Origin: Methylocystis silviterrae
Lineage (GTDB): Bacteria > Pseudomonadota > Alphaproteobacteria > Rhizobiales > Beijerinckiaceae
Direction of reading: 5' to 3'
DNA length: 64,000 nucleotides
Assembly (NCBI RefSeq): GCF_013350005.1
Contig: NZ_JABVWW010000001.1
Coordinates: 62,001-126,000, forward strand
The notes under the pieces are model-generated. The model was given only the letters and a program-made list of their open reading frames with translations, was not told where the DNA came from and searched no databases. The translations under genes and the position numbers were made by a program. This document shows positions 1 to 64,000 of the stretch, in pieces (position 1 is the stretch's first letter; every line of letters begins with the position of its first letter).

Positions 1-550
1 TTGGTAATGGCGTGTTTGAATATACGGATAACCATGTCTCTTGACAGTCATGAGTATTGTAGCGGGGCAGCTTGATAAGCTTCTCGTCAACTCTTTCTTG
101 GATATACGAAGCCCATTCATGTTCTACGCTGTTGCCGCCCCAACCTTCCGATCTCAATCGCTTCTCACTCAGCGATTTTCGTATCTCCGCAGCCGAAAGT
201 TTCGGCGTCCCTGGTCTAAAAAGACCCAAATCGATTATCGCGTCGGGAAACTCTCTCGCAGCGAGTGCGCGACACTCCGCGTAGTTTTGGGAGGTCGCTT
301 CCGTTACCTCGATGCCTATCTTGGCATCGCCCAGATAGGCAAAGAAATCCGGTTTGTCGGCGTGGCTTACTGTTAGCGGATAGGTGAGTTTTCCAGTATG
401 CGCTAAAGAAGAAAGCAGTCGGCAGATTGTCCAGATTTCAGTGTGCTTAGTGGTGCGTCCTTCGGAGAGTCCCGGAACAGAGATATCGATCTTCTGTAAC
501 TCATAATAGAGTTCGGCCTCATTTTTTGCGCCTGCAATGAGAGTTGTCAC
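1..550 (-). CDS. Hypothetical protein, possible PD-(D/E)XK nuclease-like fold, truncated by window edge
   Basis: An open reading frame on the minus strand starts at a GTG whose first base is 550 and runs without a stop to base 1, so only the first ~183 residues are seen. An AAGGAG-type ribosome site lies about 10 bases upstream, and an in-frame TGA lies a few codons above that. I do not recognise the family. Around residues 64-80 it carries KPDFFAYLG followed by IGIEVTEA, an arrangement like the PDx(n)ExT/K core of many nuclease-fold hypothetical proteins; this is a weak resemblance. Its codon use is visibly less GC-rich than the neighbouring thiolase, suggesting an accessory or transferred gene. 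The carboxy end lies outside the window. Confidence 0.6.
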   Translation of the reverse strand, partial: MTTLIAGAKNEAELYYELQKIDISVPGLSEGRTTKHTEIWTICRLLSSLAHTGKLTYPLTVSHADKPDFFAYLGDAKIGIEVTEATSQNYAECRALAAREFPDAIIDLGLFRPGTPKLSAAEIRKSLSEKRLRSEGWGGNSVEHEWASYIQERVDEKLIKLPRYNTHDCQETWLSVYSNTPLP

Positions 551-574
551 GGTGAATCCGCTCCTTGCCCGCAA

Positions 575-1783
575 TCACACCCGCTCCACGATCGTCGCCG
601 TGCCCATGCCGGCGCCGATGCAGAGCGTCACGAGCGCGGTGGATTTTCCCGTGCGCTCCAATTCGTCGATCGCGATTCCCATCAGCATGGCGCCCGTCGC
701 GCCGAGCGGGTGACCCATGGCGATCGCGCCGCCATTGACGTTGACCTTGGCGGGATCGAGTTCGAAGGCTTCGAGGTAGCGCAGCACGACGGCGGCGAAG
801 GCTTCGTTCACTTCGAACAGATCAATGTCGCCGATGCTCATGCCGGCGCGACGCAGCACTTTTTTCGTCACGTCGACAGGGCCGGTCAGCATCAGCGCCG
901 GGTCTGAGCCGATATTGGCGTAGGCGCGAATCTTCACGCGAGGTTTCAGTCCGAGTCTCTCGCCCGCCTCTTTCGAGCCGACGAGCACCGCCGCGGCGCC
1001 ATCAACGATGCCTGACGAATTGCCGGCATGGTGCACGTAATTCAATTTCTCGACTTCGGGATGCGCCTGAATCGCCACCGCGTCGAAGCCGCCTTGCTCC
1101 GCATAAAAGGCGAAGGAGGGCTTCAACGCGGCGAGCGACTGCATGTCGGTTCCCGGCCGCATATGTTCGTCGCGGTCGAGCAGGGTGATGCCGTTGACGT
1201 CCTTCACCGGCACGATCGAATGTTTGAAACGACCTTCTTCCCACGCCCTCGCCGCGCGCTTTTGCGATTCGACGGCGTAGGCGTCGACGTCGTCGCGCGA
1301 GAAACCGTATTTGGTGGCGATGAGATCCGCCGACACGCCCTGCGGCATGAAATAGGAGGGAATGGCGATCGTCGGATCGACGGGCCAGGCGCCGCCCGAC
1401 GCGCCGATGCCGACTCGGCTCATGCTCTCGACGCCGCCGCCGATCGCCAGATCATGCTGGCCGGACATGATCTCGCCGGCGGCGAAATTCACCGAGTCCA
1501 ATCCGGACGCGCAGAAGCGGTTGATCTGCACGCCGGGCACTTTGTAGGAGTAGCCCGATGCAATCGCCGCGGCGCGGGCGATGTCGCCGCCGGCTTCCCC
1601 AACCGGATCGACGCAGCCGAGGATGACGTCGTCGATTTCGGGACCTTCGAGCTTGTTGCGTTTCCTGACCGCCTCTAGCGCCGTGACGGCGAGGCCGAGC
1701 GAGGAGACCTCATGCAAGGAGCCGTCCGGCTTGCCGCGGCCTCGCGGCGTGCGAACGGCGTCATAGATAAAAGCGTCGGCCAT
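575..1783 (-). CDS. Acetyl-CoA C-acyltransferase (thiolase)
   Basis: Thiolase-family enzyme of 402 residues that cleaves 3-ketoacyl-CoA with CoA, or condenses two acyl-CoAs, most likely in beta-oxidation. The nucleophilic cysteine is Cys91 in NRFCASGLDS. The other signatures follow in order: VNEAFAAV, GGAIAMGHPLGATGA with the catalytic histidine, and the C-terminal CIGAGMG with the second cysteine. I chose the ATG at 1783 because AGGAG lies 5 bases upstream and the protein then begins MADAFIYDAVRTPRG, the normal family start; a longer frame begins at 1837. It lies 81 bases downstream of an acyl-CoA dehydrogenase on the same strand, which supports a fatty-acid or short acyl-CoA degradation role. 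Whether it is a FadA- or PhaA-type thiolase cannot be fixed from sequence alone. Confidence 0.93.
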   Translation of the reverse strand: MADAFIYDAVRTPRGRGKPDGSLHEVSSLGLAVTALEAVRKRNKLEGPEIDDVILGCVDPVGEAGGDIARAAAIASGYSYKVPGVQINRFCASGLDSVNFAAGEIMSGQHDLAIGGGVESMSRVGIGASGGAWPVDPTIAIPSYFMPQGVSADLIATKYGFSRDDVDAYAVESQKRAARAWEEGRFKHSIVPVKDVNGITLLDRDEHMRPGTDMQSLAALKPSFAFYAEQGGFDAVAIQAHPEVEKLNYVHHAGNSSGIVDGAAAVLVGSKEAGERLGLKPRVKIRAYANIGSDPALMLTGPVDVTKKVLRRAGMSIGDIDLFEVNEAFAAVVLRYLEAFELDPAKVNVNGGAIAMGHPLGATGAMLMGIAIDELERTGKSTALVTLCIGAGMGTATIVERV

Positions 1784-1864
1784 ATCGTCTCCTGTAGCGG
1801 CAGTCGGCGGTCGGGCTTCGGCAGTAGGAGGTAACAACTGCCGACTGCCGAAATCCGACTGACC
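1784..1864 (-). repeat. Inverted repeat between dehydrogenase and thiolase genes
   Basis: The 81-base spacer contains CGGCAGTCGGC at 1798-1808 and its exact reverse complement at 1840-1850, plus a second overlapping pair (TTCGGCAGT at 1817-1825 and ACTGCCGAA at 1844-1852). The transcript could form alternative stem-loops between the two cistrons. No T-tract follows, so a terminator is unlikely; mRNA processing or a small palindromic repeat is possible. Confidence 0.5.
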
Positions 1865-3658
1865 TCAAAACATCTCCTCGGCGAGCGACATCATCGTGTC
1901 GGCGCCGGTTGAAATGCGCGTCAGGCGCAGGCGCGTTTCGGGCAGCATGCGCTCCATGTAGAAGCGCGCGGTCAACAGCTTCGCATCCATCAGTTCGGCC
2001 CGTTCAGGCTCTTGCGCCTTGATCGCCATCGCCGCCTGCGCGATCTTCACCCACATCACGCCGAGCGCGACGCGGCCGAAGAGATGCATATAGTCGTAAG
2101 AAGCGGCGCCGGCGTTGTCGGGCTTCGCCATGGCGTTCTGCATCAGCCACATCGTCGCCTTTTGCAGATCGTCGAGCGCCGCCTTCACCGGGACGGCGAA
2201 GGATTTCATCGCTTCGTCCGATTCGAGCGGCGCCAACAGCTCCGTGGTGTCCTTGAAATAGGCCATGATCGCTCGGCCGCCGTCGCGCGGCAGCTTGCGG
2301 CCGACGAGGTCGAGCGCCTGGATGCCATTGGCGCCCTCGTAGATCATGCTGATGCGCGCATCGCGAACGAACTGCTCCATGCCCCATTCGCGAATATAGC
2401 CGTGTCCGCCGAACACCTGCTGGGCCTTGACGGTGTTTTCGAACCCCAGGTCGGTGAGCACGCCCTTGAGCACGGGCGTGAGCAGGCCGAGCCGGTCTTC
2501 CGCCGCCTGGCGCGAGGCGGCGTCGTCGGAACGATGCGCGATATCGCTGTCGAGCGCCGCCGACAGCGCAAAGCCGCGCGCCGCTTCATTGAAGGCCTTC
2601 ATCTCGAGCAGCATCCGCCGCACGTCCGGATGGACGATGATCGGGTCGGCCGGCTTTCCGGGGTCTTTCGGACCGGAGAGCGCGCGGCCTTGCAGACGTT
2701 CCTTGGCGTATTGCGCGGCGTTTTGATAGGCGACCTCGGAGAGCGCGAGGCCTTGCATGGCCACGCCGAGCCGCGCCTCGTTCATCATCACGAACATGGC
2801 GTTCAGTCCGCGATTGGCTTCGCCGACGAGAAAGCCTTGCGCGCCGTCGTAATTCATCACGCAGGTGGCGTTGCCGTGGATGCCCATCTTTTCTTCGATG
2901 GAGCCGCAGCTGACGCCGTTGCGCGGTCCAAGCGCGCCATCGCCGTCAACCAGGAACTTCGGCACGACGAAGAGCGAGATTCCTTTCACGCCAGCGGGCG
3001 CGCCCTCGATACGCGCGAGCACGAGATGCACGATGTTTTCGGTCAGATCGTGCTCGCCGGCGGAGATGAAGATCTTTTGCCCGGTGATCGAATAGGAGCC
3101 GTCGCCGCGCGGCATCGCCTTGGTCGTCAACAGTCCAAGATCGGTGCCGCATTGCGGCTCGGTCAGATTCATCGTGCCCGACCAGCGGCCTTCGGCCATT
3201 TTCGGCACATAAAGCTTCTTCTGCTCGTCGTCGCCATGGCGCAGCAGAGCGGCGAGCGCGCCTTGCGTCAGACCCGGATACATGGCGAAGGACATGTTCG
3301 CCGAGGAGGCGAACTCGTTCATCGCCATCGACAGCGTATAGGGCAGGCCCTGTCCGCCATATTCCTCGGGCACCGCGAGGCTGATCCAGCCGCCTTGAGC
3401 GAAAGCGTCATGGGCCTCCTTGAAGCCCGGCGGGGTTGAGACGGAGGCGTCGTCGTGGCGCTTGCAGCCCTTTTCGTCGCCAATCTGGTTGAGCGGCGCG
3501 AGCGCCTCCTCGCAGATCTTTCCTGCCTCCAGGAGAATTTGCGACATGACGTCCGGCGTCACGTCCGCGAAGCCTGGCAGATTGCCGAAACGCTGAAAAT
3601 TCAAGACATCATTTAGCAGGAAGAGGGTGTCGTCTACAGGCGCTTTGTAGCTCGGCAT
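1865..3658 (-). CDS. Acyl-CoA dehydrogenase (FadE/DmdC-like, with C-terminal extension)
   Basis: FAD-dependent acyl-CoA dehydrogenase of 597 residues that introduces the alpha-beta double bond in an acyl-CoA. Family signatures are visible: the NLTEPQCGTDLG substrate/FAD loop in the first third, and QVFGGHGYIREWGMEQFVRDARI with IYEGANGIQALDLVGRKL in the last third. Length near 600 with an extra C-terminal domain matches the long acyl-CoA dehydrogenase type often annotated as DmdC or 3-methylmercaptopropionyl-CoA dehydrogenase, but that substrate is not implied. The ATG at 3658 has a strong AAGGAGG five bases upstream; a longer frame to 3754 lacks family residues. It is followed by the thiolase gene, probably in one transcript. 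Confidence 0.92.
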   Translation of the reverse strand: MPSYKAPVDDTLFLLNDVLNFQRFGNLPGFADVTPDVMSQILLEAGKICEEALAPLNQIGDEKGCKRHDDASVSTPPGFKEAHDAFAQGGWISLAVPEEYGGQGLPYTLSMAMNEFASSANMSFAMYPGLTQGALAALLRHGDDEQKKLYVPKMAEGRWSGTMNLTEPQCGTDLGLLTTKAMPRGDGSYSITGQKIFISAGEHDLTENIVHLVLARIEGAPAGVKGISLFVVPKFLVDGDGALGPRNGVSCGSIEEKMGIHGNATCVMNYDGAQGFLVGEANRGLNAMFVMMNEARLGVAMQGLALSEVAYQNAAQYAKERLQGRALSGPKDPGKPADPIIVHPDVRRMLLEMKAFNEAARGFALSAALDSDIAHRSDDAASRQAAEDRLGLLTPVLKGVLTDLGFENTVKAQQVFGGHGYIREWGMEQFVRDARISMIYEGANGIQALDLVGRKLPRDGGRAIMAYFKDTTELLAPLESDEAMKSFAVPVKAALDDLQKATMWLMQNAMAKPDNAGAASYDYMHLFGRVALGVMWVKIAQAAMAIKAQEPERAELMDAKLLTARFYMERMLPETRLRLTRISTGADTMMSLAEEMF

Positions 3659-3947
3659 CAATGCCTCCTTGCAAGCCGGCGCTTGGGGCCGAGCCGTCGC
3701 GCCGCGATTCTCTCGGGCTGCGTCATAGGTAGAGAGGCGCCGGCGCGGGCGCAAGCGAGCCGCGGTGCGACAATCGTGAGCGCGACAGCTCTTTGGAGCC
3801 GTTTCTTAACGGCTTCTTTACTTCGATCGACGGAAAGTCACGGCGGTCGGCGGCTCGCGCCGACAGTCGCGCGCGATTCGGGCGTTCGCGTCGGTTCCAC
3901 CGCGTTTTTGTCCCAATTTCCACGGGTCGATCCCGCCGGACAGCCAC
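3659..3947. promoter_or_regulatory. Divergent intergenic region between acyl-CoA dehydrogenase and PodJ-like gene
   Basis: This 289-base region must contain the promoters for both divergent genes. I see no convincing -35/-10 pair, operator palindrome or RNA gene in it. Confidence 0.35.
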
Positions 3948-6900
3948 ATGACCAAGGCGCAATTTCCTGATCAGGGTCGTCCGAATTCCGAGTCGCCCGA
4001 AGATGAGCGCGAGGCTGGACATCGGGAGGAAAATCTTCCCAACGCGGAAAAGCCACGCGAGGAGAACCGTAGCGTCGACCAAGACTCCATCTGGCGGTCG
4101 ATCGCCGCGCTCTCCAAAAGCCGTATCGAGAGCCAGCTCGGCGAGCAGCCTTCCGCGAATGCGCGGCCGATTCGAAATGCGCTGGCGGAGCTCGAATCGC
4201 GGCTCGCGCGGCTGTCGGGCGAACATTGCGGCGTCGACGTCGAGAAGACGCTGCGCGGCCTTGATCAGCATCTCGCCGAAATTGCAGGGCGCCTGGACGA
4301 AAATGCGGCGCGCGGGGGCGTAGCGAAGCCGGCCATGACGTCGGGCGCCTCCGGCGGATCGCGCTTTGAGGCGCTGCAGCGCTCGATCGATTCCGTCACG
4401 CAGGGGTTAGACAGCTTTCGCGAGGACGCCGCCGAGCGCGGCGACCAGCAGCTCGTGATGATGCGACAAATCGAAAACGTCCGTCGCGAACTCCAGGATG
4501 TGGCGCAAGCGATCGGCGAGCTCGCGCCGCGCGCATCGGTCGCCGCCATCGAAACGGCGATGGGCGATCTCCGCCAGGGCATCGAGTCGCAACGCGGGCG
4601 GGGGGTGCCAGACGAGACGCTCGCGCCTGCCGAGAGAATTATCGGCGAATTGCGCGCCGTGATCGAAGATCTCGATCCGGCTCCTATTGTGCGCAACCTG
4701 CGCGCCGATGTCGAAACGATCGGCTTCAGGCTGGAGAAGCTGCAGAATGGAGACGTTGCGAACGCGTCCGCTGTGCGCGACCTCGCGCGCGAAACTCACG
4801 AGATCAAGGAACAGCTGACGGCGCTCATGGCGCGCCCGCTGCCGCTTGAGCGGATCGAAACACGCATCATTGACGTCACGCAACGTGTCGACGCTCTCAC
4901 GCTTTCCTGCAGCGCGCCTGGGGCGGATCTTGGCGAAGTCGTCAAGGCGATCCGCTCCATCGTCGCTGCGGAAACAGGCAAGGGGCTGGAGACCTTCAAC
5001 AAGCGGCTCGAACGGCTTGCGCGCAAGCTTGACGTCGTCGCCGAACAATCGGCGGCGGCGCGGTTCGACGAGATCGGCGAGCGCATCGACGAACTTGGCA
5101 AGACGCTGACGCAGCGCATCGATCGCGGCGCCGCGAACATGGCCCCCCTCGAAGCGCTCATCACAACGCTCGCTAAAAAAATCGATACGGCGCTGGACGG
5201 CGACAATAACGCCTCGGCGTTCGAGGAGATCGGCCGCAGGTTCGATCGGTTCGAGTCCCGCGTCGTGGACAGCGCGCCGACAGAGTCGCTCGCGCGCATC
5301 GAGGCCATGCTTGCCGAACAGAACGCCGAACGTCAGTTCGCCGATCTCGCGCAGCGCATCGACGAGCTTCGACAGACGATCGCCGCGCGGTTGGAAAACC
5401 CCTCGGGCGCCGGCGATTCCAAAAATTTCGCAGCTCTCGAGAATTTGGTGCGCGGCCTCGACAGAAAAATGGATGCCGCCTTCGCCGCCGACGCGCGGGA
5501 TCTCGATCTGCAGGCCGTCGAGCGTCAGCTCGCGCAGCTCTCGTTCAAGATCGACCGGCTCGACGATCCATTCTCAGCGCCGAGATTTGGCGAACAGAAC
5601 GCTCGGCTCGATGACATCGTCGAGCGCCTCGACCGTATGCACGCCGCATTCGCGCAGCGGGTCGAAGACGGCGCGCGCGTCGAGAAACGAGAGAGCGAAC
5701 TGGCGGCTCTCGTCGGGTCGCTCGCCGACCGCATGAAGCAGACGGCTGACCCCACGGCCGATGACGGCGCGCTCAAATCGCTCGAAACTCAGATCGGCGC
5801 GCTGGCGCAGCGGCTCGAACGACTCGACGCAGGGAGCGGCGCGCTCATAGGCTTTGAATCGAAGATCACCGATCTTTTCGTGCGCCTGGAGGACACGCGG
5901 TCCGCAACGACGCAGGCCGCGGAGGCGGCGGTTCGCCGGGCCGCCACGGAGGTTCTCCGCGATGCGGCGGGCGCTCAGCCGGCGGCCGTGCGCGTCGCTG
6001 TGCAACGCGAATTGAACGACATCCTCAAGACGCAAGACGCGAGCGGCCAGCGCACGAATGAGACGCTGACGGCGGTCCATCAAATGCTCGAGCGCGTCGT
6101 CAATCGTCTAGGCGTGTTTGATGACGAATTGACCGAGAACCGCGGCGTCGTACGGCGCTCAACTGATGCCGAACTCGGGCTCGAACTTTGCGGCGATGAT
6201 ACGCGCGAGCGCGTCGGCGCGCCGGTCGCCTCTGGCGCCCAAGACGCTGTAAGCGAAGCCTTGGCGCCAGTCGATCCGATGGAGTTCCTGCTGCCGGTCG
6301 GCGAGGTCGTGGAGCGGCGCGAGCCTTTCATTGCGCCGCCAGGACTGGAGGCCGATCAGGCCGCGCATCGCAGCTCGATACAGTCGGACTTCATCGCCGC
6401 CGCGCGCCGCGCTGCGCAAACGCCTTCGGCTGAGGCCGACGCTCTGTCGGCCGAAGCGGCGCGCCACGCGGGACAGGCTCAGGAAAAGCCGCAGGCCGCC
6501 GCCGTGGTCAATTTCAGCGCCCTCATCCAGGACCGCAAGCGTCCGCTGCTCTTAGGCCTTGCCGCGGTCATGCTGCTGATCGGCGCCTATCAGATCGCGC
6601 GCATGGAGGGGCAGGGCGGCTTGACGGTCGGGCCGTCGCTCAGACAGCAGGAGGCGAAGGCGCCAGCCAAGGCGGTTCGGCCGGCTTTGTCGCCGGAAAA
6701 GCGGCTAGCCTCTAACCACGCCTCGTCGCCGGCGGTGGCCGCGCGCCCGGCGACGCCTGGGCCGGTCCTCAAAGAGCCGCCCGCCGAGACGGCGTCGGCG
6801 ACCCTCGAACAACCTGTCGCCGCACAGCGGAACATCGATCCGACGCCCACCGGAACGATCGAGGCGCCGCCGCTCTCGTCCGGCGACGCCTTGGCGACGA

Positions 6901-7583
6901 TCGAGCGCCTCGCCGTCGAGGGCAATCCGGTCGCCCAGTATGAAATGGGCGCGCGTCTTGTCGAGGGACGCGGCGCCGCGCGCGACGCCAAGGTGGCCGC
7001 GCATTGGTTTGAAAAGGCAGCCGAAATGGGCCTGGCGCTCGCCCAATACCGGCTAGGTTCGATGTATGAGAGGGGCGTCGGCGTCGCGCGCGACTACGCC
7101 CGCGCCAGGCAGTGGTACGAGCGCGCGGCCGATTCCGGCAACGCCCGCGCCATGCATAATGTCGCCGTGCTGCTCGCCGAGGGCGGCGACGGCAAGCCGG
7201 ATTACGCCGCCGCTGCAGAGTGGTTTCGTCGGGCGGCCGAATACGGCATCCGTGACAGCCAGTTCAATCTGGGCATCCTCTACGCCCGCGGCCTCGGCAT
7301 CAGCCGCGATCTGCAGCAATCCTACGTGTGGTTTTCCGCCGCAGCCGACCAGGGCGACGACGACGCGGCCAAAAAGCGCGACGAAATTGGCGCCCGGCTG
7401 GATTCCAAGGAGCTTGCCGCGGCCAAGGCGCTGGCCGCCGCGTTCCGCGCCAAAACCCCGACGTCGGAGGCGAATGACGCGCCGACGCTCAGGACGGGCG
7501 GCGGCCAGGGCGCGCGGGAGCAGACCCCGGTCAAGCAGGCGCCGAAGTCGCCTTCCGGCAAGCCGCGCGTCTCGCAGCTTTGA
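3948..7583 (+). CDS. PodJ-like polar localisation protein (coiled coil, one TM helix, Sel1 repeats)
   Basis: A 1211-residue protein with the architecture of alphaproteobacterial localisation factor PodJ. Residues ~30-720 are charged heptad-rich coiled coil with recurring blocks such as LEALITTLAKKID and IDELRQTIAARL. One transmembrane helix follows at ~866-885 (LLLGLAAVMLLIGAY). After a Pro/Ala-rich periplasmic linker, four to five Sel1/TPR-like repeats occupy ~975-1135 (AQYEMGARLVEGRG, AQYRLGSMYERGVG, SQFNLGILYARGLG). In Caulobacter PodJ places polar organelle proteins and the PleC kinase. The C-terminus here ends in a low-complexity tail with no recognisable peptidoglycan-binding domain. 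The ribosome site before the ATG at 3948 is weak. Family assignment is by architecture, not by a diagnostic motif. Confidence 0.75.
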   Translation: MTKAQFPDQGRPNSESPEDEREAGHREENLPNAEKPREENRSVDQDSIWRSIAALSKSRIESQLGEQPSANARPIRNALAELESRLARLSGEHCGVDVEKTLRGLDQHLAEIAGRLDENAARGGVAKPAMTSGASGGSRFEALQRSIDSVTQGLDSFREDAAERGDQQLVMMRQIENVRRELQDVAQAIGELAPRASVAAIETAMGDLRQGIESQRGRGVPDETLAPAERIIGELRAVIEDLDPAPIVRNLRADVETIGFRLEKLQNGDVANASAVRDLARETHEIKEQLTALMARPLPLERIETRIIDVTQRVDALTLSCSAPGADLGEVVKAIRSIVAAETGKGLETFNKRLERLARKLDVVAEQSAAARFDEIGERIDELGKTLTQRIDRGAANMAPLEALITTLAKKIDTALDGDNNASAFEEIGRRFDRFESRVVDSAPTESLARIEAMLAEQNAERQFADLAQRIDELRQTIAARLENPSGAGDSKNFAALENLVRGLDRKMDAAFAADARDLDLQAVERQLAQLSFKIDRLDDPFSAPRFGEQNARLDDIVERLDRMHAAFAQRVEDGARVEKRESELAALVGSLADRMKQTADPTADDGALKSLETQIGALAQRLERLDAGSGALIGFESKITDLFVRLEDTRSATTQAAEAAVRRAATEVLRDAAGAQPAAVRVAVQRELNDILKTQDASGQRTNETLTAVHQMLERVVNRLGVFDDELTENRGVVRRSTDAELGLELCGDDTRERVGAPVASGAQDAVSEALAPVDPMEFLLPVGEVVERREPFIAPPGLEADQAAHRSSIQSDFIAAARRAAQTPSAEADALSAEAARHAGQAQEKPQAAAVVNFSALIQDRKRPLLLGLAAVMLLIGAYQIARMEGQGGLTVGPSLRQQEAKAPAKAVRPALSPEKRLASNHASSPAVAARPATPGPVLKEPPAETASATLEQPVAAQRNIDPTPTGTIEAPPLSSGDALATIERLAVEGNPVAQYEMGARLVEGRGAARDAKVAAHWFEKAAEMGLALAQYRLGSMYERGVGVARDYARARQWYERAADSGNARAMHNVAVLLAEGGDGKPDYAAAAEWFRRAAEYGIRDSQFNLGILYARGLGISRDLQQSYVWFSAAADQGDDDAAKKRDEIGARLDSKELAAAKALAAAFRAKTPTSEANDAPTLRTGGGQGAREQTPVKQAPKSPSGKPRVSQL

Positions 7584-7696
7584 AGCTTCGCCAGGCGTTC
7601 ATTAACGATTCATCTACGGGATCGCTCCTATTGTCCCGTCGAGCGAGCTTGCCGGCGCAGCGCGTGCGGATGTGGCCCGCCCATCTTGGGGAGAGT

Positions 7697-7993
7697 ATGA
7701 TGCGCAAAACTATCGCGACGCTTTCGGCGGCTTTGGCTCTCGGTGCCGCAGCCCTGGCGCCGACTGCGCCGGCGCGCGCCGATTCCGCCGGGCCCGCCAT
7801 TGCGGCGGGCATTGGCGGGTTTGCGCTTGGCGCCATCACCGGCGGGGCGCTCGCCGGTTCCGCGCCGCCCGTCGTCTATGCGCCCGCGCCCGTCTATGTC
7901 GCGCCGCCGCCGGTGTGCTGGGTCGAGCGCCGTCCCGTCTTTGACGAATATGGCGAGGTGATCGGCTCCCGCCCGCGCCGCGTCTGCGAGTGA
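7697..7993 (+). CDS. Small secreted Ala/Pro/Gly-rich protein
   Basis: About 98 residues beginning MMRKTIATLSAALALG, a clear Sec signal peptide likely cleaved after APARA. It continues into a glycine-zipper-like stretch (AAGIGGFALGAITGGALAG), a Pro/Val/Tyr repeat and a short C-terminal domain with two cysteines (CWVERRPVFDEYGEV and the final RVCE). A GGGGAGAG ribosome site precedes the tandem ATGATG at 7697-7702, so either ATG may be used. Similar small proteins are common in Hyphomicrobiales and have no assigned function. It probably resides in the periplasm or outer membrane. The longer frame beginning at 7580 is not supported by a ribosome site. Confidence 0.75.
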   Translation: MMRKTIATLSAALALGAAALAPTAPARADSAGPAIAAGIGGFALGAITGGALAGSAPPVVYAPAPVYVAPPPVCWVERRPVFDEYGEVIGSRPRRVCE

Positions 7994-8057
7994 CGCGGTC
8001 TTTTCACGGCCGATGCGGCTCATGAAAAAGCCGCGTCCTTACGCTAGAATTCGCGGC

Positions 8058-9233
8058 ATGAAGGCACATCATCTTCTGGCGGCGCTTGCCGCGCTCATGC
8101 TCACGGCCGCGCCCGCCCGCGCCGAATGGTCGAGCTGCCTCTCCAGTCTGCGCTCGGCGGCGGCCGGCGCCGGCGTCAGCCAGCAGACGATCGCGTCGGC
8201 GACGAATGGTCTCGCCCCCAACGACGCCGTCAGCTTCATGGACAAGCAGCCGGAGTTTACGACGCCCGTCTGGGACTATGTCGCCGGGCTCGTCGACGAG
8301 GAGCGCGTGGACGAAGGGCGCGTGATGCTGCATCAGCATTCCCGCGCGCTGCACGCCGCGGAGAGCCGCTACGGCGTCGACGCCCCGACCATCGTCGCCG
8401 TGTGGGGCGTCGAATCCGACTTCGGCAAGAGTTTCGGCAAGCGCCCCGTGGTGCAGAGCCTCGCGACGCTCGCCTGCGAAGCGCCGCGCCGCAATGACTA
8501 TTGGCGCAAGGAATTCATCGCCGCGCTCAAAATCCTCGACCACGGCGATATCGCGCCGGAGGAGTTCTACGGTTCCTGGGCCGGCGCCTTCGGCCACACG
8601 CAATTCATGCCGTCGACCTTTCTCGGCATGGCGGTCGATCTCGACGGCGACGGGCGGCGCAATATCGCCAGCTCGGCGGCCGACTCGCTCGGCTCGACGG
8701 CGAATTATCTGCGCAGGAGCGGTTGGCGCGCCGGCATGCCCTGGGGCTTCGAGGTGCGCTTGCCGGAAGGCTATTCCGGACCTTCCGGACGCAAGGGCCG
8801 CCAATCGATGGGCTTCTGGCAGGCGCGCGGCGTGACGCGCCTCGACGGCGGCGGCCTTGGCGGGGGAACTGCGGCGCTGCTCCTGCCGGCGGGGCGGAAC
8901 GGACCCGCGTTCCTGGTGACGAAAAATTTCGACGCGGTCTACGCCTATAACGCCTCAGAATCTTACGCGCTGGCGATCTGCGTCCTGTCCGACAGGTTGC
9001 GCGGCCGGCCGGGCATTCAGACGCCATGGCCGACCGACGATCCGGGCCTCTCGCGCGCCGAGCGCCGCGAGTTGCAAGCGCTTCTGACCCGCAGCGGCTA
9101 TGAGGTCGGCGAGCCCGACGGGGTGATCGGCACGAAGACCAAAGAGGCGATCGCCGATTTTCAGTCGCGTGCCGGCCTGCAGCGCAACGGCCGCGCCGGC
9201 CTAAAGGTTCTTAACGCCTTGCGCGGACGATAG
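8058..9233 (+). CDS. Lytic murein transglycosylase (MltB-type) with peptidoglycan-binding domain
   Basis: Periplasmic enzyme of 391 residues that cleaves the MurNAc-GlcNAc bond of peptidoglycan with 1,6-anhydro product formation. The signal peptide MKAHHLLAALAALMLTAAPARA ends at residue 22. The SLT/MltB catalytic core follows, with the catalytic glutamate in VWGVESDFGKSFG and the GAFGHTQFMPSTF and AVDLDGDGRRNI motifs. The last ~65 residues (SRAERRELQALLTRSGY to GLKVLNAL) are a peptidoglycan-binding type 1 domain. I chose the ATG at 8058 because it places the signal peptide at the N-terminus; an in-frame ATG at 8013 adds 15 basic residues. No lipobox is seen, so it is likely soluble. Its stop overlaps the 3' end of the convergent next gene by 33 bases. 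Confidence 0.92.
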   Translation: MKAHHLLAALAALMLTAAPARAEWSSCLSSLRSAAAGAGVSQQTIASATNGLAPNDAVSFMDKQPEFTTPVWDYVAGLVDEERVDEGRVMLHQHSRALHAAESRYGVDAPTIVAVWGVESDFGKSFGKRPVVQSLATLACEAPRRNDYWRKEFIAALKILDHGDIAPEEFYGSWAGAFGHTQFMPSTFLGMAVDLDGDGRRNIASSAADSLGSTANYLRRSGWRAGMPWGFEVRLPEGYSGPSGRKGRQSMGFWQARGVTRLDGGGLGGGTAALLLPAGRNGPAFLVTKNFDAVYAYNASESYALAICVLSDRLRGRPGIQTPWPTDDPGLSRAERRELQALLTRSGYEVGEPDGVIGTKTKEAIADFQSRAGLQRNGRAGLKVLNALRGR

Positions 9234-10397
9234 CGCCGGCGACTTCTCCACGTTGAAGTCGGGCTCGGCGTCCGTTTCATTGACCAATTTGAGGTCGTCG
9301 GCGATCCAGGCTTTCGTCAGCTCCCAAACGACGGCGAGCACGACCGGTCCTGCAAACAGGCCGGCGATGCCATGCGCGAGAACGCCGCCGATCACGCCCA
9401 CGAAAATCACCGGTATTGGCGTCGACAGCCCATGCGCGAAAATGAAGGGCTTCAGCACGTTGTCCACGTAATTGACGCTGAGCATGCAGATCGTCAGCGC
9501 CAGCGCCGGCCCGGTCGCCAAAGTCGTCCACGCCCAGAAGATGACAGGCGCCACGACGAGCAACGGCCCGATCTGAATAATGCCGAGGACGAGAATGGCG
9601 ATCGTCAGCAGGCTCGCGCCCGGCACGTCGGCGAGATACATGCCGGCGCCGCCGACGACGGCCTGCAATAGCGACAGGCCCATGACGCCGCGCGAAACCG
9701 CGTTGATCGTCGCGCCGGCGAGATCGACGAATTTCTCGCCGCTCGAAGGATCGATGCGCCGCGACAGCGCGCGCGCCCCCGCAAGCATTTGCGGCGCGGC
9801 GGCGAGAATGAAGCCCATGAGCAGGACGGAGACGAGAAATTTGAGCGTGCCTGCGCCGGCGCTCTTCGCCATGTCGAGCAAGAATTCCCCGGCGGGCTTC
9901 AGCTGCGGCAAAACTTGGGTGAAGGCGCTGCGCAGATTGGTCGAGGCTAGCAGCCAGAAGGAATAGAGCTGCTCGCCGACGAACGGCCAATCCTTGATCG
10001 ACGCGGGCGGCGGCGGGACGGCGATATTGCCCGTCTCGATCCCCGCCATCAACGTTTTGATGGGGTCAATGGCGCCGACCGCCATCCAGGTGACGGGCCC
10101 GATGATCAGCACCAGGCCGGCGATCGTCATCAAAACGGCGGCTGTTATTGGCCGGCCGCCCAATATTTCCGCCACCACGCGAAAAATCGGATAGAGCGCC
10201 ACGGCGAGCACGACGCTCCACAGAATAATCGCCGCGAAAGGCAGGACGATGATGAAGGTCCAGTAGATCAGCGCGCCGATCGCGAACAGGCGGATCGCCA
10301 GTTCGATGACCCGCGCGTTGAAGCGGCGGTCGGAGCCGTTAAGGCCATTGGTCGGATCATTCACCTGCGTTCTCTTGTCATCCCGCGACTTTTGCAT
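9201..10397 (-). CDS. AI-2E family transporter (PerM/YhhQ-like permease)
   Basis: Integral membrane protein of 398 residues of the AI-2E exporter (PF01594) family. Hydrophobic segments include ALIYWTFIIVLPFAAIILW, TAAVLMTIAGLVLIIGP, LKFLVSVLLMGFILAAA and the C-terminal block IPVIFVGVIGGVLAHGIAGLFAGPV, which is the family's conserved end. Members export diverse small molecules or ions; the substrate here is unknown and the family name should not be read as evidence for quorum sensing. The ATG at 10397 is chosen because the protein from there has the usual basic cytosolic lead; the preceding 40 residues of the open frame look like noncoding extension. The gene converges on the transglycosylase gene with a 33-base overlap. 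Confidence 0.88.
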   Translation of the reverse strand: MQKSRDDKRTQVNDPTNGLNGSDRRFNARVIELAIRLFAIGALIYWTFIIVLPFAAIILWSVVLAVALYPIFRVVAEILGGRPITAAVLMTIAGLVLIIGPVTWMAVGAIDPIKTLMAGIETGNIAVPPPPASIKDWPFVGEQLYSFWLLASTNLRSAFTQVLPQLKPAGEFLLDMAKSAGAGTLKFLVSVLLMGFILAAAPQMLAGARALSRRIDPSSGEKFVDLAGATINAVSRGVMGLSLLQAVVGGAGMYLADVPGASLLTIAILVLGIIQIGPLLVVAPVIFWAWTTLATGPALALTICMLSVNYVDNVLKPFIFAHGLSTPIPVIFVGVIGGVLAHGIAGLFAGPVVLAVVWELTKAWIADDLKLVNETDAEPDFNVEKSPALSSAQGVKNL

Positions 10398-10523
10398 CGC
10401 AATAGAGTGAAGACTTGGCGGGCGTCTGACAAGAGGAGCGGTTTGCGGGTTATCGGGCGAGTCGGTTCCGGGCGAACCACAGCTCGCCGAACGCCAGCCG
10501 AAGCCCTGCGGCGTCACAGCGCC

Positions 10524-10724
10524 CTAATAGTCGCCGCTTCCAACCAACGGATGGATGCCGCCAGCGCCGCTGCGATCGGAGTTCTGCCGATTGCGCTTGC
10601 CGGTTTTTGTCGCCTGGTCCGATTTCGAGGCCGAAACGGATTTGGCGGTGGATTTCGAGGATGCCGCGGAGGCAGGCGGCGCAGCGATTGCGCAAGCGAG
10701 AATCAAAGCAAGAATGTAACGCAT
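10524..10724 (-). CDS. Small secreted basic peptide, function unknown
   Basis: A 66-residue product starting MRYILALILACAIAAPPASA, a good Sec signal peptide with a predicted cut after PASA. The ~46-residue mature part is rich in Lys, Ser and Thr and ends IHPLVGSGDY. An AGGGAG ribosome site lies 8 bases before the ATG at 10724. The longer open frame to 10976 has no ribosome site and overlaps the RNase D promoter. I do not recognise a family; low-complexity Lys/Ser-rich secreted peptides like this are poorly conserved. Confidence 0.6.
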   Translation of the reverse strand: MRYILALILACAIAAPPASAASSKSTAKSVSASKSDQATKTGKRNRQNSDRSGAGGIHPLVGSGDY

Positions 10725-10887
10725 GGGGTTACTCCCTGGGCCAGGAGGTCCATCGACCAGGGCCCAGCCATTAGGTAGCACAATTCGCCGCGCAGGCGAG
10801 CGAGTCGGGCGCGAACCCGCAACGCTTCGACAAGCCTTGCGCATTCTGCGATAGACTGTCCGCTCCACATCGAAAGATTCGAGCCGC

Positions 10888-11502
10888 ATGACCATCCGCC
10901 TCCACCAGGGCGATCTCCCCGAGGGGATCGGCGCTGGCGCCATTGTCGCGATCGACACCGAGACTCTGGGCCTCAATCCGCATCGTGATCGGCTGTGCTT
11001 GGCGCAGCTTTCCTTCGGCGACGGGAACGCCGAGCTTGTCCAGTTCGGGCGCGGTCAGACGCGCGCGCCCAATCTCGAGCGCCTGCTGGCCGATCCGGCC
11101 ATTTTGAAGCTCTTCCACTTCGCCCGTTTCGACGTCGGCATATTGGCCAAGACCTTCGGCTTCGTTCCGGCGCCGGTCTATTGCACCAAGATCGCCTCCA
11201 AGCTCGCCCGCACCTATACGGACCGGCATGGCCTCAAGGATCTCGTGCGCGAGCTTCTTGGCGTCGAGATTTCGAAGCAGCAGCAGTCGTCGGACTGGGG
11301 CGCGCCGGTTCTTTCCGACGCGCAGCAGGCCTATGCGGCGTCGGACGTCCTCTATCTGCATCAGCTCAAGGACAAGCTCGACGCCATGCTTGCCCGCGAG
11401 GGTCGCGCCGAACTGGCGCAGGCCTGTTTCGACTTTCTGCCAGCCCGCGCCCGGCTCGACCTCGCCGGCTGGCCGGAAACGGATATTTTCGCCCATGAGT
11501 AA
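10888..11502 (+). CDS. rnd: Ribonuclease D (exonuclease domain only)
   Basis: A 204-residue 3'-5' exonuclease of the DEDDy superfamily, acting on tRNA precursors and other structured RNAs. Visible motifs are Exo I VAIDTETLGLNP, Exo II LKLFHFARFDVGIL and Exo III YAASDVLYLHQL with the tyrosine of the DEDDy class. It lacks the HRDC domains of E. coli RNase D (about 375 residues) and matches the short alphaproteobacterial form. It lies 47 bases before lptC in the same direction, an arrangement seen in related genomes. Confidence 0.88.
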   Translation: MTIRLHQGDLPEGIGAGAIVAIDTETLGLNPHRDRLCLAQLSFGDGNAELVQFGRGQTRAPNLERLLADPAILKLFHFARFDVGILAKTFGFVPAPVYCTKIASKLARTYTDRHGLKDLVRELLGVEISKQQQSSDWGAPVLSDAQQAYAASDVLYLHQLKDKLDAMLAREGRAELAQACFDFLPARARLDLAGWPETDIFAHE

Positions 11503-11549
11503 GGCTCTGGCGATCGAGGCTTTGGCTTTGCCTCGAATTCGCCACCTGC

Positions 11550-12272
11550 ATGCCTCATGATGACAGCATGACCGACGTCTTGCCGGCGCCCAGCGCCCGC
11601 GATCGCTTGGGCGGCCTTGTTGCGCCGCGCCAGAGCGCCTTTCCGGAGGCGCTGCGCCACACGACGCGAGTTGCGCGCCTGCGTCGCTGGATTCTTTGGG
11701 GGGCGGGCGGCGTCGTTGGAGTCGTCGGCCTCGGCCTACTGATCAGCTCGCTGCGCTTTCTGCCCGCTGATCTGAGCCTGGCGCGCGTCGCGCTCAAGGG
11801 CTCCCGCATCGTCATCGAGAGCCCCAAGCTCGTCGGCTATCGCAAGGACGGGCGTCCTTACGAGGTGCGCGCGCTCGTGGGCACGCAGGATCTGGCGAAG
11901 CCTGATGTCTTCGAACTCGATCAGCTCGAGGTCCGGGTCGAGAACACCAAGGACAATTCCATAGTCCTGTCGGCGGCGAAGGGCGTCTACAACAGGAAGG
12001 CCGATCGGGCCGATATGAGCGGCGGCGTCGACATCCACGAAGACAACAACTTCGACATGCGGCTCGAGTCGGCGGTCATGGATTTCAAGGATAGCGTGAT
12101 GACGTCCGACAAGCCCGTGCTCTTGAAGATCGACGGCGGCGAGGTCACCGCGCAGTCTGTCGAATTTTCCCAAAAGGAGCGTCACGCGTCCTTCGCGGGC
12201 GACGTCCATTCGGTGCTATACGGGGAGGGCGATACGCCCCCGCAAACTTCGGGCGCCGCGACCAAGGACTAA
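11550..12272 (+). CDS. lptC: LPS export system protein LptC
   Basis: Inner-membrane-anchored periplasmic protein of 240 residues that passes lipopolysaccharide from the LptB2FG transporter to LptA. One N-terminal transmembrane helix (WILWGAGGVVGVVGLGLLI, about residues 43-62) is followed by a beta-jellyroll region containing GVYNRKADRADMSGGVDIHEDN and QSVEFSQKERHASFAGDV, typical of LptC. ATGs at 11550 and 11568 are both possible starts; the upstream ribosome site is weak. The stop at 12270-12272 directly abuts the lptA ATG, so the two are translationally coupled. Confidence 0.88.
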   Translation: MPHDDSMTDVLPAPSARDRLGGLVAPRQSAFPEALRHTTRVARLRRWILWGAGGVVGVVGLGLLISSLRFLPADLSLARVALKGSRIVIESPKLVGYRKDGRPYEVRALVGTQDLAKPDVFELDQLEVRVENTKDNSIVLSAAKGVYNRKADRADMSGGVDIHEDNNFDMRLESAVMDFKDSVMTSDKPVLLKIDGGEVTAQSVEFSQKERHASFAGDVHSVLYGEGDTPPQTSGAATKD

Positions 12273-12803
12273 ATGCGCCGCCACCCTTTCGTTCTTCTCC
12301 TTGCTGCGCTCGTCGCCGCGACGCCGGCAGGCGCCGCAGGCCGCTCGGGCGGCATTCTGCCTGGCGCCTCCGCCAAGGATCCGCTCAACATCGACGCGGG
12401 CAAGCTCGATTATTTCGAGAAGGAGCAGAAGCTCATCTACTCCGGCAGCGTCATCGTCACGAACGGGCCCTCGACGCTTAAGGCCTCGCGCCTCATCATC
12501 TTTCTCGAAGGAAAGGGCAGCGGACAACCCGCCGCGACGACCAACGACCGCGTCAAACATATCGACGCCGAAGGGCCAGTGACGCTGGTTTCAAAGGACC
12601 AGATCGGGACGGGCGATCGGGGCAGCTACGACAAGGCCGAAAACAAGGTTTATCTCGTCGGCAACGTCACGCTCACCCAGGCCGAGAACATCGTGAAAGG
12701 CGACAAGCTCGTCTATGACGTGGCGACCGGCATGGCGACCGTGCAGGGCGGCGCGGCGCAGGGGGGGCGGGTGCGCAGCACCTTCACGCCAAAAAACCAA
12801 TAA
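12273..12803 (+). CDS. lptA: LPS transport periplasmic protein LptA
   Basis: A 176-residue periplasmic bridge protein that forms beta-jellyroll filaments carrying lipopolysaccharide to the outer membrane. It begins with a signal peptide (MRRHPFVLLLAALVAATPAGA), then the OstA-like core: INIDAGKLDYFEKEQKLIYSG-type repeat, LKASRLIIFLEG, IDAEGPVTLVSKDQ and KAENKVYLVGNVTLTQ, ending in a Gly/Arg-rich tail. The start codon immediately follows the lptC stop. In most relatives lptB and rpoN come next; here a convergent gene follows instead, so lptB must lie elsewhere. Confidence 0.9.
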   Translation: MRRHPFVLLLAALVAATPAGAAGRSGGILPGASAKDPLNIDAGKLDYFEKEQKLIYSGSVIVTNGPSTLKASRLIIFLEGKGSGQPAATTNDRVKHIDAEGPVTLVSKDQIGTGDRGSYDKAENKVYLVGNVTLTQAENIVKGDKLVYDVATGMATVQGGAAQGGRVRSTFTPKNQ

Positions 12804-12815
12804 GGCTTCGGGCAT

Positions 12816-13313
12816 TCACTGCGAGGCTGACGTCACCAGCTCGTCGAGCATCCGCTTGCGCTTCGCCTCATAGTAGTAGCCGCCGGCATACAGCTTGATC
12901 GCCCGGCCTTCGTCGCGGCCGCTGACCTTATAGGCGTTGGCGAGATAAGGCACCGCGAACGCAAGATTGGTGTCGGCGTCGAGAAGACCGCTCGCCGGGC
13001 CCTGATAGCCCATGTGCCGCGCCGTGTCGTGGCGGATCTGCATCAACCCCCAATAGGGTCCGTGCCGGGCGTGGGGATTGTAGTTGCTCTCGCGGCGGAT
13101 CGAGCGATGAATGAGCGATTCCGGAATGTCGTAGATGCGGGCGTAATGGGAGATTCGCGCATGCAGCGCGTCCTGGCCGGTGAGCTCGGTCGCCTTAGCG
13201 GCCTCGTCATAGGCGGCGGGCGCCGAAGCGACGGGCGACTCCTGCGGCGCGCAGCCCGCGAGCGGCAGAACGCCGATGGCGACAAAGGCGGCGGCCCGGC
13301 GGAATAGTCTCAT
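12816..13313 (-). CDS. Lytic transglycosylase SLT-domain lipoprotein
   Basis: A 165-residue outer-membrane or periplasmic lipoprotein. The N-terminus MRLFRRAAAFVAIGVLPLAGC contains the lipobox LAGC with Cys21 as lipidation site. Residues ~50-150 form a compact Slt/goose-type lysozyme domain: IPESLIHRSIRRESNYNP carries the catalytic glutamate, followed by GPYWGLMQIRHDTARHMGY and AVPYLANAYK. It would cleave glycan strands of peptidoglycan. The gene converges on lptA with a 12-base gap. Confidence 0.88.
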   Translation of the reverse strand: MRLFRRAAAFVAIGVLPLAGCAPQESPVASAPAAYDEAAKATELTGQDALHARISHYARIYDIPESLIHRSIRRESNYNPHARHGPYWGLMQIRHDTARHMGYQGPASGLLDADTNLAFAVPYLANAYKVSGRDEGRAIKLYAGGYYYEAKRKRMLDELVTSASQ

Positions 13314-13355
13314 CTAAATTTCCCTCATTGGCCGCCCAAGACCCAGCCGGGAAAT

Positions 13356-13386
13356 CCGCCACGCGCAAATGGCGATTTCGTGGCGG
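13356..13386. repeat. Inverted repeat in the divergent SLT/DUF3175 promoter region
   Basis: CCGCCACG at 13356-13363 is matched by its exact reverse complement CGTGGCGG at 13379-13386, separated by 15 bases. The position between two divergent genes makes an operator possible, but no regulator is known. Confidence 0.4.
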
Positions 13387-13438
13387 TCACGCTTCAGGAA
13401 CGTTGATTTCTGTGGGCAGCCGACTACCTGCCCAAGGA

Positions 13439-13477
13439 CTCCTGACGAGTGCTCCTGACAAGCGCTCCTGAGATGAG
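13439..13477 (+). repeat. Three tandem 13-bp direct repeats at the DUF3175 start
   Basis: The core CTCCTGA recurs with exact 13-base spacing at 13439, 13452 and 13465 (units CTCCTGACGAGTG, CTCCTGACAAGCG, CTCCTGAGATGAG). The array runs into the start codon region of the DUF3175 gene. It could be a regulatory or slippage-prone array. Confidence 0.5.
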
Positions 13478-13814
13478 GCGGATGATGGCGCAAAGGCAGC
13501 CGAAAAGCCGCGCGCCGGCAAAAAGTTCAAAGACGGCGACCAACTACTGGTCAGGCGAGGTCACGCGCCACAGCAACGCGCTCGATCTCGACGCGGGGGT
13601 ATTCACTTGGGACGACCCCGTGAAGATCGCCCGCTCCCTCAAGCGGTCGGCGGAGGTGAGCGAGCGGCGCAAAGCGGACCCGTTCCGTTCCGCCATGTCG
13701 ATGCTGACTTTCTACATCAACAGGGCCGGCAAGGATTTGCCGCAGGCGCGCCGACAGGTGCTGGAGCAGGCGAAGGACGAGCTGCGGAAGGCGTTTGGGC
13801 GAACGCCTCATTGA
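13473..13814 (+). CDS. DUF3175 family protein
   Basis: Product of 113 residues (from the ATG at 13473; ATG at 13482 and GTG at 13449 are alternatives). After a basic N-terminus it reads TNYWSGEVTRHSNALDL, GVFTWDDPVKIARSLKRSAE and MLTFYINRAGKDLPQARRQVLEQAKDELR, which is the pattern I associate with DUF3175. Members are small soluble proteins of unknown function, often found beside stress or DNA-related genes. No membrane segment or signal peptide is present. The gene precedes a toxin-antitoxin pair with a 70-base gap. Confidence 0.7.
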   Translation: MRRMMAQRQPKSRAPAKSSKTATNYWSGEVTRHSNALDLDAGVFTWDDPVKIARSLKRSAEVSERRKADPFRSAMSMLTFYINRAGKDLPQARRQVLEQAKDELRKAFGRTPH

Positions 13815-13840
13815 GCGCACCGCAGATTGACGCCTCGATC

Positions 13841-13873
13841 GAGTGGGTATTACTCTTCTTGAGCGAGTATTAC
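13841..13873 (+). promoter_or_regulatory. Candidate vapB operator: repeats 20 bp apart
   Basis: A 13-base unit occurs twice, GAGTGGGTATTAC at 13841-13853 and GAGCGAGTATTAC at 13861-13873, 11 of 13 bases identical and exactly 20 bases (two helical turns) apart. The same segment is also a near-perfect inverted repeat (GGGTATTACTC against GAGTATTACCC, one mismatch). It ends 11 bases before the antitoxin ATG. AbrB-fold antitoxins usually autorepress through such sites, so this is a likely operator. Confidence 0.6.
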
Positions 13874-13884
13874 CCATTGGCGTC

Positions 13885-14157
13885 ATGAGCACAAAAGTCA
13901 CCATAAAGGGCCAGGTCACCTTGCCAAAGGCCGTACGCGAAGCGGCCGGCATCCGGCCCGGCGACCGCGTCAACGTGCGCGCAAGGCCGGAGGGCGGCGT
14001 GCTGGTGGAGCGAAGTGATGCAGCTCAGGCGGACCCCGCGGCGCTGAAGGCGGCGAGGAGCAAGATTGAGCGGGCGCTCGCCGCGCTGGATCGCAAGGGC
14101 GTGAAATTTCGAACGACGACTGACGAGTGGATGCGTCTCCTGCGGGGCGACGATTGA
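13885..14157 (+). CDS. AbrB/SpoVT-fold antitoxin (VapB type)
   Basis: A 90-residue antitoxin. The swapped-hairpin DNA-binding domain occupies residues 1-45: STKVTIKGQVTLPKAVREAAGIRPGDRVNVR, the classic MazE/AbrB/VapB pattern. The remaining helix-rich tail (DPAALKAARSKIERALAALD) should wrap around the toxin. Its stop overlaps the start of a PIN-domain toxin gene, which defines the pair as vapBC-like. I chose the ATG at 13885 because it starts the domain; a frame from 13843 would run through the putative operator. No clear ribosome site precedes the ATG. Confidence 0.88.
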   Translation: MSTKVTIKGQVTLPKAVREAAGIRPGDRVNVRARPEGGVLVERSDAAQADPAALKAARSKIERALAALDRKGVKFRTTTDEWMRLLRGDD

Positions 14158-14555
14158 CGCTTGTCGACACCAATATCTTCATCGACCTGCTGACGCACAA
14201 TCCCAATTGGTTTGAAGCGTCGCAGCAGGCGCTCGAACGAAGAATGTCGCTTGGACCGATCTTGATCGTCGATGCCGTCTTTGCGGAGCTGGCGACCGGC
14301 TTTACGGCCGAAGCCGATTGTTCCGATTTTTTAGGCGCGCTCGGGGCGGAACATTCCACAATGTCGCGTCAAGCCCTCTGGCGCGCCGGGCAGGCGTTTC
14401 GCGACTATCGGGTACGCGGCGGCGCCAAGACGAATGCACTGGCGGATTTCTTTATCGGCGCGCAGGCGGAAACTCTCCGCGCTCCCCTGCTGACCCGAGA
14501 CGTTGCGCGTTATCGGACGTATTTCCCGGAGGTCGCGATTGTAACGCCCGGCTGA
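14154..14555 (+). CDS. PIN-domain ribonuclease toxin (VapC type)
   Basis: PIN-domain toxin of 133 residues. The frame starting with the TTG at 14154 begins MTLVDTNIFIDLL, with the first catalytic aspartate in VDTNIF, a glutamate in VFAELATGF, and later acidic residues in NALADFFIGAQAE and LLTRDVARY. VapC toxins are Mg-dependent endoribonucleases, usually against tRNA or rRNA. The TTG overlaps the antitoxin stop (TTGA), giving translational coupling; a GTG at 14127 in the same frame would add nine residues. All PIN acidic positions appear present, so the toxin is probably active. Confidence 0.86.
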   Translation: MTLVDTNIFIDLLTHNPNWFEASQQALERRMSLGPILIVDAVFAELATGFTAEADCSDFLGALGAEHSTMSRQALWRAGQAFRDYRVRGGAKTNALADFFIGAQAETLRAPLLTRDVARYRTYFPEVAIVTPG

Positions 14556-14642
14556 GAACGGAGCAGGCTATTCAGGCAAGACGAACTTGAATTGAGAAGC
14601 TTTTGCGGCGTACGAAAACAGGCCAAAGTGCATCAGCCATCG

Positions 14643-16295
14643 TCACCGCGCGAACTTCTTATATTTCAGCCGGTGCGGAATGACGCTGTCGATCCCGAGG
14701 CGCCGCTTCTTGTCCTCTTCGTAATCGGCGAAGTTGCCTTCGAACCATTCGACATGGCTGTCGCCTTCATAGGCGAGAATATGCGTCGCGATGCGGTCGA
14801 GGAAAAAACGATCATGCGAGATGATGACGGCGCAGCCGGCGAAATCGACGAGCGCCTCTTCGAGCGCGCGCAGCGTGTCGACGTCGAGATCATTGGTCGG
14901 CTCGTCGAGCAGCAGCACATTGGCGCCGCTCTTGAGCATCTTGGCGAGGTGCACGCGGTTGCGTTCGCCGCCTGAGAGCTGCCCAACCTTCTTCTGCTGA
15001 TCGGCGCCCTTGAAATTGAAGGCCGAGCAATAGGCGCGGCTGTTGATCTCGCGCTTGCCGAGATAGATCACCTCATTGCCTTCCGAGATTTCCTCCCAGA
15101 CGGACTTGTTGGCGTGCAGCGCGTCGCGCGACTGGTCGACATAGCCGAGCTGCACGCTGTCGCCGATCTCGATCGTCCCGTTGTCGGGCTTCTCTTGTCC
15201 GGTGATCATGCGAAACAGCGTCGTCTTGCCGGCGCCGTTCGGCCCGATCACGCCGACGATGCCGCCGGGCGGCAATTTGAAGGAGAGATCGTCGATCAAG
15301 AGCGTGTCGCCATAGCCCTTCGACAGATGGTCGAAATCGATGACATTGTCGCCCAGACGTTCGGCCACCGGAATGACGATCTGCGCGGTCGTCGGCGCCT
15401 TGTCGTTCTGCTTGGCGACGAGTTCCTCATAGCGCTGAATGCGGGCCTTGCTTTTCGCCTGCCGCGCTTTCGGCGAAGCGGCGATCCACTCGCTCTCGGC
15501 TTCGAGCGCGCGCTGACGCGCCTTGTCCTCGGAAGATTCCTGAGCCAGTCGCTTCTGCTTCTGCTTCAGCCAGCTGGTGTAATTGCCCTCGTAGGGAATG
15601 CCGCGGCCGCGATCGAGCTCCAATATCCATCCGGTGACATTGTCCAAGAAATAGCGGTCGTGGGTGACGATCAGGATCGCGCCGGGATACTGGCGCAGAT
15701 GTCCTTCGAGCCAGTTGACGGTTTCAGCGTCGAGATGGTTCGTCGGTTCGTCGAGGAGCAGCATTTCCGGCTGTTCGAGCAGCAATTTGCACAGCGCGAC
15801 GCGACGCCGCTCGCCGCCCGAAAGCTTGGTGACGTCAGCGTCGTCCGGCGGACAGCCGAGCGCGTCCATCGCCTGGTCGACCTGGCTGTCCAAGTCCCAA
15901 AGGCCTTTGGCCTCGATTTCGTCCTGGAGCTTCGTCATCTCATCGGCGGTCTCGTCCGAATAATTCATGGCGAGATCATTGTAGCGATCGAGAATGGCCT
16001 TCTTGTCGGCGACGCCGAGCATGACATTGCCGCGCACGTCGAGCGTCGGGTCGAGGTGCGGCTCCTGCGGCAGATAGCCGACCCGGGCGCCCTCGGCGAC
16101 GAAGCCCTCGCCAGAATACTCTTTGTCGACGCCCGCCATGATGCGCAGCAGCGTCGATTTGCCGGAGCCGTTGACGCCGAGAACGCCGATTTTCGCATCG
16201 GGATAAAAGGAGAGATTGATGTTCTCCAGGACCTTCTTGCCGCCCGGATAGGTCTTGCTGAGGCCCTGCATGTGATAGATGAACTGGCGCGCCAT
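14643..16295 (-). CDS. ettA: Energy-dependent translational throttle protein EttA (ABC-F ATPase)
   Basis: ABC-F family protein of 550 residues with two ATP-binding cassettes and no membrane segment; EttA binds the ribosomal E site and gates the first elongation steps according to ATP/ADP ratio. First cassette: Walker [10 protein letters not shown] near residue 40, signature [32 protein letters not shown]. The arm and P-site tether linker is basic. Second cassette: GPNGAGKTT near 360, [32 protein letters not shown]. The length and the sequence [19 protein letters not shown] at the N-terminus match EttA. The ATG at 16295 has GAGG just upstream. Confidence 0.95.
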
Positions 16296-16375
16296 ATCGC
16301 CTCGCAAAGAGAGATTGCGCTGTCTTTAGAGCATTTTCACTCCGGGAGGGAAGCTGTTTGGCCTACCGCGCGGCA

Positions 16376-16405
16376 TAAAAATACCCCCGGTAGGAGCCGG
16401 GGGCA
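16376..16405 (-). terminator. Rho-independent terminator for the membrane-protein gene
   Basis: CCCCCGG (16384-16390) pairs with CCGGGGG (16397-16403) around a 6-base loop. Read on the minus strand the hairpin is followed by TATTTTTA (complement of 16376-16383), a U-tract. It lies 23 bases after the stop of the minus-strand gene at 16427. Confidence 0.82.
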
Positions 16406-16426
16406 TTTATTGCGCTGGCGTTGCGA

Positions 16427-17110
16427 TCAGGTTCGCATAAAGCTCAGAACCGTGGCGCTAAGAGTGCTGCCCGTGAGCACAATCGTGGAGCCGAGCGCCA
16501 GCAGCGCGACCAGGTTCAGGGTCAAATCGGCGGGACTGCCGGCAAGCGCCAGAATGCCGAGGACGATCGCCGCCAGTCCTGCGAGCGCCTGAATGCCCGC
16601 TGAACCCGACGCCATTTCGCTCGCGAGCATCTCGGCGCCGACATGTTGCGATTGTCCAACCGTGGTCTCCATCTGGGCGGAGGCGCGCCGCAGCACATAG
16701 AGGCGCCAAACGGCGTTGCTGCTCAGAAGCAGAGCGGTGCCAAAGCCGATCACGGCCACCGGCGACAGAACGGTGGCGCTGATGCCGAGAAGCGACAGGA
16801 CGCCGAGCACTATGCCGCCCGCGCCAACCAGAAAGACGAGCGCGAGGCTATTGCCGCCCATCTGCTCGATGGAAGAGGTTCGAACGCCGCCGGGAAACAC
16901 GACTTGCGTATATTCCGACAGCATAGCTCCGCCTTGAATTAACAGTGCGACGCCAAACACGATCGTCGCGATCGCGACCATCATGGGGGGCGCTATTCCA
17001 ACTAAACCGCAAATTACAAGGACTATGGTGGCGACGCCGCCTATGGCGTCAATGAGACCGCCATAGGCGACCGCATTGTCATGCGATGCGATATCTCGAG
17101 TAATGGACAT
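16427..17110 (-). CDS. Six-helix integral membrane protein, function unknown
   Basis: A 227-residue, very hydrophobic protein with about six transmembrane helices: [96 protein letters not shown] and [17 protein letters not shown]. The repeated Gly/Ala/Leu pattern suggests an internal duplication of a two-helix unit. A loop between helices 2 and 3 carries [19 protein letters not shown] do not recognise a family. The ATG at 17110 has GGAG 8 bases upstream; a GTG at 17119 is the alternative. It is a single-gene unit with its own strong terminator. Confidence 0.7.
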
Positions 17111-17250
17111 GTGGGACACTCCAGCCGCTAGCCCCCGGTCGAATAGCTAGCGGCGCTTACGCAACGGGCAAGCCTAGCATTTCGGCGGCGGATTGCCTTT
17201 TGGCGTCCGCGCGCTCTAGAAGCGGAAACGAAGCAACCGGGCGAGCGTTA

Positions 17251-18534
17251 ATGAATGTTCTTCTGATCGGATCGGGCGGTCGCGAGCATGCGATCTGCAA
17301 TGCCCTAAAGAAAAGCCCGCTGCTGACGCGGCTCTATATCGCGCCAGGCAATCCCGGGACGGCTCGCCTGGGAGATAACGTCGATCTCGACGTCGCCAAC
17401 CACCCCGCCGTGATCAATTTTTGTCGGGAGGCGGGAATTGCCCTCGTCGTTGTCGGGCCCGAGCAACCGCTGATCGGCGGTCTCGTCGACGAACTGGAGA
17501 AGCACGGGATCCTCGCCTTCGGGCCGACGCAGGCGGCGGCTAAGCTGGAAGGCTCCAAAGGTTTTACAAAGGATTTGTGTCGCGACTACGGGATTCCGAC
17601 CGCGAGCTATGCGCGGTTTGCCGCGCTTGAGCCGGCGCTGCGTTATCTGCGTGAACACGGCGCGCCGATCGTCGTCAAGGCCGACGGGCTCGCCGCCGGC
17701 AAAGGCGTCGTCGTGGCTCGGACGCTTGAGGAAGCGGAGCGCGCCGCGCAGGCGATGTTCGGGGGCGCGTTTGGCCTCTCGGGCGCGGAGGTGGTCATCG
17801 AGGAATGTCTCGAAGGCGAAGAGGCGTCGTTCTTTGCAATCTGCGACGGCGTGCGCGCGGTGCCTTTCGCGACGGCGCAGGATCATAAGCGGGTCGGCGA
17901 GGGCGACGTGGGGCCGAACACAGGCGGCATGGGCGCCTATTCGCCGGCTTCAGTGGTGACGCCAGAAATAGAAGCGCGCGTGATGGCCGAGATTATCGAG
18001 CCGACGATGCGCGCCATGCGCGACAAGGGCGCGCCCTTCAAGGGCGTGCTCTACGCCGGACTCATGCTGACACAGGAGGGGCCAAAGCTCATCGAATACA
18101 ATTGCCGCTTCGGCGACCCCGAGGCGCAAGTCATTCTGCCCCGTCTCGAGAGTGATCTGCTCGAGCTGATGCTTGACGCCGCGCGGGGCGAATTGCCTCA
18201 TCAGCGACCGCGGTTTTCGCCGCTCGCGGCGCTGACGGTGGTGTTGGCGGCGAAAAACTATCCGGGAACGCCGATGACCGGATCGGAAATCCGCAACGTG
18301 GAATGCGCCGAAGCCGTCGAGGCCGTCACCATCACCCACGCCGGCACGCGCGAAGAAGGCGGCCGGCTGCTTGCCGCGGGCGGTCGCGTGCTGAATGTCA
18401 CCGCGCTCGGCGAAAGCGTTGCGGAAGCCCAGGCGCGAGCTTACGCGGCGGTAGACCTCATCGACTGGCCGGGCGGATTTTGCCGCCGCGACATCGGCTG
18501 GCGGGAAGTCGCGCGCGAACGAGAGGGCTCCTGA
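17251..18534 (+). CDS. purD: Phosphoribosylamine-glycine ligase
   Basis: PurD (GARS), 427 residues, catalyses ATP-dependent ligation of glycine to 5-phosphoribosylamine in purine synthesis. The N-domain starts [19 protein letters not shown]. The ATP-grasp core includes [17 protein letters not shown], the [23 protein letters not shown] signature and the metal-binding segment [25 protein letters not shown]. The ATG at 17251 starts exactly at the family N-terminus; the frame extends back to 17200 without a better start. Confidence 0.96.
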
Positions 18535-18577
18535 GCGTGGGCGACGGATAGGCCGCCCGGTTAAGAGGCGCGGCCCG

Positions 18578-19186
18578 CTACATCACATAGATTTTGTCCG
18601 GCAGTTCGTCGCCGCTCGCGCCGGGCGGCGCATGCCGCGCCAGGAGGCGCGCGCATTCCTCGATCGCCGCGACAAAGCCGTCCGCCACTCTCTCGCGCCG
18701 TATGTCTTCCAGCAGCAGATCCAGCGCGCCCTGCCATTCGTCATCACTGATCTTTGCGGCGATGGCCTCGTCGGCGACAATGCGCGCATAACGCTCTGCG
18801 AAAGAGACGAATATGAGCACGCCCATGCGCGCCTTGGTCGCCGAAACGCCGCGCGAGAAAAATTGCTCAATCGCCTCGCGCGCGGCGCGGGCGCGCTTCA
18901 CGGCGCGCGGCGTCAACAAAAAGCGCACCGGTCCCCATGAAACGACGAGCGTCGCAACAATAAAGATGGCGATCTGCGCGGCAAATATCTCACGAGGCGA
19001 ATGTTCGGTGAAAAGCAGCATGGGCCAAGGCGACGCTAGCGCGATAAATGCGCCCCAGAGCGGCGGCACGAAAGCGTAATCCGATGAGCGACGCGCCAGC
19101 ACGCAGACGATCTCGCCGGAGGTTTTTTCTTCGGCCCGACGAATAGCCTCCGCGATGCGCTCGAAGTCGTCCGCCGTGAGTTGCAT
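18578..19186 (-). CDS. TPM-domain membrane protein
   Basis: A 202-residue protein with an N-terminal TPM-like segment (MQLTADDFERIAEAIRRAEEKTSGEIVCVLARRSSDY), two transmembrane helices (LWGAFIALASPWPMLLF and AAQIAIFIVATLVVSWG) and a C-terminal part with FFSRGVSATKARMGVLIFVSFAERYARIVADEAI and DLLLEDIRRERVADGFVAAIEECARLLA. This is the short partner of YgcG-type TPM proteins and is usually found next to one. TPM proteins act in membrane protein quality control, for example photosystem II repair in plants; the bacterial role is unknown. The ATG shares one base with the TGA of the upstream gene. Confidence 0.8.
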   Translation of the reverse strand: MQLTADDFERIAEAIRRAEEKTSGEIVCVLARRSSDYAFVPPLWGAFIALASPWPMLLFTEHSPREIFAAQIAIFIVATLVVSWGPVRFLLTPRAVKRARAAREAIEQFFSRGVSATKARMGVLIFVSFAERYARIVADEAIAAKISDDEWQGALDLLLEDIRRERVADGFVAAIEECARLLARHAPPGASGDELPDKIYVM

Positions 19187-19977
19187 CACCAGTCCCCCGA
19201 AGCGCCGCCGCCGCCGGACGAGCCGCCGCCGCCAGAGAATCCGCCGCCGTCTCCGAAACCGCCTCCCCCTCTCCACCCGCCGCTAGAACCACCCCCCCAG
19301 AAGCCGCCGCTCGGGGGCAGCACGACGATCGGCGGTCCGCCGCGCCTGTAGCCCCGGTAATTCGTCGGCCTGCCGCCGCGCGCGCTACGCGCCATCCAGA
19401 CCACGATGAACAGAAACAGGGCGAAAAAAATGAGCGGGGATAGCTCATCGAAGGTCGTGGACTGTGGCCCCTGCGCGCGTTTCGTCCATTCGGCGGAATC
19501 GCCGGAGAGCACCTCGATGATTCCCTCGACGCCGCGTTCTATCCCCGCGCCATAGTCTCGCGCTTTGAATCGCGGCGCCACCGCGCTCGTCAAAATGATC
19601 TTCGACAGCGCGTCGGTGAGCGTTCCTTCCAGGCCATAGCCGACTTCGATGCGCATTTTGCGCTCGTTTGGCGCGACAAGGAAAAGAACGCCATTGTTCT
19701 TTTTTGCTTCACCGAGCTTCCAAGCGCGAAACAGGCCGTTGGCGTAGGTTTCGACGTCCAGGCCGTCCAGCGAATTGACCGAGGCGACGACGAGCTGAAT
19801 GCCGGATTTATCCTCGAGATCGCTCAGCTTTGTCTCAATCGCGCTTTTCGTCGAGGCGGCGATGATATCGGCTTGATCGACTACTCGACCAGTCAGCGGC
19901 GGATAGTTCGCCGCCGCAAAGGCCAGCGAGGCGATGAAAAAGAGGAGCGGCGCGAGCCAGCGCGCGGCGCCCCGCAT
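19186..19977 (-). CDS. TPM-domain secreted/membrane protein (YgcG type)
   Basis: A 263-residue protein with a signal peptide (MRGAARWLAPLLFFIASLAFA), a periplasmic TPM domain (NYPPLTGRVVDQADIIAASTKSAIETKL, NGLFRAWKLGEAKKNNGVLFLVAPNERKMRIEVGYGLEG), one C-terminal transmembrane helix (LIFFALFLFIVVWMA) and a Gly/Ser-rich tail. This is the standard YgcG architecture. The ATG at 19977 is chosen because it gives the signal peptide. It starts two bases after the stop of the Zur-like regulator gene and overlaps the next TPM gene by one base, so the three form an operon. Confidence 0.86.
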   Translation of the reverse strand: MRGAARWLAPLLFFIASLAFAAANYPPLTGRVVDQADIIAASTKSAIETKLSDLEDKSGIQLVVASVNSLDGLDVETYANGLFRAWKLGEAKKNNGVLFLVAPNERKMRIEVGYGLEGTLTDALSKIILTSAVAPRFKARDYGAGIERGVEGIIEVLSGDSAEWTKRAQGPQSTTFDELSPLIFFALFLFIVVWMARSARGGRPTNYRGYRRGGPPIVVLPPSGGFWGGGSSGGWRGGGGFGDGGGFSGGGGSSGGGGASGDW

Positions 19978-19979
19978 TG

Positions 19980-20411
19980 CTATTTGCCTTCGCATCGGGC
20001 GCAGCGCCCGGCGATTTCCACGACGCGCGTGCGGGCGCTGAAATGCGCCGCCGCGACGAGCGCCGCGAGTTCGCGGGCAAAGCCTGGCGACGTCGCCTCT
20101 TTCACCTCGCCGCATTGCTCGCAAATGATGAAAACCACCGGCTCTTCGGCCTCATGCGCGTGGCCGCAGACGATATAGGCGTTTTTTGACGCGAGCCGAT
20201 GCGCGAGGCCGTTGTCCATGAGATAGCCGAGCGCGCGATAGACGGAGACGGGCGCGGGCCGCTTGCCCTCTTCGTCGGCCATGAGGTCGATCATCTCATA
20301 AGCGCCGACCGGCCGGTTCGCTTGCGTGAGAATGTCGAGCGCTCGGCGGCGCGCGGGAGTCAGGCCGGCGATCTTGGGCCGTGTGGGGTTTTTCGTCGTA
20401 CGGCTGCTCAT
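19980..20411 (-). CDS. zur: Fur-family transcriptional regulator, Zur type
   Basis: A 143-residue metalloregulator. The winged-helix DNA-binding part is residues ~15-80 (LTPARRRALDILTQANRPVGAYEMIDLMADEEGKRPAPVSVYRALGYLMDNGLAHRL). The dimerisation part contains the zinc sites CGHAHEAEEPVVFIICEQCGEV and a final CARCEGK, that is two CxxC pairs, and the sequence VSVYRALGYL resembles Zur rather than Fur. Zur represses zinc uptake genes when zinc is sufficient. Here it leads an operon with two TPM-domain genes rather than znuABC. Assignment to Zur over Fur is by motif only. Confidence 0.82.
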   Translation of the reverse strand: MSSRTTKNPTRPKIAGLTPARRRALDILTQANRPVGAYEMIDLMADEEGKRPAPVSVYRALGYLMDNGLAHRLASKNAYIVCGHAHEAEEPVVFIICEQCGEVKEATSPGFARELAALVAAAHFSARTRVVEIAGRCARCEGK

Positions 20412-20449
20412 TGCGTCAATTTAGGGGGCTCCGACGTAAAAAACGAGGC

Positions 20450-20935
20450 TTAGCGCTTGGCGCAGGCCGCGGCGAATTTCTTGAATTTCTCCGTCGCGTC
20501 GGCGAGAGGCGCCGAGCGCTTCGCCCCGCCAATGGCGATGTCGAGCGTTTCCCCGCCGGCCATCGCCGCGAAGATCGGGTCTTTCGCCGGCAGCCGCCCT
20601 TCAAAGCTCGGCACGCCGGCTTCTTCATTGGGGACGAGCTTGCCGGCGACCTTCGCCGTCTTTTCGCCGACGGAAAGGATCGCCGTCGCCTTGTCTCCCG
20701 CTTTAAGCTTGTCGCTGGTTTCGGCGATCCAGATTTTGACCAAGCCGCCCCCGGGCGCGCAGGTGAAGCTCCCGAGGCTGTCGTCGCTTTCCGGCACCCC
20801 ATAGCCAAGGTAGATGCTGTCGGCGGCCTTCTCCTCCAGTCCGCCGAGCGTCCAGACGCGCTGGTCGGTTTGCGCGCAGAGACCCGACAGCCCCAGGAAA
20901 GAAAGGACGCCCGCCAGGGCGAATGTTCGCTTCAC
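20450..20935 (-). CDS. Secreted hypothetical protein
   Basis: A 161-residue product starting at a GTG (20935) with AGGAG six bases upstream. The signal peptide VKRTFALAGVLSFLGLSGLCAQ is followed by a soluble domain with YLGYGVPESDDSLGSFTCAPG, ILSVGEKTAKVAGKL and the C-terminal FKKFAAACAKR, containing two cysteines that could pair. I do not recognise the family with confidence; similar small periplasmic proteins recur in Hyphomicrobiales. The longer open frame to 21064 overlaps the argG start and is not supported. Confidence 0.7.
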   Translation of the reverse strand: MKRTFALAGVLSFLGLSGLCAQTDQRVWTLGGLEEKAADSIYLGYGVPESDDSLGSFTCAPGGGLVKIWIAETSDKLKAGDKATAILSVGEKTAKVAGKLVPNEEAGVPSFEGRLPAKDPIFAAMAGGETLDIAIGGAKRSAPLADATEKFKKFAAACAKR

Positions 20936-21038
20936 GCCATTTCTCCTGCGCGGACGTGGGCCGCGTCGCGCCGCCTTGCGCTCGGGCCCGCGGCGCCTAT
21001 AGTCCGCGCGCAATCGCCCCCGCCGAGCCAGAGCCAAA

Positions 21039-22277
21039 ATGACCCGCCAGAAAAAAGAAATCAAACGCGTCGTCCTCGCCTATTCCGGAGGGCTCGACAC
21101 CTCGATCATTCTGAAATGGCTGCAGACGACCTATGGCGCGGAAGTCATCACCTTCACCGCCGATCTCGGTCAGGGCGAGGAGCTCGAGCCCGCGCGCGAG
21201 AAGGCGCTGCTTCTGGGCGTGAAGCCTGAAAACATCTTCATCGAAGATCTGCGCGAAGAATTCGTGCGCGATTACGTCTTCCCGATGTTCCGCGCCAACG
21301 CCCAATATGAGGGGCTTTATCTGCTTGGCACCTCGATCGCGCGCCCGCTCATCGCCAAGAAACAGATCGAGATCGCGCGCAAAATGGGCGCCGACGCGGT
21401 CTGCCATGGCGCGACCGGCAAGGGCAACGACCAGGTGCGGTTCGAACTCGGCTATTATGCGCTCGAGCCCGATATCACCGTGATCGCGCCCTGGCGCGAA
21501 TGGGATTTCGTCTCGCGCGCCGATCTCATCGCCTTCGCCGAAAAGAACCAGATCCCGATCGCCAAAGACAAACGCGGCGAAGCGCCGTTCTCGACCGACG
21601 CCAATCTTCTGCACACGTCTTCGGAAGGGAAGGTGCTCGAAGATCCGACCAACGAGACGCCCGATTACGTCTATTCGCGCACCGGCAATCCCGAGGATGC
21701 GCCGAACGCGGCGCAATATGTCACGATCGACTTCGAAAAGGGCGACGCGGTCGCGGTGGACGGCGTCAAGCTTTCGCCGGCGGCGCTTCTCGCCAAGCTC
21801 AATGATCTGGGGCGTCTTCACGGGATCGGGCGACTCGATCTTGTCGAAAATCGCTTCGTAGGCATGAAGTCGCGCGGCATGTATGAAACGCCCGGCGGCG
21901 CGATTCTGCTCGTCGCGCATCGCGGAATCGAAAGCCTTACGCTCGACCGCGGCGCCGCGCATCTCAAAGACGAGCTGATGCCGCGCTACGCCGAACTGAT
22001 CTATAACGGCTTCTGGTTCGCGCCGGAGCGCGAGATGCTGCAGGCCGCGATCGACAAGAGCCAGGAGCATGTCACGGGCCGCGTGCGCATCAAGCTCTAC
22101 AAGGGCTCGGCGACGCTTGTCGGCCGCGAAAGCCCCTGGTCGCTTTACGATCAGGACCTTGTCACCTTCGAAGAAGGCGGAACCTACGACCAGCGCGACG
22201 CGGAAGGCTTCATCAAGCTCAACGCCCTGCGGCTGCGCACCTTGGCCAAGCGCGCCGCGCGGGGGGCGAAGCAATAA
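21039..22277 (+). CDS. argG: Argininosuccinate synthase
   Basis: ArgG, 412 residues, ligates citrulline and aspartate with ATP to form argininosuccinate in arginine synthesis. The PP-loop appears near the N-terminus as [18 protein letters not shown]. Family motifs follow: [47 protein letters not shown] and the C-terminal GQ-less [19 protein letters not shown]. Length and motifs are complete. It begins 103 bases from the divergent secreted-protein gene and is followed by a palindromic repeat. Confidence 0.97.
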
Positions 22278-22317
22278 CGGACCGCGCGGTGCGTTTTTCG
22301 CGGAACGTTTGACGCCT

Positions 22318-22425
22318 CCCTCTCCCGCGGAGCGGGGGAGGGTAAGGGAGGGGGAATATATTCGAGCCGAGCGCAAACCGCATCGCCCCCTCTCCAACTC
22401 TCCCCCGCTGCGCGGGAGAGAGAGC
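22318..22425. repeat. Pair of inverted REP-like palindromes
   Basis: Two copies of a GC-rich element in opposite orientation. The first (22318-22354) reads CCCTCTCCCGCGGAGCGGGG and continues to GGGAGGGGG; the second (22385-22425) is its approximate reverse complement, with CTCTCCCCCGCTGCGCGGGA at its core. Each copy folds into a hairpin and the two can pair with one another. It sits between argG and the next gene, the usual place for bacterial interspersed palindromic elements. Confidence 0.75.
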
Positions 22426-22446
22426 GATTGCGCGGCGGAGAAACGC

Positions 22447-23541
22447 TTGCCGTTGGATCAAGGCGCGGCCGCGCGAATGCGCGCGCCGTCGCGCACGCTT
22501 ACCTCGCTTGCCGATCTGGTTGACGCGCGCCTCATGAGCGAGGTCGACGGTCTCGATCAGGTGACGCAGCGCTACAGCATCGCCGTCACGCCGGAAATCG
22601 TGGCGCTGATCGACCGCGCCGATCCGAATGATCCGATTGCGCGACAGTTTATCCCCGATCTTCGCGAGGCCGCGACGACGCCGCAAGAACGCGCCGATCC
22701 GATCGGCGACGACGCGCATTCGCCGCTGCCCGGCCTCGTGCATCGCTATCCCGATCGCGTGCTCTTGAAGCTGCTGTCCGTCTGTCCCGTCTACTGCCGT
22801 TTTTGTTTTCGGCGCGAGACCGTGGGGCGCGGCAAGGGCGATCTGCTGCCCGAGCGTCACGTCGCGGCGGCGCTCGACTACATCGCGCGGCGACCGCAGA
22901 TTTTCGAAGTGATCCTCACCGGCGGCGATCCGTTGATGCTGTCGGCGCGTCGTCTCGGCGCCATGTCGCGCCGGCTTGCCGAGATCCCGCATGTGCGGCT
23001 GTTACGCGTCCATACGCGCGTGCCGACGGTCGCGCCCGATCTCGTGACGCGCGAGCGGCTTGCCGCGCTTCGCGAAAGCGGCAAGACGCTTTTCATCGCC
23101 TTACATGTCAATCATGCGCGCGAATTGACCGAGCCGGCGCGCGCGGCGATCGCTCAGTTGCGCGAGGCAGGCGCAGTCCTTCTCTCCCAGACCGTGCTGC
23201 TCAAAGGCGTCAATGACAACGTCGACGTCTTGGAGCAGCTGATGCGCGATTTGGCAGGTTTGGGCGTTCGGCCCTATTATCTGCACCATCCAGATCTCGC
23301 GCCGGGGACCGCGCATTTTCGGCTCAGCCTGGCGGCGGGCAGGCGAATCTACGCAGAGCTCTCGCGCCGGGTGACCAGCGTTGCGCTGCCGGCCTATGTG
23401 CTCGACATTCCGGGCGGGTTCGGCAAGGCGCGGGTCGCCGAGGGCGCCGCCGCGCCGGACGGGCAGGGGGGATGGACCGTGATCGACCGGAACGGCGACA
23501 AGCGGTCCTACCGCGACGAACTCGAACCGCCGCGAGATTGA
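22447..23541 (+). CDS. Lysine-2,3-aminomutase-like radical SAM protein (KamA/EpmB family)
   Basis: Radical SAM, PLP-dependent aminomutase family protein of 364 residues. The iron-sulfur cysteines are in CPVYCRFCFRRETVG (CxxxCxxC) near residue 112. The barrel motifs ILTGGDPLML, RLLRVHTRVPTVAPDLVT, LFIALHVNHARELT, LLSQTVLLKGVND and PYYLHHPDLAPGTAHFR follow, and the PLP lysine region is near GGFGKARV. EpmB isomerises lysine for elongation factor P modification; KamA makes beta-lysine. The EF-P ligase and efp genes are not adjacent, so the exact role is open. I chose the TTG at 22447 since GGAG lies six bases upstream; ATG at 22477 is an alternative. Confidence 0.88.
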   Translation: MPLDQGAAARMRAPSRTLTSLADLVDARLMSEVDGLDQVTQRYSIAVTPEIVALIDRADPNDPIARQFIPDLREAATTPQERADPIGDDAHSPLPGLVHRYPDRVLLKLLSVCPVYCRFCFRRETVGRGKGDLLPERHVAAALDYIARRPQIFEVILTGGDPLMLSARRLGAMSRRLAEIPHVRLLRVHTRVPTVAPDLVTRERLAALRESGKTLFIALHVNHARELTEPARAAIAQLREAGAVLLSQTVLLKGVNDNVDVLEQLMRDLAGLGVRPYYLHHPDLAPGTAHFRLSLAAGRRIYAELSRRVTSVALPAYVLDIPGGFGKARVAEGAAAPDGQGGWTVIDRNGDKRSYRDELEPPRD

Positions 23542-23593
23542 CCGTTCGCCCGTGTGCTCGAAACCGATTTGATCGGCTCGCTCCACTCAAGGA

Positions 23594-26275
23594 ATGCATG
23601 TGCGCATACTGACGCTCCTCATCGCTATCCTGATTGCGACGCTCGCCGCCTCTGGATCGCGCGCCGACGAAGCCCCGGCTTCGATCGAACAGTTCAACGC
23701 GCGTCTCGATCGCGCGCGCGCCACGCTGGACGAGGTGCAGAAGGCGCTTGAGCAGCCCGAGCTTTCGGACGCCGCGCTGCGCAGTCTGCGCGCGCGTATC
23801 GAACCCTTGCCGCACGAACTCGAGGAAACGATCGAAAAGCTGACGCCGCGCCTTGCCGCGATTGATGCGCGGTTGAAGGAGCTTGCGCCCGCCGCCGCAA
23901 AACCCCAGGAGCCGCCAAAAGAGGCTCCGAAGGCGACCGAGAAGCCGGCGGAGCCCAAGCCGCCCGGCAAACCCGCTGTGAAGAACGGCGTCGCGAAGCC
24001 GCCGCCGGCAAGAGGGCCGCCGGTCCCGGCGCCCGAAGCGACGCCGAACGGACCCGACTCCGCCGACGCGGCGGCGCGCGTCAGCGCCAACGCCGAACTC
24101 GAAGAGCAGCGTCGTCTGTACGACGCGGTCGACGCGACTCTGAAACGTGCGCGCGCCATGTTGCTCGAGACGCGGCAGGTCGCCGTCACGATTGTCGCGC
24201 GCCAGCGCGGGCTCTTTGCGAAGAATCTATTTCTGCGAACGAACGGTCTATTCTCGCCTTCGCTGTGGCGCGCCGCGCTCGACGGCGCGCCCGCCGCGAT
24301 CAGCGATTCCGCGAGGTTTCTTTCCGACCGAGCGGCGAACGTCGTAGATCGCGTCAACAGCGGCCGACGCGCGCAGTTTTTTGCGGTGCTTTTATTGATC
24401 GCGGCCAGCGTCGCCTTGGCGCTCTTCATGGCGCGACGCGTCGCCCGGCGTTCGGAAAACGAGTCCGCTCCGACGGCTTTGCGCAAGGCGGCCGCCGCCG
24501 GATGGACCGCGCTCGTCATAGCGGCCGCGCCGGTTGTGGCGGTCGGAGCGTTAAGCCTCGCCTTCGACGCCTACGACCTTATCGACGCCGCGCTCGAACC
24601 GATCTGGCGACGCTTCGTCGAGGGCGTGGCGCGAATCGCCTTCGCCTACGCGATCGCGCGCGCGGTTCTGGCTCCCGCGCATCCGAACTGGCGGCTCGTT
24701 GATCCCGGCGATCGGCTTGCGAAACGTCTCACGCAACTCGTCACGCTGGCTGCGGTGACACTTTCCGCGGCGCGCTTCCTGGAGCAATTGGAAGAGGCCG
24801 TGCAGGGGGGCCTTTCGCTCGTGATCGTGACGCGCGGCCTCGGCGTTATGATCGTCACGGCGCTCATCGCTATCGCGCTCTTCAATCTGCCAAGCCGAGT
24901 CGAAGTCGAGGAGGGCGCCGCCGTCGTCACCCCCGAAGGCCGCGACTGGATGAGCGCCGCGCGTTTTTTCGGCGCGCTTATCGTGCTCGTGCTCGTGGGG
25001 GCGAGCGCGGCCGGCTATGTCACATTCGCCAATTTCATCATTCTGCAGATCGGCTGGACGGCGGCCGTGCTGGCCATCCTGTATGTCGTCGTCACCCTTT
25101 CGCGCGGCGGCATCGAGGCGGCGCTTGCGCCGACAAGTTTCCTCGGTCGCAAAATGATCAGCGGTCTTGGCGTGCGCCGCGAGCAGCTCGCGCCGCTCGC
25201 CGTGCTCCTGTCCGGCATTGTCACGCTGCTCTGTTTCCTCGCCGCGGCGTTGTTGGCGCTCGCGCCGCTCGGCTATGAGTCGGGCGATTTCCTGAGCAAT
25301 ATTCGCTCGGCGTTCGTTTCCTTCAAGATCGGCGACGTCACGATCTCTCCTTCGAGCGCGCTTGTGGCGATGCTGCTCTTCGCCGCGGCGCTTGCCGCAA
25401 CGCAGGGACTGCGGCGCTGGCTTGACGCGCGTTTTCTGCCGCTCACCCGGCTCGATCTCGGTCTGCGCAACTCCATCAGCGCGACGCTCGGCTACGCCGG
25501 CTTCATTTTCGCGGCGGCGCTCGCACTGTCCTATGTCGGGCTCGGTTTCGAAAAACTCGCGATCGTCGCCGGCGCCCTCTCGGTCGGCATCGGCTTTGGC
25601 CTGCAATCGATCGTCAACAATTTCGTCTCCGGCCTCATCCTGCTTTGGGAGCGCGCCATTCGCGTCGGCGACTGGGTCGTGGTCGGCGACGAGCAGGGCT
25701 ATGTCAAACGCATCAATGTTCGCTCCACCGAGATCGAGACCTTCGATCGCGCGACGATGATCGTGCCGAATTCGAATCTCGTCGCGGGCGTGGTGAAGAA
25801 CTGGCTGCGCGGCGACAAGGTCGGCCGCATCAGAATCGCCATTTCGCCGCATGTCGGCGTCGATCCGGAAAGAATGCGCGACATTCTTCTTGCGGCGGGG
25901 CGCGCGCAGGAAGGCGTTTTGCGGATTCCCGCGCCGCAGGTGATGTTCCTCGGCATGGAGGCGAACATCTTTAAATTCGAGCTTTGGTGCTACGTCGAGG
26001 ATGTCGAGCAGTCCGCGCGCGTGCGCAGCGACCTGCACTTCGACCTCTATGAGCGCCTCAAGGACGCCGGAATCTCGATCGGTCCTATTGCTGCGCCGCC
26101 GCCGCCGACAATCGTCAACATCCCCGAACTCGACAAGCTGGCCGCAGCGGCCGTCGCGAGCGCGCTGGCGATCGAAGCGAATCTGGCGGGCGGCAAGAGC
26201 GAAGAAGAGCAAACCGAACGGTCCGAGACCTCTAACGAGGACGCCGCGACGTCGGACGATGCGCAAGCGAAGTAA
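23594..26275 (+). CDS. MscS-family mechanosensitive channel, large form with DUF3772-type N-terminus
   Basis: An 893-residue inner-membrane protein. Residues 1-24 are a signal peptide ending SRADEA. A periplasmic helical/coiled-coil region follows to ~100 (FNARLDRARATLDEVQKALEQ), then a Pro-rich linker, then about ten transmembrane helices from ~255 on. The MscS core lies at ~625-832: pore helix LSVGIGFGLQSIVNNFVSGLILL, beta domain ERAIRVGDWVVVGDEQGYVKRI and the cytoplasmic vestibule. It should open under membrane tension during hypo-osmotic shock. The ATG at 23594 lies directly after AAGGA, whereas GTG at 23600 has ideal 6-base spacing and may be the true start. Confidence 0.9.
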   Translation: MHVRILTLLIAILIATLAASGSRADEAPASIEQFNARLDRARATLDEVQKALEQPELSDAALRSLRARIEPLPHELEETIEKLTPRLAAIDARLKELAPAAAKPQEPPKEAPKATEKPAEPKPPGKPAVKNGVAKPPPARGPPVPAPEATPNGPDSADAAARVSANAELEEQRRLYDAVDATLKRARAMLLETRQVAVTIVARQRGLFAKNLFLRTNGLFSPSLWRAALDGAPAAISDSARFLSDRAANVVDRVNSGRRAQFFAVLLLIAASVALALFMARRVARRSENESAPTALRKAAAAGWTALVIAAAPVVAVGALSLAFDAYDLIDAALEPIWRRFVEGVARIAFAYAIARAVLAPAHPNWRLVDPGDRLAKRLTQLVTLAAVTLSAARFLEQLEEAVQGGLSLVIVTRGLGVMIVTALIAIALFNLPSRVEVEEGAAVVTPEGRDWMSAARFFGALIVLVLVGASAAGYVTFANFIILQIGWTAAVLAILYVVVTLSRGGIEAALAPTSFLGRKMISGLGVRREQLAPLAVLLSGIVTLLCFLAAALLALAPLGYESGDFLSNIRSAFVSFKIGDVTISPSSALVAMLLFAAALAATQGLRRWLDARFLPLTRLDLGLRNSISATLGYAGFIFAAALALSYVGLGFEKLAIVAGALSVGIGFGLQSIVNNFVSGLILLWERAIRVGDWVVVGDEQGYVKRINVRSTEIETFDRATMIVPNSNLVAGVVKNWLRGDKVGRIRIAISPHVGVDPERMRDILLAAGRAQEGVLRIPAPQVMFLGMEANIFKFELWCYVEDVEQSARVRSDLHFDLYERLKDAGISIGPIAAPPPPTIVNIPELDKLAAAAVASALAIEANLAGGKSEEEQTERSETSNEDAATSDDAQAK

Positions 26276-26285
26276 CTCCTGCCAT

Positions 26286-26306
26286 TCATTGTTTCTCAAA
26301 CAATGA
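26286..26306 (+). promoter_or_regulatory. Perfect palindrome at the ribosome site of the CAP lipoprotein gene
   Basis: TCATTGTTT at 26286-26294 and AAACAATGA at 26298-26306 form a perfect 9-base-pair stem with a 3-base loop. The right arm touches the GAGGAG ribosome site (26305-26310) of the downstream gene. It could be a protein operator or an mRNA hairpin limiting translation. No U-tract follows, so it is not a terminator. Confidence 0.55.
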
Positions 26307-26314
26307 GGAGCGAG

Positions 26315-26839
26315 ATGCGCTTAATGTTTCCGTCGCATCTTCCTCGCGTCGCCATTCTCCTGGCGCTCGGCGCGCTTGCCGGCTGCAACGCCGGACAAGA
26401 GCCTGCGCCTCGGGCGACAGGGGCGGAGCCGCCGATGTATCGCTCTCTGGCGGCGGCCGGCGCGCGCGTCGATCCCGTGACGGCGCGCGACATGATCTCG
26501 CTTTATCGACGCAACAGCGGGCTCGGCGATCTGACGCTGGATGACGGGCTGCAGCGCGTCGCGGAGACGCAGGCGCGGGACATGGCGCAAAGCGGGGACC
26601 TTGCAGCGCGCGGCGAACTCGGCGACCGCCTCGCGGGCGCGGGCGTTCAAACGCCGGCCGCCGTGGAGAACGTATCGGCGGGCTATCGTACGCTGGCGGA
26701 GGCTTTTTCCGGCTGGCGCGATTCCGCGCCGCATAATGCGCGCATGCTGGATAAGCGCGTGAAGCGGATGGGGATCGCGACGGCATACGCGGCCGACGCG
26801 AAATATAAAGTCTATTGGGCGCTCGTTCTTGCCGACTGA
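26315..26839 (+). CDS. CAP (SCP/PR1)-domain lipoprotein
   Basis: A 174-residue envelope lipoprotein. The N-terminus MRLMFPSHLPRVAILLALGALAGC has a lipobox with LAGC. The remaining ~145 residues form a CAP domain: ARDMISLYRRNSGLGDLTLDDGLQRVAETQARDMA, then AVENVSAGYRTLAEAFSGWRDSAPHNARMLD, and the C-terminal TAYAADAKYKVYWALVLAD. Bacterial CAP proteins are secreted and mostly of unknown function. GAGGAG lies four bases before the ATG at 26315, which decides the start over the ATG at 26303. Confidence 0.87.
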   Translation: MRLMFPSHLPRVAILLALGALAGCNAGQEPAPRATGAEPPMYRSLAAAGARVDPVTARDMISLYRRNSGLGDLTLDDGLQRVAETQARDMAQSGDLAARGELGDRLAGAGVQTPAAVENVSAGYRTLAEAFSGWRDSAPHNARMLDKRVKRMGIATAYAADAKYKVYWALVLAD

Positions 26840-26841
26840 GG

Positions 26842-27051
26842 TCAGGCGCGGACCCGGCGCCTGCGCTTGCCGCCGCCGGGCCGCGCGCCGCGGGATTCCG
26901 GAGCGGGCTTCTCCTGCGGATTGACGAGGGCGTCCTCCATCCGCAGGTAGCGCACGCCGAGAAAGAACAGGATCTGCGCGTCGCGCTGCTGCACGTCGTT
27001 GCGTATCGACGCCCCCCTCGTGCGCGGTTGGAAGGCGATGACCTTCCCCAT
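26842..27051 (-). CDS. Small basic protein, function unknown
   Basis: A 69-residue product starting MGKVIAFQPRTRG, with a middle segment QQRDAQILFFLGVRYLRMED and a strongly basic C-terminus (GGGKRRRRVRA). GGAG lies eight bases before the ATG at 27051. Short proteins with this MGKVIAFQPR start and ILFFLGVRYLR core occur in related genomes but I know of no function; the basic tail suggests nucleic-acid or membrane-phosphate contact. It converges on the CAP gene with a 2-base gap. Confidence 0.7.
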   Translation of the reverse strand: MGKVIAFQPRTRGASIRNDVQQRDAQILFFLGVRYLRMEDALVNPQEKPAPESRGARPGGGKRRRRVRA

Positions 27052-27186
27052 GGCGATTTCTCCAAGCTCGGTCCGCCGACGATGAATCAGCCGTCCCAAA
27101 CGATTAGGAATTGGCGAGGGTTAATGCTCCGTCAACGACCGGATGCTAAATTTTCTGCTCGTTGCGTATGGTTTGAGTGGTGAGTG

Positions 27187-28263
27187 ATGGGCGCCGATAG
27201 GGAACAGCGTCGGACGGTCGACGCGTCGCTGCTTCGAGCGGTCGTCGATCAGTTTGTCGAGCGATCGATGCATCCGACGGCCGACCTCCGGCAGTTCGAA
27301 CAGCTCGCGCTCGGGCTCATCGACATTGTCGATGCTGAAACAGTGGCCCGCGCGGCGCTGCCGCTCTGCTTTCATCCCGAAACGCCTGCCTCGATTTTCG
27401 CGCGTCTTTTCGACAAGGGCGGCGCTGCGGCCGCGCTTGCCTTTCAATTCGCGCCTAATCTCGCGCAGCGGGATATCATCGCCACCGCCGAGCAGGGGCC
27501 GGCGCAATTCGCGGCGGCCGTGGCCCGCCGACGCGGTCTCGATCGGGAGACGATGCTGGCGCTTGCCTCGCGTCGCGAGGGCGAGGTGCTTCGCGCGCTC
27601 GCCGGAAATCTCGCCGCGCATTTTGATTCGGCGTCCAGGCGCGCACTGGTCATGGCGGCGCGCGATGATCTGACGCTCGCGCGCATGTTGCTCGATCGCG
27701 ACGACCTGGATCTCGATCCAGAACCGCTTTTCCTTGCGGCGAACCGGCTCGAGCGCACGGCCATCGTGCTCAACGCCTGTCGCCAAATATTGGCGAGCGG
27801 CGCGACCGAAGCGCCGCTTCGCGCCGACGGCGCTCTCGTCGAGAAACTGGAAGCGGCCGCGCAACGCCATGACCGCAAGGCGATGGCCGCTCTCCTCTCC
27901 GAGGCGCTCGAGTGCCGAAAGGATCGAGCGCGCGCGCTCGTCGTCGATCATCTCGGGGAGGCGCTCGCTCTGGCGCTCAACGCGATCGGCGTCCCGCTCG
28001 AATCGGCGACGCGCATCTTTCTTTGCGCCGAGCCTGGCATCGCCCATGACGTCGAAGTCGTGCGGGCGTTGCTCGGCGTGATGCGCTCGACGCCGCAGCG
28101 TGCGGCGGCGCGGATCGTGGGCGCAATGACCGGCGCGGCGCGATCGGAGCGTGAGAATTCTCGCCGTGCGGCGCGAGAAGATCCGGGCGCGCTGACGCGA
28201 CGCCGCGCGGCGCCGCAGCAGTCATTGGCGCGGGCATCGCGCAAATTCGATCAATCCGCTTAG
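27187..28263 (+). CDS. DUF2336 domain protein
   Basis: A 358-residue soluble, Ala/Leu/Arg-rich all-helical protein with HEAT-like repeats (LRQFEQLALGLIDIVDAETVARAALPL, REGEVLRALAGNLAAHFDSASRRALVMAA). This composition and length match alphaproteobacterial DUF2336, whose function is unknown. The ATG at 27187 follows a GTG at 27184 that could also start translation. It is divergent from the small basic gene. The C-terminal ~40 residues are Arg-rich and low complexity. Confidence 0.75.
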   Translation: MGADREQRRTVDASLLRAVVDQFVERSMHPTADLRQFEQLALGLIDIVDAETVARAALPLCFHPETPASIFARLFDKGGAAAALAFQFAPNLAQRDIIATAEQGPAQFAAAVARRRGLDRETMLALASRREGEVLRALAGNLAAHFDSASRRALVMAARDDLTLARMLLDRDDLDLDPEPLFLAANRLERTAIVLNACRQILASGATEAPLRADGALVEKLEAAAQRHDRKAMAALLSEALECRKDRARALVVDHLGEALALALNAIGVPLESATRIFLCAEPGIAHDVEVVRALLGVMRSTPQRAAARIVGAMTGAARSERENSRRAAREDPGALTRRRAAPQQSLARASRKFDQSA

Positions 28264-28337
28264 AGCGCTTCCCGATCGCATGGAATCATGTGATCGATAA
28301 GGAATTGCTCAAAATCGAAATGTTGGAGCGGGTTCTC
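28262..28337. repeat. Hyphomicrobiales-type intergenic repeat with imperfect palindrome
   Basis: The sequence from the DUF2336 stop to the next convergent gene contains CGATCGCATG and CATGTGATCG around GAAT (9 of 10 arm bases pair), followed by AAGGAATTGCTCAAAATCG. From memory this matches a short repeat spread through intergenic regions of related genomes. The element fills nearly the whole gap. Confidence 0.6.
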
Positions 28338-28678
28338 TAAGCGGCGAGGTCGACGAACACGCGGCCGTCGGGGTCCTCGATCTCGACGATCCAAAGGTCC
28401 GGGTCGAACATGATCTCGCGCTTGAGCCTCTGCTCGGCCTCCGCCGGATCGAGCCAGTCGCCTGCATGGACGCGCGCGAACAGCCGATCGACACCCTCCG
28501 GCGGCTCTTCGCTCTGCGGGGCAGGGCCATAAACTGCGGCGCGCCCGTCAAGCCGATCAAGCTTGACGAAGATCGCGCCGGCCTCGGCGGCGCCCCGCCG
28601 GCGCAGCATGGCGACCGCGCCTTGCACCTCGGCCCGGCGGATCAGCGCGGAGACGAATATGTCGGACCTCAGTCGCAT
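28337..28678 (-). CDS. DUF1491 family protein
   Basis: A 113-residue soluble protein: MRLRSDIFVSALIRRAEVQGAVAMLRRRGAAEAGAIFVKLDRL, AVYGPAPQSEE and DPDLWIVEIEDPDGRVFVDL, the pattern of alphaproteobacterial DUF1491. Its function is unknown. It is the last gene of a three-gene minus-strand unit with a peptidoglycan-binding-domain protein and a histidine kinase, a neighbourhood that I believe recurs in the order. Confidence 0.85.
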   Translation of the reverse strand: MRLRSDIFVSALIRRAEVQGAVAMLRRRGAAEAGAIFVKLDRLDGRAAVYGPAPQSEEPPEGVDRLFARVHAGDWLDPAEAEQRLKREIMFDPDLWIVEIEDPDGRVFVDLAA

Positions 28679-28725
28679 GGGCGCAAACTAGCGCTTGAGC
28701 GGCGTGATTGTCGAACGCGCGCGAC

Positions 28726-29473
28726 TCAGGGGAGCGGGAGGCGGGAGCGCGCCGCGAGCTGCTGCAGCAGTTTCGGGGTGATCCGGCCTTTGACCGGAAG
28801 GCCGGCGTCGCCCTCGAACTTCTCCAAAGCGTGGCGCGTCGCGCCGTTGAGAACGCCGTCGGAGCGCACCACGTAGCCGAGCTTCAGGAGCGCGCGCTGT
28901 GCATAAAGAACATTCTTATCGACAGGCGCAGTTTTGTCGGCGCTGGCCGCCTTGTCGGCTTTGTTGGCCTTGTCGGCGCTTGCCTTAATCGGCGGCGGAT
29001 CGCCGACGATCAGCAGGCCGATCGCGTCCCGCTTCCTGTCTGTGGCGTGCGGCGGGTCCACGTTCGCCGGCGCGCTCTTCCCCCCGTCGGGGCTTTTGGC
29101 GACGTCAAGCTTTTCGATCTTGCTGGCGATGGGGTCTTTCGGAGTGGCGCGCGGGGGGACATTCGCTTCTCGCTCGATCCGTGCGGATTCAATCACGGCC
29201 GGTCGTCGCGCCGGCGGCGTCGTCGCGCCTAGGACCGTGTTCGAAGGCGGAGACGAAAAGAGCGGCGCCGGATGTCTTCCGTCCTGGAGGAACAGCGCGT
29301 TCATGGGCACGCCGATCGCCGCCACGGCGGCGATGCCGAGGATAAGCATGACGCCGATTCGTTTCGCGCCGAACACGCGCGCAAGGACTGAGCGACGACC
29401 ATTGCGCCGTCCGTCGCGCGGCGGGGCGCGATCGGTGGGGGAAGCCTGAAAGCGAGAGGCGTAGAGCGAGGCG

Positions 29474-29481
<8 letters not shown>
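28726..29481 (-). CDS. Membrane-anchored peptidoglycan-binding domain protein
   Basis: A 251-residue protein with a basic cytosolic N-terminus (about 40 residues), one transmembrane helix (IGVMLILGIAAVAAIGVPM), a long low-complexity periplasmic linker containing alternating Ala/Lys/Asp repeats (KASADKANKADKAASADK), and a C-terminal peptidoglycan_binding_1 domain (NVLYAQRALLKLGYVVRSDGVLNGATRHALEKFE). It would tether the inner membrane to the cell wall. Its start lies within the last codons of the upstream histidine kinase gene (8-base overlap), so both are translated from one transcript. Confidence 0.85.
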
Positions 29482-31315
<1,834 letters not shown>

Positions 31316-31529
31316 GGCGTACGCTCCTTATCGGCAATAGCGATAGCAGGGCGTCCTTAAGCAGCCGCTAAGCCGATGCGTAAGCGTCAACAGCCGCTCG
31401 GCGACGCATCGACATGGTTTGCATTTTATTGCCGTAACTTTCAGGGACAGAATCGATGGAGCGTTTACGAAGGCTCAACCTGGCGGCCACATCACTTACA
31501 AAGAAAGCCGCTTTCCCTGAAGGAGACGA

Positions 31530-31817
31530 GTGTTGGTTTTTCTCGCCAAATGCGCGATTTGCATTCTCCTCGTCTGCGTCGCCCTGCAATGGCGGGCGGA
31601 TCACGCGCCAGTTGCGCCGAAAAGCGCAGCCGTCCGCGCTTCTGCGCCCCAGCACGCGGCTGGCCTCGTACTGGACTCTATCGAGAAAGCGTCCGCGCTG
31701 ATTCGCGCCGGCGGCGACGCGCTCGCCGGCGCAGCGCGCGATAAATGTCTGGCGGCGCCGCGCGACTGCCTCTCGGCGGCGCAGCGCGTGCAGTCCGCCG
31801 CCGGTCGCGCGCAGTAA
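31530..31817 (+). CDS. Small secreted or membrane-anchored protein
   Basis: A 95-residue product from a GTG start preceded by AAGGAG. It begins MLVFLAKCAICILLVCVALQW, a hydrophobic helix that is either a signal peptide or an anchor, and continues with an Ala-rich helical segment (LVLDSIEKASALIRAGGDALAGAARDKCLAAPRDCLSAAQR) holding two cysteines eight residues apart. No family is recognised. A rho-independent terminator follows 32 bases after the stop, so it is a single-gene unit. Confidence 0.65.
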   Translation: MLVFLAKCAICILLVCVALQWRADHAPVAPKSAAVRASAPQHAAGLVLDSIEKASALIRAGGDALAGAARDKCLAAPRDCLSAAQRVQSAAGRAQ

Positions 31818-31848
31818 CAGCCAATCCACGAGGGTAGAGTGTGCAATA

Positions 31849-31871
31849 GCCGCGCTGCTGCGGCGGTTTTT
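31849..31871 (+). terminator. Rho-independent terminator after the small secreted protein gene
   Basis: GCCGC (31849-31853) pairs with GCGGC (31860-31864) around GCTGCT, followed by GG and a run of five T at 31867-31871. Confidence 0.65.
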
Positions 31872-32011
31872 GCAAAATCAGTTTTTTGACACTAAACATG
31901 GTCGCGCTTGGCGCGCGATTTTGAGGCCGAACCGCCACCGAGGCCATTCCGTTTTTGCTCGCGCGACCCGTTCGCACATCGCGAGCCATCCTCTCCCTAA
32001 AGGAGGCGGCC

Positions 32012-32605
32012 ATGTCCGAAGAAACTTCCTCGCAACCCGAAGATACGGTTTCCCGCTCCGAACTGACCAATCTGCAGGAGCAGCTCAAAGCGACGCGCAT
32101 GGAGCGCGACCGGCAGATTTTCGAGAAGTCCGAGATCGTCGCAAAGGCGAACGCCTACGCCAAGGAGCGCGACGATGTTCGCGACAGCCTGGCGGCGATG
32201 ACCGCCGAGCGCGACCGCCTCGCCGCTGAGAACGCCGGGGCGTCGACGAAACTGCTTGAGACCTCCCGGCAGCTCGAAGCCGCCAATCGCCGGGCCGACG
32301 AGGCTACGGCGGAGGTCGTGCGGCTGCGCCACGCGATCGCCACCGCGCCCTCATCCGATCCCGCCGTCGTGCTGTGGAGCCTCATCTCGGAAAAGACCAG
32401 GGATGGCGTCGCCTGGGTAAGAGGCAAGATTCCCGCCGACAGCCCGGCTTTGCCCTGGTTCGACAAGACGGTCTCGGTCGTGACCCAGGTCGGCTGCATG
32501 GCCGTGAAGGCGGCGGACGCCTTCATCCGCTGGGCCGTGCCCAAAGCTATCGAGCTTTTTAACAAGGGCAAGGCGGAGCTCGAGGCGCGGATGGAGAAGA
32601 AGTAG
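32012..32605 (+). CDS. Coiled-coil protein, function unknown
   Basis: A 197-residue soluble protein. Residues ~15-105 are a charged heptad coiled coil ([71 protein letters not shown]). The C-terminal ~85 residues form a separate, more hydrophobic domain ([57 protein letters not shown]). The ATG at 32012 has a strong AAAGGAGG. I do not recognise a family. It is followed by lepA after ~115 bases. Confidence 0.72.
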
Positions 32606-32718
32606 GCTTCCAGAAGGCTCAGGCGGCGCGCTGGGGCGCCAGCCTAAGAATGAAATGGCGCCGGGCGCGGGCTGACGCGCCCTTTCATTCCTTGGCGGGC
32701 GCTGCTATCCCCGCGCAC

Positions 32719-34524
32719 ATGACCGCCCATAAGATCGAAAACATCCGCAATTTCTCGATTGTCGCGCATATCGACCACGGCAAATCGACCCTGGCCGACC
32801 GGCTCATTCAGGAGACAGGGACTGTCGCCGCGCGCGACATGGTCGAGCAGGTGCTCGATTCGATGGATATCGAGCGCGAGCGCGGCATCACGATCAAGGC
32901 GCAGACGGTGCGCCTCAACTACAAGGCCAAGGACGGCAAGCATTACGTCCTCAATCTGATGGACACGCCGGGCCACGTCGACTTTGCCTATGAGGTGTCC
33001 CGCTCGCTGAAGGCCTGTGAAGGCTCGCTGCTTGTCGTCGACGCCTCCCAGGGGGTCGAAGCGCAGACGCTGGCCAATGTCTATCAGGCCATCGACGCTG
33101 GCCATGAGATCGTTCCCGTCCTCAACAAGATTGATCTGCCGGCGGCCGAGCCCGACCGCATCAAGGAGCAGATCGAGGAGGTCATCGGGCTCGACGCCTC
33201 GGGCGCGGTGCTCATTTCGGCCAAGACCGGCATCGGCATTCCGGACGTGCTCGAGGCGATTGTCACGCGCCTGCCGCCGCCAAATGGCGACGAGAAGGCG
33301 CCTTTGAAGGCGCTGCTCGTCGACAGCTGGTATGACGCTTATCTCGGCGTCGTCGTGCTGGTGCGAATCTTCGATGGAACCCTGAAGAAGGGCCAGAAGA
33401 TCAAGATGATGGCGACCGACGCCCACTACGAAGTGGACAAGATCGGCGTCTTTCGTCCCAAAATGCAGGATGTCGCGTCGCTTGGTCCCGGCGAAGTCGG
33501 CTTCATCACGGCGCAGATCAAGCAGGTGGCGGATACGCGCGTTGGCGACACGATCACCGACGACAAGAAGCCGACCGCCGAGGCGCTGCCCGGCTTCAAG
33601 CCGGCGCAGCCCGTGGTGTTCTGCGGACTGTTCCCCGTGGACGCCGCCGACTTCGAGGATTTGCGCGCGGCGATCGGCAAGCTGCGCCTCAACGACGCCA
33701 GCTTCTCCTATGAAATGGAGACGTCCGCCGCGCTCGGCTTCGGATTCCGCTGCGGTTTCCTGGGCTTGCTCCATCTCGAAATCATTCAGGAACGGCTGCA
33801 GCGGGAATTCAATCTCGACCTCATCGCGACGGCGCCGTCGGTCATCTACAAGATCACCTTGACGAACGGCGACGAGATCGAGCTGCACAACCCCGCCGAC
33901 ATGCCGGATGTCGTGAAGATCGAAGAGATCAAGGAGCCCTGGATCCGGGCGACGATCCTGACGCCCGACGACTATCTCGGCTCGGTGCTGAAACTCTGTC
34001 AGGACCGCCGCGGCGTGCAGGTCGATCTCAACTATGTCGGCAAACGCGCCATGGCGGTCTACGATCTGCCGCTCAACGAGGTGGTGTTCGATTTCTATGA
34101 CCGCTTGAAGTCGATCTCGAAGGGCTATGCGTCCTTCGATTATCAGATCACCGACTATCGCGTCGGCGATCTCGTCAAGATGAGCATTCTCGTCAACGCC
34201 GAGCCGGTCGACGCGCTCTCCATGCTCGTGCATCGCACCCGCGCCGACGGACGTGGCCGGCAGATGTGCGAGAAATTAAAGGAGCTGATCCCGCCGCATA
34301 TGTTCCAGGTGCCGATTCAGGCGGCGATCGGCGGCAAGATCATCGCCCGCGAAACGGTGCGCGCCTTCCGCAAGGACGTCACGGCGAAATGCTATGGCGG
34401 CGACGTGACCCGCAAGCGCAAGCTCCTGGAGAAGCAGAAGGAAGGCAAGAAGAAGATGCGCCAGTTCGGCCGCGTCGAGATTCCGCAGGAGGCGTTTATC
34501 GCCGCGCTGAAGATGGAGGAGTGA
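32719..34524 (+). CDS. lepA: Translation elongation factor 4 (LepA)
   Basis: LepA/EF4, 601 residues, a ribosome-bound GTPase that affects initiation and back-translocation. G1 is AHIDHGKST near residue 15, the switch region [14 protein letters not shown]3 DTPGHVDF and G4 NKIDLP follow. The LepA-specific C-terminal domain ends with [33 protein letters not shown]. The ATG at 32719 starts the domain; the frame reaches back to 32650. It is followed three bases after its stop by a frameshifted gene. Confidence 0.96.
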
Positions 34525-34527
34525 CGG

Positions 34528-35158
34528 ATGGCGGCCGCCGATCCGACGGCTCTGGAGCTATTGCAAGCGGATTTCTCAGAGCTTTTCATCCAGCTTTCCG
34601 AGATCGAGCGGCGCATTCGCGAACGCATCACGGAGCATGCCGTCGGCAATCGATTAAAGGGCAATGAGCACGTCGGTTGGCTCGGCGAAATATATTGGAA
34701 AGACGCTCTTCGGCGGCTCCTTGGTCGGCGATCGGCACGAGCACGATTTCGAGACTCCTGCCGGCTGGCGCGTTTCGGTCAAGACAAGAAAAGGTTGGGG
34801 TAAAGGCTGGAAGCAAACGAGTCCTATTCCGACCTACGACGGTGAGCAATGCCCCACTCATCTGCTGTTCGTCCATCTCGATGACCATTATGCGATCGAC
34901 CGAATATGGCTTTTTTGTTGGAAAGAGTTGGTTACCGCGAAACGATTCAAGGCGCACAAAGTACGTGGAATGCATCGTTCTTACGTGTTCAGACTGGCCG
35001 AGAATCAAGATGCTCCGAACATCGTCTATCAGCGATCTACGATCAGGGGCATTTCGGAGACGAATCATCTTCTGAAAAGCCCGTGCAACGCCGAGCGCCT
35101 TGGTGCGGCCATCAAGGAACTCGATGCGGGGTGCGGCAATGAACGCAAGCTCGTTTAA
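34528..35158 (+). pseudogene. Frameshifted nuclease-like hypothetical gene
   Basis: Two overlapping frames join into one protein of about 209 residues if the extra T near 34693-34696 is ignored. Frame one (34528-34695) gives residues 1-56 ending GNEHVGWLGEIY; frame two (34697-35158) continues GKTLFGGSLVGDRHEHDFE and WRVSVKTRKGWGKGW. The latter D..E..SVKTRKG spacing resembles a PD-(D/E)XK nuclease core. The junction sequence GWLGEIYGKTLFGG reads naturally only across the shift. A GGAGGAG ribosome site precedes the ATG, which is 3 bases after lepA. The choices are a disabled gene, a programmed shift or a base-call error. Codon use is less GC-rich than in lepA. Confidence 0.7.
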
Positions 35159-35409
35159 TGAAGCTCGTCTTCTCCGAGTAGGCTTAGGCCGATTATCTCC
35201 ATTGGCGGGTGCAGGAAAAAACTCTCGAACGCATCAATGTGTTCATAAAGGAATGCAGGCGGACGCTATTCAAGGGCCTTGGCAAGCCGGAACCCTTACG
35301 TGGCGATTTACGCGGCTGGTGGTCACGCCGCATCGATCGCGAGCATCGCCTCGTTTATCGCGTCGAAGACGGCGCCTTGCTGATTGCTCAGTGCCGCTAC
35401 CATTACTGA
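35158..35409 (+). pseudogene. yoeB: Inactivated YoeB-type mRNA interferase toxin with two in-frame amber stops
   Basis: Read from the ATG at 35158 the gene has exactly 84 codons, the normal YoeB length, and reads MKLVFSE, TAG, A, TAG, ADYLHWRVQEKTLERINVFIKE and then KPEPLRGDLRGWWSRRIDREHRLVYRV and the invariant end LLIAQCRYHY. The stops at 35179-35181 and 35185-35187 replace the expected Gln8 and Trp10 (CAG and TGG, each one base from TAG). The catalytic His/Arg/Tyr region is intact. A GTG at 35209 could start a 66-residue fragment lacking the first strand. No YefM antitoxin gene is upstream; its place is taken by the frameshifted gene, whose stop overlaps the ATG by one base. Confidence 0.88.
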
Positions 35410-35413
35410 CGGC

Positions 35414-36316
35414 TTACTCCCGCGCCAGCGCGATCATGACCGCGCCAAGCAACATCACCGCCGCGCCAAGCAGCCGGCCGCTCGACTCCTCCTTCAGCAC
35501 ACGTCCGCTCGCGACAACCGTGAAGAGCGCCGATAGACGCTTGATGGCGATCACGTAAGGCGTGAACAGCACGGTGAGCGCCCACATCTGCAACGTGTTG
35601 CCGAAGGCCATCGCCGAACCCGCGCCGATGGCGTAACGCAAATTGAACGCGCTTGGCGCGGGCCGGCGCCCGGCGACCCAGTAGAGCAGGGCGCACAGCG
35701 AAATGACGATCGTCACCGCTGTTATCCAGACGAGCGGCGTCGACGCCCTGACGCCGAGCTTGTCGATATTGGCGGTGACGCTCCAGATCACCGCGGTGCC
35801 AATCATCATCCGCGCGCCTCTATCGCGCGCGAAGACATGGAAGTTGAAGCGGCGCCCGTTTGCCCGGTCGGCGTCGAGCAATCCGACGCCGAGCACGGTG
35901 AACAGCACGCCGAAGACGCCCATCGGCGGGGCATGCTCGCCCGTCATGATCGGCGAGGTGAACAGCATCAACACAGGGGTGAGCAGCACAAGCGGCGCGA
36001 CCAGCGACGCGTCTGACAGTCGAAATGCGCGGATGTACAGCACATAGGCGACGACGTTGAGCGCGCCCGACCAGGCGAGGAGACTCCAGAATTCGGGCCT
36101 CGTCAGCGACGCAAGCGTTTCGCGCGGCGCGCCGAGAAGGCCAGGATAGAAGATGACGCAAGCAAGGCTCAGCAGGACAGCGCCCGCGCACCATTGCGCG
36201 GCGAGAATGGCGCGATCGTCGGCCGTTCGCGTCGCGGCCTTGGTGCCGAGATCGGTGACGGATTGGCAGATGGCGGTGACGAGCGAGGCGAAGAGAGCGA
36301 GAAGCGCGAGGTCCAT
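35414..36316 (-). CDS. EamA/DMT-superfamily transporter
   Basis: A 300-residue membrane protein with about ten transmembrane helices arranged as two EamA repeats (LALLALFASLVTAICQSV, AGAVLLSLACVIFYPGLLG, LVAPLVLLTPVLMLFTSPI; then VWITAVTIVISLCALLYW, YAIGAGSAMAFGNTLQMWAL, LLGAAVMLLGAVMIAL). The conserved end of the second repeat is visible. EamA proteins export or import small metabolites; the substrate is not readable. It converges on the dead yoeB gene with a 4-base gap. Confidence 0.87.
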   Translation of the reverse strand: MDLALLALFASLVTAICQSVTDLGTKAATRTADDRAILAAQWCAGAVLLSLACVIFYPGLLGAPRETLASLTRPEFWSLLAWSGALNVVAYVLYIRAFRLSDASLVAPLVLLTPVLMLFTSPIMTGEHAPPMGVFGVLFTVLGVGLLDADRANGRRFNFHVFARDRGARMMIGTAVIWSVTANIDKLGVRASTPLVWITAVTIVISLCALLYWVAGRRPAPSAFNLRYAIGAGSAMAFGNTLQMWALTVLFTPYVIAIKRLSALFTVVASGRVLKEESSGRLLGAAVMLLGAVMIALARE

Positions 36317-36387
36317 GGCGCGCTATAACGCATGATCAGCGAGAGCGGGAGTTGGCGTTGCGAGCGGCGCGAGTTTGGCCGCCTACG

Positions 36388-36564
36388 CCCTCATGCTGAG
36401 GAGGCGGCGCAGCCGCTGTCTCGAAGCGCGAGGGCGAACAGAGGATGCGAACGAAGGTTTCCTCGTCCTTCGAGACGCGCCCTTCGATCTCGGGCCTGCC
36501 CGAGATCGACATTAAATCCGCAAGTCGGGTAAACCGCGACTTGCGCACGCTCCTCAGGATGAGG
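36388..36564. repeat. Structured intergenic repeat: two inverted copies enclosing two perfect hairpins
   Basis: CCTCATGCTGAGGAGG to GAAGCGCGAGGG (36388-36434) recurs in inverse orientation as CCTCGTCCTTCGAGACGCGC (from 36461) and GCTCCTCAGGATGAGG (36549-36564). This matches from memory a repeat family common between Hyphomicrobiales genes. Between the arms lie two perfect hairpins: 36484-36509 (12-base arms, TCGATCTCGGGC and GCCCGAGATCGA) and 36519-36545 (CGCAAGTCG and CGACTTGCG, 9-base loop). The region lies between EamA and methyltransferase genes and codes for nothing I can see. Confidence 0.7.
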
Positions 36565-36590
36565 AAACCTTATCCGATCAACATGCGTTC

Positions 36591-37334
36591 TTAGTCAGGC
36601 CTGACCGCAGTCACCAGCGTGTCCACGCCGTCGCGGAATTCAACCGCGACCGGCGCGAAGCCCGCAGCGCGCAACTGCTCGAGCGCCGGCGCGAAAGGCA
36701 TGATGTGCAGAGGGGATTCGTCGCTTAGCAGGTGCACGATCCAGTCTTCGAGCAGATCGAGTCGGTTCATCTTCGTGAAAATCTTGAACCAACCCCGCAC
36801 CACGGCTTGCGTATCGGCAAGATGCGCCGCCGGGTCGTCCATCGCATAGCGGTCGCCGTTGACGAAAATTCCGCCCGGCTTCAGGACGCGGAAAATCTCC
36901 CAAACCACGGCCTTACGGTAGTCGTCAGGGAAGTTATGGATCGCGTAATTCGAAATGACGACATCCCTGTGCGCATCGGGCAATGCGCGCAGCGCCGACA
37001 GCGCATCGGCTTCGATAAATTCGACGCGGCCCGCCAGGGCGTAATCGGCGAGATTGGTTCGCGCCTGATCCAGCATTTCGCCGGCGCTGTCGATCGCGGT
37101 GAGCTTCAGGTCGCCCCGCGCCGAGAGCGCCGCGAGCGTGCTGATCCCCGTTCCGCAGCCGATCTCGAAGCCATCGATTGGCCCTGCGTCGGAACGCCAC
37201 TCGGCGATTCGGTCGCCGATCTTTTTGGCGAGCGTGGCGGCGTTTGGACACATCAGCCGCAGCACGTCATATTCGGCCGCAATGGGCCCAGTGAATGGAT
37301 TTTCTTGAAGCGCGGACATGCGGCTTTTTTTCAT
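36591..37334 (-). CDS. Class I SAM-dependent methyltransferase
   Basis: A 247-residue methyltransferase. Motif I is DGFEIGCGTGISTLAAL; motif II and post-I are LTAIDSAGEMLDQARTNL and VEFIEADALSAL; motif III is DVVISNYAIHNFPDDY, and RVLKPGGIFVNGDRYAM follows. The substrate is unknown. The start is uncertain: ATGs at 37334, 37319 and 37397 are all open, the last with GGAG ten bases upstream. I chose 37334 as the one giving a normal N-terminus and leaving room for the divergent proA promoter. Confidence 0.8.
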   Translation of the reverse strand: MKKSRMSALQENPFTGPIAAEYDVLRLMCPNAATLAKKIGDRIAEWRSDAGPIDGFEIGCGTGISTLAALSARGDLKLTAIDSAGEMLDQARTNLADYALAGRVEFIEADALSALRALPDAHRDVVISNYAIHNFPDDYRKAVVWEIFRVLKPGGIFVNGDRYAMDDPAAHLADTQAVVRGWFKIFTKMNRLDLLEDWIVHLLSDESPLHIMPFAPALEQLRAAGFAPVAVEFRDGVDTLVTAVRPD

Positions 37335-37432
37335 ATCGCGACAGGCCTCGCAAGGGCGGCTTTTCTTGAGGGCGGCTTTTCTTGCCGGGGCCGCCATGTT
37401 AGCGAAACTCCAGCATATCCCGTGAGAAAGCT

Positions 37433-38737
37433 ATGACGCAGGCATTCCGCAGCGAGCCGCAGGCAGGCGGCGCAGACGCGACGCTGAGCGACTCGTTTGT
37501 CGCGCTGGGGCGCGCCGCGCGCGCAGCGGCGCGGGCGGTGGCGCTCGCCTCCACCGACGCCAAGAACAAGGCGTTGCGCACAGCGGCCGGCGAAATTCGC
37601 CGCCAGAGCAACGCCATACTGGCCGCCAATGCGCTCGACGTCGCTGACGCCAAGGCGCGCGGAACGGCGGCGTCTTTCCTCGATCGGCTGACGCTCGATG
37701 CCGCCCGCGTCGAGGCGATCGCCCGTGGACTGGAGGAGATCGCCGATCTGCCGGACCCGGTCGGCCGCGTTCTGGCGAGTTTCGATCGCCCGAACGGCCT
37801 GAAGATCGAGCGTGTCTCAACGCCGCTTGGCGTCATCGGCGTAATCTATGAAAGCCGGCCCAATGTCACCGCCGACGCCGGCGCTCTGTGTCTGAAGGCC
37901 GGCAACGCCGCGATTCTGCGCGGCGGCTCGGAGAGCCTGCGCTCCTCGGCAGCCATTCACGCCTGCCTCGTCGCGGGGCTGAAGGCCGCAGGCCTTCCCG
38001 AAGCGGCGATCTCGCTTGTCGCGACCGCGGACCGCGCCGCCGTTGGCGCGATGCTCGCGGGCCTCGACGGCAATATCGACGTGATCGTGCCGCGCGGCGG
38101 CAAGAGTCTCGTCGCCCGCGTGCAGCAAGAGGCGCGCGTGCCGGTTTTCGCGCATCTCGAGGGCATCGTGCATGTTTTCGTGCATAAGGACGCCGATCTC
38201 GACATGGCGAAACGCGTGTTGCTCAACGCCAAGATGCGGCGCACCGGCATTTGCGGCGCGGCGGAGACGCTGCTCGTCGACAAGGCCTGCGCCGCGACCC
38301 ACCTTCAGCCGCTCGTTTCGATGCTGATCGATTCAGGCTGCGAAGTGCGCGGCGACCCAGCCTCTCAAGCCGCGGACGCGCGCGTGAGGCCGGCGCGCGA
38401 AGACGACTGGCGCGCCGAATATCTCGACGCCATCATCGCAGCGCGGGTCGTCGACGGGTTAGTGGGCGCGATCGATCACATCGAGACTTACGGCTCGCAT
38501 CACACCGATTGCATTATCACGCGCGACGCCACTGCGGCGCAGCGCTTCATGAACGAGGTTGATTCCGCGATCGTGCTGCACAACGCCTCGACGCAATTCG
38601 CCGACGGCGGCGAGTTCGGCTTTGGCGCCGAGATCGGCATCGCCACGGGCCGTATGCATGCGCGCGGACCCGTCGGCGTCGAACAGCTGACCTCGTTCAA
38701 ATATCGCGTCTACGGCGACGGCCAGGTGCGGGGGTGA
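37433..38737 (+). CDS. proA: Gamma-glutamyl phosphate reductase
   Basis: ProA, 434 residues, reduces gamma-glutamyl phosphate with NADPH to glutamate semialdehyde in proline synthesis. Signatures are [56 protein letters not shown], the catalytic cysteine in [17 protein letters not shown], and [30 protein letters not shown] at the C-terminus. In most relatives proB precedes and nadD follows directly; here higBA separates proA from nadD. Confidence 0.97.
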
Positions 38738-38908
38738 GTGGCGAAGCCAAATCTGAAGAGTGACTCTGCCGCGAGCGTGCGCAGTTTCTGAAGGCGTTTT
38801 GAGCGCCGGTTCGCTTTCCGCTATCGGCATATGACGGTTTCCCACGACTGTTCGATCGGCCGCCGAAGCGCTCTTTCCTCCTGTTTCGCTTGCGCTGGCA
38901 ATTGAAGC

Positions 38909-38930
38909 GTATAACGTTATGCGTTATAAA
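38909..38930 (+). promoter_or_regulatory. Candidate higBA operator/promoter
   Basis: ATAACGTTAT at 38911-38920 is a perfect palindrome, and a second half-site GCGTTATAA follows at 38921-38929. The TATAAC and TTATAAA words can serve as -10 elements. The site ends six bases before the higB ATG and no ribosome site is visible between them, so the transcript may be leaderless. HigA-type antitoxins repress their own promoter through such sites. Confidence 0.6.
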
Positions 38931-38935
38931 TTTTC

Positions 38936-39220
38936 ATGATCAGGAGTTTCGCTGACTCCGAGACTGAATCGATCTGGTCGGGTCATCGCAGCCGCAGGCT
39001 GCCGCCTGACATTCAGGCCGTGGCTCTGCGCAAACTGCGCCTGCTCAATCAAGCGCGCATATTGAACGATTTGCGCGTCCCGCCGGGCAATCGTCTTGAG
39101 GCGCTGAAAGGCGATCGGTTCGGCCAGCATTCAATCAGGATCAATGACCAATGGCGCGTCTGTTTTATCTGGATCGAGGGAGGGCCGTCCGATGTCACGA
39201 TCGTCGACTACCATGACTGA
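38936..39220 (+). CDS. higB: HigB-type toxin (RelE/ParE superfamily)
   Basis: A 94-residue ribosome-dependent mRNA interferase of the HigB-1 subtype. The sequence MIRSFADSETESIWSGHRSRRLP, IQAVALRKLRLLNQARILNDLRVPPGNRLEALKGDRFGQHSI and RINDQWRVCFIW, ending VDYHD, is the standard form with conserved Arg/Asn/Gln/Trp and terminal Tyr/His. The antitoxin gene overlaps its 3' end. The gene order toxin-antitoxin is typical of hig. No Shine-Dalgarno precedes the ATG. Confidence 0.93.
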   Translation: MIRSFADSETESIWSGHRSRRLPPDIQAVALRKLRLLNQARILNDLRVPPGNRLEALKGDRFGQHSIRINDQWRVCFIWIEGGPSDVTIVDYHD

Positions 39221-39506
39221 GCTGTTGCCCAACCCGACCCCGGGCGAAATTCTTGCCGAGGAATTTTTGAAGCCGATGGGACTGAGCCAGAATGCGCTCG
39301 CGCGCGCCATTCGCGTGCCGCCCCGCCGCATCAATGAGATCGTTCTTGGCAGGCGCGCGATCACCGCCGACACGGATTTGCGTCTGGCGCGATATTTCAG
39401 GATTTCGGAAGGCTTCTTTCTCGGGCTGCAGGCGGACTATGACCTTATGGCCCGGCGCCGGCAGATCGGCTCCGAGCTCGGCGCGATCGAGCCGCGCGCC
39501 GCCTGA
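39192..39506 (+). CDS. higA: HigA-type antitoxin (XRE-family HTH)
   Basis: A 104-residue antitoxin and autorepressor with a helix-turn-helix domain: LPNPTPGEILAEEFLKPMGLSQNALARAIRVPPRRINEIVLGRRAITADTDLRLARYF, then a tail FLGLQADYDLMARRR typical of HigA. The ATG at 39192 has GGGAGG eight bases upstream but lies inside higB; the ATG at 39213, which overlaps the higB stop, is the other possibility. Both give translational coupling. The pair looks intact and functional. Confidence 0.92.
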   Translation: MSRSSTTMTELLPNPTPGEILAEEFLKPMGLSQNALARAIRVPPRRINEIVLGRRAITADTDLRLARYFRISEGFFLGLQADYDLMARRRQIGSELGAIEPRAA

Positions 39507-39548
39507 GAACGCTTGATCTAACCCAAGCTTGCGCCGCATATCGGCTCG

Positions 39549-40157
39549 ATGACTTCCACCCCCGTCCGTCTCCCGCCTCACGCGCCCGGCATGCGCATCG
39601 GTCTCTTTGGCGGCTCGTTCGATCCGCCGCATGAGGGCCATGCGCTGGTCTCGCGCGTGGCGCTGACGCGCCTGAAGCTCGATCGGCTGTGGTGGATCGT
39701 CTCGCCCGGCAATCCGCTCAAGGACGCAAGCGAACTGCCGTCGATTGACGCGCGAATAGCGGCGGCGAAAAAAATCCTGCGCGATCCGCGAGTCGCATTC
39801 ACCGGATTCGAGGCTGAGATCGGCGCACGCTACACTTGCGACACGCTCGAATTCCTGCACGCGCATTGTCCGGGCGTGCGCTTCGTCTGGATCATGGGCG
39901 CGGATAATCTATTGCAGTTTCATCGCTGGCGGCGATGGAAGGACATTGCGCGGACGACGCCGATCGCTGTCATCGACCGGCCGGGCGCGACGCTCAAAGC
40001 CGCCAACGCAAAGGCGGCGGTCTTCTTTGAGCGCGCGCGGCTGTCCGAGCACGACGCCGGTATCCTCGCCGTGACGCCCCCGCCGGCTATCGTCTACCTG
40101 CACGGGCCGAGACTCGAGCATTCGTCGACAGAACTGCGCGCAGGAACGCGTTCATAA
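39549..40157 (+). CDS. nadD: Nicotinate-nucleotide adenylyltransferase
   Basis: NadD, 202 residues, adenylates nicotinate mononucleotide in NAD synthesis. Nucleotidyltransferase motif GLFGGSFDPPHEGH lies near residue 18, WWIVSPGNPLKD and FVWIMGADNLLQFHRWRRW follow, and the C-terminal HSSTELR corresponds to the ISSTxIR signature. An alternative ATG (MRIGLFGG) starts 14 codons later. rsfS, the usual next gene, is not present downstream. Confidence 0.94.
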   Translation: MTSTPVRLPPHAPGMRIGLFGGSFDPPHEGHALVSRVALTRLKLDRLWWIVSPGNPLKDASELPSIDARIAAAKKILRDPRVAFTGFEAEIGARYTCDTLEFLHAHCPGVRFVWIMGADNLLQFHRWRRWKDIARTTPIAVIDRPGATLKAANAKAAVFFERARLSEHDAGILAVTPPPAIVYLHGPRLEHSSTELRAGTRS

Positions 40158-40227
40158 CCGCGCTCCGGTTTCTTGATTTGACGCAATTTCGGACGCTCCG
40201 GCTTCGCCTTCGGCGGAGAATGCTTCC

Positions 40228-40548
40228 TTATTTGCGCTCGAAGAGCGGCAATATCCAGCGCTTATAGGCCCAGAAGCTCAGAGGAATGCCGACGAAGATC
40301 GCGACCCACATCAGAGCCGAATTGTCCGTGCTGTGCTCGTAAAAGCCGCCGCCTTCGGTCACGGACTGCGTATAGGGATTGCGCACGAAGAGCGTAATGG
40401 CGAATGAGCCGATGACGATCAGCGCGGTCGCGATGTAGAGGCTGCGTGGAATTACGAACTTGGGCAGCTGCGGCTGCGTCGGCCTATCGGGCATTGGCGC
40501 CGGGGTTTCCTGCGGCGGCGTGCCCTTGTCTTGCGGTTCTTCGGTCAT
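40228..40548 (-). CDS. Small two-helix membrane protein, function unknown
   Basis: A 106-residue protein with a Pro-rich cytosolic N-terminus (~30 residues), transmembrane helices at about 37-55 (LYIATALIVIGSFAITLFV) and 79-95 (ALMWVAIFVGIPLSFWAY), and a short loop with YTQSVTEGGGFYEHST. GGGAG lies nine bases before the ATG at 40548. No family is recognised. It lies 46 bases downstream of rimO on the same strand and may be cotranscribed. Confidence 0.7.
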   Translation of the reverse strand: MTEEPQDKGTPPQETPAPMPDRPTQPQLPKFVIPRSLYIATALIVIGSFAITLFVRNPYTQSVTEGGGFYEHSTDNSALMWVAIFVGIPLSFWAYKRWILPLFERK

Positions 40549-40594
40549 GGCGCTTCTCTCCCAAATCTATCCTTGGCTCCAATATAGGGCTGCC

Positions 40595-41944
40595 CTAGGT
40601 CGCTGCGCCATAGACGTCATAGGCCTCCGAGCGTTCAATTTTCGCCGTGACAATGTCACCCACGCGCAGCGGGCGCCGCGACGCGACAAAGGCCGCGCCG
40701 TCGATCTGCGGCGCGTCGGCCTTGGTGCGGCCCTTGGCAAGCGCGCCAGAAGGTCCGCCGCCCGGTTCGTCAATGATGATCGAAAGACGCTTGCCGATCT
40801 TGCGCTTCATCAGCCGCGCGCTGATCGCGTGCTGTTTCTCCATGAAGCGCTTCCAGCGCGTCTCCTTCACGTCGTCGGGGACGGCAGGTAGGCCAAGCGC
40901 CTCGGCCGGCGCGCCGGCGACAGGCTCATATTTGAAGGCGCCCGCGCGGTCGATCTCGGCCTCCTCCAGCCAATCCAAGAGATAGTCGAAATCCGCGTCA
41001 GTCTCGCCGGGAAAGCCGACGATGAACGTCGATCGCAGCGCGAGGTCGGGACACGCCTCGCGCCAAGCGAGAATGCGCGCCAGGGTCTTCTCCTCATTCG
41101 CGGGGCGTTTCATGGCCTTCAGCACGTTCGGCGCGGCGTGCTGAAAAGGAATGTCGAGATAGGGAAGGATTTTCCCCTCCGCCATCAATGGCATCACCTC
41201 GTCGACATGAGGATAGGGATAGACGTAGTGCAGGCGGACCCAAAGGCCGAGATCGCCAAGTTCGCGCGCAAGATCGAGAAAGCGCGCGCGCACGCTACGG
41301 TCGCCGAACATGCTCTCGGCGTAGCGAATGTCGCGGCCGTAGGCGCTCGTGTCCTGCGAAATGACGAGCAGCTCCTTGACGCCGGCGCGTGCGAGCTTCT
41401 CCGCTTCGCGCAGCACGTCGGCGGCCGGCCGCGAGACGAGCGGCCCGCGCAAATGCGGGATGATGCAGAAGGAGCAGCTGTTGTCGCAGCCTTCCGAGAT
41501 TTTCAGATAGGCGTAGTGGCGCGGCGTGAGCTTCACGCCCTGTTCGGGAAGAAGATCGACAAACGGGTCATGCGCGGGCGCGGCCGCCCGATGTACGGCG
41601 TCGAGGACGCTCTCATATTGCTGCGGGCCGGTGATCGCCAGCACTTGCGGGAAGCGCGTCGTAATCGCTTCGGGCTCGGCGCCCATGCAGCCGGTGACGA
41701 TCACCTTGCCGTTTTCGTTCAGCGCAGCGCCGATCGCTTCGAGCGACTCCGCCTTGGCGCTATCGAGGAAGCCGCATGTGTTGACGATGACGACGTCGGC
41801 CCCGGCGTGGCTGCGAGACAGCTCGTAGCCTTCGGCGCGCAGCCGCGTGATGATCCGTTCGCTATCGACGAGGGCCTTCGGACAGCCGAGCGAGACGAAG
41901 GAGACGCGCGGGCCGGCGCTCAGCGGCCTCTGTTGTTCCTGCAT
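40595..41944 (-). CDS. rimO: Ribosomal protein S12 methylthiotransferase RimO
   Basis: RimO, 449 residues, a radical SAM methylthiotransferase that modifies Asp89 of ribosomal protein S12. The N-terminal UPF0004 domain begins [18 protein letters not shown] with the auxiliary cluster cysteines (also NTCGFLDSA and GCMGAEPE). The radical SAM cluster is [17 protein letters not shown]. The TRAM domain ends the protein ([21 protein letters not shown]). The ATG at 41944 has AAGGGG four bases upstream and is preferred to 41959. Confidence 0.95.
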
Positions 41945-42295
41945 GGCGCCCCTTGCCATGCGGCGGCGGACTTTGCAATCGCGGGCTCGGCGTTACGCCG
42001 TCAGTGCGCCAATGAGAGCGAAGAGCGCGGCGGCGGCAAAGATGATAGCGTGGACCGTAAACGCAACTCCGACGAGCCCCGAATTGGTCTAGTTGCGCGC
42101 GATATAAGAAAGAGTTGAGGGCCTTGTTCTGGGAGAGTTTTCGGCGCTGGCGCAAAAAAGCCAATAAGTCAGCGACGATGAGCGCCCTTGCCGGAGTTCA
42201 AAAAAGAAAAATTTGCGCTCGGCCTGAGCCGCTCTTAATGAATAGCGCCTCGCTACGAGCTTCAGCCACGCCGTCTCAGAAGGAAGCGCCACGTC
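41945..42295. other. 351-base intergenic region rimO to fabH
   Basis: Divergent promoters for rimO and fabH must lie here. On the minus strand 41993-42088 an open frame without any start codon encodes a hydrophobic stretch (LVGVAFTVHAIIFAAAALFA and six more residues to a TAA), bounded upstream by TAG at 42089-42091. It may be a decayed small membrane-protein gene. I see no RNA gene or terminator. Confidence 0.3.
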
Positions 42296-43279
42296 TTGAC
42301 GAATTCCATAGTTCTCGGAACTGGGTCTTATGCGCCGCAGCGCGTCATCTCCAATGCCGACCTCGAGAAAATCGTCAGGACGAACAATGAGTGGATCGTC
42401 AGCCGCACCGGCATCAAAGAGCGCCGAGTGGCCGCAGAAGATGAGGCCACATCGGATCTGGCGGCGGCCGCAGGGCGCGAGGCGCTGCAGTTCGCTGGCG
42501 TAAAGCCGGACGACGTCGACATGATCGTCGTGTGCACGGTGACAGGCGATGCGCCGACGCCGTCCTGCGCGTCGTTTGTTCAGGCGCAGCTCGGCGCGAA
42601 GAACGCTTTCGCTTTCGACGTCGGCGCGGCCTGCGCCGGCTCTCTTTACGGTCTGTCCATCGCCGACCAGTTCATCAGAACCGGCAAGGTGAAGCGCGCG
42701 CTGGTGATTGGCGCCGAGACTCTCAGCCGTTTCGTCGATTGGACCAATCGCGAGACATGCGTGCTGTTTGGCGACGCCGCTGGCGCAATTTTGCTCGGCG
42801 CCAGCGAAGAGGAAGGGCGCGGCCTGCTCGCCGCGAGCCTGCGCACGGACGGTTCAATGACGGGCATTCTCGGCATCTATGGCGGCGGCAGCCGCCGCCC
42901 GCCATCTGCCGAAATGCTCGAAGAAAAGGCCGGCAAAATCAAGATGCGCGGGCGCGAGGTCTATAGGGTGGCGACGCGGCTGTTGCCTGAAGTGGTCGGC
43001 GACACGCTCGAAGCCGCCGGTCTGACCGCAGCCGACGTCGATCACGTGATCGCCCACCAGGCCAACAAGCGCATCATCGAGTCCGCGATGCAGAATCTCG
43101 GCGTTCCGTTCGAGAAATGCTGGATCAACATTGACCGCTACGGCAATACGTCGAGCGCCTCGATGCCGATCACGCTCGATGAGGCCAATCGCGCCGGAAA
43201 GCTGAAAAAGGGCGACGTCATCGCGATGATGGCGATCGGCGCGGGAATGACCTGGGGCGGCGCAGTGCTGCGCTGGTAG
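42296..43279 (+). CDS. fabH: 3-oxoacyl-ACP synthase III
   Basis: FabH, 327 residues, condenses acetyl-CoA with malonyl-ACP to start fatty-acid synthesis. The catalytic triad is visible: Cys113 in GAACAGSLYG, His254 in VIAHQANKRI and Asn284 in YGNTSSASM. It starts at a TTG (42296) with a distant AAGGAAG. The gene stands alone, without plsX or ihfA, which usually flank fabH in this order, so this may be a second fabH-like copy with another acyl preference. Confidence 0.92.
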   Translation: MTNSIVLGTGSYAPQRVISNADLEKIVRTNNEWIVSRTGIKERRVAAEDEATSDLAAAAGREALQFAGVKPDDVDMIVVCTVTGDAPTPSCASFVQAQLGAKNAFAFDVGAACAGSLYGLSIADQFIRTGKVKRALVIGAETLSRFVDWTNRETCVLFGDAAGAILLGASEEEGRGLLAASLRTDGSMTGILGIYGGGSRRPPSAEMLEEKAGKIKMRGREVYRVATRLLPEVVGDTLEAAGLTAADVDHVIAHQANKRIIESAMQNLGVPFEKCWINIDRYGNTSSASMPITLDEANRAGKLKKGDVIAMMAIGAGMTWGGAVLRW

Positions 43280-43366
43280 GCGCTTCCTTTCGCGGCCCGT
43301 CCAACTCCAAACTTCACTGACGCCAAACAGGCCAGCTCGACGCCGGCTTTTTCGCCTTGCCCCATA

Positions 43367-43396
43367 AGTCTACTCATGCTAGCGTTTTTATAGACT
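43367..43396 (+). promoter_or_regulatory. Inverted AGTCTA/TAGACT motif upstream of sulfate importer
   Basis: AGTCTA at 43367-43372 and TAGACT at 43391-43396 form an inverted pair just upstream of the ribosome site (GGAGAGG) of the sulfate-binding protein gene. The same half-sites, GTCTACT and TATAGAC, recur at 48189-48207 near the porin gene. A shared operator is possible. Confidence 0.4.
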
Positions 43397-43413
43397 ATTG
43401 GAGAGGCGTCACC

Positions 43414-44451
43414 ATGAGCGAGAATTTGCAGAAGAGTCTGGGTCTGGGGATTTTAGGGGGCTTGGTTGCGCTTACGATGCTGGCGAGCGCGCATTCTCAA
43501 GCGGGGCAGACGTTCCTGAACGTCTCATATGACCCGACGCGCGAACTCTACAAGGCGATCAACCCCGCTTTCGCGGCGGACTGGAAAGCCCGGACCGGCG
43601 AAACAATCGAGCTTCAGGCGTCGCATGGCGGCTCTGGCGCGCAGGCGCGCGGCGTGATCGAGGGGCTGAACGCTGATGTCGTGACGCTGGCGCTCGCGGC
43701 CGACATCGACGCGATCGCCAGCAAGAGCGGCAAAATTCCGGTCGATTGGCAAAAGCGCCGACCGAATAACTCGTCGCCCTATACGTCGACGATCGTGTTT
43801 CTCGTCCGCAAGGGCAATCCGAAAGCCGTCAAGGATTGGGACGATCTGGCAAAGCCCGGCGTCGCCGTGATCACGCCCAACCCCAAGACGTCCGGCGGCG
43901 CGCGTTGGAATTATCTCGCGGCCTGGGGCTATGGGCTGAAGAAGTTCGGCGGCGACGAAGCCAAGACCAAAGATTTCGTCAAGGCGATCTACAAGAACGC
44001 CCCGGTCATGGACACGGGCGCGCGAGGCTCGACGATCACTTTCGCCCAGCGCGGCATCGGCGACGTGCTCCTTGCTTGGGAGAACGAAGCCTTCCTTGCG
44101 CTGAAGGAATTCGGCGCTGACAAGTTCGAGATCGTGACGCCGCCGCAGTCCATTCTGGCCGAGCCGCCGGTCGCGGTCGTCGACGCCAACGCCGACGCCA
44201 AAGGCAACAGGCAGCTCGCGGAAGCCTATCTCGACTTCCTCTATTCGCCGCCGGCGCAGGCGATCATTGCGCGCAATTTCTATCGTCCCGTTCATCCCGA
44301 ATATGCGGCGAAGGACGACGTAAAGAAATTCGCCAAGATCGATTTCATCACCGTCGATAAAAGTTTCGGCGGCTGGGCGGCGGCGCAAAAGAAGCATTTC
44401 GCCGACGGCGGCATTTTCGACGAGATTCAGAAACAAGAGCTGACAAGGTGA
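43414..44451 (+). CDS. Sulfate ABC transporter substrate-binding protein
   Basis: Periplasmic sulfate/thiosulfate-binding protein of 345 residues (Sbp/CysP type). After a signal peptide ([19 protein letters not shown]) the mature protein contains [69 protein letters not shown] and [15 protein letters not shown], the signature of this family. GGAGAGG seven bases before the ATG at 43414 fixes the start; the longer frame to 43357 is not supported. It overlaps cysT by four bases and heads the importer operon. Confidence 0.94.
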
Positions 44452-45311
44452 CCTCCCCGAGCCTTGTCGGCAAAAACGCTCGGCGCTTCACAGCGCCGAG
44501 CGTCATTCCAGGCTTCGGCCTGACCTTCGGCTATACGCTGATCTATCTTGGCCTCATTGTCCTCTTTCCGCTCGCGACGCTCATCTGGCAGTCATCGGGA
44601 CTGGGATTCTCCGGCCTCTATGAGATCGCCTCGGAGCCGCGCGTCGCCGCGTCGCTGCGCACGACGTTCTTCATTTCCTTCGCCGCGGCGGTCGTCGACC
44701 TGTTCTTTGGCCTCATCGTCGCCTGGGTGCTCACAAGATACGATTTTCCCGGCCGTCGACTGCTCGATGCATTCGTCGATCTGCCCTTCGCGCTGCCGAC
44801 GGCCGTGGCCGGCATCTCGCTTGCGGCGCTCTATTCGCCGAATGGCTGGTTTGGCGCGCCGCTCGCCGATTACGATATCAAGATCGCCTTCACCCGCTGG
44901 GGCATTCTGGTCGCGCTCATCTTCATCGGTCTGCCGTTCGTCGTGCGCACCGTGCAACCGATTATTTCGGAACTTGAAGCGGAGCTGGAGGAGGCCTCCG
45001 CCACTCTTGGCGCGGGCAGGCTGCAAACCGTCATCCGTGTGATGCTGCCGCCCCTGGCGCCGGCGCTGCTCACCGGCTTCGCGCTCGCCTTCGCCAGATC
45101 CATTGGCGAATATGGGTCGGTGATCTTCATCGCCGGCAATATCGCTTACGTCTCCGAGATCGCGCCGCTGCTCATCGTCGTGAAGCTAGAACAATATGAT
45201 GTCCCGGGCGCGACCGGAATCGCGACGATCATGCTGGCGATTTCCTTTGCCGCGCTGCTTCTTATCAATCTGGTCCAGGCATGGAGCCGCAGGAGATTCG
45301 GCCATGTCTGA
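44448..45311 (+). CDS. cysT: Sulfate ABC transporter permease CysT
   Basis: Inner-membrane permease of 287 residues with six transmembrane helices ([37 protein letters not shown] and others) and the EAA loop [34 protein letters not shown] that contacts the ATPase. It forms a heterodimer with CysW. The GTG start (44448) overlaps the stop of the binding-protein gene as GTGA. Confidence 0.94.
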
Positions 45312-46194
45312 GATCGCGATCACGTCCAGCGGCCGCGATCGCGGCGTCAAATTCCGGCCGGTCACGCACGACTCGGCGTTTGCGCGCTACGCGCTTATTG
45401 CGACCGCGGTGCTGTTTCTCGCCATCTTTCTTTTGGCGCCGCTTGCAATCGTCTTCGTTGAAGCCTTCAGCAAAGGGATCGGACCCTTTCTTGCGGCGTT
45501 TGACGATCCAGACGCGCGCGCCGCGATCCGTCTGACGCTTCTTGTCGCGGCGATCGCTGTGCCGGCCAATCTTGTGTTCGGACTCGCAGCGTCCTGGTCG
45601 ATCGCCAAATTTTCCTTTCCCGGCAAGAGCGTTCTCATCACGCTGATTGATCTTCCGTTCTCCGTATCGCCGGTCGTCGCCGGCCTCGTCTATGTGCTGG
45701 TGTTTGGCGGCCAGGGCCTCTTCGGCCCATGGCTCGCCGCTCACGGCGTGCAGATCATTTTTGCCGTGCCCGGCATCGTGCTGGCGACCATCTTCGTCAC
45801 CTTTCCTTTCGTTGCGCGCGAACTCATTCCGTTGATGGAGGAGCAGGGCAAGATTGAGGAGGAAGCGGCGCTCACGCTCGGCGCCTCCGGCTTCAAGACT
45901 TTTCTGACCGTGACGCTGCCCAACATCAAATGGGGCCTGCTGTACGGCGTGCTGCTGTGTAACGCCCGCGCCATGGGCGAGTTCGGCGCCGTTTCGGTCG
46001 TATCGGGCCACATACGCGGCTTGACCAACACAATTCCGCTTCAGGTGGAGATACTCTACAATGAGTACAATAATGTCGCCGCTTTCGCGCTCGCGGTTCT
46101 TCTTGCAGGCTTGGCGCTTGTCACACTCGGGCTCAAGACGTTTCTCGAATGGCGGCACGCCGACGCGCTCTCCGGACGCGCTCGCCGCCACTGA
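45304..46194 (+). CDS. cysW: Sulfate ABC transporter permease CysW
   Basis: Second permease, 296 residues, six transmembrane helices ([61 protein letters not shown]) and the EAA loop [38 protein letters not shown]. The ATG at 45304 overlaps the end of cysT by eight bases. Its C-terminus runs into the start region of the ATPase gene. Confidence 0.94.
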
Positions 46195-47287
46195 AGGAAG
46201 TAAGCGCGGAACTTCCATTCGCATCGAGGGAGTCGAGCAGGATTTCGGCGCCTTTCCGGCCTTGCGCGACGTCAGCCTCGACATTCAGCCTGGCGAACTC
46301 GTCGCGCTGCTTGGCCCCTCGGGCTCCGGCAAGACGACGTTGCTGCGGGTGATCGCGGGCCTCAATTCTCCCGATCGCGGGCGCGTTCTGTTCGACGGCG
46401 AGAACGCGACCAATCTCCCCGTGCAGGACCGCCATGTCGGCATGGTGTTTCAGAACTACGCGCTCTTCAAACATATGACCGTCGCCGACAATATCGTCTA
46501 CGGTCTGAGAGTTCGCCCCAGACGCACGCGCCCCTCGCGGGCGGCGATCAAGGCGCGCGTCACGGAGCTTCTGCAGTTCGTGCAGCTTGACGGACTTGGC
46601 GGCCGCTATCCGTCCCAGCTCTCCGGCGGCCAGCGTCAGCGCGTCGCCCTCGCGCGCGCGCTCGCCATCGAACCGCGCGTGCTGCTGCTCGACGAACCTT
46701 TTGGCGCGCTAGACGCGCGCGTGCGCAAGGATTTGCGCCGCTGGCTGCGCGACATCCATAAGCAGACGGGATTGACGACAGTCTTCGTCACGCACGATCA
46801 GGATGAAGCGATGGAGCTCGCGGATCGCGTCGTCGTGCTCAACGAAGGCCGCATCGAACAGATCGGCACGCCTGAAGAGCTTTACGACCGCCCGGCTTCG
46901 CCCTTTGTCATCTCCTTCGTCGGCGAAGCGGTCGCGTTGCCCGTCACCATCGCCGACGGCCACGTAACATTCGGCGGCCGCGAACTGCACATCGATACCC
47001 ACGGCTTGCGCAGCGGGCCGGCGAGAGTCTTCTTCCGCCCGGCAGACATCGCCGTCACGGCGGAAGGGAGCGGCGATCTCGAAGGACGCGTCGAGAGCCT
47101 GCGACGCACGCCTGCCGGCGTTCGCGCCACGATCGCCATCGACGGCTATGATCAAACGCTCGAAATTGACTCGCCGCTCGACCGTTCGGCTTCGCTCGGC
47201 GGCCGCGTCCCGCTTTCGCTCGCGAAAGCCCGCATCTTTCCGGCCGACGAGAATGGCGACTATGTCGACGCCGGAGACGGCATTTGA
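46118..47287 (+). CDS. cysA: Sulfate/thiosulfate ABC transporter ATP-binding protein CysA
   Basis: ATPase subunit energising sulfate import. Walker A is [20 protein letters not shown]-loop [13 protein letters not shown], signature [16 protein letters not shown], Walker [13 protein letters not shown] and H-loop [10 protein letters not shown]; a TOBE-like C-terminal domain follows. The start is unclear. The ABC domain begins at [18 protein letters not shown] (46211 on), where no ATG, GTG or TTG exists in frame. In-frame candidates lie inside cysW: TTG at 46118 (used here) and ATG at 46061 with GGAG ten bases upstream, both giving a 33-52 residue extension unlike the family. An ATT at 46217 is a rare alternative. 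Confidence 0.85.
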
Positions 47288-48096
47288 GCCCCGCGCTTGC
47301 TGACGGTATCGATGAAAGGCGCGCGACAAACGACTGGAATTCGGCGCTCTATCTGAAATTCGAAGCGGAGCGCACGCGCGCCGCCCGCGACCTGCTTGCG
47401 CACGTGCCTTATTGCGACACGCGAGCGGTTTTTGACCTCGGATGCGGACCTGGAAACAGCACCCGGCTCCTCGCGATGAGCTTTCCCGGCGCTGACATCA
47501 TCGGAATCGACAAATCCGACAATATGCTCTCGGTCGCTCGCGCGTGCACGCCGACGGCGACGTTTATCAAAGAGGATATCGCGCATTGGCGGCCCTCGGA
47601 GCCGGCCGATCTCATCTTCGCCAATGCGGCGCTGCATTTCCTTCCCGATCATCGCGGGTTGATGACCAGGCTTTTGAGTTATTTGCGGCCCGGCGGACGT
47701 CTTGCGGTCCAGATGCCGAACAATACGCATGAGCTTTCGCACGCGGCGATGCGCATGGTGGCGGCGGATGGCCCCTGGGCGCCGCGTCTGCTTCCAGTCG
47801 CCAAGTCGATCATGACGCTCGGTCCGCTCGAGGAATATTACAATTTGCTCGCGCCGCTCTGCACCACGATCGACATTTGGCAGACAGTCTATGTCCACCC
47901 GCTCGACGGCCCTGACGGCGTGGTCGAGTGGTTCGAAGGATCGGGCCTTCGTCCTTTCCTCGACTTGCTCGATGCAAATGAGCGCGTCGAATTTCTTGCG
48001 CGATACAGCGGGAAGCTCGCGCAGGCTTATCCGCGGCAACCGGATGGCAAAGTCCTTCTGCGCTATCCGCGCCTCTTCTTCGCCCTGCAGAAATAG
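47284..48096 (+). CDS. Trans-aconitate 2-methyltransferase-like SAM methyltransferase
   Basis: A 270-residue class I methyltransferase. [23 protein letters not shown] at the N-terminus and [50 protein letters not shown] and [13 protein letters not shown] follow the Tam pattern (E. coli Tam methylates trans-aconitate, relieving aconitase inhibition). The TTG start shares bases with the cysA stop (TTGA), so it belongs to the sulfate-import operon. Why a Tam-like gene is coupled to sulfate uptake is unclear; SAM supply from sulfur is one possible link. Confidence 0.83.
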
Positions 48097-48188
48097 GGCG
48101 GCGGTCTGGGTCTCTGGTCCGCTATGGCGGCGCCCCAGTCTGACGAACTGTGACATTACGGCAACGACTTCGCTCGACATATCTATTG

Positions 48189-48207
48189 GTCTACTAAATC
48201 TATAGAC
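48189..48207 (+). promoter_or_regulatory. GTCTA/TAGAC motif upstream of the porin gene
   Basis: GTCTACT at 48189-48195 and TATAGAC at 48201-48207 form an inverted half-site pair like the one upstream of the sulfate-binding protein gene, with spacing nine bases shorter. Confidence 0.4.
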
Positions 48208-48426
48208 AAACAGATACGCTTTCGCTTTACTGCCTTTTGCGGCGTGGACGGAGAATCGTTCGCAGAGGGCAATACCCTCGACGGACGAGAGAGAGCTGGA
48301 ATGTCGAGGCGAAAATTGAAGGCGCGGGCTGCAGTTGCGGCGTTTACTGTGGCTATTTCGCAACAGCGCAAGTCGAAAAATCGAGTTGACTAAAACATCA
48401 GCTTAACAGCTCAGCCGTGACGGCAT

Positions 48427-48455
48427 ACCGATATGTATACGGTTTACATATCGGT
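48427..48455. promoter_or_regulatory. Perfect inverted repeat, candidate operator upstream of the porin
   Basis: ACCGATATGTA (48427-48437) and TACATATCGGT (48445-48455) are exact reverse complements around TACGGTT. It lies 57 bases before the porin ATG. The lack of a U-tract and the AT-rich core favour a protein-binding site over a terminator. The regulator is unknown. Confidence 0.6.
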
Positions 48456-48511
48456 CCGTCGCTCAGAGCGCGCCAACCGGAGTTGGGTTAAGCGATACGG
48501 GACAAAAGTCG

Positions 48512-51061
48512 ATGGCGACAAGCAAAAACAGAAAGAAGTTAAGGTTAGCCGCATTTGGCGCCGTTGTCGGCGCTGCCCTTAGCGTTCCCGAAATAGCGGG
48601 CGCCGAAGACAAAGCGCCCTCTAAGGAAGTTTCGGGAAACGGGGGTCAGTCGGGGGGCGGCGCAAAAACCGCCGCGCCGGAAAAAGGGTCAGTGAAGACG
48701 AAGACCGATGGCACAGGTGTCGCTGCTCGTCCCGCGGCGCCAGCGGCGCCGCTGGTGAAGAAGAGCTACTACGTGCCGACCCGCGGCTATCGTTTGGAGC
48801 CGCAGCCCGATATTCCGCCTTATGTGCGCAATCTGGCTAAGACCTACAAGGAATTCGAAGGCGTCGACTGGCTGAACGTCGGTCTCGACTCGCGCGTGCG
48901 TTTTGAATATCGCAAGGACGACTATCGACCTTGGACGAACACGACGACCAATCCGCCGACGTCGCAGCGCAAATATTTTCCCAATTCGCTATGGCTGTCG
49001 CGCACACGGGCCTATCTGGGCGTGCAGAACATCCTCGATCCCTTTCGATTCGCCGTCGAATTTCAGGACTCGCGCGCCTACAACAGCATCTATGAATATC
49101 AGGGCCAGGAGATTAACCAGACGGAGCTTATTTCCGGCTATGGCGAACTTTATTTCAAGGACGCCTTCGGCAAGGACGATCTCGGCAATGATCGGCCGCT
49201 GACCCTGCGTGCCGGACGCTTCCACTTCGAGCTGCTCGACAGACGATTGATCGCCGAGAATGAGTTCCGCAACACGACGAACAACTTTGACGGCTTCCGG
49301 ATCAAAATCGGCAAGAAGGATAATGACTGGGACATTGACAGTTTCCTGATGCGGCCGGTTATTCGTTATCCATATCAGTTCGACCGACCTGATTGGCAGA
49401 ACTGGATCTACGGCGGCGTGTTCAGCATCCGGCGCTGGTCGGAATATGCGACGATCCAGCCTTATTTTCTAGGCCGTAAGCAATATGGAGATCCGCTCAA
49501 CGTCTCGAACGCGCTGAAGTTTCATCGCAACACTTATGCGCCCGGCATACGCGTCTATGGCGTGATCAACGACTTCGATTACGACTTCGACATCAACAAG
49601 CAGTTCGGCGAAACGGGCGAATTCCGCGATCTCGGCGCGCGTCGCAACGCCATTCAAACGACCGTCCAGCACGACGCCATCGCCTATGCATTCGAGGCTG
49701 GCTACACATTTTCGGAGCACCCGTGGAAGCCGCGGATCAGCGCCAACTACGCGTATGGCACAGGTAACAAGAGTCCATACGACAGCGCCAATCAGACCTT
49801 CGATATCTTCTATGGCTTCAACCAGCCGTTCTCACGCAACGACTATATCGCCTGGAATAACATCAAGGCGCCCAAGGCGCGCTTGGAATTTTCGCCTTTC
49901 AAAGATCTCCGGATCGATACGGCGTTCAGCGCCTATTGGCTGGCGAGCGCGGCGGCGGCCTGGGACCGCGCCAATCTCTTTGCGCCGCTCGGCAACAGAG
50001 GCACATTCATCGGCACGGAATATGATCTACGCATTCGCTACAAACTCAATCAGTTCATCAATTTGACGGCGAGCTACGCGCGGTTCTGGCCGGGCTCCTT
50101 TACCTCGAGCTTCGCGCCGCCGGTCGCGTTGCAGCCGTTCTTCCCGCAATCTTTTTCTGGACAGAGCACGACCACGAATGGTCTGACCGGGCGCCCGACC
50201 GACTTCTTCTATTTGGAAGTCTCAGCCAACGCCTTTGGCGACGGCAATCCGATCACAAAGCCGCCGGGCTCAGATTTTCTCGCTCTCTTCTCGCCTGAGG
50301 GGCCTCCCCCGCCGCCTGCGCCGCCGCCAAGCTGGTCTGACGTCTACGTCGGCCTCAATGGCGGTGGGGCGTGGTCGAGCCCGCGGTCGTTCGTACAGCC
50401 CTGGCCCTTCGGCGCAGCCGCCGCGAGTCCAGCCGTGGCCACAAGCGCGACGCCGATCGACCAGACGAACCATCTCGCCGGCTTCATCGGCGGTTTCCAG
50501 ATCGGCGCCAATTGGAAGTTCGCCGACAGCTTCTTGGCCGGCGCCGAGGCGGATTTGCACGGCGTTTCCGGCAACACCGACACGCGGTGGCAAGCGACCC
50601 TGGCGCAGGGGGGCGGCAATAGTTTCGTCACTTATGCGCAGCGCACCGCGACCCTCAATTATTTGGGAACGATCCGCGCCCGATTGGGCTATCTCGTCAC
50701 CCCGACGCTCGCCCTCTATGGCACGGGCGGCATGGCCTATGGCGGCGTCGTCTCCAACGCCGCGATCTTCACCCGAAGAATTGGCGGGACGAACCAAACG
50801 CTCGTCAATCCCGTCTATCAGGACAGCTTGATCGGCTGGACGGCGGGCGGCGGCGCTGAATGGATGTTCACGCCCGATTGGAGCGTCAAGGTCGATTATC
50901 TTCGCTACGATCTCGGCAATGCGACCGCTTCCGCCTTCGCGGCGCAGTCGAACGGCTTTTACGCTTACGGCGCGTCAAGCTCGACGCGCTTCAATGGCAA
51001 CCTCATCCACGCCGGCGTCAACCGCCACTTCGATCTCATCAGCATCGCAGAAGCGAAATAG
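48512..51061 (+). CDS. Two-domain outer-membrane porin: alginate-export-like barrel fused to an Omp25-like barrel
   Basis: An 849-residue protein. Residues 1-31 form a signal peptide (LAAFGAVVGAALSVPEIAGA). A disordered Gly/Ala/Pro stretch follows to ~85. Residues ~95-590 show alternating aromatic beta strands (SRVRFEYRKDDYRPW, RTRAYLGVQNILDPFRFAVEFQDSRAY, LTLRAGRFHFELLDRRLIAENEF) like the alginate export (AlgE) family of 18-strand channels. A Pro-rich hinge (PEGPPPPPAPPPSW) precedes a second barrel, ~600-849, with WSDVYVGLNGGGAW, IGGFQIGANWKF and WTAGGGAEWMFTPDWSVKVDYLRYDLG, typical of Omp25/RopB 8-strand barrels. The substrate is unknown; alginate should not be assumed. Confidence 0.82.
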   Translation: MATSKNRKKLRLAAFGAVVGAALSVPEIAGAEDKAPSKEVSGNGGQSGGGAKTAAPEKGSVKTKTDGTGVAARPAAPAAPLVKKSYYVPTRGYRLEPQPDIPPYVRNLAKTYKEFEGVDWLNVGLDSRVRFEYRKDDYRPWTNTTTNPPTSQRKYFPNSLWLSRTRAYLGVQNILDPFRFAVEFQDSRAYNSIYEYQGQEINQTELISGYGELYFKDAFGKDDLGNDRPLTLRAGRFHFELLDRRLIAENEFRNTTNNFDGFRIKIGKKDNDWDIDSFLMRPVIRYPYQFDRPDWQNWIYGGVFSIRRWSEYATIQPYFLGRKQYGDPLNVSNALKFHRNTYAPGIRVYGVINDFDYDFDINKQFGETGEFRDLGARRNAIQTTVQHDAIAYAFEAGYTFSEHPWKPRISANYAYGTGNKSPYDSANQTFDIFYGFNQPFSRNDYIAWNNIKAPKARLEFSPFKDLRIDTAFSAYWLASAAAAWDRANLFAPLGNRGTFIGTEYDLRIRYKLNQFINLTASYARFWPGSFTSSFAPPVALQPFFPQSFSGQSTTTNGLTGRPTDFFYLEVSANAFGDGNPITKPPGSDFLALFSPEGPPPPPAPPPSWSDVYVGLNGGGAWSSPRSFVQPWPFGAAAASPAVATSATPIDQTNHLAGFIGGFQIGANWKFADSFLAGAEADLHGVSGNTDTRWQATLAQGGGNSFVTYAQRTATLNYLGTIRARLGYLVTPTLALYGTGGMAYGGVVSNAAIFTRRIGGTNQTLVNPVYQDSLIGWTAGGGAEWMFTPDWSVKVDYLRYDLGNATASAFAAQSNGFYAYGASSSTRFNGNLIHAGVNRHFDLISIAEAK

Positions 51062-51491
51062 GCTCAAGCTGAATTGCGAGGCGCTGCGTCAGTTAAGGCA
51101 GCGCCAGTGCGCGACTGAAGTGCGCTTACAGGGCCGCTTCAGTCGCGCTCTCGCCTTCGATTTCGCTCGGCCGGGAACGGCGATCGCGCTGCACGGTTCA
51201 ACACTGCGCCAGCCATGGTGGAAGAAATGCGTCGCATCGGCGAAGAAGAACTTGCGCGCCCGGCAGTGTCGTTCTGGCGGTCCGGCATGACGCACGAGCT
51301 GTGCATTTTGTTCATACCTAGGAACATTTCTCAAGTTCCAGAGTTTTCCTTCAGCCTCTGACGGGCCTGTCCGCCGCCGCTGCGTGTCGGCGAAGATTGC
51401 GTGCGCGTCGCCAAGCGAAAGCCGAGCAAGCTGGCGCGGGTTGAAATTTTGTGTCGCCCCTCGCCACGTCTTTTGGTGAAAGGATTGACCG
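51062..51491. other. 430-base region between porin and hydrogenase operon
   Basis: It should hold the hydrogenase promoter. Two perfect stem-loops follow the porin stop: GGCGCTGC/GCAGCGCC (51080-51105) and GCGCGACTGAA/TTCAGTCGCGC (51109-51148); without a U-tract they may be weak terminators or mRNA-stabilising structures. I looked for a GG-N10-GC sigma-54 element and found no good match. A 48-codon open frame at 51215-51361 has no ribosome site and no recognisable content. Confidence 0.5.
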
Positions 51492-52577
51492 ATGGCTCCA
51501 GACCCCAATCCAGTTCCCAAAGGACAAGAGCGGCCTCCATCCACAATCGAAGAGCTTGATGTGCTCTGGCTTACGGCGGGGCTGAGTTGCGACGGCGACT
51601 CGGTCTCAATCACCGCTGCGAGCGAACCGAGCATAGAAGACGTCATTCTCGGAGCGATCCCAGGCCTACCGAAGGTGCGCTTGCACAATGCAGTGCTCTC
51701 CTACGAAGTGGGCGATGATTTCATGAAGGCCTTCCATCAAGGCGCGCGGGGCGAACTCGAAAACTTCGTCCTTGTGGTCGAAGGCTCCATCCCGAACGAG
51801 AAGCTCAGCGGCGATGGCTATTGGGCCGCGATCGGCACGGATGCGGCGACCGGACAGCCAATCAGAACCACCGAATGGATTGATCGTTTGGCGCCAAAGG
51901 CGCTCGCCGTAATCGGCGCCGGAACATGCGCGACATTTGGCGGCATCCACGCGATGAAAGGCAATCCAACCGGTTGCATGGGCCTTCAGGACTATCTTGG
52001 CGCCGAGTGGAAATCGAAGGCCGGGTTGCCGATCGTCAATGTCCCGGGCTGTCCTGTGCAGCCCGACAATTTCATGGAGACATTCCTCTACCTGCTGCGC
52101 CAGCTCGCTGGTCTGGCGCCGATGATTCCTGTCGACCGACACGGCCGCCCGCGCTGGCTGTTTGGTCCCACCGTTCATGAGGGATGTGACCGCGCCGCTT
52201 ATTACGAAGAGGCCGATTTCGCGCAAGAGTATGGCTCGCGGAAGTGCCTGGTGAAGATCGGCTGCTGGGGACCGGTTGTTCAGTGCAATGTGCCCAAGCG
52301 CGGTTGGATCGCGGGTCTCGGCGGCTGTCCAAATGTCGGCGGCATCTGCATCGGCTGCACTATGCCGGGCTTTCCCGACAAGTTCATGCCGTTCATGGAC
52401 GAACCGCCCGGCGCCCGCATCTCATCGGTTCTCATCAAGCCTTACGGCGTGCTGATCCGCAATTTGCGGAAAATCACCAATCACACGCTCAACAAGGAGC
52501 CGAAGTGGCGCAACAGGGAGCCGACCTACACCACCGGGTACGATCCTGATCAGCCGAACAAAACTCATCCACTCTAA
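51492..52577 (+). CDS. hhyS: [NiFe]-hydrogenase small subunit, group 1h (actinobacterial type)
   Basis: Electron-transfer subunit of 361 residues. It carries three iron-sulfur clusters that pass electrons from the active site. The N-terminus TIEELDVLWLTAGLSCDGDSVSITAASEPSIEDVI is diagnostic for group 1h. The proximal-cluster site reads Cys33-x-x-Asp36 instead of the usual CxxC, matching the three-Cys-one-Asp ligation described for the Ralstonia actinobacterial-type enzyme. Other cluster cysteines are in GTCATFGG, PGCPVQPD, HEGCDR, RKCLVKIGCWGPVVQCN and GGCPNVGGICIGCTMPGFP. There is no Tat signal or C-terminal anchor, so it is probably cytosolic or peripherally bound. It begins the long operon, 18 bases before hhyL. 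Confidence 0.95.
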   Translation: MAPDPNPVPKGQERPPSTIEELDVLWLTAGLSCDGDSVSITAASEPSIEDVILGAIPGLPKVRLHNAVLSYEVGDDFMKAFHQGARGELENFVLVVEGSIPNEKLSGDGYWAAIGTDAATGQPIRTTEWIDRLAPKALAVIGAGTCATFGGIHAMKGNPTGCMGLQDYLGAEWKSKAGLPIVNVPGCPVQPDNFMETFLYLLRQLAGLAPMIPVDRHGRPRWLFGPTVHEGCDRAAYYEEADFAQEYGSRKCLVKIGCWGPVVQCNVPKRGWIAGLGGCPNVGGICIGCTMPGFPDKFMPFMDEPPGARISSVLIKPYGVLIRNLRKITNHTLNKEPKWRNREPTYTTGYDPDQPNKTHPL

Positions 52578-52594
52578 AGTAAGGGACTGCGATC

Positions 52595-54415
52595 ATGGTC
52601 GACCTTGCAACGCGTCGCTCCGCGTCTCCGAGCCCCCATAAGGCGTCGCCAAATCTCGTCGAGATGAATTGGGATCCGATCACCCGGATCGTCGGCAGTC
52701 TCGGAATTTTCACCAAAATTGATTTCGAAAACCGGCAGGTCGCCGAATGTCACAGCACGTCGTCGATCTTTCGCGGCTACAGCATTTTCATGAAGGGCAA
52801 AGATCCCCGTGATTCCCACTTCATCACCAGTCGCATCTGCGGAATCTGCGGCGACAATCACGCGACGTGCTCCGTCTATGCGCAGAATATGGCCTATGGC
52901 ATTAAGCCGCCGCCCCTCGCCGATTGGATCATCAATCTGGGCGAAGCCGCGGAGTATATGTTCGACCACAACATCTTTCAGGACAATCTCGTCGGGGTCG
53001 ATTTCTGCGAGCAGATGGTCAAGGAAACCAATCCGAGCGTCTGGGTAAAGGCGCAACGGACCCCAGCGCGGAACTCGGACGCGCATGGCTATCGCACGAT
53101 CGCCGAGATCATGACCGCGCTCAATCCTTTTTCCGGCGAATTCTACCGTGAGACATTGATTGTAAGTCGCTACACGCGTGAGATGTTCAGCCTGATGGAG
53201 GGGCGCCATGTGCACCCCTCCACTCTATATCCTGGCGGCGTCGGCACCGTGCCGTCGAACCAGCTCTTCACCGAATATCTAACGCGACTCGTGCGCTACG
53301 CCGAGTTCATGAAAAAATGCGTGCCGCTGCACGATGATCTGTTCGACTTTTTTTACGAAGCGTTGCCCGGCTACGAGGAAGTCGGACGTCGACGAATTCT
53401 GCTGGGGTGCTGGGGCGCGTTTCAGGACCCGAACCATTGCGACTACAATTATAAGCATATGACCGACTGGGGTCGGAAGATGTTCGTCACCCCGGGCGTT
53501 GTCGTTGACGGCAAGCTTGTCACGACCGACCTCGTCGACATCAATTTGCAGATTCGTATCCTGCGCGGGCAGTCCTACTACGACGACTGGGACAATTGTG
53601 AAACTTTCGTCAAGACGGATCCGCTGGGCAATCCGGTCGACCAAAAGCACCCATGGAATCAGACGACGATTCCAAGACCGCAGAAGCGCGATTTCGACAA
53701 GAATTATTCCTGGGTGATGTGTCCGCGCTGGCTTGACAAGAGCAGCGGAGATCATCTGCCGCTCGACACCGGCGGCGGCGCCTTCGCGCGCCTATTCTCG
53801 ACGGCGCTGGCAGGGCTCGTCGACATGAACGGCTATGTCAAAGCCACGGGCGACAGCGTGAAGATCAATCTCCCCAAGACGGCGCTCAAGCCTGCAGTGG
53901 AGTTTGAATGGAAGGTGCCAAAGTGGAGCAATGCGATCGAACGCGATCGGGCGCGCACCTATTTTCAAGCCTACTGCGCCGCTGCCGCGTATTATTTCCT
54001 GGAACAAGCCTTCGCAGAAATTCAGGCGGGCCGCACAAAGACCTTTACGCCATTCGAGGTTCCGGATGAGGCGATCGGCTGTGGCTTCCACGAGGCGGTG
54101 CGCGGCGTGCTGTCGCACCATCTCGTCATAAAAGACAAGAAAATCGCCAATTATCATCCCTATCCGCCGACGCCATGGAACGCGACGCCGCGAGACGATT
54201 TCGGAACGCCGGGGCCTTACGAGGACGCAGTTCAGAACACGCCGATCTTCGAAGAGAATGGTCCGGACAAGTTTAAGGGCATCGACATCATGCGCGCGGT
54301 GCGCAGTTTCGATCCCTGTCTGCCATGCGGCGTGCATATGTATGTGGGCGGCGGCAAGACCGTTAAGACCACGCACTCGCCCATGTTCGGCGCCTCGCGA
54401 AAGCCGTCGCCATGA
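52595..54415 (+). CDS. hhyL: [NiFe]-hydrogenase large subunit, group 1h
   Basis: Catalytic subunit of 606 residues holding the NiFe(CN)2CO centre that oxidises H2. The N-terminal ligand motif is RICGICGDNHATCS (Cys82, Cys85) and the C-terminal one is DPCLPCGVHM (Cys575, Cys578). After His581 a 25-residue extension remains, to be removed by the maturation protease encoded downstream once nickel is in place. The ATG at 52595 has AAGGGA upstream. Known group 1h enzymes are oxygen tolerant and scavenge trace H2; that behaviour is expected, not shown here. Its stop overlaps the next gene as ATGA. Confidence 0.96.
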   Translation: MVDLATRRSASPSPHKASPNLVEMNWDPITRIVGSLGIFTKIDFENRQVAECHSTSSIFRGYSIFMKGKDPRDSHFITSRICGICGDNHATCSVYAQNMAYGIKPPPLADWIINLGEAAEYMFDHNIFQDNLVGVDFCEQMVKETNPSVWVKAQRTPARNSDAHGYRTIAEIMTALNPFSGEFYRETLIVSRYTREMFSLMEGRHVHPSTLYPGGVGTVPSNQLFTEYLTRLVRYAEFMKKCVPLHDDLFDFFYEALPGYEEVGRRRILLGCWGAFQDPNHCDYNYKHMTDWGRKMFVTPGVVVDGKLVTTDLVDINLQIRILRGQSYYDDWDNCETFVKTDPLGNPVDQKHPWNQTTIPRPQKRDFDKNYSWVMCPRWLDKSSGDHLPLDTGGGAFARLFSTALAGLVDMNGYVKATGDSVKINLPKTALKPAVEFEWKVPKWSNAIERDRARTYFQAYCAAAAYYFLEQAFAEIQAGRTKTFTPFEVPDEAIGCGFHEAVRGVLSHHLVIKDKKIANYHPYPPTPWNATPRDDFGTPGPYEDAVQNTPIFEENGPDKFKGIDIMRAVRSFDPCLPCGVHMYVGGGKTVKTTHSPMFGASRKPSP

Positions 54416-54933
54416 GCGGAGAAGCGCGCGAGACGGAGACGCTGGAGCAGTCACTGGCCCGGCTGGAAAGGCTGACGGCCGCGCTCGAGGGGATCGCAGA
54501 CGGGACGGGGCGGGAGGCGGCGCGTGAGTTGCTGGCGCTCGTGCTCGATTTGCACGCGCGCTCGCTGGCGCGACTCAGCACAATCATTGCAGCATCGGAC
54601 GATGGCGCCGCCTTACTCGAGACGATCGTCGAGGATCGGGCCCTTCGGGCAATATTGCTCCTCCACGGGCTACATCCGCATAGCGTGGAGGATCGTCTAC
54701 AGGATGTCGTCGCGCGCATGCAGCCGCAATGGAGCGCGCGCGGCCTCCATGTGAGCCTCATGAGCGCGAGTAAAGCCTTTGCAATGGTTCAGCTGCAAAG
54801 GAATGGCGTTGCTGAGCCTACCGACCAGTTGCGGCTGGAAATCGAGAACGCGCTCACCGACGCGGCGCCGGACCTCGACGATATTTTGATCGAAATGGAC
54901 ATGACAGCCTTTTACGTCGAAACCGCCGCCTAG
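54412..54933 (+). CDS. NifU-like domain protein lacking the CxxC motif, hydrogenase accessory
   Basis: A 173-residue soluble protein. Residues ~1-75 are helical (LEQSLARLERLTAALEGIADGTGREAARELLALVLDLH). Residues ~80-173 follow the outline of a NifU C-terminal domain: LHGLHPHSVEDRLQDVVARMQPQWSARGLHVSLMSASKAFAMVQLQ, then LRLEIENALTDAAPDLDDILIEMD. In true NifU domains the segment before the last helix carries GSCxxCPSS; here it is RNGVAEPTDQLR without any cysteine, so iron-sulfur scaffolding by that site is ruled out. The same position in actinobacterial group 1h operons is held by NifU-like genes. The role is unknown; it may bind the hydrogenase or act as a degenerate scaffold. Confidence 0.75.
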   Translation: MSGEARETETLEQSLARLERLTAALEGIADGTGREAARELLALVLDLHARSLARLSTIIAASDDGAALLETIVEDRALRAILLLHGLHPHSVEDRLQDVVARMQPQWSARGLHVSLMSASKAFAMVQLQRNGVAEPTDQLRLEIENALTDAAPDLDDILIEMDMTAFYVETAA

Positions 54934-54953
54934 CCACAAAGAGGCGCGAGAGC

Positions 54954-55577
54954 ATGGAAAGAATAGAATCGGGGAATTGGGCGTCTCGGCTGCGGCGCTT
55001 CGCGCGCGCGACGGAAGAAGAGCATTGCGAGTTCTGCTCGAAGGCCATCAATTCCCGGCACGCGCATTTGGTTGAGCGCGCGACGCGAAAGTTCTTTTGC
55101 GCTTGTCCCCAATGTGCGTTCCTCTTGGGCGGGGGAGAGCGTTTTGCCGCCTTGCGCGCACGTGCCGATGCGCTGCACGACATCGATCTGAGCGACGTCG
55201 AATGGGAGGGTTTTCGCATCCCAATTGATCTCGCATTCGTGTTCCACAGCACGCCGGCGCAGGGTCCGGTGGCGATCTATCCAGGTCCGGCCGGAGCGAT
55301 CGAGTCTCCTTTTGCCGCCGATGGCTGGTCGCGACTGATCGCGGCCAATCCGATGTTGGCCGACCTTGATCCGGACGTTGAGGCGTTGCTCGTCAATCGA
55401 ATGAATGGCGCACGGGAATACTATCTTGTTTCGATTGATCGCTGCTATGCGCTCATTGGGCTGATCCGAAGGCATTGGCGCGGATTGTCCGGCGGCGAAG
55501 AAGTCTGGGAGTCTGTTCGCGACTATTTTTGCACGCTGCGAGACGACGTCGAGACGAAGGACAGGGTTCATGGTTGA
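54954..55577 (+). CDS. DUF5947 family protein, hydrogenase accessory with zinc-ribbon-like cysteines
   Basis: A 207-residue soluble protein found with group 1h hydrogenases. The N-terminal third has two Cys pairs, EHCEFCSKAI and FFCACPQCAFLL, that could bind zinc or an iron centre. The rest reads WEGFRIPIDLAFVFHSTPAQGPVAIYPGPAGAIES and then LDPDVEALLVNRMNGAREYYLVSIDRCYALIGLIRRHWRGLSGGEEVW, which matches my memory of DUF5947. Function is unknown. It overlaps the next gene by eight bases. Confidence 0.78.
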   Translation: MERIESGNWASRLRRFARATEEEHCEFCSKAINSRHAHLVERATRKFFCACPQCAFLLGGGERFAALRARADALHDIDLSDVEWEGFRIPIDLAFVFHSTPAQGPVAIYPGPAGAIESPFAADGWSRLIAANPMLADLDPDVEALLVNRMNGAREYYLVSIDRCYALIGLIRRHWRGLSGGEEVWESVRDYFCTLRDDVETKDRVHG

Positions 55578-56217
55578 TCTCGACTTTCGCATCGAAGACG
55601 TCAAAGTCGAGAAATATTCGGCGGCGCCGCTGCTGCTGTTTGCGTTGCATGTCGTAAACAAGACGCCGGATCTAGCCATTCTCAACGTGATGTTGAACTG
55701 CCAGATTCGCATCCAGCCTGCGCTGAGACGTTATGACGGCGATGAGCACGATCGGCTTTCCGATCTCTTTGGTCATCCGTCGCGCTGGGGCGAGACGATG
55801 CGGAGTTTCCTTTGGACGCACGCGAGCGTTTCCGTTCCCGCCGTCAACGCTGAGCGCAGGGTCGATCTGCCGGCGCCTTGCAGCTATGACTTCAACATTG
55901 CAGCGACGAAATATTTTCATGGCCTGGAGCAGGGCGACGTTCCGCTCAATTTTCTGTTCAGCGGCTCGATTTTTTACCGCGACAGCGAAGGCAGGCTGCA
56001 GATCGAGCAGGTCGCTTGGAGCAATGAATGTGCGTATCGTCTGCCCTTAAGCGTATGGCGCGCGATGATGGAGCATTACTATCCGCAGAGCATGTGGCTC
56101 TGCCTGCATCGCGACGCTTTTGACGACCTGGACCGGTACCGGCGCCGGCAAGGACTTCCGACATTTGAACGCGCCTTGCAGGCGCTACTCGAAGCCAACG
56201 CGGCGGAGGCGACATGA
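55570..56217 (+). CDS. DUF6084 family protein, hydrogenase accessory
   Basis: A 215-residue soluble protein, mixed beta-rich (VDLDFRIEDVKVEKYSAAPLLLFALHVVN, YFHGLEQGDVPLNFLFSGSIFYRDSEGRLQIEQVAWSNECAYRLPLSVWRAMMEHYYPQSMWLCLHRDAFDDLDRYRR). The order DUF5947-DUF6084 next to hhySL is the actinobacterial arrangement. No catalytic motif is visible. Its start lies inside the upstream gene and its stop overlaps the next start as ATGA. Confidence 0.78.
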   Translation: MVDLDFRIEDVKVEKYSAAPLLLFALHVVNKTPDLAILNVMLNCQIRIQPALRRYDGDEHDRLSDLFGHPSRWGETMRSFLWTHASVSVPAVNAERRVDLPAPCSYDFNIAATKYFHGLEQGDVPLNFLFSGSIFYRDSEGRLQIEQVAWSNECAYRLPLSVWRAMMEHYYPQSMWLCLHRDAFDDLDRYRRRQGLPTFERALQALLEANAAEAT

Positions 56218-57572
56218 AACTCGACTCCATCAGAGCAATCGCCAATGCCGTTCTTTACGAGGGCTACATCCTTTATCCCTATCGGCCATCGTCAATAAAG
56301 AATCGTCAGCGCTGGACGATCGGGGGCGTCTTTCCGAAGGCGTTCGATCAACAAGGCGACGCCTCTCGCATGGAGACGCAAGTTCTCTTGCGGGGCGGAG
56401 AGCAGGCGGCGTTCAACGTCCATTTTCGATTCCTGCAGGTCATGACGCGCGAGGTCGGACAGTTGGCGATGCTGGCGCAAGAGCTTCCGGAAGAGGGCGA
56501 GCCGGCGCTGACGCGCGTTCCGAGCTTCAATGTCGACGGTCGGGAGTTGCTGGCCTGGGAGGAGGCGATCGAACGGGAGATCGCCTTAGGGCCGCTGCGG
56601 CCGGCAGATATTCAAGAGGTAGCGACTGTCTTGTCGTTCCGCTTCGAAGGCGCGCGCGAAATCGAGCCGGTGCGCGCCCAGGACGGCTGCATCGCCGCCG
56701 TTCTCATTCGTACGTCGCATGAGATTCAGGGCGTCATCGGTGCGAAGGCGCAGAGGCTCGCGTCGGACGTGTGGAAGCTGACGATAGGAATCGAGAACGT
56801 CACGCCGTTTGCGGGCGCGGATCGTGAGGAACGCGCAGCAGCGCAACTTCGCGCCTTTGCCTCAACGCATGCAATCCTCACGGTTGAAGATGGCGCGTTC
56901 GTCTCGTTGCTCGATCCTCCGGACGATCTGCGGGAAGCTGCGACGCAGTGCCGAAATGTCGGCGCTTTCCCGGTGCTGGTCGGGGAACCAGACAATAGCG
57001 CCATGCTCGCTTCGCCGATCATCCTCTATGATCATCCGGCGATCGCGCCGGAAAGTCCCGGCGACCTCTTCGACGGCACTGAGATCGACGAAATCTTGAC
57101 GCTTCGCATCCTCGCGATGACCGACGCCGAAAAGCGCGAGATGGCGTCCGTGGACGCCCGTGCGCGCGCGCTTCTGGAGCGCACGCATGCTTTGTCCGCC
57201 GAGGACATGGCGCGACTTCATGGCGTCATGCGCGATCACCGGTCTCAGGCCAGTCCTATTGAACCGGCGCCGATGGGCGGGGATCAAGAGAAGCCTCGCC
57301 TCGTCTCGCTGCTCGAGAGCGGACGCAGCCTATGCGTCGGAGCCCGCGTGCGACTCCGCCCAAAATCGGGCGGCGACATCATGGATATCGCGCTCAAAGA
57401 CAAGATTGCGGTCGTCGAGGCGATTGAGCGCGATTTCGAGGACCGGATCCATGTCGCGGTGACGTTGATTGACGATCCCGGCCGGGATCTCGGCGCGGCG
57501 GGCTTTCCTGGACATCGCTTCTTTTTCAGCCAGGAGGAGATCGAGCCGATTGCGGCGGGAGATGGGCCATGA
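56214..57572 (+). CDS. Uncharacterised 452-residue group 1h hydrogenase accessory protein
   Basis: A soluble 452-residue protein. The N-terminus (SIRAIANAVLYEGYILYPYRPSSIKNRQRWTIGGVFPKAF) and central part (LTIGIENVTPFAGADREER, DNSAMLASPIILYDHPAIAPESPGDLFDGTEIDEILTLRIL) match proteins next to hydrogenases of this class as I recall them. The last ~90 residues have a KOW/SH3-like pattern (CVGARVRLRPKSGGDIMDIALKDKIAVVEAIERDFEDRIHVAVTL, ending HRFFFSQEEIEPI). No cofactor or catalytic motif and no membrane helix is visible. Function unknown; the position between DUF6084 and the protease suggests a scaffold or assembly role. Confidence 0.7.
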   Translation: MKLDSIRAIANAVLYEGYILYPYRPSSIKNRQRWTIGGVFPKAFDQQGDASRMETQVLLRGGEQAAFNVHFRFLQVMTREVGQLAMLAQELPEEGEPALTRVPSFNVDGRELLAWEEAIEREIALGPLRPADIQEVATVLSFRFEGAREIEPVRAQDGCIAAVLIRTSHEIQGVIGAKAQRLASDVWKLTIGIENVTPFAGADREERAAAQLRAFASTHAILTVEDGAFVSLLDPPDDLREAATQCRNVGAFPVLVGEPDNSAMLASPIILYDHPAIAPESPGDLFDGTEIDEILTLRILAMTDAEKREMASVDARARALLERTHALSAEDMARLHGVMRDHRSQASPIEPAPMGGDQEKPRLVSLLESGRSLCVGARVRLRPKSGGDIMDIALKDKIAVVEAIERDFEDRIHVAVTLIDDPGRDLGAAGFPGHRFFFSQEEIEPIAAGDGP

Positions 57573-58057
57573 CCTCCATTCTCGTCGCCTGCGTCGGCAA
57601 CATCTTTAGCGGCGATGACGCCTTCGGAGTCGAGGTGGCGCGCCGGCTCTCACGGGTCACGCTCCCGGACGGGGTACGCGTGATCGATTTCGGCATTCGC
57701 GGAATAGATCTCACCTACGCGCTGATGGATGGCTATGACGCCGTGATTCTCGTCGACGCGGCGCAGCGGGGGCATGCGCCGGGCGTCGTCTCAGTAGTCG
57801 AGCCGGACCTAATCGAGGCGGGAGACTCCACACCCGAGGATCTGGCGCTTTCGCCGCATGAGCTCGATCCGGCGAAAGTTCTTCGCCTGGCGTCGGCGCT
57901 CGGCGGAAGTTGCCGGCGCGTGCTCCTGGTTGCGTGCGAACCGCTGACGCTTGGCGGCGAGGAAGGCGTGATGGGTTTGAGCGAGCCTGTCACGGCAGCG
58001 GTGGCCGTCGGCGCCGAAACGGTAGAAGAGCTGATCGATGGAATGATGGCGGCGTAA
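57569..58057 (+). CDS. Hydrogenase maturation protease
   Basis: A 162-residue HyaD/HybD-type endopeptidase that removes the C-terminal extension of the large subunit after nickel insertion. The N-terminus SILVACVGNIFSGDDAFGVEVARRL has the family GN(x)xxGDD(G/A)xG motif and its acidic Ni-sensing residue. VIDFGIRGIDLTYALMDGYDAVILVDA and the SPHELDPAKVLRLA histidine region complete the site. The ATG overlaps the upstream stop as ATGA. Confidence 0.93.
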   Translation: MTSILVACVGNIFSGDDAFGVEVARRLSRVTLPDGVRVIDFGIRGIDLTYALMDGYDAVILVDAAQRGHAPGVVSVVEPDLIEAGDSTPEDLALSPHELDPAKVLRLASALGGSCRRVLLVACEPLTLGGEEGVMGLSEPVTAAVAVGAETVEELIDGMMAA

Positions 58058-58106
58058 CTTGGCGCAATTCGCGCTCGCGCCGCGTATCGGAAAAGGGAGA
58101 AACGTC

Positions 58107-58214
58107 ATGAGCGGATGGGAGATTACAGGAATCGTCCTGGGGATTATTATCCTCCTGTTGCTGGTCATGAACGCGAAGGATCTTTGGCGCTATATCAAAA
58201 TCAGCAACATGTGA
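58107..58214 (+). CDS. 35-residue single-helix microprotein (DUF6893-like)
   Basis: A short gene starting ATG at 58107 with GGGAG seven bases upstream and ending TGA at 58212. The product begins MSGWEITGIVLGIIILLLLV, one transmembrane helix at residues ~6-21, then MNAKDLWRYIKISNM. Tiny one-helix proteins of this form (DUF6893, as I recall) are found in actinobacterial group 1h operons at the same place. A role in anchoring the hydrogenase or passing electrons to the membrane is possible but unproven. Confidence 0.78.
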   Translation: MSGWEITGIVLGIIILLLLVMNAKDLWRYIKISNM

Positions 58215-58230
58215 GGCTGACAGGACAATC

Positions 58231-60627
58231 ATGAGTTTTGCCGCCGAGCCATCGCAGGCGCTCGAATTTCGGGTGCGCGGCCGCGTGCAGGGCGTCGGCT
58301 TTCGTCCGACCGTCTGGCGCATGGCGCGCGAACTTGGGCTTGCCGGCGAGGTTCTTAATGACGGCGAGGGCGTATTGGTGCGCGTCAGCGGCGACCAGTC
58401 GCGGATCGCTGCGCTGCTTCGACGAATCGAACGGAGCTCGCCGCCGCTGGCGCATATCGACAGCATCGAAAGGCGGCGCTACAGCGGCCGACTGCCACAG
58501 GAGTTCCGTATCGCCGACAGCATCGGCGGACCCGCACGCACCCAGGTCGCGCCCGATGCCGCGCTCTGCGGCGCATGCGCAGCGGAGCTGCGCGATCCCG
58601 GCCAGCGCCGCTATCGCTATCCGTTCACGAATTGCACCCAATGCGGACCGCGCCTCAGCATTGTGACGGCCATTCCCTACGACCGCGCGACGACGACGAT
58701 GGCGCCCTTCGCCCTGTGTGCGGCGTGTGAGGCGGAATATCGCAATCCGAACGATCGCCGCTTCCATGCCGAAGCGGTGGCCTGCCCGTCCTGCGGGCCG
58801 ACTGCATCGCTCGTTGCCTTCGGGCAAGCGGGAGCGCCGCGCGACGGCGGCCCCGACGCGGTAAAGATTGCGGCTGGGCTTATCGCGCGCGGCGATATCA
58901 TCGCCGTCAAGGGACTCGGCGGCTATCATCTCGCGTGTGACGCGACCAGCCCCGAGGCCGTCGCGCGCCTGCGGCTGCTGAAGCGTCGTGACGCAAAGCC
59001 CTTTGCGCTGATGGCGCGCGATCTCGATGTCATGAGGCGCTACTGCGTAATCGACGCCGTCGAGGAACGCGAACTCACAAGCGTCAAGGCGCCGATCGTG
59101 CTGCTGCGCGCAACAGGTCCGGAGCGCCTGCCCGAGGCCGTCGCGCCCGGACTCGACACGCTCGGCTTTATGTTGCCGACGACGCCGCTGCATCTGCTAC
59201 TCGTCGATCAGTTCGAACAACCACTCGTGATGACGAGCGGCAATATTTCGGACGAACCCGCCGTTGTTGACGACGCGGAGGCGTACCGACAGCTTGCCGA
59301 AATCGCCTCCTTCGCATGGACGCATAATCGCGCCATCTCCAATCGCGTCGACGACTCGGTCGTGCGGGTCATGGCCGGGCGATCGCGCGTCCTTCGCCGC
59401 GCCCGCGGCTACGCGCCCGCGCCGCTACGATTGCCGAACGGCTTCGAGAATGCGCCCGACCTGTTGGCGATGGGCGGAGAGCTGAAGGCGACCTTCTGCC
59501 TGGTCAAGGACGGTCAGGCGATCCTGTCGCAGCATCAGGGCGATCTCGCGAACGCGGCGACGTTAGATGATTACAAAAAGAATCTGGCGCTCTATCGGAG
59601 CCTGTTCGATCACGCGCCGTCGGCGATCGTCGTCGACCGGCATCCTGAATATCTGTCGTCGAAACTCGGACGCGCAGAGGCCGACACACGGGCCTTGCCG
59701 TTGATTGAGGCTCAACACCATCACGCCCATATAGCCGCCTGTCTTGCCGAGAACGGGCGGTCGCTCGATGCGCCGCTAGCGCTCGGCGTCGTGCTCGATG
59801 GATTGGGCTTTGGCGACGACGGCGCGATATGGGGCGGCGAGTTCCTGCTCGCCGACTATCTCGGCTACGAGCGACTGGCGCGTTTGAAGCCGGTCGCCAT
59901 GCCCGGCGGCGCGCAGGCGGTGCGCGAACCGTGGCGAAACCTCTATGCGCATCTTAAGGCCGCGGGCGCGTTCGATGCGAGGCCGTCCGCGGCCGGCAAT
60001 TGGAGCGCCTTGAACGGCAAACCGCTTGCGACGATCGACCGGATGATCGCCCTAGGCCTCAATTCGCCGTTAGCCTCCTCGTGCGGACGCCTGTTCGACG
60101 CGGTCGCCGCCGCGCTCGGCGTCTGCGCCGATCGTCAGGCCTACGAAGGCGAAGCCGGGGCGCGACTTGAGGCGCTTGCGGCGGCGGCGCCAAACGAGAC
60201 GCGCGGCTATGCGCTTAGGATTTCCGAGTCCGAGCTTGTCGACATCGATGCGGCGCCGATGTGGCGCGCAATTCTCGATGATTTGCGGCAGGGCGTTTCG
60301 GCGCAGACCATCGCGCGCCGTTTTCACCTCGGTCTGGCGCAGTCAATCACTGAAGTCGCCGTGCGGCTGGCGGCTGCGCGACGCTTTGAAACGGTGGCGC
60401 TCTCAGGAGGCTGCTTTCAGAACCGGCTGCTATTTGAAAGCGTCCATGGCGGATTGTGCGAGGCGGGGTTCGTCGTGCTCACCCATGCAGATGCGCCGGC
60501 GAATGATGGCGGGCTCTCGCTGGGTCAGGCCGCCATCGGCGCCGCGCATCTGATGAGAACCGACATGACAAGAGATGGAAAGGACGGCGCATGTGCCTCG
60601 GCATCCCCGGCTGTATCGTTCGCATAG
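58231..60627 (+). CDS. hypF: Carbamoyltransferase HypF
   Basis: HypF, 798 residues, uses carbamoyl phosphate to load a carbamoyl group on the HypE C-terminal cysteine, the source of the cyanide ligands. The acylphosphatase domain is residues ~9-95 (FRVRGRVQGVGFRPTVWRMA). Four CxxC zinc-finger pairs follow (CGAC, CTQC, CAAC, CPSC) at ~110-190. The YrdC-like domain is ~205-390 and the Kae1-like domain, with the metal site in QHHHAHIAACLAE near residue 495, is ~400-798. All parts are complete. It overlaps hypC by 37 bases. Confidence 0.97.
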   Translation: MSFAAEPSQALEFRVRGRVQGVGFRPTVWRMARELGLAGEVLNDGEGVLVRVSGDQSRIAALLRRIERSSPPLAHIDSIERRRYSGRLPQEFRIADSIGGPARTQVAPDAALCGACAAELRDPGQRRYRYPFTNCTQCGPRLSIVTAIPYDRATTTMAPFALCAACEAEYRNPNDRRFHAEAVACPSCGPTASLVAFGQAGAPRDGGPDAVKIAAGLIARGDIIAVKGLGGYHLACDATSPEAVARLRLLKRRDAKPFALMARDLDVMRRYCVIDAVEERELTSVKAPIVLLRATGPERLPEAVAPGLDTLGFMLPTTPLHLLLVDQFEQPLVMTSGNISDEPAVVDDAEAYRQLAEIASFAWTHNRAISNRVDDSVVRVMAGRSRVLRRARGYAPAPLRLPNGFENAPDLLAMGGELKATFCLVKDGQAILSQHQGDLANAATLDDYKKNLALYRSLFDHAPSAIVVDRHPEYLSSKLGRAEADTRALPLIEAQHHHAHIAACLAENGRSLDAPLALGVVLDGLGFGDDGAIWGGEFLLADYLGYERLARLKPVAMPGGAQAVREPWRNLYAHLKAAGAFDARPSAAGNWSALNGKPLATIDRMIALGLNSPLASSCGRLFDAVAAALGVCADRQAYEGEAGARLEALAAAAPNETRGYALRISESELVDIDAAPMWRAILDDLRQGVSAQTIARRFHLGLAQSITEVAVRLAAARRFETVALSGGCFQNRLLFESVHGGLCEAGFVVLTHADAPANDGGLSLGQAAIGAAHLMRTDMTRDGKDGACASASPAVSFA

Positions 60628-60887
60628 ACAATGCCGACGATCTCGTGGCGACCGTTGACGTGAGCGGGGTGCGTCGTCAGATCAACATCAGCTGCATCGT
60701 GGATGAAGCGCATCCTGTGGACTCCTGCGTCGGCGACTGGGTTCTCGTCCATGTCGGTTTCGCGATGAGCCGGATCAACGAGGCGGAGGCGGCGGAGACG
60801 CTCAGATTGCTGCAAGAGCTTGGCGAACTCCAAGCCGAACTTGAGACTATGCAAACGCTCACCGACGCAGTCGCGGCGCAGGAATAG
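60591..60887 (+). CDS. hypC: Hydrogenase assembly chaperone HypC
   Basis: HypC, 98 residues, chaperones the Fe(CN)2CO unit with HypD and delivers it to the large subunit. It begins MCLGIPGCIVRIDN, with the essential N-terminal cysteine exposed after Met removal, and the OB-like core CVGDWVLVHVGFAMSRINEAEAAETLRLLQEL follows. Its ATG lies 37 bases inside hypF. The tail is slightly longer than the E. coli protein (90 residues). Confidence 0.95.
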   Translation: MCLGIPGCIVRIDNADDLVATVDVSGVRRQINISCIVDEAHPVDSCVGDWVLVHVGFAMSRINEAEAAETLRLLQELGELQAELETMQTLTDAVAAQE

Positions 60888-60892
60888 GGATC

Positions 60893-61582
60893 ATGACCAG
60901 CAAGAGCGCACTGGAGGTCCTTTATCCGTTCCTGCATGGCAAAGAGCAGGATCCTGCCGCCGTCGATGCTGGGTTGCTGCACTCCATTGAAGAGAAAGCG
61001 CGCGAGTCGCGTGAGACCAATGCGAGTTTCTTCGCCGAGCAGGCGCCGGTCCTGCTCGACGCGGCGAAGGCGCTTGCCGCCGTTTATCGCCGCGGCGGCC
61101 GGATGTTCACCATGGGCAATGGCGGCTCGAGTTGTGACGCCTCGCATGTCGCCGTCGAGTTCCTCCATCCGATCACCGCCGGTCGGCCGGCGCTTGCAGC
61201 GATAAACCTCACCGCCGACGTGGCGATGACGTCCGCCGTGGGCAATGACGTGGGCTTCGAGCACATTTTCGTGCGCCAGCTTATCGCTCATGGCCGTGCG
61301 GGAGACGGGCTTATCGGCCTCTCCACCAGCGGCAATTCGGCAAATCTGATCGCCGCCTTCGTGAAGGCGAGGGAAATGGGTCTGACGACCATTGGCTTTA
61401 GCGGCGGCGACGGCGGCAAGATGGCGTCCGGCGTCTGCGATCATTGTGTTGTCGTGCCCACGACGTCTGTCCATCGCGTTCAGGAGTGCCACGTCGCCGC
61501 CTATCACATTCTGTGGGACCTCGTTCACACGCTGCTCGCCGACGATCGCGGCTCGGCCATAAGCAAGGACGTCGCGGCATGA
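60893..61582 (+). CDS. SIS-domain isomerase (GmhA-like) in the hyp operon
   Basis: A 229-residue SIS sugar-phosphate isomerase resembling phosphoheptose isomerase GmhA. Key pieces are FTMGNGGSSCDASHVAVEFLHP, NLTADVAMTSAVGNDVGFEHIFVRQL, LIGLSTSGNSANLIAAFVKAREMG and VVVPTTSVHRVQECHVAAYHILWDLVH, the phosphate and catalytic-His/Glu positions of the GmhA type. No heptose/LPS genes are nearby. It sits between hypC and hypD with gaps of 5 and -4 bases, so its product is surely made together with the maturation proteins. Its role in hydrogenase assembly is unknown. Confidence 0.85.
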   Translation: MTSKSALEVLYPFLHGKEQDPAAVDAGLLHSIEEKARESRETNASFFAEQAPVLLDAAKALAAVYRRGGRMFTMGNGGSSCDASHVAVEFLHPITAGRPALAAINLTADVAMTSAVGNDVGFEHIFVRQLIAHGRAGDGLIGLSTSGNSANLIAAFVKAREMGLTTIGFSGGDGGKMASGVCDHCVVVPTTSVHRVQECHVAAYHILWDLVHTLLADDRGSAISKDVAA

Positions 61583-62721
61583 GATATGTCGACGAATTTC
61601 GCGATCGGGCGAAGGCGGATGTCCTGGTCAAGGAGATCGAGCGGCTGCTCGCGCGAATCGGGCGCGATGAAAGTCGACCGCTACAGATCATGGAAGTCTG
61701 TGGCGGGCACACGCATTCGATTTTTCGCTACGGCGTCGAAGGCATGCTGCCGAAATCCATCGAGCTGGTGCATGGACCGGGATGTCCCGTTTGCGTGCTG
61801 CCGATGGGACGCGTCGACGATTGCGTCGCCATCGCCGAGCGTCCGGAGGTGATTTTCACCACCTTCGGCGACGCCATGCGCGTGCCGGGCTCACGCAAGA
61901 GTCTGTTGCAGGCGAAGGCTGACGGCTGTGACGTGCGCATGGTCTATTCGCCAATGGATGCGCTGGCGCTCGCGCGTAAAAATCCCGCGCGCGAGGTCGT
62001 TTTCTTCGGCATCGGCTTCGAGACGACGATGCCGTCGACGGCGTTGACCGTGCTGCAGGCGGAGCGCGAAGGGATCAAGAATTTTTCGATCTTCTGCAAT
62101 CACATCACCATCGTTCCAACGATCAAAGCGATTCTCGACAGCCCGGATCTACGCCTCGACGGATTTCTGGGACCGGGCCATGTGTCCATGGTGATCGGCG
62201 ATGCGCCCTATGAATTTATCGCGCGTTACTACAAGAAGCCGATGGTGATCGCGGGATTCGAGCCTCTCGACATTTTGCAGTCGATCTGGATGTTGCTGAG
62301 GCAAATCGACGAGGGACGCTGCGAGATCGAAAATCAATATGCGCGCGTCGCGCCAGCAGGGGGCAACGCCGTTGCGCTGCAGGCGGTTGCGCAGGTCTAT
62401 GAACTGCGCGAATTCTTCGAATGGCGCGGGCTCGGCTCCATTGATCACTCGGGGGTCAAAGTGCGCGACGCCTATGCGGGCTTTGACGCCGAGCGGAAAT
62501 ACGCAGTGCCCAATGCAAGGATCGCCGATCCCAAGGCATGCCAGTGCGGCGAAGTCCTCAAGGGCGTCATCAAGCCCTGGCAATGCAAGGTTTTTGGCCG
62601 CGCCTGCACGCCGGAGACGCCGCTCGGCGCGCTGATGGTGTCCTCCGAGGGCGCTTGCGCCGCCTATTACCAATATGGCGGCATAAAGCGGGACCGCGAC
62701 GACGAGGCGAGCGCCGCATGA
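61579..62721 (+). CDS. hypD: Hydrogenase maturation scaffold HypD
   Basis: HypD, 380 residues, an iron-sulfur protein on which iron receives its CO and CN ligands with HypC. Signature motifs are IMEVCGGHTHSIFRYGV, the HGPGCPVCVLPM redox pair, FFGIGFETTMPSTA, NHITIVPTIKAIL and FLGPGHVSMVIG. The 4Fe-4S cysteines are in KACQCGEVLKG, WQCKVFGRACTPE and EGACAAYYQY. The ATG at 61579 overlaps the SIS gene stop as ATGA; a frame running back to 61444 is not real coding. Confidence 0.97.
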   Translation: MRYVDEFRDRAKADVLVKEIERLLARIGRDESRPLQIMEVCGGHTHSIFRYGVEGMLPKSIELVHGPGCPVCVLPMGRVDDCVAIAERPEVIFTTFGDAMRVPGSRKSLLQAKADGCDVRMVYSPMDALALARKNPAREVVFFGIGFETTMPSTALTVLQAEREGIKNFSIFCNHITIVPTIKAILDSPDLRLDGFLGPGHVSMVIGDAPYEFIARYYKKPMVIAGFEPLDILQSIWMLLRQIDEGRCEIENQYARVAPAGGNAVALQAVAQVYELREFFEWRGLGSIDHSGVKVRDAYAGFDAERKYAVPNARIADPKACQCGEVLKGVIKPWQCKVFGRACTPETPLGALMVSSEGACAAYYQYGGIKRDRDDEASAA

Positions 62722-63785
62722 ACATGGTCTCCTTCCCGCCCCGGCGTTCGCGCGGCAAGGTGCATGTGCCGACCGTCACGCTTGCGCATGGCGGCGGCGG
62801 CAAGGCGATGAAGGATTTGATCGACGACGTCTTTGTCGCGGCGTTCGACAATCCACTGCTGGCGTCGCTCGACGATTCTGCGCGGATGGATCTCTTGGAC
62901 CTCGCCCAATATGGCGACCGGCTGGCCTTCACGACGGATTCGTTCGTCGTCGACCCGTTGGTCTTCCCCGGCGGCGACATCGGCAGGCTTGCGGTCTGCG
63001 GCACAGTTAACGATCTCGCCGTTGGCGGCGCGCTTCCGCTCTATCTCTCTTGCGCAGTCATTATCGAAGAAGGCGTTTCCGTCGATTTTCTCCGCCAAAT
63101 TGCCAAGTCTATGGCGGCGACGGCGCAGGAGGCCGGGGTGAAGATCGTCACCGGCGACACCAAGGTCGTGAACAAGGGCGCCTGCGACCAGATGTTCATC
63201 ACCACGACCGGCGTTGGCGTCGTCGCCGCAGGCGTCGAGCTTGGCGCACATCGCGCGAGACTGGGCGACGCGGTGCTCGTCAACGGGTTACTCGGCGATC
63301 ATGGCGCGGCAATTCTTGGCGCGCGCGGCGATATGGCGTTGCAGTCGCCGATCGAGAGCGATTGCGCGCCGCTGCAGGGTCTTATCGCAAGCCTGCTCAA
63401 TGCGGCGCCGAATATCCGATTCATGCGCGATCCGACGCGCGGCGGCGTGGCGACTGTGCTCAATGAAATCGCCGAAGCCGCACAGGTCGCCATCGAAATT
63501 GACGAGGCCGTTACGCCGCTGCGCGATGAGGTTCGTGGCTTTTGTGAAATTCTCGGCCTCGATCCGCTCTATCTCGCCAATGAAGGCAAGATTGTCGCAA
63601 TTATCCCGCCCGACGAGGCCGAACAGGCGCTCGAGGCCATGCGTGCGCATCCGCTGGGCCGACAGGCGGCCATCATCGGCAGTGTCGTCGCGGGCGAGCC
63701 GGGTCGCGTCACCATGCGCACGATTTTCGGTGGCCGGCGCATCGTCGACATGCTGGTCGGCGAGCAACTACCGCGCATCTGCTAA
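62718..63785 (+). CDS. hypE: Hydrogenase maturation dehydratase HypE
   Basis: HypE, 355 residues, an AIR-synthetase-fold ATPase that dehydrates the S-carboxamide on its last cysteine to thiocyanate and donates CN to the HypC-HypD complex. Motifs include VTLAHGGGGKAMKDLIDDVF, FTTDSFVVDPLVFPGGDIGRLAVCGTVNDLAVGGA, IVTGDTKVV, DPTRGGVATVLNEIA and the invariant C-terminus PRIC. The ATG overlaps the hypD stop as ATGA. Confidence 0.97.
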   Translation: MNMVSFPPRRSRGKVHVPTVTLAHGGGGKAMKDLIDDVFVAAFDNPLLASLDDSARMDLLDLAQYGDRLAFTTDSFVVDPLVFPGGDIGRLAVCGTVNDLAVGGALPLYLSCAVIIEEGVSVDFLRQIAKSMAATAQEAGVKIVTGDTKVVNKGACDQMFITTTGVGVVAAGVELGAHRARLGDAVLVNGLLGDHGAAILGARGDMALQSPIESDCAPLQGLIASLLNAAPNIRFMRDPTRGGVATVLNEIAEAAQVAIEIDEAVTPLRDEVRGFCEILGLDPLYLANEGKIVAIIPPDEAEQALEAMRAHPLGRQAAIIGSVVAGEPGRVTMRTIFGGRRIVDMLVGEQLPRIC

Positions 63786-63795
63786 AGGAGCCGAG

Positions 63796-64000
63796 GTGCA
63801 CGAACTCTCGATCGTTTGCAGCATCGTCGAATTGGCGTCGCAGGCCGCGGAAGGGCGTCGCGTGCGCCGGGTGACGCTCGAGATCGGCACATTGTCGGGC
63901 GTCGAGCCGCAGGCCGTCGCCTTCTGTTTTCCTGAAGTCGCCCGAGGCACGCCGGTTGAAGACGCGACGCTGGACATCCGCGAAGTCGACGCCGAGGCGC
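63796..64000 (+). CDS. hypA: Hydrogenase nickel incorporation protein HypA, truncated by window edge
   Basis: The first 68 residues of HypA, which with HypB inserts nickel. It starts at a GTG (63796) with AAAGGAG five bases upstream and reads MHELSIVCSIVELASQAAEGRRVRRVTLEIGTLSGVEPQAVAFCF, with the nickel-binding MHE at the N-terminus. The zinc-site cysteines and hypB, expected next, lie outside the window. Confidence 0.95.
   Translation, partial: MHELSIVCSIVELASQAAEGRRVRRVTLEIGTLSGVEPQAVAFCFPEVARGTPVEDATLDIREVDAEA

Follow-up and report, generated by a model that had tools for sequence, protein, structure and literature searches.

The window, i.e. the whole stretch of 64,000 nucleotides analysed here, comes from a Methylocystis methanotroph and carries, on the chromosome, an operon for an uptake hydrogenase of group 1h (the actinobacterial type). 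Its first gene begins at 51492; the last two, hypA and hypB, take it beyond the end of the window to 65075 on the same contig (Table 1). All genes that the initial annotation had named for a complete group 1h operon are present in the place and orientation it gave; its span of 51492..64000 was right about the genes found there but not about the end, since hypA and hypB follow. At six of the 11 gene junctions the neighbours share 4-8 bases and at another 37, and the widest gap (173 bases) separates the protease gene from hypF. Because group 1h enzymes of Methylocystis are already in print, the main observation at this locus is a known one. The alphaproteobacterial methanotrophs M. bryophila, M. 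aurea and M. acidophilus have group 1h operons (PMC12319191); the absence of the NifU domain from the M. bryophila coding sequence was noted in the same paper, whose section 3.1 mentions neither a micropeptide nor loss scars such as those described below.

Table 1. Genes of the group 1h hydrogenase operon (positions counted from the first letter of the window).
Feature	Position	Strand	Remark
hhyS, small subunit of group 1h [NiFe]-hydrogenase	51492..52577	+	
hhyL, large subunit of group 1h [NiFe]-hydrogenase	52595..54415	+	
Accessory genes, four (orf3, DUF5947, DUF6084, orf6)	54412-57572	+	
orf3, truncated HhyE/NifU-like protein	54412..54933	+	173 aa
DUF5947 protein	54954..55577	+	cysteines conserved across five aligned copies
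DUF6084 protein	55570..56217	+	
orf6	56214..57572	+	452 aa; occurs in 1h operons from six phyla
Hydrogenase maturation protease, HycI/HupD superfamily	57569..58057	+	
Micropeptide gene, DUF6893-like, single-helix membrane	58107..58214	+	35 aa; unannotated
hypF	58231..60627	+	
hypC	60591..60887	+	
SIS-domain (GmhA-like) protein gene	60893..61582	+	
hypD	61579..62721	+	
hypE	62715..63785	+	
hypA	63796..64134	+	first part (to 64000) inside window
hypB	64134-65075	+	outside window

Hydrogenase class and accessory proteins

The assignment to group 1h was borne out by the best match among solved structures (5aa5, HofG/HofK) and by a ten-row HhyL tree, in which the window sequence grouped with HofG and the Streptomyces, Mycobacterium and M. 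parvus copies (support 100/100), apart from the 1d, 2b and 3b-like sequences. HhyL has both cysteine motifs expected at the NiFe site, L1 (RICGICGDNH) and L2 (DPCLPCGVH), and in the proximal-cluster motif of HhyS CDGD replaces CxGC (CTGC in NiFeSe enzymes). The proximal cluster of group 1h enzymes has been described as three cysteines plus an aspartate (PMC8498564), and this aspartate, judging from the alignment, is probably that of CDGD. A standard proteobacterial hup/hyp cluster (group 1d), with its Tat-exported small subunit and b-type cytochrome, was rejected, as no Tat motif was seen in HhyS by eye and no cytochrome gene was found in the operon. The host genome has a 1d-type cluster of its own located elsewhere (C33).

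The orf3 product contains no cysteines, and the iron-sulfur signature of HhyE (in M. smegmatis a NifU-domain CxxC and two C-terminal CxxC) is absent from it; the aligned Mycobacterium and Nocardia copies are full-length HhyE with CxxC motifs, whereas that of the window is truncated. In 35 Pseudomonadota loci, none of the 36 frames compared has a CxxC at the NifU site (a frame with CxxC at locus L139 was discarded as an exception, being out of frame with an in-frame part that lacks the motif). For orf6, a Pfam search found no family.

Gene order and origin of the operon

The gene order had been described as mirroring actinobacterial operons, which holds for the structural half only. Streptomyces and mycobacterial 1h operons share with the window the series hhyS-hhyL-orf3-DUF5947-DUF6084-orf6-protease plus the peptide, but differ in the hyp half (hypA-hypB-hypF-hypC-hypD-hypE or variants, in which no SIS gene was found). 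The hyp order of the window is that of Cupriavidus necator H16 pHG1 (HofKG, PDB 5aa5), which has the same 14 named genes in identical order and an HhyL that is 82.7% identical, although that operon is megaplasmid-borne and near integrases whereas the one studied here is chromosomal; the C. necator operon also has the micropeptide ORF, with no entry in the (incomplete) gene table. Where four or more hyp genes are present, the order hypF-hypC-SIS-hypD-hypE is that of 25 of the 27 Pseudomonadota loci and of none of the 44 others, and none of the 15 actinobacterial loci has the SIS gene.

It had further been proposed that the operon came from actinobacteria as one unit and confers use of atmospheric H2, a reading that we consider improbable. 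HhyL is 73-77% identical to actinobacterial copies, and hhyL and the DUF6084 gene have a G+C content of 57%, as foreign genes can have, more than 2 SD below the mean of 63.5% for 1.5-kb pieces of the window; the operon as a whole has 61.7% and the remainder of the window 63.4%, so that composition speaks neither for nor against an old transfer. Pseudomonadota HhyL, however, is monophyletic (SH-aLRT 97), a clade uniting the Methylocystis type of the window with actinobacteria was rejected by the AU test (p-AU 3e-6), and the hyp order differs, so that tree, AU test and gene order all disfavour an actinobacterial origin. The HhyL-negative relatives were also examined for an empty site: on their fragmented contigs the porin and transglutaminase-like genes that flank the operon were not found next to each other, and what came to light instead were hyp genes accompanied by hydrogenase scars. 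Published evidence on atmospheric H2 use among relatives is mixed: Methylocapsa gorgona, a group 1h carrier, is reported to oxidise atmospheric H2 (PMC7827875), whereas Methylocystis B8, with 1h and 3b as its only hydrogenases, showed no H2 use (PMC7716213), and the C. necator Hyd-1h, with a Km of 3.6 uM, has been described as cytoplasmic and low-affinity (PMC7174314). Another Methylocystis genome, G009, has a 1h and a 3b-like enzyme as the only ones found and no 1d enzyme.

A conserved micropeptide gene downstream of the protease gene

New here is an unannotated gene for a 35-residue, single-helix peptide just 3' of the protease gene, inside the 173-base spacer before hypF and preceded by a Shine-Dalgarno-like stretch (GGGAGAAA); the initial annotation, which saw only known group 1h partners, had missed it. 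Its C-terminal tail follows the consensus [PKR]-[DE]-x-x-R-Y-[LI]-[KR]-[IM]-x-x-M-COOH. Short single-helix peptides with such a tail make up PF21833 (DUF6893), a Pfam family without an assigned function that is not named in the literature searched. The window peptide scores 21.1 bits against it (E 3e-4), 3.5 below the cut-off of 24.6, while copies from Streptomyces, Chloroflexota and Verrucomicrobiota score 47.3, 38.6 and 38.9 bits. One profile recovers the window-type and the DUF6893-type peptides, mostly at the same operon position, and these intermediate sequences together with the position argue for homology.

The peptide is near-universal in the group 1h loci fetched and co-occurs with HhyL. 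Relatives were found in 85 of 100 loci from six phyla, and in 83 of the 88 in which the fetched stretch covers the protease gene; 26 of the 85 were seeds of the search profile, and the weakest (L078, L073 and L072, with 13.2, 14.6 and 14.8 bits) are marginal. Arg -8 and Tyr -7 are each present in 83 of the 85 peptides and the terminal Met in all 85; at loci L059 and L084 the peptide was absent from the stretch searched. In a sample of 248 genomes of the host family, those with a full-length peptide (E<=1e-12) and those with HhyL are the same 13 (five of these peptides were part of the search alignment); the next-best match had an E of 0.015, and none of the 235 HhyL-negative genomes gave one at E<0.015. 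A sample of 398 genomes of the phylum, searched for the peptide alone and so a gauge of rarity only, yielded the peptide in a single genome, the window's own (E<=1e-5). In the Streptomyces order, 69 of 197 genomes each gave a single DUF6893 match (E<=0.001); the loci of the 30 best of these 69 were retrieved, and in all 30 the match adjoins orf6 and the protease gene. A search of 40 genomes (40 of 80 contigs), with match positions set against the loci by eye, gave DUF6893 matches at E<=0.1 in 38, some of them weak or partial, and 34 above the cut-off. Two acidobacterial genomes (L159, L160) carry an unlinked copy. With tblastn against plasmids, two of three queries had no match and the third matched C. 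necator only, a search that was insensitive, as the M. parvus plasmid loci do have the peptide.

The peptide is under purifying selection, with pN/pS of 0.12-0.37 against 14 close relatives and a gapless alignment in which identity at the three codon positions is 0.88, 0.95 and 0.74, compared with 0.72, with gaps, for the spacer.

Loss scars and a putative membrane tether

Three relatives (G032, G028 and G027) lack hhySL and have kept hyp genes, and in all three the SIS gene is broken. Retention of the hyp genes after the loss of hhySL suggests that they serve a second hydrogenase, and the parallel breakage points to the SIS gene as an Hhy-specific accessory in this lineage. The scars suggest a division into an Hhy-specific set (structural and accessory genes, SIS) and a common set (hypFCDEAB).

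Hyd-1h has been described as devoid of helices or signal, its membrane link being assigned to an unknown partner (PMC7174314), and an anchor subunit was reported as not detected in the Hhy operon (PMC6883350). Our best guess is that the peptide is a candidate for this missing tether. HhyS and HhyL would make up an H2-oxidising core that is cytoplasmic and probably insensitive to oxygen, whose NiFe site would be assembled and trimmed by HypFCDEAB and the protease and whose electrons would pass to the respiratory chain; the peptide, with one predicted N-terminal transmembrane helix and a conserved tail that most likely faces the cytoplasm, may bind Hhy and tie this soluble enzyme to the membrane, close to quinone. 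The role proposed here for the peptide, linking a soluble hydrogenase to the membrane, is comparable to that of HucM in Huc, a group 2a hydrogenase, although HucM is a scaffold of 188 residues, its C-terminal part a coiled-coil tube (PMC10017518), and the peptide has 35. Judged from sequence, a group 1h uptake operon with a dedicated peptide as putative Hhy membrane tether is the best explanation, at about even chances.

Some observations speak against a tether: the C. necator operon has the peptide, yet its enzyme was described as cytoplasmic and of low affinity (PMC7174314), the peptide is intact in G027 despite the loss of hhySL, and the acidobacterial copies are unlinked. Part of this would fit an ordinary group 1h operon whose peptide serves as a small factor in assembly or stability and not as a tether, since in most loci the neighbours of its gene are the protease gene and hyp genes, not hhySL, and in G027 it persists with hyp genes alone. 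In G032 and G028, however, the tail is degraded though hypF, C, D and E remain, and the peptide is missing, at E<0.015, from the HhyL-negative genomes of the host-family sample, so that we regard an assembly factor as rather unlikely. A leader or regulatory function of the peptide, or its origin as a by-product of a spacer element that is not translated, might be suggested by its shortness and its place in the spacer but is very improbable given its protein-level conservation across phyla, its position in mid-operon and the absence of any Rfam match at gathering score in 50900-58400.

The putative tether may be extended, more tentatively, to a general proposal in which the DUF6893-like peptide would be an obligate, overlooked subunit of group 1h enzymes in at least six phyla, a one-helix tether that sets their high apparent affinity for H2. 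Enzymes of this group are considered a main route for the uptake of atmospheric H2 by soil bacteria. If the proposal is true, the gap left by the unknown partner would be filled for group 1h enzymes, and the loss of affinity on purification of the enzyme could be accounted for. As the peptide gene is nearly always in the operon and rarely elsewhere in the sets searched, the question of the membrane link may be approached through one gene.

The group 1h operon and its host

The host is a Methylocystis methanotroph, because its 3.85-Mb genome (in which the window is G000:C11:62001-126000) contains two PmoA/AmoA-family genes and its HhyL shares 99% identity with the copies of Methylocystis rosea SV97, a Methylocystis MAG and Methylocystis sp. 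L43. From position 51492, the genes follow in the order hhyS, hhyL, orf3 (in the HhyE position), DUF5947, DUF6084, orf6 (a 452-aa accessory protein), protease, micropeptide, hypF, hypC, a SIS-domain gene (SIS), hypD and hypE, and the tight operon extends beyond the window edge with hypA and hypB, to 65075. The assignment to group 1h in the initial annotation was confirmed: the solved structure 5aa5 (HofG/HofK of C. necator) is by a wide margin the best solved relative of both HhyL and HhyS (1160 bits for HhyL; next match 163 bits), and the five group 1h members of a ten-sequence tree formed a clade with 100/100 support, with the 1d, 2b and 3b-like sequences outside. HhyS shows CDGD at the position of CTGC in NiFeSe enzymes; a proximal cluster of three Cys and one Asp is given for group 1h in the available text of PMC8498564. 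In the public records of loci L013-L016, hhyS bears the misleading product name "hydrogenase expression protein HypE".

The same genome encodes a 1d-type uptake enzyme with a b-type cytochrome, a 2b-like pair and a HupK-like gene (all on contig C33), and a 3b-like enzyme (contig C26). HhyL was found in 18 of 39 Methylocystis genomes (16 of 30 when good-quality ones were counted) and in 13 of 248 genomes sampled from the family. Group 1h enzymes have already been described in alphaproteobacterial methanotrophs (available parts of PMC12319191) and in Methylocystis (likewise PMC12566213, PMC7716213). Just 5' of hhyS, at 48512-51061, lies a gene for an 849-aa fusion of an alginate-export-like barrel with an OMP beta-barrel domain; the number and location of its full-length relatives vary from one Methylocystis genome to another. 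The stretch of about 43280-51470, upstream of hhyS, is missing from relative L129 and partly missing from L150, and is therefore regarded as a variable region beside the operon. In one same-family genome the HhyL match (L140 region, G250:C1:239778-241538) has one in-frame TAG (pseudogene or sequencing error), and in the acidobacterial locus L064 a second hhyS-hhyL pair adjoins the first in opposite orientation.

The orf3 protein (173 aa) contains no cysteine. The NifU-site CxxC was found in none of 36 frames from 35 Pseudomonadota loci, and it was missing in 5 of 10 actinobacterial rows of a 35-row alignment (chosen from 67 usable rows); therefore, an iron-sulfur relay role of the HhyE-position protein is not general. 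The available text of PMC6883350 describes M. smegmatis HhyE as a protein that has this CxxC and is needed for H2 oxidation, and already mentions truncated HhyE forms; that of PMC12319191 records the absence of the NifU domain in M. bryophila. In another same-family genome (L139, G203:C252), orf3 is split across two reading frames (frameshift or sequencing error).

On the atmospheric H2 use proposed in the initial annotation, the evidence from relatives is mixed. According to the available parts of the sources, Hyd-1h of C. necator has a Km of 3.6 uM and the strain did not oxidise atmospheric H2 (PMC7174314), and no H2 use was seen in Methylocystis B8 with 1h and 3b enzymes only (PMC7716213), the HhyL of which is 94% identical to that of the window; by contrast, Methylacidiphilum fumariolicum oxidised subatmospheric H2 (PMC7174314), and oxidation of atmospheric H2 has been reported for Methylocapsa gorgona (PMC7827875).

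Gene order and origin of the operon

The structural genes were present in loci of six phyla, in an order common to most and different in Verrucomicrobiota. Among loci that carry four or more hyp genes, the order hypF-hypC-SIS-hypD-hypE occurred in 25 of 27 Pseudomonadota loci versus none of 44 others; the actinobacteria-like order noted earlier thus holds for the structural half, which most loci share, but not for the maturation half. In the same set, SIS was found in all loci of Pseudomonadota (27/27), Acidobacteriota (14/14), Verrucomicrobiota (6/6) and Chloroflexota (5/5), in one of four of Planctomycetota and in none of 15 of Actinomycetota. C. necator pHG1 has exactly the order of the window; M. 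parvus carries a rearranged operon copy on a plasmid.

In the HhyL tree of 100 rows (105 loci minus five duplicates), Pseudomonadota grouped together in a single clade (SH-aLRT 97), the window falling inside a Methylocystis clade, and a constraint uniting 14 rosea-type Methylocystis rows with 18 actinobacterial rows was rejected (p-AU 3e-6); the suggested transfer from actinobacteria was therefore not borne out. This quick tree has SH-aLRT as its only support and no outgroup, and so does not give a direction of inter-phylum transfer. The low G+C (57%) of hhyL and the DUF6084 gene counts against a purely local history.

A micropeptide gene in group 1h operons

Position of the micropeptide gene in the window
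Feature	Position	Strand	Description	Sequence
micropeptide	58107-58214	+	35 codons, between protease and hypF	MSGWEITGIVLGIIILLLLVMNAKDLWRYIKISNM

The micropeptide was called in the loci with a profile from 26 peptides (at least 13 bits, match ending at the stop). It was present in 83 of 88 loci with the protease inside the fetched stretch and in 85 of 100 overall (the 26 profile seeds included), in six phyla, the weakest three scoring 13.2, 14.6 and 14.8 bits. The five exceptions were L088 with a weaker micropeptide (14.4 bits whole-sequence score), L062 with the micropeptide placed after hypB, L094 with it beside a protease on another contig of the same genome, and L059 and L084 with none in the stretch examined. 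Its tail is strict (Asp/Glu at -11 in 82 of 85, Arg at -8 and Tyr at -7 each in 83, a terminal Met in all 85), the profile itself being biased towards such ends. It mostly lies 3' of the protease; in the loci of Mycobacterium, Nocardia, Paractinoplanes and Streptomyces gelaticus it stands between orf6 and the protease. A longer form of 65-70 aa with the same tail follows the protease in some Acidobacteriota (L036, L037, L040, L041, L043, L056, L058), and L162 has a second copy 3' of hypB.

The 13 full-length matches (E<=1e-12) in the 248 family genomes came from exactly the 13 HhyL-bearing genomes, and the next match in any of the 248 (E 0.015) was to part of a larger frame; the search alignment contained five of these 13 peptides, an overlap that does not affect the absence from the 235 HhyL-negative genomes. 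The micropeptide is of the same kind as Pfam DUF6893, against which Streptomyces reaches 47.3 bits and the window's copy 21.1 bits, under the cut-off of 24.6. In the Streptomyces order, 69 of 197 genomes had a DUF6893 match (E<=0.001), one per genome, and all of the best 30 of these 69 loci adjoin orf6 and the protease (two copies masked by a 40-codon limit were confirmed separately). None of 14 named control genomes had a DUF6893 match over the cut-off. Unlinked DUF6893-like copies were seen in two acidobacterial genomes (L159 near 10126, L160 near 10541), with no profiled operon gene within the 17-18 kb fetched around them.

The micropeptide pN/pS was 0.12-0.37 against 14 close relatives, and 0.38-0.62 against seven more distant ones, for which synonymous sites are near saturation. 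Compared with the window, 14 rosea-type sequences showed identities of 0.88, 0.95 and 0.74 at codon positions 1-3 in a gap-free frame, versus 0.72, with gaps, in the upstream spacer; each of the 14 has GGAG ahead of the ATG.

No Tat motif was seen in HhyS, and HhySL is therefore read as cytoplasmic; the available text of PMC7174314 describes Hyd-1h as membrane-located, lacking a transmembrane helix or signal, and its partner as unknown. The micropeptide could be a one-helix tether for HhySL, N-out and C-in: the tail is more positive than the N-terminus in 23 of 26 seeds, and one helix with a positive tail would fit this orientation. The strongest objection is C. necator, in which the micropeptide is present, yet the enzyme is called cytoplasmic. 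A published link between micropeptide and hydrogenase was not found in the literature searched (many subscription papers lie outside that search).

Remnants of the operon in HhyL-negative relatives

Three HhyL-negative Methylocystis relatives (genomes G027, G032 and G028; loci L145, L153 and L154) kept hyp genes of the operon, with hhyS to protease lost and SIS broken. G027 retains the porin, a hhyL remnant of about 200 bases, the last protease codons, an intact micropeptide and open frames of hypF, hypC, hypD, hypE, hypA and hypB; of SIS, only the final 67 codons are left. A larger deletion, identical at both breakpoints, is common to G032 and G028, which kept hypF, C, D and E plus DNA matching hypA-hypB and in which the micropeptides are decayed (tails EEPYRYNKIGHM and EEPYRSNKIAHM); because of 9% contamination and additional hyp sets, G028 is given lower weight. 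Since the G027 scar differs from the deletion in G032 and G028, at least two loss events occurred. G027 and G032 have just one other [NiFe] large subunit that passes the Pfam cut-off, 3b-like by match pattern, and the operon's hypF is their sole hypF over the cut-off; G009 and G019, with a 1h and a 3b-like enzyme, likewise have a single hypF over it. The hyp set of the operon thus probably also matures the 3b enzyme, and SIS, and less certainly the micropeptide, would be retained for Hhy alone.
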